From positions 434,001 through 498,000 of the forward strand of contig OZ017756.1 in NCBI GenBank assembly GCA_963969365.1: DNA of 64,000 bases, read 5' to 3'. The position numbers were made by a program, and so were the translations under genes. Positions 1 to 64,000 of this stretch are shown piece by piece. The stretch is from Asterochloris sp. CNOR1 (lineage: Eukaryota > Chlorophyta > Trebouxiophyceae > Trebouxiales > Trebouxiaceae). Positions within the stretch are counted from its first letter, which is position 1. Each line of letters begins with the position of its first letter. The notes under the pieces are model-generated. The model made no database searches. It worked only from the letters and a program-made list of their open reading frames with translations, and had not been told where the DNA came from.

Positions 1-320
1 TCAATTCACGGGTCTTGCCCGCAAGCCTCGTGGCAGAACAGTCTGTGGACAACAGGCATGCAGGAACACCACAATCGTGGCAGCCTTGCTGGGCAGATGG
101 ACGGCGCACTCGTGCTGCTGGTCAAGCCCTGACTGGACAGCGAACACAACACGCTGCAGCCATTGCACAGGGGCAGTGCGATTGACGACTATGCCACAAA
201 ACCATTACTCAAGTGGCCTACTGCAGTGAGAGGGCACTGTGCATGCAAGTCTCTGACTTGCCAGCAGCACCATTGCACTGCAGCCAAGAGTGTGAGGGCA
301 CAATGCTGGCGGAGCAGCAC
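1..320. other. Left edge: intron and unresolved 3' part of the RINT1 gene
   Basis: No exon can be assigned here. On the minus strand the last RINT1 exon that I can match ends with a donor near position 321, so this stretch should be its following intron. The final RINT1 exons lie outside the window. Nothing else is recognised. Confidence 0.4.
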
Positions 321-3300
321 CTGAAGGGCCTGCTGCAGGAAGTGGGCGCTGTTGACGTAAGCCGCCACACGCGGGGCCCAGTGAGGGGACGCCAGGTCGC
401 GCATGTCTTCGGCGCCCTTGCACAGGCGGGCGAGGCTCACCCGAAATATCCTGACCAGGGCCTGCAGGGCAGCCAGCTGGGTCTCAACTCTGAGGCCAGC
501 CTGCAGGACCAGTGCAGGCTTGCCAACAGACATTTGCTGACCCTAGGGGTTCACCAACATGGCCCAGTCTGACGTCCATGTAGGTGTGAACATCAACAGA
601 GAACAGCTTTGCATGAGGCAAAGAGAGGGCCTGTGTGCTTTGAACCACCCAGATACCACCCAGGGGCTGATGGGGCCTCTTGACAGCTATGTCAGTGGAA
701 GGTTTCGTTGTTGACCGTGGGACACGTGCTGCAAAGGCGGCGCGGCAGTCTGCACACCATGAAACAGATATGCGGCTGACTTGTCAGGTGTTGTGGTTGC
801 AGGCAAAGTTGCTCACCCGGGGGACAGCTGCTGTGAAGGCTGCCCGGCTGTCTGCATCGTGCAGCCACATGGCGCGCCGGCACAGCATTGCTGCCTGCTG
901 CAGGACGCCCTCTGCACAGACGGGGGGCCAGAGTTCCTGCTGCCATGCAGGTGTCTGCCTGCAGCATCAACCAAGCCACAACATGAGCAGGCTGCACAAC
1001 AGGCCATGTGTAGCAAGCTCAGGTCAGGCAAGCTTGGCTGAGCACACAAGTGAGTCTGGACAGTGACAGCATCAGCCAAGCCAGAGAGTTGCCAGGCACC
1101 ACATGCAGGCAGCAGGGTATGGTGTCTGTAACATTTGAGACCTGACAGACATGCTGCCGGCAGCTCAATACATGAGGTGAGGGCAGACTGTGTGGAAAAG
1201 GCAGAGCTGCCTGGTGCTAGTGGCTCTGTCTTTTGGCAGCACCAACAGCAGCACAAGCCAGTCCAAGATGGAGGCACTGGCGGTCTGGTAGCAGGATGCT
1301 GGTGGATGCTTAGATGCACAGGCGCTTGGGACACCCATCAAAAGGTCAGGAAAGGGTGCAGGTTGGCGTACCTGCTGCTGTCAGAGCCGCCCAAGGCACC
1401 CTGGCTGCCCCAGGCAGACTGCGCAGGCTCCCAAGCGCTTTCTGCATCCAGGCTCTGCACAGGCCAGAGGTTTGTGCCTCAGTGAGGCACTCTGCAGGCA
1501 TACCTTGACCTGGCAGCAGTTTTTGTGATGATGCAGCTGCCTGAACTTCCCGGGCAAGCCTCTGCGTACCCTGTCGACTTTCAGGCGCATCAGACACATA
1601 TTGCAGGCCAGATTCCAACATGAAGGGTCAAGCAGGACCTGGATGCTGCGGGCAGCAGCTGGATGCTTCATGCAGCACGTTGTCCTGAGGAAAGCAGATG
1701 CCACACAGAGTCCTCCAATGGCAACACAGCCACACACGGCATTCATCTGCCCCACAGCAGCTGCTGTCTCATCTGCACACTGACGCACCTCCTGCAGCTG
1801 CTTGCGAGCCTCGGCCTCCTCTGCTGCCAACCAGGGCTGCTGCCACGTGTCGCGCTCACAGATGACCTCCAGGCAGCTCCCTTCAGCCCACAGGTGCGGT
1901 CCTGCAGCAATGCAAATAGCACACTTGTTGCTCTTGTTATAGGAACGCACTTGCTTTGCTCTTGCGCCCTTGCTGCGTGCTGTTGTGCACAGCAATGCGA
2001 AGCCATTGCAGTGACGTGCGACCTTGCAACTTTCCCAAGAGCAGGACTGATGAACACGACGCCGTGGTTGGGTGGCTGTACTGGAGGAGTGACAGCAGCG
2101 TGTAAACATAAGCCAGAGCAGAAGGCTGCTGCCAAATTGTGACTAGGGTCTCCCGTTCATCACTTGCTGGGTGCAAAGGATGTGGCATCCCCTGGGCACC
2201 AGAGACACATGCAGGCCCAGAAAGTGACATGCTCTTGACTTGCTCTGTCTACTCAGCAAACTCTTGATTGATGCTCTGAGAAAGGAGCACTCCTTGAGAG
2301 CAGGTGAGGGCTGCTGCTCTCTGGTGCCCTCGGGGGCTGATGCAAACCCTCTGCATGAACCCAGGCGTGACCACAGGTCTACACAGAATGTGTTCATTGC
2401 AGCTCATCATCCATGCAGCACCTTCGACTCAGTGGAATCAAGTGCTGACACAAACTTGGCTTGCAGGGCCGCCCTGCTACCTCAAGAGAGTCCTTGACGG
2501 TGCTCCTCAGAGCACCACATTGTGGTCTATGTGGGCATTGGGTGAAGTTTCTACTGCTCCCCACCTGTGCTGTCGTCCTCCTCTGCAGGAAGCCCCTTGA
2601 GGGGCGCCAACTCCCGCTCAAACCTCACAGCCTCGTCCACAAAATGCAGCCATGGCTCAGAGTGCTCCTGCAGCAGAGCAGCAGGCATGCTCCGCAGCCC
2701 TCACAGCCTCCTGAACAAAGTGAGGCAGCACTTGATGTTGCTCCACAAGAAACACTTGTGCGCTGAACAGTCCTCACAGCCCCAGTTTCACCCATGTGTA
2801 GCCAGTTCGGCAAAGACCAGCCTGATGGGGTGCTTGCTGAGCTTACGGAAGCAAAAGGCCCTGGCAGGTGCACGAAGCCCAGGACAGGTGGCACGCCCAT
2901 GTTTCAGCAATGTAGTGGCATGTGCAAGGCATGCCATTGAAGACTGTGCAGTGGGCTGGAGCTGGAAGACTCATCTACGGCCAAACTCTCTGCAGGGGCC
3001 TTGTGCACAGCCCAAGAACGCCTACGCACGCTGAAAGAGCAAAAACATACCCAGGGAGTCAGCAGGCACGCTGCCTCACCTGTGCTGCAAGGCGGGGCAG
3101 CAGGTGCTCTCGCAGCAGCCTCTGCACTCCCCCACGCACAGCACGTGCGAACTCAAAGGGCAGGTGGTAGCAGGCCTGCAGGCCGGGGCGAGCCAGTGCG
3201 GGCTGCAGCGCTGCAAAGCTGGGGCTCAAGTCCTTTGCCACCTGCAGTCGACCCACACAGTGCAGTGACAGTCAGTAGTTGGGTGCAAGATCGACCTGCT

Positions 3301-5757
3301 TTCGTGCTGTTCGCTGTGGCACACTGTACAGCTGGACCTCAGGCGCTTCTCCCACCTACAGGAGTAGGAGAAGAGCCATGAAGCCCTGCTGTGTCCGTTG
3401 TGCAGAACAGCGGCAGGAAAACAGGCTGCTGCGTCTCACCCTCAGCGCAGTGGCAAACAGCCACTCAGGCCGGTCTATGCGATCAGTGCGACGCCCTGAG
3501 GCAAAGTGCAGCCGCAGGCGTGCAGTGATGGGGGCCGCTAGCAGCGTCATCACATCCAGGGCAGGCGTGTCGATGCCAGGTGTTTTCAAACCCTGCAGCA
3601 AGACAAAATGCTGTTCTGTTACATATGCATTGCGTAGCCAAGGCACCCTTGTGTCAGGAGGAGCAACACTGTAAAATCAAAGCGGATGCTGATGGATATG
3701 CATGTGAACGGCCCTTACACTGGAAACAGATCTTGGTTTCAATCAGATCTACCCAAAAGACTTGTGCACCTTGTGGTCTGCAGTCTGCACCCCGTCTGTT
3801 GCAGCATTCAACCCTGCAAGGGCCATAAGCAAGGGCAAGCAAGCTGTCTCACCCACACCTGATCAAAAGAAGTGCTCTGCGTGACTCTCTGAAGCCCCAC
3901 AAGACAGTAGACTGCCTCTAATAAATCGGCGTTGGTCTGCAGCAGCAGGACAGGCACCTCAGCAGGCTGGCGGCACTTGAGGCATGACATCACTGCCCAG
4001 TTTGCAGTTGCAGACTGATGCTCTGGCAAGAGGGCATAGGCGCGCACCAGCATGCGAGCAGGCCTGTGCTTGGCAGCTTGTGCTGCAAGCAGTGCTTTGG
4101 GCCAGACATAGGCCTGTGAACGTGACACACATGGGCCGTGATGCCAATATGGGAGGTACCTGGGCATCTGAAGGCTTCAGCATCATCCTGTCCACTTAGT
4201 CCTGGACCCCTTTGCCCAGGTTCCAAGCAAGCCATGGAACTGTGCAAACAAGGCACATGAGCCAAGAAGTCAACACAGCACCTCATGGCATTGACCTCAC
4301 CCTGCCCTCCTGGTCTTGGAACCCTGCCCAGGTCCCAGGGGAGGTGGCTCCCGGAGACACCCCATTCGGCTGGTCGGAGCTGGCAGCGGCAGGCACAAGC
4401 GGTGGTGGCCACTTCAAGTCAGCTAGCACACTGTACAGCGCCTTCTCAAGGCCTGAGGACAGGACATCCTGCAAGGGACCGAAGAGAGAGTACAGTGTAA
4501 AAACTTGCAGATCTCAGACACAGCAGCTGTGAAAAAGCTGCTCGCTGTCTGACATCTGGTAAGGGCCTAAGGACAAGGCACCCAGCAAGAGCATGCATGC
4601 AAGCTGTGAAGGACAGGGGACCAGGTGCTGCTCAACGCCTGTTTGAGTTTGACCACTGAACAACATGAACAGGCACAAAGCTTCAGAGACAGCAGCAGCT
4701 AGTGCCCCACCAATAAAAGGTTATGAAGCATGGGCACGGCCTGACTGCAGGACAGATTGCACATGCGTGCAGGATGGGCCTCAAACACAGCAGCCAGCAC
4801 CCTGCAAGCACACCTGCCGTTGCCTGCTCAAGGCCTGAGGACATGCTGGCCCAAACACACTTGATGCTGTCCAGACAGATATGCAAGAGCAGCTTGGCTT
4901 CATTATGCCATCGAGGCAGCCCTGCCTGATGCTGTATGCTGGTGCGTCTAAACCCCAATGCCGCACCTCGGCCCGCAGACAACCCAAGCACTGACCTGGG
5001 CGGCCTTGCCTGCAGCCATCACGCCCTCTCCATAGTGCACCAGCTCGCTGGGCAGCCCTGAGGTGGCCACCTGAGCCAGCTTGTCTGCGCGCGAGTGCAC
5101 CGCGGCGAAGGTGCCAAGCCCCTGGCTGGCGGCCCGCAGATAGGCGTGCCTCCCCTGAGCTGCCTGCTGTCCCTGGAGTCCCGCGACCAGCTTCTCAAGC
5201 TGCCGCACCACGCTCTGCAGATCCTGCAAGCACCACACAGGGTGCTCGCTTGATGCACATCGATTGATGCCTCTCCTGGGCTGCCTGCTGCCCCTGGGGC
5301 CCGCCGCTAGCTTCTGAAGCTGTGCACCACGCTCTGCACACCACAAGTTCCACCATCAAGTCAACTGCAGCAGAGTTAGCCTAGCATTGTTGTGCGTGCT
5401 CTTGCTAAGGTTGCAGCATTGTTGTCAGAAGACACCAGCGTCTTTGCCTGGTCGCGATTCCTGCAGTCTGCTAGGCACAACGAGAGTGCCCATGAGCCGC
5501 TGTTGCCACAAGGCCCCCACCTGCAGGCGCTTGAGGTACAGCTCCCCCGCTGAAAGCAGAGCCAGCTCAGCTGCGCAGTCTGCCAGGCTGGCTGGCAGCG
5601 GCGGCTGCTGGCCCAGCTCTGGGCCGTTGGCGCCCTCCACCTGCTGCGCCGCCTCCGCGCTCAGAGCCGCAATGCTGTGCTCAACATCGCGTAGCTGCTG
5701 CTGCAGGTGCGCTGCCGACCTCTCTGCCTCGTGCAGGCGCTCTGCCGCAGAGGGCAT
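321..5757 (-). CDS. RINT1: RINT1/MAG2/TIP20-like vesicle tether, 3' end outside window
   Basis: Multi-exon minus-strand gene for a RINT1 (plant MAG2, yeast Tip20) homologue. Family knowledge: it is a subunit of the Dsl1/NRZ complex that tethers Golgi-derived vesicles at the ER. The first ATG is at 5757. Exon 1 (to about 5450) encodes a heptad-rich coiled coil. Further exons are near 5222-4990, 4470-4300 (a motif like LADLKWPPP) and 3957-3860. The exon at about 3600-3440 holds the family signature HFASGRRTDRIDRPEWLFAT. The exon at 3230-3060 follows it, then 2680-2575 (WLHFVDEAVRFERELAP, like the human segment HTVDEILLFDKEL). The segment near 1870-1735 contains DTWQQPWLAAEEAEARKQL, and that near 500-321 matches the FRIRLTQVM...YISTVL region of human RINT1. 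The C-terminal 'GGAAQL' region was not found and should lie left of the window. Exon limits are approximate; a further 5' exon is possible. Confidence 0.75.
5200..5340 (-). repeat. Decayed copy of a RINT1 exon start inside the preceding intron
   Basis: On the minus strand the exon starting at about 5222 begins AGCGTGGTGCGGCAGCTTGA after a CTGCAG acceptor. About 115 bp upstream, near 5335, the intron carries AGCGTGGTGCACAGCTTCAG after TGTGCAG, then a matching run including CAGCAGGCAGCCCAGGAGAG. The copy therefore includes a second, decoy acceptor. Confidence 0.7.
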
Positions 5758-6361
5758 GCCTCTGGCAGCAGCTGCCGGCCCTGTGCCCACGCAGCAATGG
5801 CACTGCTGTCGGAGAGCCCCTGTTTGTAAGCCCCTCAGTGGCTGGCTGCTTGAGGCTGGCCCTGAAGGGACTGGAGCCTCAGGCAGCTGCTGTCAGTGCT
5901 GTGCGCGCGCAGTGCCGGCAGTGCTGTCAAAGCCCCTGTTTGCAGGCCCCTTGGTGTCGACTTCCTTGAACCAGACTCAAGCTGAGGGAGCCACAAGATA
6001 GAAGCGGTCCACAGGTCTCTGTCAGGCTGCTGAAAACATCAAGCTGCTGCAGCCAGATTGAGTCGCCACACCAGAACGTCTGGGCTCTGCCACTCAGGAT
6101 CCAGGTCTGTCACAGGCACCTGCAGGTCACAACAGCTGCCTCACATCGTGGCTTGCACGCACCATCTAGCCGGTTTGATGGCTGCTCAGCCATGCACAGC
6201 GAGCAGTTGCTTGACAGCTGCCTGCCAATCTCTGTGCCATGAAGAGCTCCGCCCTTGCTCCAATGCTCCGCAAGGGCCATCTCATGGCCTGGCAGCCTTG
6301 CAATCAATGCTGCACTGTGGCACAGAGCACACCAGGAGCCATTGATGGTCCCGCTTTTCAT
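5758..6361. other. Intergenic stretch between RINT1 start and METTL stop
   Basis: This spacer should hold the RINT1 promoter (and possibly a 5' exon) and the 3' UTR of the upstream minus-strand methyltransferase gene. A phrase like 'aaagcccctgtttgcaggcccctt' occurs twice in related form (near 5815 and 5930). I see no conserved coding segment in either strand. Confidence 0.4.
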
Positions 6362-7106
6362 TCATTGATACTCTCTGGTGCAGTTGTGCACAGGACCTGC
6401 CTGCTGGGCCCGTAGGCCAGCATCCTGGATAGCGTCAAAGGTTGCCTGCACCACAGGCTCACGGTGCTCGTAGGCTAGCAACGTGACTGTAGTTGGCGAG
6501 CTCAGCTGCGAGATCGTCTGGAAAAGCAGCGGGATCTGGTCCTTGCTGTACAGAAGGTCTGATGCCAGGATGACGTCTGGGGCTGGCAGATCAGGCAGGG
6601 CGCCTCCCCAGGTCAGGGCTGCAGCTGCGACACAGTGCTGCAGGCTGTTGGCCTGCAGCAAAGACGGTGAGCTGTCAGGCCAGTGATGGCTGGATGCCAG
6701 CAGCTGCAGGACTCTGCCATAGACTGCTTTGCTGGCAGGCCTGTGTGGTGTGGACAACAAGCATGCAGTGCAGCTGCTGTGTGCTGCTGGAGTACTGCTG
6801 ACCTGGATGTTGGCCTGCAGGCAGGGTACCAGGTGAGGCAGGTCTGTCAGCAGCACGCTCTGTGCGCCCAGCAGTGAAGCTGCCAGTCCCACTGCTCCTG
6901 TTCCTGCCCCAAGCTCAAGGATGGTCTTGTCTTTCACCTCTTCAGCAACCTTGTCTGCAAGGCAGAGGACATGGTGGGTCCTCCCCCGCCCCTCACATAC
7001 ATCCAGCTGCATTGTGTGCAAGAGCCTCTTACTCAGGCAATATAGGCAGCCTCACCAGTGGCCAAGTAGTGAATCAGCACAAGGCCTGCATCCCACAACA
7101 CAGCCC
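6362..7106 (-). CDS. METTL21-type protein (lysine) methyltransferase, 5' end unresolved
   Basis: SAM-dependent methyltransferase of the Methyltransf_16/METTL21 family, whose members methylate lysines on chaperones, elongation factors and similar proteins in the cytosol. Three exons join in phase: 7106-7056, 6954-6803 and 6652-6362. The first gives AVLWDAGLVLIHYLAT, the usual 'G-x-x-WDAA-x-L' entry of the fold. The second gives KTILELGAGTGAVGLAASLL, SAM-binding motif I with ELGAGTG, then LLTDLPHLVPCLQANIQ, where the acidic D ends strand beta2. The third holds PDVILASDLLYSKDQIPLLF (motif II/post-I, D-x-x-Y) and the late YEHRE segment typical of the family. The stop is TAG-like after CTREYQ. The N-terminal exon could not be phased: candidate coding upstream (7237-7110, ATG at 7237) does not join exon 1 cleanly. 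It is divergent from the next gene, with less than 400 bp between. Confidence 0.8.
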
Positions 7107-7475
7107 CTGCAGGTCACCATGTTCCTTGGTGTCAAAGGGCAGCCATCGCAGCTGAAGAAGGACTGGCAGGTCTTCAGGCCAACCACAAAAGGCACGCCAT
7201 CTGTACAGACATTCAGATGACAAGCTCTGGCGAACATGTTGTGAACAATGTCACACCTGCATCGTTATAAAGGTGGCTATGTTCTTGGACCTTGAGAGAC
7301 TTATTCCTGATCGAGAGGACCCTGCCAGCCTGGTCCTGCAGTCGCATGCGGCATGCATTCCAGCAAAGTTTGCCTTTGATCAGATGTCAAGCTTAGGTCA
7401 TGGCCCATGCTGTTACAGCATGGCGATCTCGATGCAGAGACAGCCTCCACATGCAGTGATCACTCCACGGGAGGC
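7107..7475. promoter_or_regulatory. Probable shared bidirectional promoter region
   Basis: About 370 bp separate the first assigned METTL exon (minus) from the ATG of the plus-strand membrane-protein gene. This stretch must carry both start regions, including the missing METTL 5' exon. No clear core-promoter motif is visible, so the regulatory role is inferred from gene layout only. Confidence 0.3.
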
Positions 7476-10400
7476 ATGACTTCCAGCAAGGAAGTGCACC
7501 ATCGCGCGGTGAGGAGCAGCAGCACCGGCCTGGACACTGTCCTGATCGATGCTGTGCTGCCTCAAGTCAAGTCAGCCATGCCGGTTACACCGATGAGGAG
7601 AGGGAAGCAGAAACAGACCTTCTGGCTCAAGGCCGCACTGCTGGGAGGCCTGTGTCTCCTGGCGGTGCTGCTGGTGCTGATGGCCACCAGAGTGGAAGGT
7701 CTGCCATCGCCCTCCGGCTTGCTGCTGCACCGCAACTCAGATCTGGATCCAGTGCTGGTCAGCTACAGCTATTTTGAGAAGGTGAGCACCAGCCGCAGCA
7801 TGCCCTGAGCGACCATCAGGCTCTCCCTGCAACCCCTGGACATGAGGGTGGCAGCGTCAGGTGCTGTTCCCGCGCCACCTGGCCCAGCCACATGTCTTGC
7901 CACAGTTGTCACATGTCTTGCCACAGATGTACGGGAGAGCTTGCGCCCTTGGTGCTCGCCCTTGTCTGGCACAGGATGGAGTTGTACTGCAGGAGGCTCC
8001 ACTCCACCTCATACAGGCTCTTCTGACTAACACTTCTGCCTGGGGGCTCGCGTCAGAACCACCTATCGTTGCTAACAGGCGCGTCACCAGGCTCAGTGCA
8101 CCTCTTCCTTCGCCTGATGCAGGGAGGGTCCTTGCAAGCCAGTCCTGCAGCCGACCACCTTTCTAAACTGTGTCTCAGCCTGTTCTCCTGCCGACAGTGA
8201 AGAGCTGCACGGTCAGCCTGTTGAGGCCTCTAGCTTGCTGCACAGACTTGCCCTCCCTGTTCAGGCTGCCAATCACCTGGACAGCACAACACTGTCTCCC
8301 TTTCTGCAACCAGAACTGCCAGCCATTCCAGCCTGACCTTTGCTGTCCCATATTTTGCAGGATGCAACTCAGGTGGCCAAATGTGGTCCTGCCTGAGCAT
8401 CAGCGCTGAATGCAGTCTGCGCACTTGCCCTGTCCCAGTGTGACTGCTCTCCTGCGGTGCCACCCTCGGTCAACCCGCTCACGTGTGGCTGAAGGTCCCT
8501 CCCAAGCACCAGCCGGTCTGCAGCTGGCAACCATCTTCCCTCCCTTGCAGGACGCCAATCAGCTGGCCAATTTCCAGTTCTTCATCGCAGTGGGCATGGG
8601 CATCGAGAGCACCTTCCAGACACCTGTGGCCACAGACTTTGTGACCGTCATCAATGGGGAGGTCTGCACACCCTGCAGGTCAGAGCTGGGGCCGCACCAT
8701 CTATGGTTGGAGTCAGTTGAAGATTGAGGCCTCCATCACGGGGTGCAGTGCCAGGTGCACGCTTGAGGGCTGCGGCATGTGGTGGGGCTGCAGCTGACAC
8801 CTGTTGATTGCTGGTGGTCTTTGGCCCAAGCTTGCAGGAGTTCAAGGGCACTGTCCAATGGCTGCAGTCTTGGGGTAGGCCTGCAAACCCTGCAGGTGAG
8901 GGCTTGAGCCAAGATTCCCGATGATTGCACCCCCGGCGTGAGCTGGTACCTGGGTGCCAGAAGGCTACAGCATGCCCTGAGACCCTGGGCACTGAGCCAA
9001 AACCCATTTGGCCCTGCAGTACTCTGCTGAAGATGCTTTCTGAGGACCGAGCTGCTGCTGATGCCGTGCCTCACGTCGCGGCGGCCTGGGCTGGCAAGGG
9101 CCTCACCCTGCTGCAGCGAGACCAGAATGAGGGCATGGACTTCGCCGCCCACAATGTGACCATCGAGTTCCTGAGGTGGGCAGGCCTGCTGGGGCTGCTG
9201 CCTTTGCTGGGCTGGTGGCAACGGCAGCAGAGGCTGCAAGAGCTGTATGCCAACCTTGACTTTCTTGTGCATGCTTGGGGCTGCATGTTGGGGCTGGTGC
9301 AAGGGGTCAGGTAGTCTGTGGCCAACCAGGAAAGTGACAGGGAGGCAACCAAGTATCATGAACTGTGTTGGCCAGCATGTTAGCGGCACACAGCACCTTG
9401 TCGTTCTCCGACTTTTGGCACCCTTCGTTCGTCAGCTGTGAAGAATTGTTCATGGACATCCGCCGACAAACGGATGTTGTTGCATGAGCACCAAGGGGCC
9501 TGATGTGGCGCCAGCCTGAATTGCCGCCTGGTGCCTGCTCAGCGACATCCTTGTCACAGATTTCCCCTTTTGCTGGTTGGCAGCAGAATCTGTCACAGCA
9601 GCACTGGCTGTCCATTCTAAGTGCTGCAGAGTGCCACAGCATGTGGCCACACTAGCAGCAGTGTGGCATCCTGAGAATGCGTAGGCTTGCTGTGGCTGTT
9701 GGGCTGCCTTGTCGAGGAGTAGTGGCGCAGCATGGGTGCACCCATTGAGCTGCATTGCAGGCAAGCTGGGCAGAGCTGTTGGTAGTGTGCAGGCCTGACC
9801 TGTCGGGGGAAGGGCGGACTGGACCGTGTTTGCAGGCCTTAACTTTGATGTGCCAAGGCAATGCCAGGCCTGCACATCTGGGCAGAGCATTCTAGTATGC
9901 TTTCTGGAGCTGCACACAGACCCTGGCTGCCAATTAGTGGACCCCCCCCCTGCTGGCAGAGGGCATTCTGCCCTCTCAACAGTTGTGTCTAGCTGAGGCA
10001 GCCAGTGTGACATGCCTGCTGTCAAGCCTGATGCCTTCTCTACCGTGCAGACCCTAGAATGTCTTGACTGGACGTCTGTGTTTGTGGTGTCTGCAGGCAG
10101 ACAAATCGTTACACTCGCTACAAATACTTCATTTTCCTAAACAGGTGAGTTGCTGCTGAGCACCAGCTGCCCACCACCTGCAGAGCACCAGCTACCCACC
10201 ACCTGCAAGCTAGCCTTGTTGCCCTTTTTCTTGTTCAATGTCCTTGCTGAGCTGGTGACTGTGTGCCACGGGTGTCTAGCAACCTGAGAGCTGCATTGCC
10301 CTGCACTGGACTGCCCACCACCTGCAAGCTGATGGGTGCTACAGCGCTGCTCTCCTAATTTCCTCGGCATACATGAGCAACGAGTGGCCCTCATACATCT

Positions 10401-10861
10401 GCATGCCAACAGCATAAGAAAACCAGTCAGGCAAAGCCGCATGTGGGAAGCAGGACAGAGCACTGCTGCCCATGTGCACATGCTCACAATGGCTGGACTG
10501 TGCTGTGCGTGTTCATGCAAGAGGTTTGTGCCTTCTCACCAGCTACAGGCTGCAAGGCCAGTTGCTCTGGCTCAGCAGCTGACGTTAGCAGCAGGCTTCA
10601 AATGCCTGCAGTCCAGTAATCTGGAAGCTGCTTGCGGCACATGTTACTTGTGCTGGCTTTGCTAGATGTGTCAACTTTGCTGCACTGCAGCTCAGTGCGG
10701 GGACCCTTCTACCCCAGCTACATGCCGCGGGGTTGGCAGTGGCCTATGGCATATACGGAGCACCTCACGGGCAGCATCAAAGCTGTCTCCTCGTCTCTTG
10801 TCTGCCTCCCTCAGGTTTGCCTGGAAGAGACCTTCCTGCTCATGTGCACCATACGCTGAAA

Positions 10862-10892
<31 letters not shown>

Positions 10893-12114
10893 AGAACAGG
10901 GCTCTCTGTGTTGGCCCTGACACCTTTTGTTGCCACCAAGAGGTTTAAGCGACATGCCTTCAAGGCATTTGGCAATCATGTGCTGATCTGATTGGCACCA
11001 TCTACACACTGCTCACAGACATTCAACATTGCTTCCACAGTGGACTCTGGCAACCCAGGCCCCAGGACAACATTTGTGTTTGCAATGAACTAAGCAAGTA
11101 AAGCATGTCACAGCCCTGGGGCTGGCCTGTCAAGCATCAGCTGCACTCTGCTGATGGATCATGCCCTGGCACAGGTCGACGCTGGCGGACCAGGCCCCAG
11201 GATAGAGTCCTGGGCTTTTGCAATAGACCAGGAGGGGCTGGATCTGGTCACAGCCGCAGGGGTGTACCACCTGCGCACCTGCAAGCTGTGCGATGACGGA
11301 GTGGTGGTCATGGGGGAGTATGGGTTGTCCACGGTCCTCCTGGCCAATGGGTTCAACCTGGGCACGCTCATGAGCCGGTACCGGGCGGGCGTGGACTGGC
11401 GTCAGGTGAGGGTCCATGGTTCTCCTAGCAATGGGTTCAAGATGGACACCCTCATCAGCCGGTAACGGTCGAGCATGGATTGGTGTCAGGTGAGAATGGG
11501 TTCAACCTGGGCATGCCCAATATGAGCTCTGGTGGTATCGGCCAAGCGGATTTTCGTGCCAGGCAAGGTGGCAGAAGGGATCACGGCATGACCGCCAGGC
11601 ACGCTCATCATGCCTGTGCTGTCCATGGTGCTTGCCGGGTTCTCAATCTGGGTGTGCTGATGATCCTGAAGTGGCGCCAGTCCAGGCCTGGGTGACAGTG
11701 CTGCCTGAGTTTGAGAATAATTCGAATTCAGTTACTCTTCAGGCTCATACTTCTGCCTGTCACAAGGTGAGTTAGACGATGTTGCTGCTCACAACTGTCG
11801 GAAACCGCTCGGCCTGCCTGACAGTCGGCTATCATCTGCAGGAGCGCAACTGGAAATGCAATGACGGGGTGCACCCATCCCGCCACGGCACGTATGACCA
11901 CATCAGCATGCATCCCTTTGAGACCGTGTTCATCAAGGCTTCCTGGGATGTCGGTCAGCCTCACCTTTCACACTACACCAAGTGGTACAGCGGCCTGGCT
12001 CAAGGCAGCGACAACACTGAGGGCTCCTTTGATGAGCCAATGTACCGCTATGCCATCAGCATGAAGGCCCAAGAACCAAACAATGCCGAGAACTGTTTCA
12101 AAGTCCTAAATTGA
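7476..12114 (+). CDS. Type II membrane protein of the 'NSSVRGPF' glycosyltransferase-like family
   Basis: Seven exons join in consistent phase: 7476-7781, 8551-8678, 9020-9175, 10097-10144, 10691-10814, 11175-11405, 11842-12114, giving about 421 residues. A single membrane anchor, LLGGLCLLAVLLVLMA, lies at about residues 52-67 after a basic stretch (RRGKQK), so a type II Golgi/ER protein is likely. The lumenal part follows a pattern I know from uncharacterised algal, plant and bacterial proteins: VSYSYFEKDANQLANFQFF, FVTVINGE, LLQRDQNEGMDFAAHNV, YKYFIFLN joined across an intron to SSVRGPFYPSYMP, then WAFAIDQEGLDLV, and a C-terminal HPFETVFIKASWD segment. The layout resembles glycosyltransferases, but I know no demonstrated activity. 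The stop is 184 bp from that of the convergent next gene. Introns are long and carry decayed copies of exon edges. Confidence 0.8.
8250..8390 (+). repeat. Decayed copies of the exon-2 start in intron 1
   Basis: Exon 2 begins at 8551 with GACGCCAATCAGCTGGCCAA after CTTGCAG. Inside the intron, near 8264 (AGGCTGCCAATCACCTGGAC) and near 8359 (AGGATGCAACTCAGGTGGCC after TTTTGCAG), related strings follow pyrimidine-rich tracts. They look like diverged copies of the acceptor plus exon start. Confidence 0.55.
10862..10891 (+). repeat. (GCT)10 trinucleotide microsatellite
   Basis: Ten perfect GCT units lie within intron 5 of the membrane-protein gene, so they are not translated in the model. Such a run is prone to length change. 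Confidence 0.9.
11341..11690 (+). repeat. Tandem decayed copies of an exon 3' end with its donor site
   Basis: The exon that ends at 11405 closes with CCGGTACCGGGCGGGCGTGG, then ACTGGCGTCAG and the donor GTGAGG. Right after it, 11425-11495 repeats the same edge in decayed form (AATGGGTTCAAGATGGACAC, then GATTGGTGTCAG and GTGAGA). A third piece starts at 11496 (AATGGGTTCAACCTGGGCAT) and a weaker one lies near 11637. The second copy keeps a usable-looking donor. Confidence 0.8.
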
Positions 12115-12297
12115 GGACTCTGTGACCCCCTCAAGCCCCTGCACCCCCTTGCGTCAGTCAGACTAGGTCACAATGCATGGTACAATTGGTTCATTCAGTT
12201 CTGCTTTCATTATCGACTTTGCTGGTCAGTGCACTGCAAGCCGCACGCCACATCCACAATAAACACAAGGCGCTGACAATTTGTCAGCAGTTGGGGG

Positions 12298-14420
12298 TCA
12301 GCCACTCCGTGCCAGCTTGAGCGTGTAATCATACAAGCCGACTGCCTTGGCACCAGCATCAAAGAAAAGGGGGTCCTGAGGGGTCAGGAACGCTGCAGTC
12401 CGCTGCCTGCAGTTGAATGGTGCAGTGAGCAGAGCAGGGCCAAGGGCTCACAGAGTGGCAGCCAGCTCAGCAACTCACCGGACTGCAATGTGGTCGGGGG
12501 CATCGGGCTGCTGTCTGAACTGTGAGATGACTGCATAGTCAAAAACTGCTCCCTGCTGCTTTGCCTGGTTCACCTGCAGAGATCGGGCTTGACTGCCAGA
12601 CAAGGAGCCATATGAGCCAGCCACTTCTCGCTCCAGCGTGTGCAGACATGGCGACAGGACCGCCACTGCAGCTGCAGACAGGTCCGCACACCTGCCTGAA
12701 GGTTTCTAAGGCTGTGAATGTGCCTCTATCAAGCTCCGAGGTCCTGTTGTTGACAAAAATCTCAGCCTTGCGTATGTCATTACTCTGCGCCGCTGTGTCC
12801 TTCCTGGGAGTCGTGTAAGTGATGGACAACCTCGTAGGATTCTCAAGGGGATTGTACATCTGCACACCAGGAGAAATGCAGATTGTAGCAGATGTAGTCC
12901 CTGATCTGATGACAGCTCTGTGCAGACCTGAGTCACAATTCAAAGCAGGTACTGAGCAACCATTGCCAAGCAGGCCTCTGCATGCAGTGGCTTGCCGGCA
13001 ACGCAATGCAGATTACTGAACAGCTTCTGTGGCAGTGGGGCATTGCGCAGCGAGCAGCAGCATCTGCATGCTGGTTTGGAGAGATGTACGGTGCCACTGT
13101 TGTGCGGTGCCCCTTCTGTTCACTTCGAGCAGCCCACTAGTGCTGGCAGGGGCCTTGTGGTGCCAGCAGCAGCATGACGTGCATGTTGGCTGATACAGGT
13201 GTGCCAGGGAGGATGTCAGGCACTCTGTGCAGCCAGCTGCTGAACAGCTGGTTGCGCCAGTCACGGGACTCTCCAGCAGACACGTACCACGCTTGTGACG
13301 GCCTCATAGCCGAGGAAGGCATTGTCCAGCTGGGCGAGGTTGAACGGCCTGCAGAGCATTGTGATGAGTGATGTCAGGGCAAGAGCTGCTGGGCGGAGGT
13401 CTGCCCAATGGCTACTGATGGCTCGGCTGTCACGCTGAGCTGCTTATGAAAGTTGAGCTTCACGTCAGCCCGCCTCTTCGTACTGCCAGACTGGCTGCTT
13501 CCTGGCCTCACAATGGGCAGCAGACAGCTGCTGCGATCCCTGCAGCAGGGCATGAGACTGGCCAGCCTCCACATCCTAGACCCTCAAAGGCTGGCCAGCC
13601 CGTGCCTCACAAGCGCAGCCAATGGAGAGGTGGTCGCCTGCCAAAGAGGGCCGCTCTGTGCTGGCCTGCTGAATGCAGAACTTGGGATCTGCGCCAACCC
13701 AAGACTCATCAGGAACAGGCAAGGGAAACTCAGGGAAACCGATGCTGCACCCAGGCCGTCCCAGCCTTGGCGTGATGTGTGCACCTGCATGACTCTGTGG
13801 CTGGAATGGTCCCACCTGTCTGCCACAACACCTCCCTCCTCTACGCGCCGCACAAAGCGCATCTGGAAGCGTACAGTGCGGCCGTCCATGCCAGCCCCAA
13901 CATCGGGCAGCGCCGCCAGCATGCTGGCTTTGGTCACCCCAGGGGTGCTGCGCGTCACGAATCGTCGACCCAGGGGGTTGGCCACCTACACTTGGCAGCA
14001 GACATTGATGGGCAGCGCTGAGCAGCTGCTGTGTACAGGACAGGCACACAGCAGGCACCATTTGTTAGCAGACAGCTGCACCAGGTCCTTTGGAACTGGC
14101 GCCCCATGTCAGTGTAGCTGCACATGCACCCGCCTCACAGGCTGTGCCAGCGTCTGGCACCAGCTGCGGCCCAGAAGCCCACAAGCCTGCAAACTTTGAC
14201 GAGGCCTGCCCAGCATCTGGCAGCAGCTGCGGCTGAGAACCTCACAGGCCTCAGCACTGCTGGTGAGACTCTCCCGGCTGACAGGCGGCACCGTCACCGG
14301 TACTCACCTTGTCAAGCGACGCTTCAGCCTGCCAGGTGCCCTCCAACCAATCAGGGTAGTAGAGCTGCTTGGACCGCTTGCCGATGGACCAGGCCACCCC
14401 CGGGTGCCTGACTTGTGCAC
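12298..14420 (-). CDS. DUF6816-type protein, probably chloroplast/thylakoid
   Basis: Minus-strand gene whose exons phase well: about 14420-14308, 13985-13816, 13348-13288, 12859-12692, 12573-12479, 12406-12298. The joined protein reads YYPDWLEGTWQAEASLDK, NPLGRRFVTRSTPG, FQMRFVRRVEEGGVVADRPF, FNLAQLDNAFLGYEAVTSV, LSITYTTPRKD, FVNNRTSELDRGTFTALETF, then FLTPQDPLFFDAGAKAVGLY. This matches the pattern I recall for the cyanobacterial/plastid DUF6816 family (YPDWF-G-W, VVADR-FN near a conserved LG, and a final LTPQDP-F block). Function is unknown; cyanobacterial descent makes a plastid location likely. The N-terminal exon with the transit peptide was not fixed. An open stretch at 14873-14640 (DYPSSAMVFSETQNLP) could be part of it or a separate exon. 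Confidence 0.7.
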
Positions 14421-14871
14421 CTGGCTCCAGCAGTGCTGCCAGGCCCGATGCAGATTCGCTGCTGGCGGCCGGGCTGGGCGCTGCACGGGGGTTGATGGTT
14501 TGGTTGGAAGCTGTAAAATGCCGTCAGGCAAGGTTGGGCAGCTTCTGATGCAGTCCTTGCCAGGGACACCTGTGCATGTAGTGGGCGTGTAACTCATCTG
14601 CTGTGGGCAGCTTGAGCATTCAGTACAAAGCTGTCACACACACCTGCCCATTGCACTGCTGGCACACAGAGCAACCCCTGCAGCATCTGGCGCCTCTTTA
14701 AACTCCAGGCCAGGTGGCAGTCTGCCCTCTCTGGAGGCTGCTGGCAGGTTTTGAGTTTCTGAGAACACCATGGCACTACTTGGGTAATCAACAACATGCT
14801 GCCAAGCCCTAAAGGGGTCAGAATCATCGGAGGCTTGACCTACCATCTGGAGTATTCTTGTCGCTGCAGGC
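14421..14871. other. Divergent spacer, possible 5' exon of the DUF6816 gene
   Basis: This gap lies between the first assigned DUF6816 exon (minus) and the ATG of the Crinkler/RHS-like gene (plus). On the minus strand 14873-14640 is open and contains FSETQNLPAASREGRLPPG and LEFKEAPDAAGVA, which read like real protein but match nothing I know. It would overlap the start of the plus gene by one or two bases. Confidence 0.3.
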
Positions 14872-17800
14872 ATGGACGCTCAGCGCTTGGAAAACAAGCT
14901 GACAAGAGATGCGGCGCAGGCCAAGAAAGCATGGCTGGCTGAGGAGGATCCTGCCAAATCATCAAAGCTCCAAACCATATGGAAGGAGGCAGAGGATCGG
15001 CTGGACAGATGCAGTGGGTGGCTGGAGGTGAGGATCCCAACCAGGGCTGCAAGCTTTGACCTGCATGGAATGCGGCAGCAAGTAGTGCCCTGGCGGGAGG
15101 CGCTATTCAGGGTCCTGCCATCAGGGCTGGCGGAGGTGCTGAGGCCTGGGCATGCAGGGGACATCTGTACTGGGGAACTCTGCACTTTGCTCTGTCCACC
15201 CCACATGGTAAGCAGTGCAAAAGCAACTGTTTCCAGTCACCTCACGGCGCGATTGTGGGTGCCTTGGAGTTAAGTGTGGATGCCTTGGAGCCTGAGCACC
15301 CAGGATGTATAGCACCTCTGCCATAGGCTGGCAGCAGAATGGCTCGGCAAAGGCGCTGAATGCAATGAACATCGGGCGGCGCTCTTGCAGAAACAGGCGG
15401 AGATTCTGGTTGCACAGATCAAGCAGGCATCAGGTGAGGCTCAGGTTGCATGCTGATGGCAGCGGGCAGCAGGGCAACACCTGGATGATGCTTCTGGCAC
15501 GGGCACAATCATGCTGCCCCCTGGTGTGCTGCTGGACAAGGCATGGGGCAGCATCCCCCAGCAGGCAGATGTGAGCTCAGCGCATAACCTGCTACCTGAC
15601 AAGCCCTTCCTGCTCTTGCAGCACTCCAGAGGCCTGCTCAACCCTCCTTGGCCACCCGGCAGCCCAAGCGAGGCATCTTGAGGTCTGCAGCTGCCATCAA
15701 GGACGCTACACAGCAGGTCGGCTTCCTGGTCGTATCTACACCTCTTCGTGGCTCTCCATTGCTGGGGAACCGGATTCTGATCCGCGAGTCCTACCTTATG
15801 CTCTGGGACAGGCTGCAGCAGCTGAATGCTGAGAAGGCCTACACGAGCTTCGTCATCACCGGCCAGCCAGGCGTTGGCAAGACCTTTTGGCTGATCTGGC
15901 TGCTGATGAGGTGGGGAATCTGTGTGCGTTGCAGGCTGCCTGCGAGTCTCATTGCTGCGCTCGGATGCAATATGCCTTCGCATGTTCAAAGCTGAAGGCG
16001 CTGCTTGTCTGGAAGCAGGCCTCGCCAAGCACAGGCTGTGCGATTTGTCCTCAGCTCCGGCGCTGCAGCACACAGGGGGTCATGCTTTGCTGGTGGTAGC
16101 CTGCAGCCGCCCTGGGTAGGTCCAAGCCTTGGCCATGCACCCTGGAGCAGCCGCAAGCAGCACTGATGCTGATGCAAGCTCTGCAAGCTGGTGCCCCTGT
16201 CAGTGCTTTTGAATGACTTGTGCCTTGCTGGCAGGCTGGTGAAGGAGGGCAGGCCTGTGCTGTGGCATGACAGAAATGGGTACCACCTCTGTCTGGAGGA
16301 CACAGTGTTTAAGATTGAGCCTGACGACGTCTGTCTGGTGGGTCCAGGTCATACAAAGCTTTTGGGGTGCACAGCAGCGCAAGCTGTGCATTGATGTCAA
16401 CCAGGTGGTGCCTGGCAGGCCGCATGCATGCGATGAGAGTAAACATGCGGTATACATGCTGGGCAGCTCTGCTTCAAGCTCCGCCCATCTGTTTGCCAAC
16501 AAAATATATCTGGACAGGGGTGCCTTAGGCTGTGCTTGGCAGCATAGCTGCTTGCTGGAGATCAGTAGCTGGGTCAACTGCCAGCGGCTTGGGGCTGCGC
16601 CTGTAGAAACACATCTGCCTTACCAGCACTGCTGCCCACATGCCTGTGCGCCTGCAGGTGTTGGGAGAACTGCCAGCGGTCGAGGGTGGTGTGCTGACCC
16701 AAGCCCAGGCTGACTCACCGGTGGGGTGTCTGAGCTTGTGGGGGCGCCCATGCACGCTTCAAGACGTGCATGATGTCCTCATTGAGCCTTCCAAGCGGCT
16801 CACTGCCCCCAACATGGCTGCAAAGCAATTGCTCAACAGGTCTGCTGAGACCTCTGAGTTGCTGCAGAGTGTGCTACCGATATACCTCGTTGATGGTCAA
16901 CAGCCTGTGCTGTGTGCCGACACTTGGGCAATTTTGGCACACTCACCCAGCATGTCCAGATACAAGGAGTTCCGCAAGGGCACTGCTGTTGCTCCCCTCC
17001 AGTTCATGCCACCGTTTGAGCTTGAGGAGTTGAGGCATCTGCGGCCCTGGGTGTTGCCGGGCCAGGAGGCGCTCACGCAGGACATGGTGAGGGATTGCAC
17101 TCGCATCAGGACAAAGTCAGGGCTGCACGAATGCCTGCAGCATTGTCACTCAGGCTTCAACATGTGTCCAAGCTGAAGCAGAGTAGGAAGCTTGCTGGCA
17201 GGCACCACATCTCTCGCTCTGTCATACAACTTTCGACAGCCTGCTGCAGGTGCTCCAACGTCTTCAGAAGATAGGTGGCGTGCCTCGGGACATCTTCAAG
17301 GACTACACCATTGTGGAGCGGGACCTTGGCAATGCTTTGGCTAACATGAATGCGTTGCAAGTCACCAAGGCCACCTACGCTGCTGACACCTTCTCAGCTG
17401 CCAGCCATCAGCTCATAATCATCAATGTGCCAGAGTGGCACACAGGTCAGCGCCCCACATGTCTGCAGCGGGCCACTGGTACCTATCATGTGTGCGCGCC
17501 CTGGCAGCCAGCACCTCTGCCCCATGCAGGTGACTTTGTGACCATTAAGGTGCAGCCCAGGACCTTGTATGTGGCAACAAAGATCTGGGACGGAGCCAAA
17601 GACGATGTCAGGCAGGAATTGTACATGAAGCTCATTGCAGGCCTGGTGAGTCAGTGGTCTGCAACGCCTGCGGCCGCTGAAAGGAAATCCATGCGCTTCA
17701 CTGCCTGATGCTGGTGCAGGCTGGACCTGAAGGCGATATGGACATGCATGAAGCCTTCATACATGTGAAGCTGCCTCGAGGTGGAGATTTTCAGATCAGG

Positions 17801-18612
17801 TAATGACCCTGCACTTCAAGTGCAAGCATCGCATGGGCTCGCTGTACAGGTTCATATTCTCTTACAGGCTTCTAGACTTCGACTACGACAAGCAGCAGCC
17901 CAAGAGAGGACGGCCGGCTGGCACCAAGGCTGCAAAGGCAGGCGCTGGGGAGCAAATAACGCTGCCATGCTATGGGGTGGTGGAGTTTGACTATGTGAGC
18001 GAGCTGCAGTTGGACCCTGAGGTGCCACAGTATTTCAAGCCTTACAGCTCTTTCTACCCCGCCGTGGACAGTTTCACATCGGATGGAAAGCTATTCAATG
18101 CCACGCGTGCAGACAAGCACCCCATTGTCCCCTCAATAGTGAGGACCCTGCAGGTCATGCCAGAGCGGCTCACCCCAAAGCTGTACTCAGTTGTGGACAC
18201 CCAGAAAGCCCTGTCAGGCTTTCCTGCAGCCGCCAAGCCCTTTGCAGACAAGCTCACTGCCTTGGATGACAACTGCCCCCCAGATGAGCCCAGTGCAGAG
18301 TTTTGGACCATCAAGGCGCTCGAGTGGGAGCAGGTGCCCAGGAAGGCGCGGCACCTGCTTGCAAAGCTTCAGCAGTTTGTCATGTTGCTGGATTATGAAG
18401 AGTATGCTTATGCAAAGCCTGTTGCAGCTGAACCCCCAAAGCTGGATCCCCCATCTTCCGAGGTGCAGCGTTCTGGGGCTCTGCCCCCTTCCCGGGGCTT
18501 AGCTTGGGGTCGCTCCAGGCAGCTTCCTTTTCCTTATTCACCAGTTCACTTCAAGGCCAAAGTCCTGGTGCCGTTCAGCGCGCAAGCCTGTGATGAGGTC
18601 CACACCGCATAG
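14872..18612 (+). CDS. Crinkler/RHS-type P-loop ATPase with nuclease-like C-terminus
   Basis: Multi-exon plus-strand gene. The N-terminal exon (14872-15027) is a charged helix starting MDAQRLENKL, and another helical exon lies near 15325-15432. The exon at about 15621-15907 carries the Walker A motif FVITGQPGVGKTFWLIWLL. Then come RLVKEGRPVLWHDRNGYHLC (16235-16340), the VNQVVPGRPHACDE / YMLGSSAS block (16395-16520), HSPSMSRYKEFRKGT with MPPFELEELRHL (16940-17045), and LQRLQKIGGVPRDIFKD (17250-17300). This order matches the ATPase of Crinkler (CRN) and trypanosome RHS proteins. The C-terminal exon (about 17868-18612) has a basic RGRPAG patch and YFKPYSSFYPAVDSF...LFNATRADKHPI, the segment that in CRN/RHS proteins belongs to a restriction-nuclease-like domain. 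Such proteins are proposed as effectors or conflict-system proteins; the role here is unknown. It looks largely whole, but several joins were not fixed. Confidence 0.7.
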
Positions 18613-19480
18613 CTCCACGTCTATCATGAATACAAACACGCTGCTGCCCAAGACAACACTGTGAGGTGATGTTTCAGCTGTTGTTCAGCAATGTAACGCC
18701 ATGGCTTGCCTGTCATTGCCGGCTTCATCAAATTGCTGATAGACTGTCCCTGTGGGTGGAGTATGGGCGGGTAGTTTCAGCCAGAGGCTCCTCTGTGGTT
18801 GACTGCTTCTGCTGGGGAATTATCGCTGGTAGGAGTGGGTGTCACAAAACATGTCATGCAGCAGCTGCTCTTGCGAGCTCCCAGCACAGCATGACAAAAC
18901 TTGCTTTGTCAGCCATCGGTAACCAGGATGCAAGATGCTGTGTTGGGACCAGGATGCAAGATGCTGTGTTGGGACCAGGATGCAAGATGCTGTGTCCTGT
19001 GCTGATGTGCACCTTCTAAGAGATGAAGAGCTGCTGAGTCTGAGATGCTGGGTGTTGTTCCGCTGCCCCAGCGACTTGACTTTGAGGATGCCAAAGACAG
19101 TGACCTGTACTGGCCGGACATCATGCACAACTCCGGAAAGGTGTCTCAAGGCTTCATTGATGGCCACTCTGAGGGAACTGGGAGCAGCTGGCATATCAAT
19201 TCTGCGTTATGGTGCCCAGTCAGCTCCAAGCAGATGACATGCAGCATCAGCCGCAAGCATAGCACTGCCCTAGAGCCTGCTGTGCCATGTCTGTCTACAA
19301 CAGAACATGTTGGCAGCAATTGCACTTCATGCTGCTGCCTTTAAAAGTCTTCTCTTCACCTGTAGTTCATGCTCAGAACACACAGACAGAGGATCCTGAG
19401 CACAGGACAGTGGAATTCATGTGCGGTGGAGAGTGGATGATCTCGCATGGAGGTGCCAGAAATGGCGCCGGGTGACAAGG
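18613..19480. other. Degenerate repeat-bearing stretch after the CRN/RHS-like gene
   Basis: An open frame at 19045-19260 (VPLPQRLDFEDAKDSDLYWP) has no known match. Part of this DNA (about 19085-19175) resembles 23385-23475 inside the Crypton-like gene. On the minus strand both give a peptide like RHLSGVV-D--PV-V, so this is probably a decayed copy of the transposon end rather than a host gene. Confidence 0.4.
18922..18995 (+). repeat. 26-bp minisatellite, 2.8 copies
   Basis: Unit ACCAGGATGCAAGATGCTGT plus GTTGGG, at 18922-18947, 18948-18973 and a partial third unit 18974-18995. The copies are identical, so the expansion is recent. Confidence 0.95.
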
Positions 19481-19491
19481 TCCAGTGCAGG

Positions 19492-19901
19492 TGGCAACAG
19501 CAGCTATCAAGGCAGGGACCCCAGAGTCACATTGCAAGACGTATGAGGAATTCCAGCGTCTGATGGAAGTTGCCGCAGGGAGTGTGGGTTGCACAACGAG
19601 TGCCTTGCCGAGGGTGTTGGCTAAGAGCTCTTTTGGCACTGTGCCCAGGCGTAAGGAAGGCAACCTGATTCGCAACCTTGCCTATGAACAGGAGGAGTTC
19701 AAGGCCGTCCCAAAGGAGCAGCAGACTGACCAGCAGAGGCGCTCCATGAAGTACCTGCAACGGCCCGACCGAAGCCTGCGAGAGGAGCTGGTGGTTGCTC
19801 ATGAGTTTTTGGAGGCGCACCCTCCTGACTTTTGTCGATTCAGGATCCTTGAGCCTGTCAGGACGTTACAATCTGGACGTGCCTTCCTATTGCCAAGCTG
19901 A
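19492..19901 (+). CDS. Unrecognised ORF, possibly terminal exon of an accessory gene
   Basis: Continuous open frame with protein-like composition: alternating charged helices (YEEFQRLMEVAAGS, NLIRNLAYEQEEFKAVPKEQ, RRSMKYLQRPDRSLREELVV). I recognise no domain. It sits between the CRN/RHS-like gene and the 3' end of the opposing Crypton-like gene. A TGTAA, the usual green-algal poly(A) signal, occurs near 20138, about 240 bp after the stop. It could be the last exon of the upstream gene, a second accessory gene, or part of a transposon; the ATG is not settled. Confidence 0.4.
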
Positions 19902-20365
19902 AGCATCACTATGAGGAGGCATTCATCAATCTGTTCGAGGGCTACCCACCTCCTGGATGGACGGCTGCTCGTGCGCCAGCAAGGGCATGTGTCAGCTACA
20001 AGCTGGCCCAGCTGTCATTGCCGATGTGATGAAGGCGAGATGATGCATGCGTGTTTACAGGATCATGAAATTGTTTGAATCCCCGTGCCACAGCACAGGT
20101 GTGGCAAGCGCATCCACGTACCCACACTGTATGACTTTGTAACAGATGCATAGATTGCGCGAGTGCAACCCTTTTCTTGGTCTACAGTCTGTCAGGGGGC
20201 GAGCCTTAAAGGCTTGCCCCCCTGCATGAGATGTGATTCTGTGAAGTGAAATCTCACTTTCTGAGTAAAATGTTACACCACTCAGTAAAACATGACTTTC
20301 AGCAGAAAATGTGCAGGTAATTGGCGGTAGGAAATATCAATTTAGATCAGCAATTAAAGGCATGC
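19902..20365. other. Convergent 3' spacer
   Basis: AT-richer than its surroundings and without a protein-like frame. It probably contains the 3' UTRs of the plus ORF ending at 19901 and of the Crypton-like gene ending at 20366. A possible element end lies somewhere here, but no clear terminal repeat is visible, as expected for Cryptons, which lack terminal inverted repeats. Confidence 0.4.
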
Positions 20366-23300
20366 TCAGCCGCTCTGCCTACGCTTGCCAAGCAGCTTGA
20401 AATCACTGCTGTACTTGCTGCATAGCTGCTGCAACGAGCTGACTGTGCTGGTGGCGGGAATGCGCTCACGTTCCATTTCTAAAGCCCCGACAACAGCTGC
20501 CATGGTGCTTCCCAGGGCATCCATGCGGTTCTTGACCTCAGCAGCAAGGCCATTCTTGAATCTTGAGAAGGCCATGCTGCTGGCCCTTGCTTCCTTCTTG
20601 CTGCCATGCCATCTGCGGAGGTCTGAAGGCACCGCTGAGATCTTGGAGTACGCCTCAAATGCTTCTGGGACTGTCTGGAACTCTGAGAGCTTCCACACCT
20701 GCAGTTCACAAGGCGGAATGGTCGGACCAGTACACAGGCGCTCAAGCTGAAAGGCAATTGACTGCATACCTGTTTCTCGACCAAAAAGGAGTCCCTCTCA
20801 TCTGGGGCGCCCAGTGCACTGAGGGACTGAGGCGGCAGAGTAACGCCATAGCTGGCCTGTGAAGCCAGAGGCACCCACGGCATGGGTTTGGCAGATACTG
20901 GAGGCTGAACACCGGAAAGCGGCACCTGGGGCAGCATTACCACAGGGGCCAAAGGCATAGGCGTGGCCTCCGTTCCACTCAGCGTCTTGGAGAAAGCCTG
21001 CCCCTGGCAAGGGAAAGGTTCAGAGCATGGTTGATCTTGACACCTCAAGGCCACAACATTCACCATTAGTTTGGTGAAAAACTCATTTTTGTCCTTGAAA
21101 ATCCTTTCAGCGGCAATCTGTTTGTCTCATGTCTCTTGCCGCAGCTGCTTGCCTACAGCGCTCTGCAGAAGGCGACTGGCTGCTGGCGGGATGGTGCGGA
21201 GCCACTGGTCCCCATATGACTGAATTCTCAAGCTGGTGTTCTGCACAAACACCTGCCGCAGGTGGTCGATGGCGTGTAAGGGCGCCAGCAGAGGATGTGC
21301 AGGGTGGCATCGCATGCCAGCTTGGCGCAGGAGCACTGTCAAGCCTGGGATGATGCGATCCAGCACATCCTCCTCAGCCTGCAGAACACAATCAGATCCC
21401 CCCCTCCCCCCATTTGGTGATTTGCGTGAGAAGCACTGGCACCGCAGTGACCTTACCTTGAAATCAGCCTGACCCAAACGATGATTCTCCTTCCAGTCCC
21501 GTCCCCAGCCTGCCAGCCTGTGGGCTGTGTCCAGGTCAAAGATGCAATACAGGTCTGTACAGACACATGTGGTGTCAGACTCATGACTGCAAGGCACAAC
21601 ACTGGTCAGCTGGGGATAATGTTGTTCAGAGTGCACAGCATGGCCTGAGTTGCCTACCTCGCCGCCATCTTGATCTCCGCTTTGTTGATACCCACGCTCT
21701 TCGCCGCCTCCACACCATGCTTCTTGAATGTGTTGCTGACTTCCCCCTTCGTTGAGTACCCATCAAGCCTGCCACAGGGCACGCCTGCAATGTAACAAGT
21801 CACAGATGTCACCCATAGCTGTGCCCAAAGCTGTAGCATTAACGCAATGGCTCACCAGCAAGTTCAAAAGCCTGCCGAAGGTGAACGTTGAGGGTCTCCC
21901 CGCTCATGGGCTGATTCCCCTGCATGCTAGGGGCTGCAACAATGTAGTTGGTCAGATCCTCAAGTTTGATGCCCCTGTGGAAGGTAGCGACAGCCAGGTC
22001 GGCAAGCGCTGCCTGAGGACAGATGCGATGGTCTCGGTACCTGTGGCAGAGGAGGCATGATAACTTAGAACACACTGCAGCACACTGCCCAACTGCGTCT
22101 GACAGCATGAATGCGCATACCTGACCACACCAGGAATAGCCACCTGCCCGGGCTTCACAGTCTTCCCCTGCATGCTACCACAGAGGATTGCCACAGAGGG
22201 CACTGGCCCTACACCATCCTGCGCCCTCAGTGCCAGGCAGCTCCAGGGAAGCTTGCGCAGGTCATCAGAGCGGCCCAGTATGGCTGGCATGAACGTCATT
22301 GCCATCCTCAGCAGATAGGCCCACTGCCACTGCTTCTGCTGGAAAGCTGCTTGCAGGGACTGGCGAAGCTGCCCTGCGCTCAGTGCAGCATGCACCTGCA
22401 CATTCAAACAGCAACTTGACGCATGAAAGTCACAAGTAGCGGCTGGACTTGTGCCAGCCGAGCTGATAACCTGTTTCAAGGCAGACAGAGAACCTGATGG
22501 AGAGAAGTGGATGAACAAAGCAGAGCTAGGAAGCATGTCAGTTGTCTGTTCAGCCAACCCTGAGAACACCCAGCGCTGAAAACTCTTGGCCGATGGCAGC
22601 TTGGAAGCCATGGTCAGGGCAAAGCCGCCAGCTTCGTTGATTAAGGCTGATGCCAGCCCACCACAGTCCACTGACATCGACCTCACAACAGGGAGACCCT
22701 CTGAGGTCCATGCACACCTGAGCTGCCACCTGCGCATTGAGGTTCTCAGCCTGCATCTCCTTGCCACGTGCACAGACCAAGTCCCTAACTGCGTGAATCT
22801 CCAGGGGTGCGGGTACATTTGAGGTGATGCGGCCCTGTGATTACTGCTCTCTGCGGACTTCCTTGAGGTGGCACAGATAATCACTGCACACACCAGGCCA
22901 GAGTTGGGGAGGGCAAGACTTGAGTGCAGCTCAGACACTACAGTGGAGTGGCCTCTCACCCCACACTGCTGAATGAGTATCGAGCACCATTCTGCTGCAC
23001 TGCCTCATCCACAAGCCATATCAAGAACTCAAGAGTTTTGGCCTGGGACATGAGGTCGCCATCAGGGGACGCCTCCTGCTCACAGTATCTCTGCAAGAAT
23101 GGGTCTGTGTGAGCGACATGGGGCCTTGTAAGCATCAAGGGCGCTGTGAAAAACGGGATTAAAGGCCATACAGTGTCTACCTTCCAGAGCTTGGCAGCGG
23201 ATATTTCAGCCTGGACTGTGTTCTGTGGCTTAGCCACACCATGACGTACATTGATGTGCTGGGTGCATCGAAGAACACGAGCTTCCTCCTCAGGAGTGTT

Positions 23301-23567
23301 AGGCATGGTTGCTGCCAAGCCAACTGCTGCGTCTGGGATTGGTGCTCCATTCTGCTGGCCCAAGGTCTCTAAACTGTGCACACCAAGGGCAGAGACTGGC
23401 ACTGGCTGGAGATCATCCACCACGCCTGACAGGTGTCTACACTTGATTAATGGCGGCTCTGAGTGAAGGGGGACTGTCTGGGGAGCAATTGCTATGCAGT
23501 TGTGCCATGTAGTCCCCAGCCAGCCCCAGGCTGATGGCATGGTTGATGTAGCTGCTGTACTGAGCAT
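20366..23567 (-). mobile_element. Crypton-like transposon: tyrosine recombinase with GCR1_C-like tail
   Basis: Multi-exon minus-strand gene starting about 23567. Core exons encode RMAMTFMPAILGRSDDLRKL (box I region with R and the 'GRSDDL' seen in Cryptons), SVAILCGSMQGKTVKPGQVA, YRDHRICPQAALADLAV, SGETLNVHLRQAFELAG, STKGEVSNTFKKHG, then after an intron ESDTTCVCTDLYCIFDLDTA with HRLAGWGRDW, and EEDVLDRIIPGLTVLLRQAG. That order matches the Crypton/Ndc10 (CBF3 subunit) recombinase fold, including the 'LAGF...IFPW' block after the probable catalytic Tyr. The last exon (20698-20366) carries VWKLSEFQTVPEAFEAYSK and LRRWHGSKKEARASSMAFSR, like the GCR1_C DNA-binding domain often found in Cryptons. 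The usual H-x-x-R box is not obvious (TKGEV at that place), so activity is doubtful. It has introns, so it may also be a domesticated gene. Confidence 0.65.
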
Positions 23568-23736
23568 GGCACTTGGTAGTGCTGCATGAAGATGGATCTG
23601 GGGAACTTTGGCGCGCTAGGGTTCCTGACCTATTATATAGGTCAAGCCGGCGTATGCACTTATTCTTCTTGTTGAAAAATGAAAATATTGCTGACGAGGA
23701 GCTGATAACTTGACTCCGTCCTCTGATCCTGCTGCA
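23568..23736. promoter_or_regulatory. Short divergent spacer between Crypton-like gene and coiled-coil gene
   Basis: Only about 170 bp, locally AT-rich (near 23625-23690), separate the start of the Crypton-like gene on the minus strand from the ATG at 23737 on the plus strand. A shared promoter is inferred from position. Confidence 0.3.
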
Positions 23737-25438
23737 ATGAACAACTCAGATGCTATCTTGCAAGCCCTCCATCAGTTGGAGCACAACTTCCAAGAGCAGT
23801 ACCATCAGTTGGAGCACAACTTCCAAGAGCAGTTCCATCAGTTGGACTACAAACTGGGAAAAGGGCTGGGTGACTTGGAGAAGGGGCTGAAGGAACAGCG
23901 GCAGCTTATCATGGCACTGCAGCGTGACTCTGGTGGCATAGTTGAGAGGCAGCTGCAAGACGCCATCTCTCGCCAGTTTGGAGGACGATACTCAAAGCAG
24001 CTGCTGGCAAGGTCCATTGTTGACTTCAGCCACCTGTTTCCAGAGGACATGTTTGACAGGAGTGCCAACAAGGCCGCTGGTGCTTTAGCTTTCATCAGAC
24101 CTGCCACCCAGGTAGGCCACATCAAGCATGATGTGTGCAAGTCAGCACTTGCTGCCTTACCTCCATGGCATTACTGCAGGCCTGGTGGGCCATGTCAAGC
24201 ATGACCTGTGCAAGTCAGGTGCCACACCTCCATGCAGGCCTTGGTTCAAGGACGGGAAATTGAGCACCTCCTGGTCAGGTTCTCCAAGCTGCTTGTGAGA
24301 AGTGGTCTGGCCCCTGAAGCCACTTGGGTGGTGGATGAGGCTGAGGCAATTATCGCTACAACCGCACTGGGGAACTTCATTGGCACGCTCGACAACAAGT
24401 CGCGCCAATCCAAACCCCTCAGCAGGGTGCAGAAGTATCTCAAAGCGGACAAAGAGGACAGGGTAAGGATCTCAATGCATCCTTGCGTATGCTGCACCAC
24501 GCTGGTCTGCAGCATGCATGAGCAGCTGCCAGTGGACATATGCTAACCTGGCAACCCCAGAGCAGGCACCCATGGCAGCAAGCAGCATCATCAGCCTGCA
24601 GCCCCCTGTGACAGCATGCTCTGGGTGGCCAGCCTCGCATGCTGTTGCCACACTGCATACGTCGCCTGGGCACTCAGCAGACAGCTGCACATCTGCAGTG
24701 GCCCTTGTGCTCTTGAGAAGCTCTGAGCCTGCCAGTACCTTGACAGACAATCTGCTTATACGCTGTCTCTCACAAGACCTGGATGCTGCAGTTCTTCCCT
24801 GGTCCTGTTTCAGATGCCCTGCCTCCTGAAAGCTGCCTCAAGCCTGCAGGAGCTCGACATTCGCTACCTCCAGCTTGCAGTCTGTTGGTAGCATCTCCGA
24901 ATGCTGTGAACTGGTGCTGCAGGCTAGCACATTATTCACCAGTACAAGGGCAGCACTTACGCTGCAGGCTACAGGCTTTCTCATGAATTGTTTACAGGTA
25001 CAATGGATGGAGAACTGTGATGGGCCTGGCATTCTTGCTCTAGTAAGTGCAGCCCGCTCCATGGACGGCCAACCCTACTTTGATGCAAGCGACTCAATTC
25101 AAGAGCTGGACGATGTCATCAGCAGAGGAATGATGCCACCTGACGAGCTTGAGATAGATTGCAGAGGAAAACTGAATGTCACAAAGCGCAAGTTTGCATA
25201 TGTTGACATAGGAGAGATAAAGAGCAAGCACAAATTCGGCATAGGCATTGTTCAGCTGGGAATCAGACTGTCTGTGGTAGCCTGGCTGTTGGGGAAATGC
25301 TGTCAAGTAGCTGACCCAGATGTCTGTCGGGTTGGGCGCATCTTCATTCCTCGAGGCAATAATGACAGTCCCTCATCCAGTGCTCAACCTGCAGCTCTCC
25401 AGAAATGGCGCTACAGCATGTATGTGCACTATCTTTGA
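23737..25438 (+). CDS. Coiled-coil protein with PD-(D/E)XK-like motif
   Basis: Exon 1 (23737-24111, ATG at 23737) starts with an 11-residue heptad-like repeat HQLEHNFQEQY/F and a long coiled coil (residues about 10-60), then RYSKQLLARSIVDFSHLFPE. Exon 2 (24238-24462) continues LLVRFSKLLVRSGLAPEATW and KSRVQKYLKADKEDR-like sequence. The last exon (about 25010-25438) holds DASDSIQELDDVI, ELEIDCRGKLNVTKRKFAYV and DIGEIKSKHKFGIGIVQLG; E-x-K followed by a helix with a Gln resembles the nuclease motif II/III of the PD-(D/E)XK fold. Middle exons (around 24800-25000) are uncertain. I recognise no named family. Its place next to the CRN/RHS-like and Crypton-like genes suggests one accessory island. 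It could be transposon-borne or a second effector-like gene. Confidence 0.5.
23769..23850 (+). repeat. 33-bp coding tandem repeat
   Basis: Units at 23769-23801 and 23802-23834 are nearly identical, and a partial third unit follows. They encode the 11-residue coiled-coil unit HQLEHNFQEQ followed by an aromatic residue, so the repeat lengthens the N-terminal coil in frame. Confidence 0.9.
24112..24237 (+). repeat. Direct repeat in intron 1 of the coiled-coil gene
   Basis: The phrase GGCCACATCAAGCATGATGT with GTGCAAGTCA (from 24116) recurs as GGCCATGTCAAGCATGACCT with GTGCAAGTCA (from 24188), and both are followed by a CTCCATG...GCAGGCC acceptor-like string. The second ends in the true acceptor at 24237. 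Confidence 0.65.
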
Positions 25439-27035
25439 AAGCTGCAACATGTACTCAGCATAGCACACATGTTTTGTCCTAACTGTTCTGTTTGGCGCTC
25501 TGTTTGTCACCTGCATGCCTAGGGCGGCGCGGACCCACAGTAACACATGTGGCGCTTGCAAGGCAGAGCTGGGGGCCTAACAGTTTGCAGTGTCCAGGCC
25601 AAGGCTTGCACTCTTGACCAACCAGCTGCAGCGTGCTATCCATGCCAAGTGCTTTGCCCAACAGAGGGCGCGTTGTGACCATGGTCACCCGTGGCTTGCA
25701 AGGCAGAGCTAGCAGCAGAGCTAGCAGCAGAGCAGCCAGCAGAGCAGCCAGCAGAGCAGCCAGCAGTGTCAAGGCCAATGCAGCTGCCAGGCCTTATTGG
25801 GAGACATGTGCAAGGGGAGTTGTATCCGGATCATCCTGTGACCAGCCGGAGCAGCCGGCTGCTGGGTCACGTAGCTACAAAAGGTCCAGTGAGAGCGAGC
25901 CCCACACCTGCAGGCCCTTCCTGGGGCTTCCTAGTAGAGCTTGCCTCAGCTTCCAAAAACATGCAGCCACAGCTTGAAATTCTACCTTTGCCCTTTCCCA
26001 TTGATAATGCTGCTCGTCGTTGTTCATGTTCTTCCTCTTTCTTCCGGGCTGTTGGCTTGGCGCCAAGTGCATGCCTCTGGAAGCGAGTTCAACAAAGCGG
26101 CTCAAGAGACTCAATTCTTGGGGTCTAGTTGCAGAGTGTCACAGGGCCTGTGATAATATGACCTATCATGGTCAGTCATCTCTCAGAATGTCTTCTCTTC
26201 TCAGCTCATCAGCTACGACACATCATCCACATGATGGGATCAGGATCTCTTGCAGTTGCTGGTGTCAATGCAGTAAAAGCACGTAGTGAACTGTAGTTTT
26301 AAGCCCATCAGGTCAGCTGGGATCTCTCACGCTTCAGAGCTTTCTCGGCCACCTGCAGCATGTCACCATGTTCGATTGCATGCTCCATGTGCAACCCCAG
26401 CTAATGCTGTAGACATTTGCATGGCATGGCAAAATTCCCCACAGCTCAGACAAGCATGCCGCCGAAGGTGGTCTCCATATGGGCAGCTGCATCACATGCC
26501 AATGGCAACGCTGCAAAGGCTGTCAGCACAGGCACTGGCTCTGCCATGCAGCATGGTACATGGAAGTTGCTGGCAGAGGCAGTGACGGTCCCCTGCAGCA
26601 ATGATTAGAACAGTTGTCCTACCATCCAGCATGGCCCATGCAGGTTCCTGGCAGAGGCACTCACACGATGTGGCCCCGCAGGGGCCACAATCCCTGATGG
26701 TGTGGCCCATGCACCTCAGTGCTGCAATGCAGGCAATGCAGATGGCTGGCCCAGCCGCCCACATTCCCATGCAGCATGGCCCAAGGCAAGCATGCTGCAA
26801 GGCCCTCGCCTGCCACTGCTGCAGCACAGCCAACTGACCTTGCCAGCGCAGGCAGTTGCACCCGCATGCAGTGTGGCCCAGTGCACACTACCCATGCAGT
26901 GCAGTCTGTGCAGCCCGGAACAGGCACTGAAGTAGCGTGGCCTGCACAGCCTACTGGCACAGCACAGCCAATGGGTAATGCTGGCACAGGCACGCAATGA
27001 ACAGTCCCATGCAGGCTCCCAGGACCAGCACTCAC
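25439..27035. other. Gene-poor stretch; probable last intron and 3' exon of Psb27-like gene
   Basis: On the minus strand this holds the intron after the last assigned Psb27-like exon. Between 26540 and 27035 that intron is built of tandem, diverged copies of its own start: strings like GTGAGTGCTGGTCCTGGGAG then CCTGCATGGG return as GTGAGTGCCTCTGCCAGGAA then CCTGCATGGG near 26665. The C-terminal Psb27 exon must lie further left but I could not identify it. Between 25500 and 26150 I see only low-complexity DNA and no recognisable protein. Confidence 0.4.
25701..25767 (+). repeat. Low-complexity GCAGAGC(A/T)AGC / GCAGCCAGCAGA array
   Basis: Imperfect array of 9- to 12-bp units (AGAGCTAGCAGC repeated, then AGAGCAGCCAGC repeated three times). 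All three forward frames stay open through it, so open frames here are not evidence of a gene. Confidence 0.85.
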
Positions 27036-28833
27036 CGTCAGTCTCTTCTCCAAGTTTTCGCGCAGCTTCTTGGGCAGCGCCTTGTCCAGCTTGCCTGCAT
27101 TCAGCTGCAGCAGCAGGCCATGCCTGTCGTCAGGGTCATCAGTTGGCAGCAGGCCAAAGTGTGCGGGGATGGTGAAAATGCCTGACGTCAACATGCTAAG
27201 AAAGCCTGGTGTTTGCCAGGGTAAGATTGCAACAGCAGCAGCTGCTCATACCTGACCCTGGAGTGCATTGATGGCTCCTGCAGGCACCAGTGCGTTGGTC
27301 AGACAGGGGCAACTGCGAAAGGCACTGAGGCTGCAGCGCACACAGGGAGCTGCTGCCCAATACCCCAGACGTGCATGATTGGGCATGAGGGCGCTGGCCC
27401 AATCGAAGAATATTCACAGAGCATTGCACATTTGGCTGCAGATCGTCAGCTAGATGCTGGGGAGGTCAGAGGCTGAGATACAGTATTGCCTGGCGCTGCT
27501 CACCGTAGGTCTCAGCAAAGGACTTGCGGCTGGGGGACACCAGGCGGCGATAGTCTGCACTCCAGCTGCAGGGATCCAGGGCACAAATCAGCAGCACCGT
27601 GCTGCCCAGCACACAGGCTGCAGCTGTGAGTTTCACGAGATGATGCCCTCCCAGCTCAACCCCTGAGCTGCAGCTTCCAGATGAGGGGGGCCTCCCTGAC
27701 GCTACATTGGCTTGGTACGCAGCAGGCAGCCTTGTGGGAGGCAGTCGTGCAGTTAGCTGCAGCCTGCAGGTCCAGGTCTGCTGTTTGCAGCAACCTGTTT
27801 TGGGGCAATCTGCTTGACAGCCAGCTGAGGTTTGCCAGTGCAGCAAGTGCAGGCCTGCGCGCTGCGTCCACTCAGCCAGCTGCATGCGCTTTGCAGTGTG
27901 TCGGGCGCAGCTCACTCATTGGCATCCCGCCCAAAAGCCTTGACAGCCGCAGGATTGGAGTCAGGCGCGCCCTTGATGTCCAGAATGGCACGCATGTGCC
28001 CATGCAGCTCCTGTGTCTGGTCATAGTACCGCTTGAGCAGCTCAGGGGGCTGCAGACATGAACGAGCAGTCAGGAACACATTTCGGGACGCCAGCTTAAT
28101 GTCTGGCCATCCACTGCTTGAGGATACAGGCACAACACTCACAGTGCTTGTCAGACAGCGGAGTCGCAACAGCCACAGGTAAGGGCAGGTGAATGCTGCA
28201 GGCAGCACAGTATGTGAGCGAAGGCATACATGGTCATCCCAATGCCACAGCAGGCAAAAGGCAGGTTGATGCATGGCACCCTCTTGCTTGAGACTGTGTA
28301 GATGCAGTGCACAGCTCGACAGGACAAGGTGGAAAGGCAGGGTGGGCAGAGGTTGAAGGAGGCAGCCTTCTTGCCCCTCGTGTGCTGCGGACGGCATCAG
28401 GCAGGTCCTTGCAGATAGATCAAATGCTCAGGGTACAGCATAAAGCCTGGCAGGCCAGCAAAATTCACGGGGAAAATATCTGAGGGCCAGAGTCGCGCCT
28501 GGTGATCTTCAAGGATGCATGCTCAGAGGGCGCTGGCTTGTCATGCACTGATCAGGGCAGGCAGGCACAAGACGGTCGCACCTGCTTCATGCCTGACTCC
28601 CTCAGCTCCGTCTCCAGGGCATCTGCTTCAGCAAACTGCTGCAAGCCCAGGGTCACGGCAACAGTCGTGGCGAGCAGCTCCCGCTTTGACATCGAATGCA
28701 GAGAAGTGGGGCTGGTTGGCAAGGCAGCATGGCTCTTCTTCTTGTCCCTTTTCTTGGGGGGACAAGTGTGGATAGGGAGGTTGGGCAATCCTATGGTGGC
28801 CATCGCATCTCTTGCCTTGCAAACTGCAAACAT
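27036..28833 (-). CDS. Psb27/LPA19-like photosystem II assembly protein, C-terminal exon not found
   Basis: Exons in phase: 28833-28582, 28049-27916, 27565-27504, 27277-27257 (21 nt), 27181-27036. The N-terminus has a plastid-type basic region followed by SKRELLATTVAVTLGLQQFA ending in EADA, a thylakoid-transfer-like hydrophobic segment with a lumenal cleavage site. The mature part gives YYDQTQELHGHMRAILDIKG, RDANDWSADYRRLVSPSRKS, FAETYGAINALQG and then LDKALPKKLRENLEKRL. These match Psb27 features: a Y-x-x-x-T helix, DAN-W-a-YRR, SF-x-x-x-Y-x-x-NALxG, P-x-K-x-R-x-R. Psb27 proteins bind the lumenal side of CP43 during photosystem II assembly and repair; LPA19 helps D1 maturation. The ATG could be 28833 or 28803. 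The gene is head-to-head with CHMP2, the ATGs 199 bp apart. Confidence 0.8.
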
Positions 28834-29032
28834 GGTTTCGGAACAGAAATGGTTTGTGGATTATTTCCTGCAGGGTTCCTCTCAAAAGCCTGCAAGCTGG
28901 CACAGCTTCTTCGGGTAGTTTTAGTCACCACCCATCAGTAGTCAGGCACCGGGAGACCCCAGAGCCAAACTTTCTCCCTCAGAAGGATCTGCAGGGAGCT
29001 GAAGGCTCAGGAGAGTGGGCCAGAGACCGATC
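28834..29032. promoter_or_regulatory. Shared promoter between Psb27-like and CHMP2 genes
   Basis: Only 199 bp separate the two divergent ATGs, so both 5' UTRs and promoters must lie here. No TATA-like element stands out; the call rests on layout. Confidence 0.5.
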
Positions 29033-32000
29033 ATGGCGTTCCTTTTCGCAAAAAAGAAGACTCCGCAAGGCAAGGCACAGCCAGGAGCAATGACAGGCGC
29101 ATCTTGAGGGCTGCATGGCAGCATCAGTGTGGCCCATTGCCCCGGCAAGAACAGAGTGCACCACTTCAGGAGCTCAGCTATGCTGGCCTAAGGGCACAGC
29201 TGCTCTTGATGCTGCAGCTGATAGGAGCTTGCTTGATGAAACGTCTGCACTGAGGCCTGCTGGATGGCCAGGGGAATCTGCCGGGCGCACCTGAAATCAT
29301 AGCCTCAAGCAGGCCCAGCCCTGCCAGCTGCTGAGGCCAGAGCTACTCTGCAAGGCCAGACGAGTGCTGCTGTTGCTCACCTTTCACATCTTAGCTCAGT
29401 CTCTGTCCCCTGCTACGGCTGTGCAGCCGTTGCTGCAGAGCTGCTGCGGGAGAGGTGTGCATGCTGTGGGGAAAGCGGAGGCTGCAAGGGATGCCGCTTT
29501 CCCTCGCAGCCTCCGCACCAGCACGAGGGATGCCGCTTTCCCTCGTGCTGGTGCACATCTGCTGCAAAAGCGGGTGCACACTGCACCCAGCTGTGCAGGA
29601 GCTGTGGCCCCGTCAGGACTGCTGGAGAGCTGCTGCAGGGGGGACAAGGCATGCTGGCCCAGGGAACACAGGAGCGGTGGACGCTGCTGCTGACTGACAT
29701 TGTCGTCGCTACTGCTGCTGTAGAGTGCTACTGGAGACCAAGCAGATGCTGGGCGATGCAATGCAAAACCAGTCAGACTGTGAAGCCTGCAGTTGACTTG
29801 TGTGTCACCAAAGCTGCTGCAGAGTTGCTGTGGGGAGGGAAAACATATGTTGGACAAGACCACACAGGAGCAGTCGACTCTTGAGTGCTGCTGCAACTGA
29901 CGTCTATGACCCACTACTGCTGCAGAGCTGCTTCGGGAAAATAAGCGCATGCTGGACAAAGCCATTCGGGAGCTGGATCGGGAGCGTGCAGCTTTGCAAA
30001 CACAGGAGAAGCGCACAGTTGCAGAGATCAAGAAGACAGCCAAGCAGGGGCAGATGGTGAGTGTCAGGGCTCAGTGAGGGGGCTGTGACACTGTAGAGGT
30101 CACATTGGGGACATACAGGAAAGGGGGAAAGCCCTCAGACCGCCAACCAGAAACAGATTGTGTGCAGGACTAGACACCATCACAAAGGCTGCCACAGGGG
30201 GCTGCAGCACTGACTTTGCGGCCTCAGCTTCTGCTGAGGTAGCTGGATGGCCATAGAGGGTCCTGCCAAGCATGGGCATGGGGTGAGCGGGGTTGTGGGA
30301 GGGTGGGGCGCCCACTGCAAACATTCTGGAGCGGCGGCGGCTGCCCCAGGCCAGACGGCAGCACCCAGTACGCTGCAGTGGACTTCTTCATGGGGGCAGC
30401 CTGGCCTCTGCCACAGCCTCAGCCCAGGGCCAATGGTGACAGTGTGAGCTGTTGTGGTGAGAGAGCCCTGGCTCTGCAGAGGCTACAACAGGACGGCCAT
30501 GGACTGGCAGATCTTGGGTCGCTGGGCATCAGGGGCTGCAAAAAGCTGAGCGTGGTCCGGCAACCGGGGTTTGGTGCAGCAGCAGGTCCTCTTTGCATGG
30601 AACAATTGCTGCTCTCTTGCAGCCATGCGTAATATGTAGGGTATAGGACGGCCTGGTCTCTCTCAAGGACAACCCAAGCACAGCCGGAGCATGTGGTAGG
30701 CAGGGTCTGGCAGCTGCAAAAAGCACAACCTAACACCAGCTGGTGGTGACCAGCAGCCTCAGCACAGAGGGGGCAGTTGGCTAGGGGGGAAACATGTGGC
30801 CGTTTGGCGTGAGCTCTGCCATTTGACACTGTCCTGCCACGGCTTGCACACAAAAATTGTGATCCTGCCACGCTTGCTGCAGGACGCAGTCAAGGTTATG
30901 GCCAAGTCCTTGATACGCAACAGGCATGCAGTCACAAAGATGTACAATCTTAAGGGCCAGCTGCAGGCAGTCTCCCTCAGAATACAGGTGGGCCCTTTGC
31001 CCCACAAGTCAGAGGTGTTCTGCATGGCCTGCTGTCACCTGCTCTCCAATGTCAGAAGACTTGTCTGTCACTTTTGGTGTGTTCTGCCAGGTTGTGCAAT
31101 TGTGTGACCTGCACCGTACCAGAGCGGTCCCTGGCTGGAGCTCTGCTGCATTGGGCGCTGACCTGTGCTGCACCGCTTGATTGCCGTTGCACATGAATTA
31201 CTGTCTTAGGCTGCGCTGCCTGGCTGAAGCTCTGGCGCAGGTCCTGCCGGGCTTGGCTGCGAGGCTGATGAGCTCTGCCTGCTGCTGCAGACGCTCAAAT
31301 CCACACAGGCGATGGCAGATGCAATGAAGGGGGCCACCAAGGTGAGGAAGCTGCCCTGCAATGCCAGCATGCGTGCTTCTATGCTGTGCAGTCTGCCTGC
31401 CAGGTAGGGAGTATTTGTCTGAGCCATTGAATCATGCCCTGCACCCCTCAGCTACAGTCTGCGCAACAGACCTAGCAATATTGTCTTGGCCCCTCCATGC
31501 CTGGACACGTTAGGTGTCAGAGAAGCAGCTCACAGCCTACCTGCTGCTGCTGCACCCCTTACAGCAACCAGTATGTCCTGCCACTGTGGCAGCTGTGCCA
31601 GCCTGTCATAAAAGCAGCGGCCGCCAGTATGCCATCCCGTGGAGCCCATAAGGTTGCCTCATGTGCAGCTGGTGCTGCCTGCAGGCAATGGGCATGATGA
31701 ACAAGCAGATGAATCTGCCAGCGCTGCAAAGGATCATGATGGAGTTTGACCGCCAGAATGAGCGCATGGAGATGACCTCTGAGGTCATGGGGGATGCCAT
31801 TGACGACGCCTTTGAGGTGACCAGACGCTGTCATGTTGCAGCAGCCTGACGGCAGTGTGACATGCTGTGTCAGGGCCTGTGCGGGCAAGACCAAGCTTCC
31901 AACCTTAGACTGATGCAAGGAGGTTGCTCATGAGCTCAGGCACCAGTCTTGGTACAACTGGCATTTGTGCATCAAAGAGGGAGCAGCCTGTAACCACATG

Positions 32001-32304
32001 GCGGGGCCCCAGCAACTATTTGTCCGGCAGCCGCCTGTTTGGAGCACTGCAGGCAGAAGATGAGGAGGAGGAAACCAATACTCTAGTGAGCCAGGTGCTC
32101 GATGAGATTGGTGTCAACCTGGACGTCGACCTGGTCAATGCACCTGGCCAGAAACAGGCGGTGGCACAAGCAGCACCAGCAGCAGGAGTTGCAGCTGAGC
32201 CAGAGGCAATGGGAGCAGCAGCTGGCGGTGGGGGCGGCGGGCCAGGGGGCAGCTCTGTGGAGGATGACTTGCAGGCGCGCTTGGATGCTCTGCGCAAGGG
32301 CTGA
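29033..32304 (+). CDS. CHMP2: CHMP2/VPS2 ESCRT-III subunit
   Basis: Six exons, all in phase: 29033-29069, 29926-30056, 30883-30987, 31291-31341, 31685-31816, 32053-32304, giving 235 residues, close to the family length of about 220-230. It starts MAFLFAKKKTPQ and continues ELLRENKRMLDKAIRELDRE, KKTAKQGQM, DAVKVMAKSLIRNRHAVTKM, LKGQLQAVSLRIQ, TLKSTQAMADAMKGATK, AMGMMNKQMNLPALQRIMME and SEVMGDAIDDAFE, a near co-linear match to CHMP2A. The C-terminus has the acidic linker AEDEEEETNTLVSQVLDEIG, a Gly/Ala-rich stretch, and ends LQARLDALRKG, the MIT-interacting motif that recruits VPS4. ESCRT-III polymers cut membrane necks at endosomes, in cytokinesis and in repair. The first intron needs a GC donor (CCGCAAG then GCAAGG). 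It is convergent with ALKBH6; the stops are 186 bp apart. Confidence 0.95.
29425..29925 (+). repeat. Tandem decayed copies of the CHMP2 exon-2 start in intron 1
   Basis: The true acceptor and exon start at 29912-29965 read CTGCTGCAG then AGCTGCTTCGGGAAAATAAG and CGCATGCTGGACAAAG. Diverged copies occur near 29429 (CTGCAGAGCTGCTGCGGGAG then ATGCTG), 29622 (GGAGAGCTGCTGCAGGGGGG then CATGCTGG), 29709 (CTGTAGAGTGCTACTGGAGA then GATGCTGG) and 29814 (CTGCAGAGTTGCTGTGGGGA then TATGTTGGACAAG). Spacing is about 85-105 bp, or double that. Several copies keep a CTGCAG-like acceptor. Confidence 0.8.
29475..29553. repeat. Two adjacent perfect hairpins with the same loop
   Basis: Hairpin 1 (29475-29516): arm GCGGAGGCTGC-A-AGGGA, loop TGCCGCTT, arm TCCCT-C-GCAGCCTCCGC. 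Hairpin 2 (29516-29553): arm CACCAGCACGAGGGA, the same loop TGCCGCTT, arm TCCCTCGTGCTGGTG. Outer stems differ while the AGGGA-loop-TCCCT core is shared. They lie in intron 1 of CHMP2. Confidence 0.9.
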
Positions 32305-32489
32305 ACACGCTCTGCTGCTTTCTCCTTCATTGCTGCCACCACCCCTTCTTGTCCTGTACATTTACTGACATTCCAGACACAGCTACAATTCAGCACGAAA
32401 TCAAAATGAAATGAAGGCTCCCCTCTCATTTAATGTAGTAATGCATGACAGCCAGTGCTCTTGGCAAGAAGCTGGCAGGGAGGGTGCCG

Positions 32490-34494
32490 CTATCGACTGG
32501 TGAGCTTTAAAAGGTTCTGCTTAACTTTGTTGACTTGGCGGACAGTCAGCGACAGGCGTAGACCGTCACGCTTGAGCCTGCCCCCAAGCTGCAGCCCAGA
32601 CGCTTTGAGGTTCACCACGGTGTGATCCAACACGTCCTCGTCCACCTGCAGTACTGAGCCCAGCACATGTTCAAAGGCAGAGAGAACGCATGCTGCCAGC
32701 TGCGTGAGCCTGAAAACATGGACGAACTAGTGCGGCAATGCCTGGCATTCAGGCGTCAAATGTTGCAGAAGCATCAGGCTGGACCAAGCACAAGTGCGCA
32801 GACCCTTTAGCAAGTGGCAGCCTTGTAGGCACAGGCCCTTCCCACCTCCATGATGCCATGCAGGCTGGCAGTGTAGGCCTCATCTCTGAAGACCAAGAGG
32901 CTGCCTGGCTGGACTGCCACTGACTCCCTCAGCTGTGCCTGCTTGCCTGCAGCAGCGCTGTCTGTGTTGGCAAAGGTGTCAGGGAGATGGCGCAGCTGAC
33001 AAAAGTACATACTTTTGCCTGTGCTATTGGAGATTTGGCACCGAACTCATGAGAAGCGGGGGCCTGCGTGTTCCTTCAGGAAAACACAGCCCGATGCATT
33101 CTCATGGCCTGCCTGGTCCCTCAGGCAAGCCCAGCCTGCTGCACTCTTTCTGCAGACTGTGTGACTGCCTGTGCAGCATTCAGACCGGCTGCAGCAAGGC
33201 CTTGGGTGCATTGGGCAGCAGCAGCGAGAGGCCGCAGGGCTATGGCGAGCTGCAGCTTTCAGAGGGCCCCACCTTCAGATGGCTTGGATGTAAACCTGAT
33301 GACGCAGCTTGCGCCCAGCGACAAGATGCAGGCCACAGGGCGATAGACGGGGCCATCCTCATGCGGCTGCAGGCAGACAGGCCAGGCTCCATCACAATTG
33401 TGCTGCATCCGACGGTGGCCATGCAGGCAAAGTATGAAAATATGCATCAAGGCCACACTAAGCACTGCCAGCTGCATCAGATGGTGTGGCGAGACGCAGT
33501 ACTGTCCATCAGAGACAACCAGGCACATCCAGTGGTGTGACACTGCCCAAGCCTGTGCACAGCAGCAGTGCCTCTCTTGCAACAACGTGAAGCGCCTTGG
33601 GAGGGCTCATGACTGAATAGCCACAAGGTGCTGGTGCTGTTCCTGTGGCTGCCTAGCTCAGCAACAGACATAGCAATGCCCCTGCCAAGCCCAATATGGT
33701 GATCAGCAAGTGCCTGGCCGTGAAGGCGTCTCACAGATGTCACATGCTGAAGGGTCTCAGCAATCCTTTCTGCAGACTTTGCCATACAGGCCCATGCACA
33801 GGCGTCACAATCTAATGGCAGTCTGCACACCCCCTTGCAGACCTTGCTGTGCAGGGCCTGTGCACAGATGTCACATGCTGAAGGTACTCAGCAAACCCTC
33901 TCTACAGCCCTTGCCAGGAGGCCGAGCACAGGTCTCAGGTGCACCTTGCAGCGGCCTCAGCTGACCATCACTTTGAAGTGTGTCACCATGATGCCCTCCC
34001 CTGGGCTGTATGCGTTCAGCAGGACGTGGTTGGCTGCGGGGTCGAACACGGCAGTGCGCTGCTGAATGGTGTCCACGAGGGACTGCATCCAGCCCGGCAG
34101 GGGCGCCTGAATGAGGCCACCCCACTTCTCGTGCAAAGCGCCCCCAAAGTTCTGCAGGCGCCTGCCAGACACCTGCAAGGCACACTGGAGTGTTTCTCTG
34201 ACGGAAGCTAGACACAGGTCTGCTGCGGCGCTCCACTGCTGCAGAGCAGCAGGCCAGCACTGCCTGCAAAGAGGTGAGTGCACCGGCAGGGGGACTGCAT
34301 CAGGCCATACACAGCATCACTGTGAGCTGTTTTGTGATGCAGAAGTTGCCTGCAATCACCTGCGTCCATTGGGCCTTGGCGCTGGTGATCTTCTGCTCAA
34401 GGCTGTCCTGCTGGACCTTTGGGAGGAAGTCTGGTATGTAGAACAGTGATGGCAGGCTGCCAACCCTGAACTGCTCCAGATCCAGATCTGGCAT
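32490..34494 (-). CDS. ALKBH6: ALKBH6-like Fe(II)/2-oxoglutarate dioxygenase
   Basis: Five exons in phase: 34494-34360, 34172-33987, 33366-33273, 32946-32846, 32645-32490, giving about 223 residues (family about 240-260). It reads MPDLDLEQFRVGSLPSLFYI then PDFLPKVQQDSLEQKI, VSGRRLQNFGGALHEKWGG, NHVLLNAYSPGEGIM, PHEDGPVYRPVACILSLGAS, SLLVFRDEAYTASLHGIME and RDGLRLSLTVRQVNKVKQNL. The H-x-D iron ligands are in PHED, the distal His is in LHGI, and the 2-oxoglutarate-binding Arg fits RLSLTVR. The order and residues are those of ALKBH6, an AlkB paralogue found across eukaryotes; its substrate is poorly defined (nucleic-acid repair is proposed). A Gly residue is split across the exon 3/4 junction, which supports the splice model. 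It overlaps no other gene. Confidence 0.92.
33725..33920 (-). repeat. Intron-internal tandem repeat in ALKBH6 intron 2
   Basis: The string CACAGATGTCACATGCTGAA with GGGTCTCAGCAATCC near 33733 recurs near 33864 with GGTACTCAGCAAACC, a period of about 131 bp. A weaker unit lies between (near 33799). All are inside intron 2. Confidence 0.7.
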
Positions 34495-35325
34495 GCTTAT
34501 CAGGTCATGGCAGCCTGAGGGTCTTCTGGTCCGTGATCGGCATTCTTGTGGCCAATCTACCCTGTGCCAATCTGTGCCTGAGCTTGTCAGCTGCATTTAG
34601 ATGCCCAGTCAAAGACAATTTGACATCAGCCATGCAGCTGAATGGCCTTCCAGGGGACCTCATTGATCCTGAGCAACAGGCTGAGGATAGCCATGCAGTC
34701 ACGCCAGGACCGAGACGCCACAAGTTCCTCTGCTGAAGCTCAAATGCTGTGCGCAGGACAGCTTGCAAAGTGTGAGGCCTGATGCATTCACACACCTGCT
34801 CGGGGATCCATTGCTGGAGTGCGAGTCCATCAACTAGCTGCAGTCGCTGCGTGATGCCCCATAAAAGCATGCAAGGCCAGTCTCATGGGTCTGGCCTAGA
34901 GCCAGGTGACCTCACCGCCTGGTGGAGCCCACAAGATAACTGCTTTCTGTGCATGGGTGTGCACATGGCCACGCTTGATGTGCAAAACCTTTATGGGCTG
35001 CCTCTTCGTCTGCAGCTGTTTCAGAACCCAGAAGCACTTTCAGCTCAAGAAGCTGTCCCTGGCAGTAGTATGGCAGCTACTCCGCTGACATTGCCAAAGC
35101 TGTCACCAAACTTGCAGCAGGCGGCACAGCTTGTCCCCCAGTCTGCTTATGGCGGTGTTTCAGAAGACGCCTGAGAAAGAGAACTCTTTCGAGCCAGCTA
35201 TCTCTAGGCGCCATTGACCTGGCAACACGTTTCAAAACTGTTCAGGACTGATCTGGTGACGGTCACCCAACCAAAGCACAAGTGCATGGGTTGTCAGCAT
35301 AGCAGCCTGTCAGCCCTTGTACGTG
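34495..35325. other. Upstream of ALKBH6 / 3' flank of CYP38
   Basis: This stretch should hold the ALKBH6 promoter and the 3' UTR of the upstream minus-strand CYP38 gene. Both strands have open frames up to about 120 codons but none shows conserved sequence. I see no RNA gene or repeat. Confidence 0.4.
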
Positions 35326-38300
35326 TTAGCGTGAGAGTTTGTCAGCCCCTGAAACGACCTTGGCGTTGATGACTTTGTCGCCAGTGCCCAGTTGTGGGAT
35401 GACATCGCTCCCACCCGTCACATAGCCAAACACTCCAAACTCTCCCTCATCGAAGCTGAGCCCGGCCAAGCCAGATGAGCCCCTGTCAAACTGCAGCCAG
35501 GTAAAGAAACTGTCAGTGGTGCAGGCCTGAGTTGAGAGGGCCCACATGACACAGCATCTGTGCACGGCAGCCATTTACACGAGCATCTGCACCGCATCTC
35601 AGGCAGCATCCAGCTAGACCGCCTTACAGGTGGGCAAAGAGTGAGCTCTAGGTCAGTCAGTGGTGGGGTGTTGGGAGGTGCATGTCTTGTGTGCAGGCAA
35701 CACTTGATGTCTGCCTCGTGCTGTGCACACCACCAGCTACATTGTGCACACCACTATCCACACTTTACATTTCCACAACCACAACCAAACTGATGGCACA
35801 CCTTGTAAATGAACCACTCCTCTGCAGACTGCGAGCCGTCCTCCCCATTGGGAGCATGGCCCATCGCAAGCGACCCATAGATGCTGAGCGGCAATGTGGG
35901 CAGCTCCCCGGCTGCAGGGGCCAGGGTGAGCTTGAAATCAAAATGCCCCTCTAGCAAGAGTTTGGTTGCTCCAGCCAGCATGAAAGCTGTATCCAGGCAC
36001 AGGCAAGACACTGCGCAGGCAGCGCTCAAAGCTGCAGCCCCTGCAAACCTTGCCCTCATCAGCGGGGCTTGCGCACTGCTGCTGCTGGCTTCAATTCTCT
36101 CGTTTCCAGGCACAGAGCTTCGAATGTTGACCACACCTGATACACTGATTGGTAGCCGGTACACAGGGTCAAACTGTCCTGCTGGCAGGATCTCCAGTGG
36201 CAGCAGCCTTCCTGCAAGGACGCACCCATGTAGTGAGCTGGCGGCGGCCTTGGCCATAGACTGCAGGGCTACAGGTAATGAGCTGCAAACATCCTCTGCC
36301 TTCTTGCTTCATTATACCAGGCTGGTCGTCAAGGTTGGCCACCTGGGCAACAATGGCTTTGGGCCAGGGCAAGCGGACCTCAGGGCGTGTGCCAGTGTCC
36401 AAACTCACAGGCGGAAGATCTCATGCTGATGTCAGTTCCACATCAAGCAGCCCAGCAGATGCCGCAGGCCAAAGAACATTCAGCCCCACCTGTTGAAGAG
36501 CCCCTGCCAATGTAGGCAGAGGAGTAGTCAACCCCAATGTCCTTGCCGTCATAAAACCCGTCCAGGACATTGACCACAAAATTGCCGGCAGTCACTGGGG
36601 CGGAGTAACTACACAGCAGCAGGCACAGCTCATACCAAGTCACAGGTGCTGCGCTCTGTGTCAGGGCATACACAAGGACTGCGCCTAGTACACTGACACC
36701 AAAGGGTTTGATGGAGCCGAGGGCTGCAGCTCGCATGGAGCCACCTGCTTGGCAGGTGATGCGTGGAGGCACAGACATGCAGCAGTGTGGTTGCAAGCAC
36801 TGCTAACAGTGGCCCATGCCGTGTTATTTGACACAGTTGCTGAGCACTGCCATCAGCTGCTACTTGGCCTCCAGCACCAGATGCTACCAGACACACGTTT
36901 CACCCGTGTGCTGCACCAAGATTGGTAGGAGCCCTTGCCAGACTGAAGGCGGGCCAAGCTCATCCACGCACTGTCAGCTGCACCTTCACTGAGATTAGTC
37001 TGCATTGGACTGGTGACAGGCAAGACTCACCCATCCACTGTCAGCTGCATGTGGGCCAGCCTCTGGGGGCCGCCACCAGCATTGAGCACAAAGCCCTGCG
37101 TGGATGCTGCACGCTCCACAGTAAGGTCCACAACTGCCCGCCCTGCAGTCCAAGCTCTGGCAGGGGTCAGTTGCCGTCACGGTGCCGAGACTTGGCGAAC
37201 TGGTGGGGGGTCTGGAAACACAAGACATGCGCGGCCTGCCCTCTTATGAGCGTTGCTCAGCGCAAACACCTTCATTTAAAGCGAGAGCCCGGCCAGCCAA
37301 AAGCTGGCCTAGACTAGACACATGGCATGCTCACCCTTCAGTTGGGGGAGGCTGCGGTACTCTTTGGGGATGATGAAGCTCACACCCGGCGCCTGCAGCA
37401 GCTCCAGCCCTGCCACATTGCTGAGAACCTCTGCCGTCCTGATCGACACCTTGTCAGCGTCTCTGCAGACAGACGGAGGGCAGTGACCTTTGAGTGGCTG
37501 TGAGGCGGGCGGGCGGCACACGTCCTCATGCAGGACTGCTCACTTGAGGTCGATGGCAATGAGGCACTTTCCCAGGCTCAGGTTGATGTTGCTGAGGAAC
37601 TCCTCTGCCCGTGGCATGTCTGCTGGCGCCACGCCGTTCATGACCTGCAGCATGTGCAGAGTGTTGGGGTTCTATGCAGCCTCGATCCTTCACACCCCTT
37701 GGCAGGTTTCTTTGTGTCCCTCTGATACTCACCTTGTCCCTCTGAGCAACCAATTTCTGCGAGCGGGACACATTCTCTGTCATGCCGCCCCAAGGCTTGC
37801 GCTGGGGGATGCGCAGCTTGAAGGCAACGTCCTCCATCCGGTTCTGCACCTCCCGAAGATCGTTATTGAAGGCAGGTATAGACCTGAAGACACAAGTCAA
37901 GGGTCAAAGCACATAGTATGCTATGCTTGGGGTCTCGTGGCTGCAGAGGGCGCCACAGTCATCCAGCTGAAGAGCAGACTCTTGAGCTTGACAGCGCCAG
38001 CCTCAGGTGTATGACAGCCGTGCTACATGGGGTGACCAGCTGGCTCTGCAGCAGCTGGCGTGCACAAGCAGGCTGCTGCTTGCAGTCATTTGCCGCGCTG
38101 TTCCTCCAGCGCATCACAACAGCGCAGCCCAGATCATTTGCATAGGTCGTGTCTAGAGTGTGGCTTGCGGGCACAGCAAAACTTCAAGCAGCCCCATGCA
38201 ATGGAGGATAACTTCAGGCCTCCAACTCTTGCTTGTAGCACCACATGATGAGAGGCATTCTCAACAGTCAACACTACATTGGGCATCAAGCAGCAAGCCC

Positions 38301-38982
38301 ACATACTGAGACCCCATGGTGAGACACACCTGCGCAGGGCTGCATCTACTGAGCGGGGGATCTGGGCATTGGGCGATTTCAGTACTGCTTGCGCTGGAGC
38401 TGGCAGCGCAAGGTCAGCTGTCAGCGGGCACAGCAGGAGCTGCATGGCGCACATCAGCCCTGCCAGAGCCTGCTGGGCTCGCTGAGCCATGTCAGGTGGG
38501 GTTGCCTGCAATGGGAAGACGCGGCCGTCATCCACACACTGACAGAATCATGCGACGGCGACCTGTGCCACTGTCCAAAGCCAAGAGACGGAAAGGTAGC
38601 TGCAGCAGCGCAAAGGGAGCCCAGGCAGCCAAGCAGTCATCATGCACGCCGTGGATGACATCCACAGCTGGCATGCAGGACGCACAGCATGGTGGCAACT
38701 GCCTACAGCAGCACCTACCTGTGGTGCTTGGCAGCGCTTTTCAGGTCGCCCATGATGCTGCCTTTGGCCTGAGGCAGCTGTCAGTGTTCTCAAGCGGCGC
38801 CTTTGCTGCCTACACTCAGAGGCCTGCTGCTGGCGCACATTGACACCGACTGGTCCAGGCTGTGGGTCGATCTGGCAACTTACAGCTGCCTGCCGTACAC
38901 TCAAAGCCCGGCGGTGGAAGCCTGAGGAGCTTGCAAGAGGCAGATGCTGCCTGCTGCTGCATCCCCCTTGCTGAGGTGCCAT
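35326..38982 (-). CDS. CYP38: CYP38/TLP40-like thylakoid-lumen immunophilin
   Basis: Ten exons in phase: 38982-38884, 38505-38330, 37883-37733, 37644-37544, 37462-37335, 37106-37031, 36608-36490, 36211-36137, 35911-35802, 35490-35326, giving about 399 residues. Exon 1 is a plastid-transit-like leader (MAPQQGGCSSRQHLPLASSS). Exon 2 has a hydrophobic lumen-transfer segment (AMQLLLCPLTADLALPAPAQA-like) followed by LKSPNAQIPRSVDAALRR. Then come MEDVAFKLRIPQRKPWGGM, ADKVSIRTAEVLSNVAGLEL, QAPGVSFIIPKEYRSLPQLK, the cyclophilin-like part (LTVDGYSAPVTAGNFVVNVL, LEILPAGQFDPVYRLPISV, GELPTLPLSIYGSLAMGHAP) and the ending GLSFDEGEFGVFGYVTGGSD. This is co-linear with Arabidopsis CYP38, needed for photosystem II assembly. 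The transit exon is the least certain join: extra short exons near 38755 and 38600 are possible. Confidence 0.88.
36955..37031 (-). repeat. Decayed donor-side copy of a CYP38 exon end
   Basis: On the minus strand the exon ending at 37031 closes ATGCAGCTGACAGTGGATGG before the donor GTGAGT. About 65 bp into the intron, GTGCAGCTGACAGTGCGTGG then ATGAGC appears (near 36990-36960), a diverged copy of the exon end and donor. Confidence 0.75.
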
Positions 38983-39114
38983 GAGTGTCTCTGCACAACC
39001 TAGTTCTCACTGCTCTCCTGCAGAAGGCAACAAAGGTGCTCAGCCAGCCTATAGCAGGCTGCACAGCCTGAGATCGCCAGAGGCTCCAGCAGCTGAGCAG
39101 AGCTTTGAGGCCTG

Positions 39115-39557
39115 TCATGTTGCACTGCGCTCACTGTTGCCACCGTGGTACTTGGCTGCGTCAGGGTCTGGACCTGCGTCTCTAGAGCCTGTGTTTGTGT
39201 ACGCTCCCCTGATGGTGGCCTGGCCTACCAAGGGCTTGCTGGAATCAATCTGCGCGGGAAGGACAGGAGGTTCTGTATGCAGCAAGGCTCTCCTCTGGCA
39301 GCAACATGCAATGAGAGCAGATTCCTGCAGCATGCTGCCAAGGCCAGGACATGCTGCGCACTATCCTATGTCCAGCAACAAGCCAAGTCAATGACAAACA
39401 GATCTGGATGTCATCCCGAGCAGGCTTTTATGTTGAGACTGCTGCTATGGTTGAATGTCCCCACCTTGCTGAGCTGCGATAGCAGCAGTGGTAGGCTGCA
39501 CCCGGCCACGATGAGCCCAACTAGCCCAACAGCCATGCGAGTGTTCTGTGAGGCCAT
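39115..39557 (-). CDS. Small conserved-looking membrane protein, 75 residues
   Basis: Two exons: 39557-39465 and 39249-39115, in phase 0. Exon 1 encodes MASQNTRMAVGLVGLIVAGC then SLPLLLSQLSK, one transmembrane segment with an N-terminal tail. Exon 2 encodes IDSSKPLVGQATIRGAYTNT then GSRDAGPDPDAAKYHGG. The motif G(A)Y-N-GS(R/K)D-GPD resembles short plant and algal proteins of unknown function that I recall only loosely. It lies close upstream of CYP38 in the same direction, about 130 bp between its stop and the CYP38 ATG. Function and location are unknown. Confidence 0.65.
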
Positions 39558-40665
39558 GGACGCATGCCTTTGCCTCACGAGTCTGATGCCACCTGCTCCA
39601 AAGCTCTTGCTGTGCCGCCGAGATTTGCACACTTTGTCTTTTCGAGTTGACTTTTCAGCAGGTCACCACAGCATTTTAGAATTTGTTAGGCCAAACAGAG
39701 ACACTGATTCCGAGGCCGGGGCACAGTACTTTTGCAGACAAAGTTGTGGCTGGGCTGGCCCCCAGAAGAGCTGCTTTCAGGCACCTCGATAGCAGTATTC
39801 AGAATAAAAGCGTGCTAGGTGGCAGGCACTGCATCAACAACAGGTGGGCCTCTCAAGTCCCTTCTGCCTCCCACAGCAAAGCATGAGGTTTGAAGGCCAA
39901 AGTGCAAAGCATGCTGCAGCAAAGACACAATGACATGGCATCTCAACCCAATACAAGGCTACCCACCCAGCACATGTACCTCATGTGAAGGCCTGCTCAG
40001 GCTTTACCAGGCCAGTGTACCAGACCAGGGCAGTGTACCAGGCTACACAGGAAGTGAGTTGATTCTCACGGCCACCTCATGCACACCGCCTGGTTCTCTG
40101 CAACCAGCACCAAAGCAACTTGCTGTGCATGACCTCTGCCGAAGAGGCCAGGGCCATACCTATCGTTGAAGCCCCTTGGATACACACAGGCTTGCTGACG
40201 ACCAGTTGTGAGTGCCGCTAAGAAATCCTGCTGAGGCCTTGCACAGCTTCAAGTCTCCTTTCTTGTGCGAGCCGTCCTTTGCTGGGTGTGGTTGATGTTG
40301 CCAAGGCAACTACCGGTACTGTCAGGCTACGCGGGGGGGGCGGGAGAGGTGCTCACCCTCGATTATGTTGGTCTGCCAGCGTGTGTCCTGAGAACTGCTT
40401 TGGTTGTGATCGTCTTTGTTTTGCTGTGAGTGCCTAGCTGGAGTGCACTTTCTGCACGATGCGATTTTTTGTCTGGTCTTGACCTATCTGGTCGGTTATA
40501 CTGTTCTCAACCCAACCTGTGGACCTGCGGTGGTGCTGAGGACCTGCAAATAACGGCCAGGTATGTATGTATGCCATCTGACCAGCACCCCATTGCATCA
40601 GGTGGTCTCACCTGCCCTCTGCTGCAAATTTGCAGGCCAAGGCAAGTCACAGGTGACAGGAAACC
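39558..40665. promoter_or_regulatory. Divergent promoter region, small protein / CFAP157
   Basis: About 1.1 kb between two divergent start codons. It contains a GGGGGGGG run near 40333 and short T-rich tracts near 40410-40480. A duplication of ACCAGGCCAGTGTACCAG-type DNA is visible near 40005-40045. No coding segment is recognised. A CFAP157 5' UTR intron is possible. Confidence 0.4.
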
Positions 40666-43600
40666 ATGCCGCCAAAAAAGGAGGCACCTGCCAAGGCCCC
40701 GGCTGAGGAAACCGGAGCAGATGATGAAGAGAGGGAGCTGGTGGAAAAGGAGCTCGTCATCACCTACCTCAAAAGCAGGCTGGGCAGGTGCGGACTTGGG
40801 GGTGACTGACTTCCGCCAAACAGCTGGAGACCAAGCAGGCAGACATATGGTGATGCCAGCGCTGGGTTGTGCGAGGGAAGACTGCTGAGGAGACTGTTGT
40901 CGGTCCAGCCTCGCAGTGCTCTGCTACCATCTGACTGAGCAAGCAGAATGCCACTTGCAAAGCAGCCAAGTCCCCCTTATGAAATACCTGCATGTGGAAG
41001 GAGCTGATTGTCACCCTCCTCAAGGGGCACCTGGTCAGGTGCGCACAGGGGCAATGCAGCAGCTGGGACATCAGCAGCTGTTGCAGGCTTGGTGCAGCTT
41101 TGCACTGCATTGCTGTCCTGCATGCATACCTCTGGTTGGGGGGACCTTCTGGGCTACATGTAGGTGCTGATTTGGTCACCCTGGGCTGCACCTGTACATC
41201 TGTGCAGCTGCCTGCGTTCAGGCACAGGACGCGGGGTGGGGGCCCTGCTGGTGGACAGTGTGTGTGATACACTTCAGTCACTGAGACGGCGTGCCGGCAA
41301 CCTGTGCTGCCCGCAGGACCCAGCCAGGGCACCTGCAGCTGCAGGAGCGCAGCACCAAGCTCTGCCGTATGACCCCTGTTTGCCTGCAGGCATCAGAGGC
41401 GCACGGGACTGCTGCTGTGGGCATTCAGCCTGCAGATACTTGTCCAGAGCCAGCCTCAGCAATTTGGAGGTCATGCGTTCTGCTTGCAGGAACCAAGAGT
41501 GTGCCGAGCTGCTGCTGGTTGGCCAACATGAAGCTCTATGAGGAGACCAATCTGGCTGACACTTAGTTTTCTGGTGAAGTCAGCGGCATAGCACCCATCT
41601 ATCCTGAGTGCAGGTACCAGGAGCGCGGGGAGCTGCTGCTGGTGGAGAACGTGAAGCTCTGCGAGGAGCTGGAGGTGCAGAAGGTCAACCTCCGCGACAT
41701 CAATGAGTTCCTGACCAACGAGCTCAAAGCGCGCAGCCTTGCGGGGGCTGCCCTGGAGCAGCGCATTGAGGACCTGGAAGTGGAGCTGGAGGGGCTGCGG
41801 GAGAGCACCGCGGTGAGCAGGGCGTGCTTTTACATGAGGGAAAAAGATTTTGTAAGGGCTGCAAGAAAGCCAATCTTGGGTCAAGCCACAGGGCTTGATG
41901 ACGGTGGGCGTCATGTCTTTGCGTGATGTGACCTGTAGGCAGAGATGAATTTTGGAGGTGGGCTATATGGGCAGTGAGCATGCCTCTGTGCTGCTGTGCT
42001 GGTGGTGGTAGCACGGCACACAGCCTGTCAGCAAGTCACAGCACCGGACTCGCCCTGGCTCTGTGGTGCTGTGCAGGCGGAGGTGGAGCGCCTGCATCAG
42101 GAGAAGGCTGCGCAGCAGGAGCGACACGAGGGGATGCTGGTGGAGATGGAGCGCAAGGTAACATCATAAAGCTGACGGGACCTGGTGGTGCAGTCCACAC
42201 GCTGGTCGCATGTGCAGTGTCTAGCAGCAGGCTCACTGCGCCGCAAGACTCGTCTTGAGGCCTGAATTTTACTTCACTTGACACCATCAGATGTTGCTGA
42301 TGACAAAGACAGAGGTTTGATGCTCGCTGCCAGCAGCCTCACGTCCTCACCTGCGGCAAAAGTCAGCTGCACTTCCAAGACCAGCCGCAAGCTGCGGCTG
42401 GTAACAGACATGCATCACCGCTGGTGCATATGCTTTGCTGCAGATCAACAACAGCACAGGCCAGACTGTGACAGCGCCCAGGCTGCCCTCCACTGCCCTG
42501 GCGGTTGGCCTTGACCTGGCGCTGGGCGTGCTCCATCGCCTGAAAGTGGTGCTAATCACCAGGCTTGTCCGCCAACTCAAATGTGGCAGGCCTGGCACCT
42601 AACAGAGGAGCATTGGTGCAGGTCAAGACCAGCCGCGAGTTCCTAGAGCAGAAGGACACCTTGGAGCTGCAGCACCGCCAGCTGCTGGACACGCTGGCTG
42701 CCGAGCGCAAGGCCTTCGACAAACAGATCAGGTGGGGCGGCCTTGGGGGTGTGGTCTGAAGCCCTGCTTCACAATTGTCTGGTGGCTGTTGTGGCATGAG
42801 GATAGCCCTCCCTAGCTTGTCCTGGATGCTGGGTGCAAGGCTGTTGCCAATTGGATTCAGGTTGGGCAGTACTAGGGGACCAGTCAACGCTGCAAGCTGA
42901 GCTTGGACTGTGGGCCTGACAGCTGGTCACCATAACAGCCATGACAGCTGACTATTGGTGAGCAGGGACTTGTCACATGTTGTCGTCATGAGGCCAGAAG
43001 AAGCAGCCGCCAGGCTGTCTGCCACCAACAGAATGTCCACTGACCCCGAGACCCTCCTGCAGCGACCTGGAGAGGCAGCATGTGCAGGACAAGGACCACT
43101 GGAAGAAGGAGACTGCTGCACGCGTCCGGGACACCAAGGAACGCATGCAGAAGCTCACGGAGAACCAGCTGGAGACGCTCACCAAGCGCACCATCCTGGA
43201 GAACGAGCAGATGGATGCTGAAATGAGGTACCAGTCGCGCCAGGTGGGGCTGGATGGGCGAGATGGTGGCATGGCCTTCTGCAGCAGGAGTTGGGAAACT
43301 AGAGGCTGGAGGCATGAGCAGGGACGGGGCGCCACTCGTGCATGTGGGTGTTCGAGGACTTTACTTGATGAGCTAGTATGGTTGGTGAAAAGCTCTGTCT
43401 TGCTGCGGATTTGATGAACATTGACATTCTTACGCAAGGCGGTTCTGTCAGAATCAGGCGTTTTTGTCGAAAACAACTCTTTGTGCAGGAAGAGGACACT
43501 GTCTTGCATGATCGGGCATAGGTGTTCGTGATGGGTCTGGGCTGTCGTGAAGGTGCCTGTTGGCCATTGTACGCCAGAACAGCTTGAGGTCTCCCATGCT

Positions 43601-46600
43601 GCATCATCCAGGAGCATCAGCAGACAGCGGCACTGAAACGCCTGGGGAGGGGACATGCTGCAATGTCATAATGTTTGCAAGGGCAGGCGTGAGGTGGTGG
43701 ACGACCAGATGAGCGCAGGTATGAGGTGCCACTTGCGCCAGGTGGGGTGAGGCCAGGTACTGCAGCATGGTTAACAGTGAGGCCAGGCACAGCAGTGTGC
43801 AGACCAGGTGCACCCAAGCAACATGTTATTCAAGGGTGGGAAGGTTGGCCCTAGTGGGGACGCCAGAAGTTGTGTGAGCTGTGCAGCGCGTTAAGTGTTG
43901 CACAAGTCCCCGCAAGGTGCTGGACATGTCGGCCCTGCTTGTGCAGTGCTGCCTGGAGCTGGTATGTTTGCTACCAGACAGTGTGCTGCAGACAAGCCTG
44001 CTGCTATGTATCAAGGGGCTTTGCTGCTGTGTCTCACATGAGCGAGCAATGAGTCTGCAATGTGCAGGCTGTTGGTCTGCACAGCTCCAGACTCTTGCCT
44101 TTAACGGAGGGAAAATGGAGACTGTCGGGTCGTCATTGTCTTGGTCACCGAGTGATTGAATGTTTTAATGAAGGAGCCATGTATTGCCTTCGTATACGAT
44201 TCCACACATGTGCTGTGCAGGTAGAGAAGCTCGTGGACAGGAACAAGGAGGTGCTGGAAGAGAATGCGGGCTTGCGGCGCAAGTATGACGTGCTGGAGCA
44301 GTCTGAGCACGAGCTGGCGCGGCGCAACATGGTGTACCAGAAGACCATCAAGACGCTGGTGAGGGCAGGTGTCAGCCTGTTGCACACCAGTGATGCTTGC
44401 TGCCGTTGCTCAGCCTGCTGGCATGCAAAGGCCTTGACTCGCTGGTGAGGCAGTGTTAGAGGTCAATGTCATCACAACACCTGTTGCAGCCCCTTTTGCA
44501 CTTGGCGGCCACTTAAACACTTAGCTGTGCACATTGACTCGCCGCCCTGTGTGTGCAGCTGTCCAAGCTGATGGCTCAGAACACCAACCGCCAGGGCGTG
44601 GAGGATCTGCTGGCCAAGCTGCAGAAGGAGTGCAGCCACCTGGAGGGGGAGGCCTCCAGCTTTCAGCAGGACCTGGCGGCCAGCCAGACCAGCTGTCAGC
44701 AGCTGCAGGGGGCGCTGGCGGAGAGCAGGTGGGCTGCAGAGTTGCATGCAAGTCGAGTGGACTGGGCATAGCGCTGCTTGTTGTGTTTGCATTTGCATGC
44801 AGCAGGATGACAGGGCGAGCCAGGACACCTGCAAGCAGCTGCAGGGGCTGCTGGCAGAGAGGAGGCGGGCTGCAGGAACGAATGGTGCCTGCAAGGCAGC
44901 AAGTGAGGTGCAGGGCGTGGAGCCGCCTGTGTCATTTGCGCTTGCATTTGGCCGCCTGCGAGCAGCTGCAGAGGACGCTGGCAGACATTACTGGACTGCA
45001 GGGTTGCATGATGAGTGCCTCGCAAGCAGCAAGTGGGATGTTGGAAAGCTGCCAGTTTCATTTGCGCTTGCAGCAGGTGATGGCGACCAGCCAGGCCATC
45101 TGCAAGCAGCTGCAGGGGGCGCAGGCGGACATTGGGCTACAGGAATGTATGGGGGTGTGCCTGGCATGCAGCAAGAAGGATGAGGCTAGCATGGTGCTCT
45201 GCCTCACAGTGCTGCTTGTCAGCAGCTGCAGAAGTGGCCAATGGATGTTGCACAGACATGTCTTGCTGTGCTGCATGCAAGCAGTTGCAGCAGTAACCAG
45301 CCTCTCTAGCAGAGTGCAGATGGCCAGGGTGGCTGGCGGGCGCTGTCAGAGGCAGGGGGTTGGGAAAGAGATGCGCTGCAGTTTCCTGGCATGTATCAAT
45401 TCTGGGGGTAGCTGCCACCGTTGCTTTCGAATGGATGCGAGCCGAACATTTGCTCTGCTGCCTCAGCAAGCCCCCCCCCTGGTAGTTGCATGTTTGCTGC
45501 AGTCTGCCTGCACTTGCAGGGGCATGTCAGTGCAGACGGCAAATTGTGGGTGAGGCCTGCAAGCAACCGCAGGGCTGGCTGGTGGTGGCATGACAGGAAA
45601 AGAAACACATGCTGTGTGAAGGTGCTGGGGTGGTCATAGCAGCTATCAGCAGGGAGTGGCCTAGTAGTGCCTCTGCACGACAGGATAACTGGCAACAGGA
45701 AGGGGCAGCCTGGAGAAGCAGACTCTGGTGAGGCTGCAGGTAGAGCTCTGGCACAAGCAGGTGGACTGAACAGCGGTGTTATAAGAAATGCACCTCCCAT
45801 TGGGTTTTATTGACGGGGTACTGCAGGCGCAATGGCTGTTGCACGACTCTCAGCCTGACTCTCACAGGCTGCTCTGCCCATCAATTGCAGACGGCAACAG
45901 GATGAAAGGGACAGGTTTCACAGCGACGTGGCGCGTTTCCTGGAGAATTGCCTTAGCAGCATCCGTCTGCAGGAGGCGGCTGCTGCAGGACCTGGGCCTG
46001 CTGCAGACCTGCCACTGGCAGGTGAGCCCGTCATCATCAGCAGCGTGATGAGCCCTTGCTGCCAGTGGCTGAACACCTGGCTGACACATTCTTGATGCCG
46101 CTGCTTGTTGAGCCCCTGTTTGCCAGAGGAGGGTCACCCTGTGTGGCCGGTGGCTGGTGACGGTCTGTTTGCTGCGGGTGGCGAGCTCGTACTGACCAAA
46201 GCCCAGCGCAGTTCAGACAGGAATGCTGGACAGGAGCCGCGGCGTTGGAGTGAGCTGTGCAGCAAAGTTGCCTTGGCCGAAACGTCGCTTATGAGGTACA
46301 TCAGGAGCAAGTCTTGCTGTGCGATGCGCAGGGGTCGGTCCAGTCAGGCAGCAGGAGATCCTGCAGCACCTGCTGGAGCAGTGGCAGGCTCGCCCAGCAC
46401 CCACTGCTGGCAGCACAGGGGGAGGAGTAGGTCAGCTCTCAGGCGCCGGCAGGACTGCAGCAGGTGTGTTCAGAGCACCTTGTCACCAGCATCCTTGCCA
46501 TACTTAGGGGACCTCTTGTGCAGATGGGGCTCCTTCAAGCAGTAGCAGGCTTTAGCTGTGTGTGTGCAATGATTGACTACTGGTAGGCCCGCTATGTCGT

Positions 46601-47070
46601 GAATTAGTGGGATGCTCCTTGCTTTATACCTGGACAACATGCACTGTGAGACTGGCTTGGCTGGTCAGCACTGTGGACCTGCCTTGTCGCATGCAGGTGG
46701 CACAGCTGCGGGTGGGTTGGCTCAGCCCCAGCACAGAAGGGCGGGCTTCAAGTCTTTGGCGGAGTCGACGGTACATGGTGCAATGATTACTGGCAGCACT
46801 GCAGAGTCTCTGCCAGCGCACTTGGAGCACACCAGTCTGGCCATGCGTCAACGCAAACTGGCAGATGCAGCTGTGCAGACGCAGCCCTCTGTGCCAGAGA
46901 GCCTCAGCTCTGCATCCATGCTCAATCAGCTCCTAGGCGATGTTAGGCCTTGGGGCAACCGGACTGTGCCCCCCAATGGCAAGCTGGCAGAGAGCTTCCT
47001 CAGGTCTGGACTTGGGTCCGTCCAACCTCAGGGCGCCAAGCCTGGCCTGAGTGTAATGTCCTCAGCATGA
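40666..47070 (+). CDS. CFAP157: CFAP157-like cilia/flagella-associated coiled-coil protein
   Basis: Ten exons in phase: 40666-40787, 41614-41812, 42077-42157, 42622-42731, 43063-43243, 44221-44358, 44559-44728, 45891-46021, 46332-46430, 46697-47070, giving about 534 residues; human CFAP157 has about 520. It starts MPPKKEAPAKAPAEETG, and nearly all of residues 25-400 is coiled coil. The segment DLERQHVQDKDHWKKETAAR, KLTENQLETLTKRTILENEQ, KLVDRNKEVLEENAGLRRKY and RNMVYQKTIKTL follows human CFAP157 (DKDRLKKEM, NQMAETTKRAIREN, KVILMLT) block by block. Later exons give RRQQDERDRFHSDVARFLEN, VRQQEILQHLLEQ and a C-terminal NQLLGDVRPWGNRTVPPNG. CFAP157 is a basal-body/axoneme protein in animals. Two introns contain arrays of decayed exon-edge copies. 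It is convergent with the next gene. Confidence 0.88.
40990..41560 (+). repeat. Donor-side and acceptor-side exon copies inside CFAP157 intron 1
   Basis: Exon 1 ends GGAGCTCGTCATCACCTACC then TCAAAAGCAGGCTGGGCAG and GTGCGG. Near 40997-41045 the intron has GGAGCTGATTGTCACCCTCC then TCAAGGGGCACCTGGTCAG and GTGCGC. Exon 2 starts GTACCAGGAGCGCGGGGAGC after GTGCAG; near 41490-41552 the intron has GAACCAAGAGTGTGCCGAGC then TGCTGCTGGTTGGCCAACAT after CTTGCAG. Both exon edges have been copied into the same intron. Confidence 0.9.
44688..45260 (+). repeat. Tandem array of decayed exon-7 ends in CFAP157 intron 7
   Basis: Exon 7 ends CAGCAGCTGCAGGGGGCGCT then GGCGGAGAGCAG and the donor GTGGGC (44728). 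Copies follow near 44837 (AAGCAGCTGCAGGGGCTGCT), 44960 (GAGCAGCTGCAGAGGACGCT) and 45106 (AAGCAGCTGCAGGGGGCGCA), with a weaker one near 45221. Spacing is about 115-145 bp. Flanking intron text (GGGCTGCAGAGTTGCATGCA) is duplicated too. Long open frames across here (for example 44534-45553) arise from the repeats. Confidence 0.85.
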
Positions 47071-47262
47071 TCATAGCAGCAACAGCAGCTCAACAAGAGC
47101 GTCGAACTTGCAGAAATCTGACAGAGGAACAGAAGCTTTGCATTGACAAAACACGGCTATATAGCTGAGGGCGTCTGCAAGTATGAAGTTCAGACCGCTG
47201 TCTGCAGCAAGCAACATTAGGCAGCTACATTGATGTTTGATCCTGTGATGTTCTTCTATGTT

Positions 47263-47267
47263 TTACA
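47263..47267 (-). terminator. Candidate TGTAA poly(A) signal for the aminotransferase fusion gene
   Basis: TGTAA, the usual green-algal polyadenylation signal, lies on the minus strand 31 bp after the stop codon at 47298. The close spacing to the convergent CFAP157 stop (47070) leaves little room for either 3' UTR. Confidence 0.5.
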
Positions 47268-47297
47268 ACAAGAATCGATTGCTGTGCTCAGTAGAGA

Positions 47298-50200
47298 TTA
47301 AGTGATGAGGGTCCGCCCTTGGGCCACCTCCTCATCCATCAATGTAGCATACAGTTCCTGCAACCTCTGTGTGATGGACCCACGGCGCCCGTCGCCAATG
47401 ATCCTGCCATCAACTTCCACGACAGGCGTTTGACCGCCAAAGGTGCCCGTTGCGAATGCCTCATCCGCGCCGTACACCTGCATGTGCGACGCAGGTCTGA
47501 GGTGGCAGCAGCAGCTCTGCACACTTGCAGTAGCAGGTAGTAGATGTCAAGACGCAGGCTGCAGAGCTGCACTGCAGCTCCCAGAAGACAGCTGGTTGCA
47601 TCAAGGATGAGGGTGGGCGTCAAGACTCTGTATTGTTGGGTGATCTTAGGGGCGCCCCACAGAAGGGATGTCTGCATTGGCAGCAAATGGTTGCAGACCC
47701 CGCAAGAAATTGCTGGCTAGCTCCCTGGAGCGGATGCTGATGGCTGCCTGCAGTCACCACTCGCACGCCATGGCATCCTATCAGGTCTCCTGTCCCCCCG
47801 CTTGCAGTAGTGCCTCACCTTAGTGATCAAGGAGTCCAGCTGCTGCCTCACCTGAGTGAGGAAAATGTCAAACCAAAGGCTGTTGGTCCAGTGCTACTGG
47901 ACGCAGCCCCTCAGTCCCCAGGGAGGGACGATGCCTCACCTGAGGAAGGTGGAACTGCAGCTCCCTGATGCTTGGCATGGCCCAGCGCAGTGGTTGTTTG
48001 TGCTGCGTCCCCACTCACACCTCAGAGGGACTCCATGCAGTGGGCTTGCTTTTCACGCCAGGCACTTGCATGAGCGCGTCCCCCTCCCCCCTCGATGTGA
48101 GACATGGTTTCGCACCTGAGTGAGGGAAAAGTCTAGCTCTTTGATGGGGATGTTGTTGGCACGGCACAGCTCGATGCAGTGGGCCCGTGTGATGCCAGGC
48201 ATCTGGTATCTGGTGGTCGCTGTCCAGACCTCCCCGTCGCGCACGATGAAGAAATTGACGCTGTTGCATGTGGCCACAAACCCATGGGGGTCCAGCATAA
48301 GCCCTTCGTCTGCGCCAGCTCTATTTGCCTACAGGCAGGAGCTGATGGTCAGATGCCTGCAGCAGGCTTGTTGTTGCTGCAGCATGTGAATGCAGAGAGT
48401 GTGGGCAGCCACAGCGGAGCACTGTCCAGCACTGCACATCCAGGGCAACTTTACAATGGCTGACACCCTGTCGAGGCTGCCAGGAGGGTGCAGCCATGCA
48501 GAGAGGTTGCCTGTAAGCTGCAGCGCGCCTCAGGGAAGGAGCACAGCGAGGACAGGTCGCATGGTGCGAGGTGCATGCGGGTGTGTCCCACTGAGTGGCC
48601 AGTGATGCAAGTCAGCTTTTCCTGGCAGACAAATGACACAGGACGCATGCCAGGCGGCTCAACTCATGTATACAAAGATCTAAAGCGAGCAGTGCTGGAC
48701 AGATCGGTAAGCAATGGCATGCTGCTGGGCGGAGAGATGTCTGCACCCACCTGGATGCAGGCTGTGATGCAGTTCAGTTTGCTATGGCTGTTCAGGTTGG
48801 GGTCCTGCACATCCGGCGCCCCACGCCGCACATGCACAGTGAAGAGGCGGATGCCCTGCTCCTTGGGCTTTGCAGCAGCACGCTTGTGCTCTGGGATGAC
48901 CACAATGGTGGGCAGGCCCACTGTGATGTTAGGGTTCTGGTAGGGCGTGGGCTTCCTGCAGGAGCAGCGTTCCTGTGGTCAGCAGGGCTCCTTGACTGCT
49001 GTAAATGAGGTCATCACAGAGTGGGAGGGCTGCAGAGGGGCATGCAGACAGCAGCAGCCGTTCCTGGTCAGCAAGCCACGTGTGATGCTGGGTAGGAGCT
49101 GTCTTTGTGCCCAGAAGGGCCCGCACACATGCCAAGCCTCCGTCAGGTGGCAGCTGTGGGTGGGGTCACAATTTCACAAAGCGTGCCCCCGAGGTGTGAC
49201 ATAAGGGATGTTTGTCAGCAACACCCATGAGACATAGACCATTGCAGCAGTGGCAGGCATCTGCCCTCCCAGAAAAGAGGGCCTTTGCAGGAAAGCTGTG
49301 CAGGAGAGTACAACAGGCTCAGTTGCACTGACAGGGGGCCACACATAATGCAGGAACAGGTGAGAAGCGCTTGTATATGGTTTTTGAGTTCACACCCCCG
49401 AAGAACGGGATTGTGCACAGCAGGGCATATAGCTTTACTGGGCAGAGCTGAGATGGAATGATCTTGCAGGTCTCCGGCAATGGGTGGCCACAGCCAGGAT
49501 GTGGCAAAAGACACCACACAAAGGCCAGGAGTAGCAGATGCATCGAGCTTGACGTGCATACACAGAGCTACACACAAGCCACAGCTGACCATCTAGCTTG
49601 CCAGGATGCTGGTTGGCTCTTGCATGCAGGTCCAGGCCGTGCAGCAGGGCTTCACTGGCAGGCTGCGCATGTCCATGGCGCTGCATGAGATGCCACCACA
49701 GCTATTCAATGGCCACTTTGGTGGCCCTCATCAGTACATGTGACACGCGCCGGGGGGCACTCACAAGCCGCGGGTGACCATCAAGCGAATGTGGATGCCG
49801 CTTGCCTCTTGCATGCCATTGGCGTCCACAGTCCGGTAGATCAGGTCCTGCAGCTCACTCTTGGTCAACCCTGCAGCAGCAGGAAGGGGAGGTGGCACCA
49901 GCAACCTGCATCTGCAGAAGCTGCATGGGATTTACTCATGCTGGACCCATACCTCAACCAGCAAACAATTTAGGCACAAGTCAGGTGTTTGGAGCTGCAT
50001 GGCTGCTGGCGATCGTCATATGCATATCGTCTGTTGGGTCCAGTGGGCATCAAGAAGGCCCCAGTAAGCCTCAAATACAACCCTGCCTACGCCAGCAGCA
50101 TCTGCAGGAGCGCAGGCAGCGTCCAGGCTGACCCTTAGCCGCAGCAATGGGCATGGCACAAACATGATGCAGTGCCCATTACAACCACCTGGGATGCAGT

Positions 50201-53200
50201 CACTGGTCAGGCGCAAGCAGTACTGACAGCTCACCCAGGTCCATGTCGATGGCCTTGGCGCCCTCAAATAGCCGCTTGAGGTGGCGCCGACCGAAGGCAA
50301 GTACGCCCCTGTGCAAGCGAATTCCCTCCCACACCCCGTCCTGCAGCATTTAGGGGCGCTGCCAGGTTAAGCTGCAGGCAACTACTGGGTCAAGTGCCAC
50401 CACTGCAGTGTGCTGATGCAGCGACACAGATGTGCATGTGCAGGAGGGAGGTGTCTGCATGTCTGCAGCGGAACAACAACGCTGTGCTCAGCAATGCTCC
50501 TTGCATAAAGTAAGGAGCCAGACAGTACTCAAAAATCAGCTGGGCAGGCAGCAGGCTCACCCCAAGCATGAAGCCGGAGTCAAAGACTGAGACCTTGGCA
50601 TGTGGCCGCCACACCAGGTCAAAGGCCCCTGCACAGACAGCTGGTCCAGCTCAGCCAAGCACGATACTCAGGGCCCAGTTCACCAGGGTACAGCCAACAT
50701 GGCCAGCAGGGCTAGCTCAGCGACTGCTTTGCCTGCTGCTGTGCAGCACAAAACAAGCCAGGAACATGCACAGCAATGGGACAAGGTAATGCATTCAATG
50801 CTTGCATGTGCACAAAGTAAATGTGCAGCCCGGTAGATCCTGTATGCTGGCATTCAAATTAGTCAGGGGCACGGCATGCCACAGTACTGCTGATGCGCAG
50901 ATGTACTTAGGCATTGCAAGCATGCCAGACAGACTCTTGGCAATCGGGCCAGACCTGTGACGCCATCCCTCAAGCCGATCATGATGTCCTGGTTGCGGGG
51001 GTCGTCTTCAAAGACATGGGTCCCCCGCCTTTCTTTCTGTTTGGACACGGCTGTACGGCCCGCTTCTTGGCTGGAAGCGTTTTGCTGCGTCCCTGCAAGC
51101 AGGCACCTAGAAGTCTGGGTCCTGCATACACTGTGCAGGGCTTCTCCAGGCCTTGGAGGCTGCTGCTACTGCTGCCCGCCAAGCAGCAGCTTGGAATTGT
51201 GGGACCTGGCGCACCTGCAGGAGCCCTAGCAGGTGGGTCGCCAGCAGCAAGCGAGTTGCAAAGGCTGCTGCTGCCTACCTCAGGCAGCAGCTGGGACCAA
51301 AGGAAGGGTTCAGGTGAGCGGGTGCAGGCCAATGCCATGCTGCAGGGGCAGTTGAGTCTGCTCAGCGCAGCTGGTCACCCATCTGGTCTTGTCATGTGTC
51401 TTGGTCTCAACATCTCCTCGCGCTGGCAGGTAAGCTTGCCAGTCACAGGCTGCACATCAGCAGCGTTGCCCTTTTGGGCAGTCAGCAGCCTGACAGTGGC
51501 GTGCCAACCATTCTCACCTTGCTGCAGGCCGCCAGCCTCTGCGACTCTAGACTCTTGCAGCTGCGATGCTGACAGCGGACGGAGAGCGCGGCTGCGCAGT
51601 AGCTCGTACAGGGGACGGCACTCCTCCAACAGGGGCTTCAAGGCGTCTGGCAGTGGGCGGAGGGGACGCTCCTTTGACCGTGACCCAAAGCCTGCAGCAG
51701 GCAGCAGGAAGGAGTCCGCTGCACGGCACAGGGGTGTTAGACGTGCACCTCCTTACTGAATGTACATGATAAGTGCAGCAGGGCAGCGGCCACCTGCCTG
51801 TTGGGACTTGAGTAAATTTGTACCACCACGAAGCCCAGCAAGTGTCCTCTTAGCCCGCACAACCTTGACTTGATGAGAAACCCAACCTCCCCAAAGACAT
51901 GGTGCCCAGCCAGCAAGGTGTTTGCAGCAGGGCAGCCGCACCAGCTTTTCGGACTGTAGCGTGAGAGGCAGGCAGGGGCCAGTCCCTGCGGAGACGACCC
52001 ACCAAGAAGAAGAACTTCAGGTTGTCACATCACAGCAGCACCTGCCTGTGGCATTGTGAGTTGATGCGTACCACCACGGAGCCCAGCAGCCGTCCTCAGG
52101 CCTGGCCCCAGTTGGCCACGACAGCATTGCGCGGTCCCAGGGGATGCCCAGCGCGGCGCACAGCGCTCGCAGGGTCCCCTCAGGCTGGGACACCAAGTCC
52201 TCTGACAGCACCACAGGTGGGGGCTTCCTGCAGCAGCAGCGCGGCGGGCCCATCAGTGAAAGGCTTCCTGCAGCAGCAGCGCGGCGGGCCCATCAGTGTC
52301 AGCAAAGCTTTGGGCAAAGAGCTGTGATATTGGCCACTGAGCTGGCTGGGTCCTCGGAGACGCTTACCGCAAGCAGGGTAGTCTCAGGCTGAGCAAACCC
52401 TGGGGGGCATTCTGTGTTATAAAGGGTCTGTTTCTGTCTGCAGGCAACAGCTGTCTGCAAGCACAAAGAGCAGCTGCACACGTTCCAGCTTGGCAGAGAC
52501 CCCCACTGCAGTGCTGCAAAGTGGGACTACAATGCACAGGCAAAGCTTCAGCCAGTAGGAGCATGGCCCTCCTGCGGCAGCCAAGGCCAGCAGGGTCTCT
52601 CAGGCCTGGCACAGTGTGCAGGCGGCTCATTCCCAAGCAGCATTACTTGCTGTAAATCACTCATGAAATGTGTCAGTTCTGGGCCAAACCCTGAAGACCA
52701 TAGCATGTGACCACCAACTCACCCTGCTGCTCGCAGCTCGCTGTAGATCTCGCACAGCATCGGGAAGCAGGTTTCGTGCAGCGTGGGCTCCAGCACCTCA
52801 GCAAAGCTCTGGATCACGCCCTGGGGGCTGCGCAGGAGCAGCATGTGGTGCCCCTGCTGCAGGAGCTCCCTGCCCAGCCCCACGCGGTGCTTGGCCATCT
52901 GCTTGACATAGCGCACCTGCAGGTGCGGCGAGTGGACATGGGATTCTGCCTGACGGCAGCGGCTCTGCGCCAATTGGCGCTTGGCCATCTCTGTGTGCGC
53001 CAGCACTTCTTCTTGGGACATGCAGAAGGCAGCCCCTCTGGCTGCAGAGGCCTATCCCTGCATAGGCCGCTCTGCAGAGATCTTATGCAGGAAAAAAACC
53101 CTGCAGGACACTGACAGAGCATAGGCCTGCCTGCAAGGGTCAGTTACTGTAGGGAACGGGCCCCTCCTTCAGGGAACAATCTGCGGGGAGCAGGCAGAGC

Positions 53201-53980
53201 ACAGGCCAACCTGCAGGAGACAAGCTGACGGGGTTTGATCCTGCAGGGCACAGGCAAGGCACAGCCCTCCCTGCAGGAGACAGCCCTTGCATGCAAAGAC
53301 TCCTCACCTTCTTCTGCTGCGCGCCAAAGATGGTGTCCCTGACGACCTTGCGCCCATCATGCTCTTGCTCTGCAAGCACCTGAGGGGAGGTGGCTTCAGG
53401 TGCTGCAGAAGGCTGTCCTGCACAGGCTGCAAGCAGGCTGATGGAAGTCGTCCTGAGCAGCGGCATGGCTGATGTTGCTGGGTTAACCAAACACTGGCAT
53501 GCCACCATACCACTGAGCTGGCACCAGTTTTGCAAAGTGAGCATGCACACAGGGCAATGTGCAATTTTCACAGTGAACAGTGCGCAACATTACACTGCAA
53601 GCTGCACAGCAGCCCCAGCCATCTGGGCAGACATGGAAAGGGCAGCCGCTGATGGCTGAAAGCGCCAATGTGTGCTGCACGCCACAGCCATGCTGCAATG
53701 TATTTATCCCTGCAAGCTGCTGGAGCCGCCAGACATAGCCACCAAAGAGGGGGCAAGCCGAGCTTGCTGGCCGCGTCAGCAGGTTACCCACCTGGTCCCT
53801 GTAGGGTCGTGAGGCTCCAGTGAGCTGCAGGTAGTGAGCATAGAGAGGCTCATCGACCACCTCACAGTCCGGGCGTTGCGCAAAGGCGTACATGAGGCTG
53901 GTGGAGACGCATCGAGGGCCGCTCCAGCTCTGGATGCAGATGGTGTCCTGCTCATTGGGGCTGCTTGCACACACAGCCAT
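47298..53980 (-). CDS. Sulfotransferase-like / class IV aminotransferase fusion (plant BCAT-like)
   Basis: Twelve exons in phase: 53980-53792, 53379-53308, 52916-52723, 52227-52046, 51691-51518, 51092-50955, 50628-50561, 50340-50235, 49870-49765, 48955-48751, 48328-48116, 47477-47298, giving about 608 residues. The N-terminal half starts with a PAPS-loop-like SWSGPRCVSTSLMYAFAQ, then EVVDEPLYAHYLQLTGASRP, GHHMLLLRSPQGVIQSF and EDGCWAPWWYASTHNATG. The C-terminal half is a PLP fold-IV aminotransferase: KVSVFDSGFMLGDGVWEGIR, GIHIRLMVTRG, LNSHSKLNCITACIQ with the likely Schiff-base Lys, MLDPHGFVATCNSVNFFIVR, EAFATGTFGGQTPVVEVDGR. Arabidopsis At5g27410 ('branched-chain aminotransferase-like protein') has, from memory, the same two-domain order. 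The natural substrate is unknown. The exon 4 to 5 join needs a GC donor. The ATG at 53980 is the first possible one; a leader exon may exist upstream. Confidence 0.88.
52222..52298 (-). repeat. 40-bp tandem duplication of a splice acceptor
   Basis: GGCTTCCTGCAGCAGCAGCG followed by CGGCGGGCCCATCAGTG occurs at 52222-52258 and again, identical, at 52262-52298. On the minus strand each copy contains the acceptor GCTGCTGCTGCAG and the first bases of exon 4. Only the proximal copy (52227) keeps the reading frame, because the period of 40 is not a multiple of three. Confidence 0.95.
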
Positions 53981-54760
53981 AGTGGTGCCCCTGCCCCTTT
54001 GTATGCGGGCCTGCAGGGCAGAGGGCACACTGCTGTGGGTCTCTTGATGCCTGCTTGGGCTTCATCGGGCGGCAGTGTAGACATGCATTGGTCATTACAT
54101 GGCATGCCAGAGCTTCACATAGCATAGCAGTGCCTCATAAGATGTACTGGCCATTTCAGGCAGTAAACCTCTGACTGATGATCTGATCAGACAGTGTTGG
54201 CAATCAGGGCTCACCTTCAGGTTACATGACGATCCAATTCTGATGCTGCTGTAAATAGCTGATCTGGGACACCTCACAAGCTGTAGACGTGCTGGCGGGA
54301 GCTGAGCGGCCATGTAGCTCAGCAGGGGAAGAAAGGAAGTTGGATGACCTACACTGACAAGGCAAGGGCATGTCATGCCATGCCTCCCCAAATGGCTACC
54401 AGCTATGAGCGGATCTGAGCAAGCAGGTGCTTGAATGATTTGCAGGGGCTCCTCTGCTCTGTACCCCTGATTGGTGCTGTCCAAGAGGATGCAATGCTTC
54501 AGACTTATCCCTTGTTTGCCTACCCTACTTGCTGTCCTGCAGGTAGTCACTTGTCATCTCAGCCAGACCAGTGCCATGGCCGGGGACGGTTTGATGACGA
54601 GGCTGTGATGCGCACTAAGCCTTGTCAGGTGCGTGCCTTGCGTTGCTGCCTTGACATCTGCCAGTGCTGATGCATAGGCTCAAATACCTCATACCAAACC
54701 CCCTCATTGAGCTTCACAGCCCAGCCACCAGCTTGATGCCTTGTGAGTGCTCTTAGTGGC
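53981..54760. other. Upstream flank of the fusion gene, nothing recognised
   Basis: This contains the promoter of the minus-strand fusion gene. A GCAG-type acceptor at about 54010 could join a leader exon. No conserved protein segment on either strand. Confidence 0.35.
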
Positions 54761-54767
54761 CTTGGCT

Positions 54768-54962
54768 AGTTTCCTCACCCAGCTTGAGGCCAGCCAGTTT
54801 CTGGGCAATGGCAATACCAAGCTGACACCTTCTGCCCATCTCATCTGATGAGCAGTAACAATGTTACAGGTCAGCAACCTCAAGTGACAGGCTGGCATTC
54901 TGACTCAGCAGTTCCACTTATGGATCAGCAAGTGAATTCACTTCACAGGTGTGGCAGTAATC
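54768..54962 (+). repeat. Dispersed repeat copy A
   Basis: Shares ordered blocks with 58886-59083: CCCAGCTT-AG-CCAGCC, then GGGCAATGGCAATACCAAGC, then CTCATCT, then TACAGGTCAGCAACCTCA, then GGTGTGGCAGTAA. Identity is high in the blocks with indels between. No protein match, so this is an unclassified, probably non-autonomous element. Confidence 0.65.
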
Positions 54963-54985
54963 TTCTGAGCAAGCGGTGCTCCACA

Positions 54986-55150
54986 TTGCAGGAGGCCCCA
55001 GGTGTACATATCAAGGCTCTTGCAAGCACAAGCTGAGGTCTGCCACCTCGCAGCTCTCCATGTGTTGCCCATACCTGAGGGTGCATTGGCTGATGACAAT
55101 TGTGCTCAGTAGCTTGCTGGCATCGTCGGTGCATGTGATCATCGCGTCAA
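54986..55150 (+). repeat. Diverged repeat, copy 1 (copy 2 at 55548-55925)
   Basis: Blocks GCAGGAGGCCCCAG, CTCTTGCAAGCA, CTGCCACCTCGCAGC and TTGCTGGCAT-GCATGTG-TCATC occur in the same order at 55548-55925 (GCAGGAGACCCCAG and so on). The second copy carries about 140-200 bp of extra DNA in the middle (around 55605-55770). This is an old duplication with a later insertion or deletion. Confidence 0.6.
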
Positions 55151-55547
55151 TAGTGACTTGCTCACACCGCTGCTTTGTACTCAGCTGCACTGTTTGGCTG
55201 CATGGTTTACACTGCTCTGAACATGGCCAGTGGAGCATGGCCCTGCATGTGGATGGTCTCCTGTCAGCTGCAACACGAGGCTGGAATCTGAGGATTGAGG
55301 CAACATTGCCAGCCAACCCACATGACACAGAGGTCTGATAAACATGCATGCATGCATGCAGCAAGGCAGAAGACCAATGGTGGTTGCCGATGAGCAAGCT
55401 CACAGTGTGGCGAAGGCATCACTTCCGCCATGAGCTAGTCTGCTCAAAAGAGCGCTGATGTGTGTGGCTGTGGCCTCGTGCAGTGTGGAGCATCATCCTT
55501 GAAGACCAAGTCGAGGGCTTGCAAGCTCTCAACCTGGTCTGCAGCAT

Positions 55548-55925
55548 GGTGCTACACACCGCAGGAGACCCCAGCTGCAGGCATCAATGCTCTTGCAAGC
55601 AGGCCAGGTGTCGGCAGGAATACTAGTGCCATCCACCACACTCTGAGGTTGCTCACTGGCAAGAGCCTTCGGTCTTCCTCTTGCTGTATGCGTGAATGGA
55701 TGTGGTCAGTCCTCTCCCTACTGGGTAGTGCAGAGCACCTCGCCAAATCCAAGCCCTCAACTTGGTCTACAAGGTGAGGCCTGCCACCTCGCAGCCGCTC
55801 AATGCGCTGCTCATGTGCAGATTTGCATCCCTGAGCTGAGCTAAGTCTCTTGAGAATGCACAGGCTAATGACAGCTGCACTTAGTGGCTTGCTGGCATAA
55901 ATAGCGCATGTGGTCATCACCTCTT
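55548..55925 (+). repeat. Diverged repeat, copy 2
   Basis: Partner of 54986-55150, see there. It includes GCTCTTGCAAGCAGGCCAGG, CTGCCACCTCGCAGCCGCTC and TTGCTGGCATAAATAGCGCA blocks. No coding content is recognised. Confidence 0.6.
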
Positions 55926-56071
55926 GGGAGCAAGGCTCTCCACGACGCATGCAAGGTGCAGGTTGCCCTTTGCAACACCTCTCCAGTGCCTAAGAGTTAT
56001 ATGCTGTGAGGTTGCATGAGCTCTCAGTGCACAGCTTGCACTATGCCTTGGTGTCATCCAATGCGCTGTGC

Positions 56072-56157
56072 CCAGATGTCATGCGCCTTCCCCATCAAGG
56101 CTGTGCTGTGTCCACCAGATGTCATGCGCCTTCCCCATCATGGCTGAGCTGTATCCA
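56072..56157 (+). repeat. 43-bp tandem duplication
   Basis: CCAGATGTCATGCGCCTTCC followed by CCATCAAGGCTGTGCTGTGTC recurs directly as CCAGATGTCATGCGCCTTCC followed by CCATCATGGCTGAGCTGTATC. Three or four substitutions separate the copies. Confidence 0.9.
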
Positions 56158-56159
56158 CA

Positions 56160-56815
56160 TGCAGCTGCGGAGTTGTCGGCCATCCAGCCACTGTCCTTCA
56201 TTCCCTGCAGAGCACCATCGCCCTGGAGGGGACACTGGGCCAGAGGCTATCTGCCCGCAGGGTCGTGAAGGGTCTGCTAAGCGCTGGAGCCAGCCAGTCC
56301 ATCCCTTGGCTTGGCTGGCGAGCTGCTCTTCACGTTGCCTGCCAGACACCAAGCTGACGTCTGCAGAGAGAAGCCTCCTGTGGCGCGACTGGCGCTGTCA
56401 CTCCCCTCAGGTGAGGGCTCGGACGCCGTGCATGCATGGTGTAATGCCTGTGAAGCGGCTTAACCCTTCGGGGGCAGCATGTGAAGATGTCTTCTCTGGC
56501 TGGTTGATGGCATCTGGTATAAGGTGAGGTTCTGCTCAAAGAGGATTGAACCTGATAGCTTGCCTCCATGGGCATCACTGATGTGCAAACACTTGTCTAG
56601 GCCCAGCAGCCACAAGCCAAGCCACAGCCTGTTTTTGGCATGGACCTGGCGAGGCTATGCGGGTGAACATTTCGGCTGACGATCGATCTAGCGCAGGGGC
56701 ATAGCTCCTGCTTGATCTTTGCATTGCAGCAGGGTTGCTTGGCAGGCTTCACAGCTGGCATACAGTGCTGAGCCCTCACTGTGCAGCTGCAGTCTCTCTA
56801 CGAGCTAGGGCAGGG
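56160..56815. other. Possible exon near 56200-56410, otherwise unassigned
   Basis: After CCCTGCAG at 56211 the plus strand stays open to 56410 before a GTGAGG donor-like site, with LTSAERSLLWRDWR in one frame and LEGTLGQRLSARRVVKGLLS in another. I cannot decide which, if either, is real, and neither matches a family I know. Confidence 0.25.
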
Positions 56816-56841
56816 TGAGTTGCTCACAACACTGCCTTCAG

Positions 56842-57190
56842 TTACTGTGGGGGTTGCTCAGGCCTTACAGCGATGCTGTGCAGCATGCTTTGCAGGCTCT
56901 GAACTATCAGCCGGTGATTCAAGCTTATGAAAAAAGCTGCTATCACTGCCTTCAGGAAGTCATCAAATGCTGGGTCAAGCACCACTTCGGAGGTGGTGAC
57001 CATGTTGACCAGAGACGGCAGCGGCCGCAAATCTGTGAGGACAGCGACGGCAACCTCCGGGATGCTCTGCTCAGCCCAGTCCACCAAAGTAATCTCCACC
57101 TCTCTGCCAACCATCTGTAACCCCTGCCTGATGGTGTGGCGCCTGCCGAAACCCTTTGGGCCAAAGGGTACCTTTGGCCCAATGGGTGTG
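56842..57190 (-). CDS. Unrecognised ORF with an inverted copy beside it
   Basis: On the minus strand an open frame reads RRHTIRQGLQMVGREVEITL, VDWAEQSIPEVAVAVLTDLR and PSLVNMVTTSEVVLDPAFDD, then a hydrophobic KAVIAAFFISL, ending at 56842. The composition looks like real protein. The opposite strand just to the right (57190-57330) encodes a diverged version (RHTVRQGLRMAGREVEVF, EGAVAVVAGLRPV), so the segment has been duplicated in inverted orientation. No family recognised; it may be a gene fragment or a piece of a mobile element. Confidence 0.35.
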
Positions 57191-57330
57191 GATACGCGCC
57201 ACACGGTCAGGCAGGGGTTAAGGATGGCTGGGCGTGAGGTGGAGGTGTTCATTCTAGACTGAGCCGATGAGAGGATCCAAGAGGGCGCCGTTGCTGTCGT
57301 CGCAGGGCTGCGGCCAGTCTTGAGGGGCTG
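57015..57330. repeat. Long imperfect inverted repeat
   Basis: Innermost 25-bp arms at 57118-57142 (TAACCCCTGCCTGATGGTGT then GGCGC) and 57196-57220 differ at only two positions. Between them lies a further palindromic string (CCCTTTGGGCCAAAGGG). Weaker similarity extends each arm to about 140 bp, covering the duplicated coding segment described for the neighbouring ORF. Confidence 0.85.
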
Positions 57331-58885
57331 GCCGGTGTGTGGTGGTATTCTGTGAGTCAGAGCCGAAGCCTTTGCCTCTGCTGCATGGCTGCATGCATGC
57401 ACCCTGCTGCTCAATTGTCAGGCAGTGAATAGGCTGCCAATATGTTGACGACTTGTTGCTGGTCCTGCAGTTGACATGGAGCTGCTGGTGGAGATCACAG
57501 CACTGGTGTTGGTGCACTCCACACTGCAAGAGACATGAAAGGCAGGCATCAAGCCCCATCCTACACTGTTGTGATGAACACATCCTGAAACAGCTGAAGT
57601 GAGTCCACTATGTGCATGAGGGAGGTGGCTGTTGTGCAACGGCCCATGCTGATGTCGCATTGGCCTCAAGTGCTACTGTTAGCTCAACGTTCAGGCTGTT
57701 TGCTGCTTGGTGCTACACAGGCTGCACTTATGATTGTGTGTGCATGCTGCAGGGGAAGCAGCCTGTATGAAGAGCCTTTATAAGGCTTTTTGGCTCTCAA
57801 GGCAGCTGACACAAGCTCTCTCCGTATCGCTGACTCTGTGTGCTTCTGCTATAGGTGCCTCAGCAATCGCGGCAATAATCACAAGGAGCAGCATCATGAC
57901 ATGCAGGAGTAGCACAAGCTGCTGCGCCACCTGCTGTGATGCTGCACCTTTGAGAACTTTTGCCGCCTTTGCTGAGGCACCTACAGAGGAGGAGTGCAAG
58001 CTGTTGCACCAGCTGTCTTGAAGCCATTGGTCTCAGCTCCGAGGCTGAGATTTAGCTCCGAGGCTGAGCATCCGAGGCCAATGGCTTTGAGACAGGTGGC
58101 ACAACAGCTTGCAAACTCCTCCTGGTCCTGAAGTGATCAGTTGGCCAGGGGTATACGACTTGGGAGGTCACATGAGCGAGTGGCGTCCTATGGCTGCCAG
58201 TGCAGCTTTGTCCATGAGTCCGCTACTGGCTAGATGTCCTCGGTGAGCACACACGCAGCACTCATATTAGCAGCCATGTCGCAGATGTGCTCAGAGCGCT
58301 CCATGCAACAGTCTTATTGCAGCCTGTTTCAGCTGTCCAGAAGCGGAGGTCCACTTGTCTCACACGCAACAGCTTCTGGGCTACAAGGTGGAGCTGCCTG
58401 ATGAGGCAATGAAAACACTTCATCTTGCGTGCTTCATGGTGCCACCCTGCAGAATGGTTGCAGGGGCCTAGCCTACTATGAAGCTGAGCAAGTGCGTCAG
58501 TCAGTGCCTTGTTACAAGGGCAGCCAGGCCCACAGCTTGAATGCAAGAGCTCTACATTGCATGTCTGTTGCAAAGACATGTTGAAAAGACAGATCATGAA
58601 CATGCAGACTCTGAACTATGTAGTCATCTCTGCAGCACCTCCTGCTTCATAGCAGAGCAGCATAGGGCCAGGAGAAAGCGTGGACCTTTGGCCAACCTTC
58701 CCAACCAAGCGCTGCTCTGCGCATGCTGTGCTCCACAACTATTGTTGCACAGGGCCTGGAGGCCTCCTTTGCACTTCCTGCTGCCAGTTTTGATGGCTGT
58801 CGGCGCTGCTGGCATTTAAAGCTGTTCCATGATGCAAGCTTGATGCCTTGCATATCGGCTTATTGCGCCCAGGCCTGGCAAGAAG
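57331..58885. other. Gene-poor stretch, nothing recognised apart from a small palindrome
   Basis: Open frames on both strands reach about 110 codons without conserved features. A hydrophobic frame at 57778-57999 (minus, LLLHVMMLLLVIIAAIAEAP) is probably chance. A 10-bp inverted repeat AAGCCATTGG / CCAATGGCTT at 58021-58087 encloses two copies of CTCCGAGGCTGAG. Confidence 0.4.
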
Positions 58886-59083
58886 CCTTACCCAGCTTCA
58901 GACCAGCCGCTTCCTGGGCAATGGCAGTACCAAGCTGACAGCGGCTACCCAACTCATCTTTTCATCAACAACTTTAACTAGTGTCACAGGTCAGCCACCT
59001 CATGTGTGTAGACCGGTACCTCCAACATGGCAATGTCAGAGGTGGGTCATCAATGGACCATTTCATTGGTGTGGCAGTACCCT
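58886..59083 (+). repeat. Dispersed repeat copy B, overlapping the guanine deaminase stop
   Basis: Shares the ordered blocks listed for 54768-54962: CCCAGCTTCAGACCAGCC, GGGCAATGGCAGTACCAAGC, CTCATCTT, CACAGGTCAGCCACCTCA, GGTGTGGCAGTA. Its right end runs into the last codons (LPHQ and stop) of the guanine deaminase gene, so the repeat may have supplied the present stop codon. Confidence 0.65.
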
Positions 59084-62000
59084 GCGCCCACCCACATATA
59101 CAGCAGCAATGTTGCGGTCATCGCCAAGGTTCACAAACTTCTGGAACAGGTCAGCAACAGTGTCACGGGGATGCACGTCAAAGGTGGAACCGACTGTGGT
59201 GTCAATGAGGAGGAGGTCTGCCTGCTTGCCAACTGCAAACGTTCCCAGCTGATCTTCAAGGCCAAGGGCTCGTGCACCGCCAACTGTGGCCAGCCAGAAA
59301 CCTCCCTTGAAGTCCAGTGCCACTGAGTTGGCTTTGTCGAGCTCGGGCTGAGGCAGTGGGGCCCCGTGGCGCCCCTGAAAGCTGAGGCTGCGCAGGGCGC
59401 GGGATGCCACCACAGCTGTGCGGATTGTGTGCAGCATGCACGGGGAGTAGCCTGCAGGGCAGCGCAGGTCAGGGCCGTCCATCTCAAGCCCGCAGCTGGC
59501 TGGGGCTGCAGTGGGCCACCTCTGATGTAGAACCCCACAGTTGCAATTAGGCGCTACACAGAAAGGGGCCCTCGTGGCTGCACGAGCACACCAGGATGGG
59601 GAAAGTGACTGCTGCCCAGCAAGCTGCTCCAAATCACATGGCGGCTGCACATGGGCAATACCCTCCAGCAGTTTTGCCAAGTGGCTGCCAAATCTTAGCA
59701 GTCTGGGCTGGCTAAAAAGTCAGGTGTGAAGCAGAGGGTGGCTCTTCACAGCTGCTATTGGTTGGCGACAGTTGTCCTTAGGCCCGTCACAGCGCCCCGG
59801 TGCAGGACACAGCACACAACAGCTGTGCTGCCAGCTGGACGACAGGCGCTGCTGAGGCACCTCTCACCTCCGGCAATGTCTGTGCCCAGGCCCACTGCTA
59901 CACCGTGTGCCAACACATCGCGCACTGCCAATATCTCGTCCCCAAAGAAGAAGTTGGACAGAGGGCAGTGTGCAATGGCAGCTCCAGCAGAAGCCATACT
60001 GCTGAGCTCATGGTCCCGCAGGCAAGTGCCGTGGGCCATCACAGAGCATTGCAGGAGGCCGTGCTGCTGCAGGATGGTGGCGTCCCGCTCCCCAGGGTGC
60101 AGGGCCTCCACAAAGGCCTGCAGCAAACAGGAGGCATGTATAGCTGGGCTGTGCTGCATGGCAGAGCCTTGGCAGACCACTGCAGGGTGCGCCGCTGCCG
60201 TAAGATGGGATGTGCTATGCTCCAGCAGCGCCTGCAGCAAGGTAGCGCTGTAGATTTGACCAATGACAGGTGCTGCAGGAGCACTGCAATACCCAAGCTG
60301 CAGCATATGCATGAAACATGTTGTAGAGCAGGAGTCACATCGAGCACAGAGAGTCTGCGCTGCTGGAGGTGGTCTTCCAGGGTGCAGCGCCTGCAGACAT
60401 GCATGCAACAGGCCAGGACCAGCCTGACCTGAATGAGGAGGCTGTGCACCTGCTGGAGGACGGTGTTTCCAGGGGTGCAGCATCTGCCCAAGAGCGTGAG
60501 GCAGGCTGCAATGACCTGATTCTGACAATTGAGGGAGTGCTGCTGGGCAGAATCTTGCTCCTCAGCATGCAGTGCTTGCACATGGGCCTGCAACACAAAG
60601 GACCCAGAAGTGGAGGGCATGCTGCCAAGGGTTTGGCCTTGTCCTTCGCCCCAGCATGTGATGCCTGAATGAGGTCTGCAGCAGCACATTATGGCACTTG
60701 GACGCCAGGCGCTGGCAGGGTATTCTCCAGCATGCAGCACCTGCCAGAAGCATGCGGCAGCACAGGTCCTGACTGTCATATCTTCAGTGTGACCGGGCCG
60801 GCACCAGTCACACGCTGACATCTAACTGCTGTGCTGGGTGGTAATGTCCTGGCAGTGTCTGCCTGCCTTGTGCTGCATTGCAGCTGTGGATGAAGACAAG
60901 CGCCAGAGACATACCTTTGCACAGCAAGATTGGGGAACACAGTACTGTGAAACACAGGCCTGCTGACTTTCACATCAGCAAAATTTCGCTCAGGCCCACC
61001 TGTACCAGCCAAAGCCTTCCCTGGTCATGTTGGCCAGCCAGACAGCTTTGCAGGGACCTCATCCTGTGCAGCTGCTGCATTTGAGCAGCCTGATCACTCA
61101 GCATGCCGCAGCATGGAGACTTGCAACTGTGTCTGCAGCAGCTGCATTCCAGCAGACCCAGTTGACAAACTGCCTGCCCAGGCATGCAGCCCTCCTCAAC
61201 ACTCCTCTTCAGCGACTGCCCAGCAAAGCCACCCTGGTGCAGCATTGTAGGCCCTGGCGGGTCAGCATTCCGCATGATCGCCACCTGGTGGGTGTAACAG
61301 ACTGCAATCACATCACACCCCATCATGCAGCTGATGCTCACCACCTCATCGTGACTTTCGCTGATGTGGCTCTGCACCAGCACAGCTTGGTCCCAGGCCA
61401 CCTTGCCCAGCCCAGCCAGCAGCGCCGGCGTGCAGGTGGGCACGAAGCGGGGCGTCACCACTGGCTGCACCAGGTCTGAGCCCAGCCCCCGGACGTGCTG
61501 TATGAAGGCCTCTGTGTCTGCCAGGTTCTGCTCTGTGCTCTTAGTATAGATTTCAGGGCAGTTCCGGTCCATGCAAGTCAGGCCCACCAGGGCCCGCTGC
61601 CCCAGCTCCAGGCATATGGAGGCCAGCAGCTTGCAGGGCTCCAGGTGCAGGGCGCCGAAGAACCTGCAGGCTGGTGGAAGCATGACAAGCAATTGAGAAG
61701 AGGCATCGGTGGGCAGGAGTGGTGCACAACTGGTTAGGGTGGGCCAGGGAGGGTCTCTGTGTTTCAGTAGCAGGCCTAGGGATGCAAGCAGCCTCCCAGG
61801 TGCAGGATGTGAACATTATCCAGTCACATGCACTTGTCGGTTCATTGAAAATGTGGATTGCTATCACGCACTGACATCCAGGCTGCATGCAGGGACGGCG
61901 TTTAACCCTGCTTAGAGCAGCTTAGCATCATCTGGCATGTGCCGCCCAGCAGGCGGGGTTAGAGAGGCTCCAGCAATGGTCAGCTTGGGGACGATGACAC

Positions 62001-62953
62001 ATATCAGCATGCCACTTGATGTCTCTGTGGGAGGCCCCCTGGCAACAAGCTGCTTGTAGTCTGCAGAGGGACGGCGAGCATCCAGCTTGGCAATGGAAAT
62101 GCTGTGTGCGCCTTTGCTCAGACTCACAGAGCGACAGTCGGTCAGCGGGGTCCTGCTAGATATCGTCTCTGAATCCAGCATGCCATTCAGCATCCTTGAC
62201 TTACAGTGCAGTGGTTGTGCCATTGGCCAGCGTGCGCCGCACCAGCTGCCTGTACTCTGCCTCAGCCACCTCCAGGTGGCTGTGGGCTGCCTCACGGGGG
62301 TAGGTGTAGTGGTCCAGCCAGTCCATGAGGGGCAGGTCTGTGGCAGTACCAGTGTAACTGTACTGCACCAGCACACTCACCTTGCTTAATGCTCTGGGGC
62401 AGGAGCCACTCGCTAGGGGCCCAAGAAGACTGCTGTGATTGCAGCCCCGCTGCCCCATGGCAGGACAGAAGTCATGTGTGGTCTATATCGGCTGCACAGG
62501 GGAAGCTATCACGGCCAGGCGCAGATCTGACTGAGCGCTGAAACACCACGGCACAGTGGCCGGCCACAGCTGCAGTTCAGCCTGAATTCATTGCACCCAG
62601 GTGTGCAGGGCAGTCTCACCTGAGGTGCATGCAGGTGCAGGTCTATGAAGCCAGGGGTCAGCATCTGGCCCCTCTGCAGACAGGTCAAGTAAAACCTGAA
62701 GGCACAAGCTGCAGGCTCACAGGGGACTATCATTGAACTCATTCCCTGCCTGTAGCCGGTGAACATCAGCTGATGTCAGCCCATGCTGCTGCAGCACAGT
62801 CTCTTCCTTGTCTCCACAGCAGATGGCCAGTATCTTGCCTGTCCCAACAATCAGCACATGGTCCTCGAGCAGCTCGATCTCATCCAGGCTGACAGCATGG
62901 ACCAGTGTCCCCCTCCAGGCCTGCATCAAAGCAGTTTCTGCTCTGAGAGCCAT
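59063..62953 (-). CDS. GDA: Guanine deaminase (amidohydrolase family)
   Basis: Six exons in phase: 62953-62750, 62673-62620, 62362-62205, 61663-61342, 60117-59868, 59451-59063, giving 458 residues; human guanine deaminase has 454. It converts guanine to xanthine in purine salvage and catabolism, with one zinc in a TIM barrel. The sequence shows WRGTLVHAVSLDEIELLEDH, MLTPGFIDLHLHAPQ (the metal-binding H-x-H is HLH), LPLMDWLDHYTYPREA, RRTLANGTTTAL, QPVVTPRFVPTCTPALLAGL, VQSHISESHDEV (zinc His), SVMAHGTCL, AGAAIAHCPLSNFFFGDEIL, VGLGTDIAGGYSPCML (zinc Asp in TDIAGG), ARALGLEDQLGTFAVGKQAD and LGDDRNIAAVYVGGRRVLPH. The exon 1 to 2 join needs a GC donor (CTACAG then GCAGGG). Intron 4 is an array of decayed exon-5 copies. 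A GDA of this animal/fungal type is not the one used by Arabidopsis. Confidence 0.95.
60330..60740 (-). repeat. Decayed tandem copies of the GDA exon-5 start in intron 4
   Basis: Exon 5 starts GCCTTTGTGGAGGCCCTGCA then CCCTGGGGAGCGGGACGCCA after GCTGCAG, and has ATCCTGCAGCAGCACGGCCT. Upstream in the intron, minus strand, related runs start near 60405 (TGCAGGCGCTGCACCCTGGA then CTCCAGCAGCGCAG), 60490 (GCAGATGCTGCACCCCTGGA then CTCCAGCAGGTGCA), 60588 (GTGCAAGCACTGCATGCTGA then CAGCAGCACTCC) and weakly near 60735. Spacing is about 85-100 bp. Confidence 0.8.
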
Positions 62954-64000
62954 GTGACACAGCATGAAATGGGTCACACGAAAACATGAAAACCTGGCCG
63001 GCTCAGAGACCAGTGACCTCAACGGCTGGCCATCAAGCATGAAGGATGCCAATGCATCCCTTGCAGGACTACATTGGAGGGGGGACAGTGCTGGCCAACA
63101 GCCTTATAGAGCAGAAAATGCTCATAATTGAGTCCATGCTGCTGTGCAGCCGCCTTTCAGGCCCAGGCCACAGTCTGCTGCTTGCCATATCACTCAGGTT
63201 GGCAGCAACCATTTCATGTGATGCTTGTGGTACTGCTGTCACTGGAGCCATGCCTGCTGAACTGCAGGCCTGGAGGGAAACTGCACCTGCAGCTGTTGTG
63301 AAAACCTGCTGCTGAGCTCTCAGGACTGCACAGCGAGCAACAGGTGGAGGACAGCAGCATGCCCAGCGTGCTCCTTAAGCCACAGCCACGCAGCCAGTCA
63401 GCAGTGCTGTCTGCGGGCAACTTCAAGACTGTGCCTGGCTGGCTGTCTTGCTTAAGCGGACTCAGCACCTGCGCCCTGTTGGTGTCAGAAGCAGCAGTGG
63501 TGTTGGCACTGCCGCTCTTCAGTGACTCAGTGGGACTGGCAACGCAGCGCAGCATGTGGGCAGCCAGGTGCAGTGAGCAGCAGGAGCTGGCGACTTCGAG
63601 CACCGGCCATGCGGTGCAAGTGCCCCAGAAGGGCGCTACCTCACGCATGACCCTGACCTGGCAAGCTCTGCTGCCTCGTCCTGGCGCAGTTACAGGACGG
63701 CCAGGTTGTCGTTCAGAGTCTTCAGTAGGACAAGACGTTGGGCCCAGAGGTGTAAAGCAAGGCTTCTGCTGACCTGAGAAGCTGCCTGCAGCTAGCTGCT
63801 GCTATTGTCCTAGCTCATGAGTGATCACTCAGACCAGCACTGGGTGCTTCATATTGTAGGGCGCAATAGATGTTATGCCAGGTTTGGGTAGGCCACTGTC
63901 GCCTGTAACAGCCAGCCTAAATATGAGAATAGCTTTAGGGATTCCCCTGCAAGGCATACGTGGTAACTTAGCTTCAGGCTTGCAGAGCATGAGCCCACAC
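62954..64000. other. Right edge: GDA upstream region, nothing recognised
   Basis: This holds the GDA promoter next to its ATG at 62953. Overlapping open frames at 63214-63648 (minus) and 63344-63772 (plus) are shadows of the same GC-rich DNA and neither has recognisable domains. The last 200 bp are AT-richer. Confidence 0.35.

Follow-up and report, generated by a model that had tools for sequence, protein, structure and literature searches.

Introners shape intron content in algae. Internal gene duplication in eukaryotes, in some cases with introns, is termed common (Gao and Lynch 2009, as cited in the covered passages of PMC4974935 and PMC3488318). For the potato RdRp gene, the covered passages of PMC4974935 describe a tandem duplication over an intron-exon boundary that gave rise to a new intron using a cryptic donor. 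The same passages describe intron gain via duplication of an exon segment containing AGGT (Hellsten et al. 2011, as described there). Here, we analyzed a 64-kb stretch of DNA (the window) in which exon edges recur as decayed copies in the adjoining intron. As far as the covered passages describe internal gene duplication, the copies resemble it in being local duplications within genes.

Exon-edge copies in intron 1 of the labelled gene

Intron 1 of a gene that an earlier note on this DNA had labelled CFAP157 carries two decayed copies, one of the exon-1 end and one of the exon-2 start (Table 1). The gene name found no support, as the protein matched no Pfam family above the cut-off and no PDB entry, and its NCBIfam coiled-coil match stayed below the cut-off. 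Scans of viral and prokaryote contigs revealed no relatives of the protein. We will refer to the gene as the labelled gene.

Both copies had been claimed in the earlier note, at about 40997-41045 on the donor side and about 41490-41552 on the acceptor side. Pairwise alignment recovered each of them, and the claimed coordinates proved accurate to about 10 bases. The donor-side pair aligned over 49 bp without gaps (71% identity), and the acceptor-side pair over 66 columns with a single 1-base gap (79%). Each alignment spans the splice site, with GT retained in the donor copy and CAG in the acceptor copy. By eye, the exon-1 copy is open in frame throughout.

No control reached either score. The donor-side match scored 21 (72-base query), whereas 4,000 length-matched segments of other introns gave a mean of 9.95 and a maximum of 15, 2,000 dinucleotide shuffles of intron 1 a maximum of 18, and the antisense intron 9. 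The acceptor-side match scored 36, compared to a mean of 10.69 and a maximum of 15 for 4,000 length-matched segments of other introns, a maximum of 20 for 2,000 dinucleotide shuffles and 10.5 for the antisense intron. When each copy was compared with every predicted exon, the adjacent one scored highest (21 versus 13 for the next exon on the donor side, 36 versus 14 on the acceptor side). The rest of the window, searched in 400-base pieces, gave next best scores of 16.5 for the donor-side copy and 18 for the acceptor-side copy. Each copy best matches its own neighboring exon in the window, which supports a local duplication of the flanking exons over an import, in line with the earlier note, which had argued against gene conversion from elsewhere.

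The layout of intron 1 from 5' to 3' is exon 1, exon-1 copy, exon-2 copy and exon 2. This order, together with the divergence of the copies (71% versus 79%), would fit two separate events. The most likely history of intron 1 is two separate short duplications, one over the donor and one over the acceptor.

Within the labelled gene, the survey described below matched the exon 2 acceptor, the donors after 40787, 42731 and 43243, and the donor of the exon ending at 44728, behind which an array of copies is located. One array pair, 44823-44946 versus 44950-45072, spans 124 of its 127-base spacing. Our gene finder called an array copy an exon at 44845-44902, a mistake that gene finders may make with such copies.

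Table 1. Positions of exon-edge copies, their sources and related features in the window
Feature	Position	Strand	Basis or remarks
Exon 1 of the labelled gene (start codon to donor)	40666-40787	+	gene model and sequence
Intron 1 of the labelled gene	40788-41613	+	gene model; exon 2 from 41614
Donor-side source: 41 bp of exon 1 end and 8 bp of intron 1 start	40747-40795	+	alignment, controls, survey
Decayed copy of exon-1 end with GT donor	40998-41046	+	71%, spacing 251
Decayed copy of exon-2 start with CAG acceptor	41480-41545	+	79%, spacing 124, 1-base insertion shifting the frame
Acceptor-side source: 10 bp of intron 1 end and 55 bp of exon 2 start	41604-41668	+	alignment, controls
Copy of exon end 42694-42738 with donor, labelled gene	42822-42867	+	72%
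Copy of exon end 43197-43249 with donor, labelled gene	43695-43747	+	77%, spacing 498
Array of decayed copies of exon end 44659-44739, labelled gene	44795-45129	+	starts at about 44795, 44950 and 45066; 67-84% between copies
Copy of exon end and donor 11327-11410	11412-11494	+	head-to-tail, unit 85, 82%, full tandem
Copy of exon start 5147-5219	5268-5338	-	85%
Copy of aminotransferase exon end 49759-49816 with donor	49570-49627	-	76%
Copy of sulfotransferase exon end 52033-52097 with donor	51784-51849	-	79%
Perfect 40-base tandem duplication over acceptor	52222-52298	-	37/37 bases identical

Exon-edge copies and local repeats across the window

Exon-edge copying is not special to the labelled gene. 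Gene models were obtained with a small two-strand gene finder trained on the window, which yielded 16 genes and, after exons of less than 3 bases were dropped, 124 introns. A first survey with 60-base edges, excluding introns below 120 and exons below 40 bases, showed that 20 of 161 edges had a match in the adjacent intron at p ≤ 0.005, with 0.8 expected and 4 in antisense. When p ≤ 0.02 was allowed, 12/79 donors and 13/82 acceptors matched, compared to 2 and 4 in antisense. For a second survey, edges of up to 90 bases were used, predicted exons below 45 bases were removed and introns below 110 bases were excluded. Here, at p ≤ 0.005 and with 0.8 expected, 27 of 168 edges matched the adjacent intron, and the copies lie beside their source in direct orientation, with only 3 edges matching in antisense. 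Recognizable copies of a flanking exon edge were found in 25 of 84 introns (about 30%). When the count was restricted to Pfam-matched genes, one of which (RINT1) is below the Pfam cut-off, 15 of 112 edges matched in sense and none in antisense. By the swapped-intron comparison that the earlier note had named, flanking-exon similarity was in clear excess within the 64-kb window.

Six of the 27 matches belong to the labelled gene, and for one of these (44850) the predicted source exon is an array copy in its own right; two others (56104 and 55108) sit in a doubtful merged gene model. The exon part of the alignments is mostly some 20-80 bases long, and 19 of the 27 copies cross the junction or come within 3 bases of it. 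Spacing and identity of the copies were only weakly related (Spearman -0.31, p = 0.11). Several decayed exon-edge copies were additionally seen in the adjoining introns of a deaminase gene (59868-60602, minus strand; survey rows 60035, 60087 and 60360). The aminotransferase gene has a short donor-side copy (47849-47869 and 48113-48133, 90% over 21 bases), and by eye more copies are perhaps present at 47850-48060.

The copies resemble neutral relics. For 23 copies, mismatches within the exon part are spread about evenly over codon positions 1, 2 and 3 (62/263, 47/266 and 62/266), and 10 of the 23 copies are frameshifted, with 23 gap columns in total. This pattern is typical of unconstrained sequence, and no coding constraint was found. 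Of 12 acceptor rows, 8 crossed the junction, and all 8 kept the acceptor AG; of 11 donor rows, 10 crossed it, and 7 of these kept the donor GT. Since only such junction-crossing alignments were counted, which biases the count toward retention, these numbers do not indicate selection.

Copying also extends beyond junctions. Of 357 intron-interior tiles of 72 bases, 27 matched their own intron at p ≤ 0.005 (12 antisense, 1.8 expected); none of 53 exon middles gave a match. Comparison of the window with itself by blastn (E ≤ 0.01) yielded 30 direct repeats at distances of up to 3 kb, 2 at larger distances and 8 inverted ones. The same search in 49.7 kb of E. coli, a weak yardstick because it is intronless, gave 1 direct repeat within 3 kb, 0 farther apart and 2 inverted, and five dinucleotide shuffles gave no direct and 0-3 inverted repeats each.

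Six pairs are at least 90% identical. In four of these young cases (18922, 23769, 52222 and 56072; units 26-43) the copies stand head-to-tail, and the other two (29487 and 11346/11495) are not full tandems. A unit equal to the spacing, with similarity over the whole unit, was found for 11327/11412, 52222, 56072 and 44823/44950. The duplication at 52222-52298 yields two identical acceptors at a distance of 40 bases, one of which might serve as an alternative splice site. The tandem repeat at 23769-23852 (33-base unit, 2.4 copies, 97%) is in frame (11 residues) and lies inside a predicted coding exon. Long imperfect inverted repeats of about 140-390 bases, 72-74% self-complementary, were observed at 55329-55715, 57023-57315, 57849-57986 and 57987-58123; they are perhaps foldback or MITE-like elements, and one overlaps a predicted exon.

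The window is eukaryotic and intron-rich, with a GC content of 54-61% per 2-kb segment. Eight of ten proteins or protein parts had Pfam matches above the cut-off (CYP38 PsbQ-like, 2OG-Fe(II) oxygenase, amidohydrolase, sulfotransferase, class IV aminotransferase, Snf7, Psb27 and DUF6816); the remaining two are RINT1, below the Pfam cut-off, and the protein of the labelled gene, without a family. CYP38 and Psb27 indicate a photosynthetic eukaryote, probably a green alga. A lysine methyltransferase was typed as a further predicted protein. Two other predicted genes had weak matches below the cut-off. One (21127-23251, minus strand) matched an NDC10_II domain (E = 0.0018), and we take it to be perhaps a tyrosine-recombinase-like mobile gene. 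The other (14872-18612, plus strand) has a long C-terminal exon and matched P-loop NTPases (DAP3, nSTAND). Scanning the 64-kb window for Rfam families and tRNAs gave no matches.

Origin of the exon-edge copies

We propose, with a probability of roughly 70%, that the intronic exon-edge copies go back to short tandem duplications of an ordinary kind, whose remnants splicing hides from the protein. According to this proposal, short stretches, mostly of some 25-150 bases, would be duplicated in tandem repeatedly. Where a unit lies over one splice junction, the outer splice site would stay in use, and the extra exon edge and the duplicated site would end up in the intron and be spliced out, the protein remaining unchanged because the outer sites are still used. 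The intronic copy would then decay neutrally. Because selection would hold the exon half, exon-edge copies should remain recognizable for longer than copies of intron within intron. Later indels and insertions would separate the copies. Intron 1 would have seen two such events, one at each end. Directly observed are the copies, their excess over the controls, their direct orientation, their neutral decay and the tandem register of young cases; from these we infer the mutational step, the splice site used and the order of events in time.

The remainder of the putative unit was tested for 20 pairs, leaving out 3 of 23 with fewer than 25 bases between the copies. Summed over the pairs, similarity along the stretch that separates the copies exceeded the level at other loci (Stouffer 3.4-4.3 for 9 donor pairs and 1.8-3.1 for 11 acceptor pairs), with pairs 44850 and 123 carrying much of these sums; without them, the values reckoned from the z-scores are about 0.6-3.0 and 1.0-1.4. 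A simulated single tandem duplication, with a unit equal to the spacing and the divergence seen, predicted a mean z of 4.6 for donors and 6.0 for acceptors, versus about 1.2 and 0.9 observed (one scoring). Half of the tandem prediction was reached by 3/9 donor and 2/11 acceptor pairs. The intron 1 pairs gave z-scores of -0.5, 1.3 and 1.8 on the acceptor side and 0.9, -1.7 and -1.1 on the donor side. For the exon-1 copy the expected z is only 0.7-2.3, which leaves the test little power, and for the exon-2 copy the values of -0.5 to 1.8 compare with 4.1-8.7 expected. For a single tandem duplication, the rest of the unit is too dissimilar; therefore, either insertions have since widened the spacing, or the copy began as a patch.

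In the latter case, exon-edge pieces of about 40-80 bases would have been copied into the intron during break repair, by polymerase theta templated insertion or template switching, without belonging at any time to a tandem unit that spans the full spacing. We regard such patch copying as unlikely. It would account for the length of the aligned exon parts and for most of the long-spacing pairs, which lack the expected similarity in the rest of the unit (e.g., 4422/4804 and 43197/43695, the latter with 77% identity, a spacing of 498 and z of -0.7 to 1.2 versus 8.5-12.4 expected). However, untargeted patches should also reach exon middles, which are uncopied, and templated insertions can be inverted, whereas the orientation here is nearly always direct. 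The tandems listed above are, in addition, in register.

Neutral simulations of duplication were compared with the counts of edge and tile hits. The first, which counted tiles, gave 0.27-0.51 edge hits per tile hit over five settings, versus 20/27 = 0.74 observed. The second counted events by intron; by this count the window holds 24 edge hits in 22 introns and 34 tile hits in 15 introns, with both in 3 introns (antisense, 4 in 3 and 9 in 3). With units of 25-150 bases and later insertions, the second simulation yielded ratios of 0.61 (edge to tile hits), 1.25 (edge to tile introns) and 0.13 (introns with both to edge introns), compared to 0.71, 1.47 and 0.14 observed. The settings were not fitted to the data and this one was chosen after earlier misfits; the other four settings fit worse. 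In nine of the ten settings overall, edge hits are too few relative to tile hits, so that a moderate excess at junctions is possible. Survivorship is the simpler reading compared to targeting. Thus, of the repeated duplication at splice junctions that the earlier note had put forward, the local duplication is supported, with a donor-side and an acceptor-side copy in one intron. Its specificity for junctions was not supported, as intron interiors are duplicated as well, and the location at splice junctions probably reflects survivorship and not targeting.

It appears quite unlikely that a junction-linked process, such as repair that uses a template at the junction or the transcript, copies exon edges and splice sites into the adjoining intron in preference to other sequence, and that the introns of this lineage are partly built from copies of their own flanking exons. 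That duplication or retention is directed at splice junctions, be it through breaks or R-loops there or because extra sites are kept for function, is very doubtful. The closeness of most copies to the junction, the kept AG and GT dinucleotides and an edge count above most simulated settings agree with targeting, but the dinucleotides were scored in alignments that favor retention, coding constraint is absent from the copies, duplication reaches intron interiors, and one neutral setting fits.

That the copies are functional exons, alternative or mutually exclusive, which the gene model missed is highly improbable: while several retain an intact donor or acceptor and the exon-1 copy seems by eye to be in frame, the exon-2 copy carries a 1-base insertion, frameshifts affect 10 of 23 copies, and mismatches do not cluster at third codon positions. 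Some weak rows (scores 14-16 over 23-25 bases; about 1 of 27 expected) may match by chance, since the sequence is GC-rich and uneven in composition, but chance is close to negligible as an account of the whole, given the swapped-intron, antisense, shuffle and E. coli controls and the two intron 1 matches, which already contradict it.

Comparison with known systems

The phenomenon is ordinary in kind, while its density is striking in this one window, the only eukaryotic sequence in our comparison. The literature covered, mainly freely accessible papers, showed no report of exon-edge copies at such density, and the covered passages on Coccomyxa and Auxenochlorella do not describe exon-edge copies. 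If the pattern is genome-wide, the introns of this lineage would be a dated record of short duplications at splice junctions, with the exon as an unchanged reference. The duplication rate, the frequency with which the outer splice site wins and the share of intron growth would then become measurable.

Introners (PMC9860276) are dispersed copies of one element, whereas here each copy matches its own neighbor. One element in many dispersed copies was not found in this window, where direct pairs number 30 within 3 kb and 2 beyond that distance. Compared to internal gene duplication (Gao and Lynch 2009, as far as the covered passages go), the survivors here are mostly partial, consisting of one exon edge and a splice site that decay in the intron; neither a protein change nor a new intron was seen. 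The potato RdRp case, as described in the covered passages of PMC4974935, is alike in that a tandem duplication crosses one junction and carries splice signals, but here the outer splice site would stay in use and the copy would be lost in a longer intron. Intron gain of the AGGT type (Hellsten et al. 2011, via the same passages of PMC4974935) likewise turns exon sequence intronic by tandem duplication; there a new intron is formed, whereas here an existing intron would take the copy.
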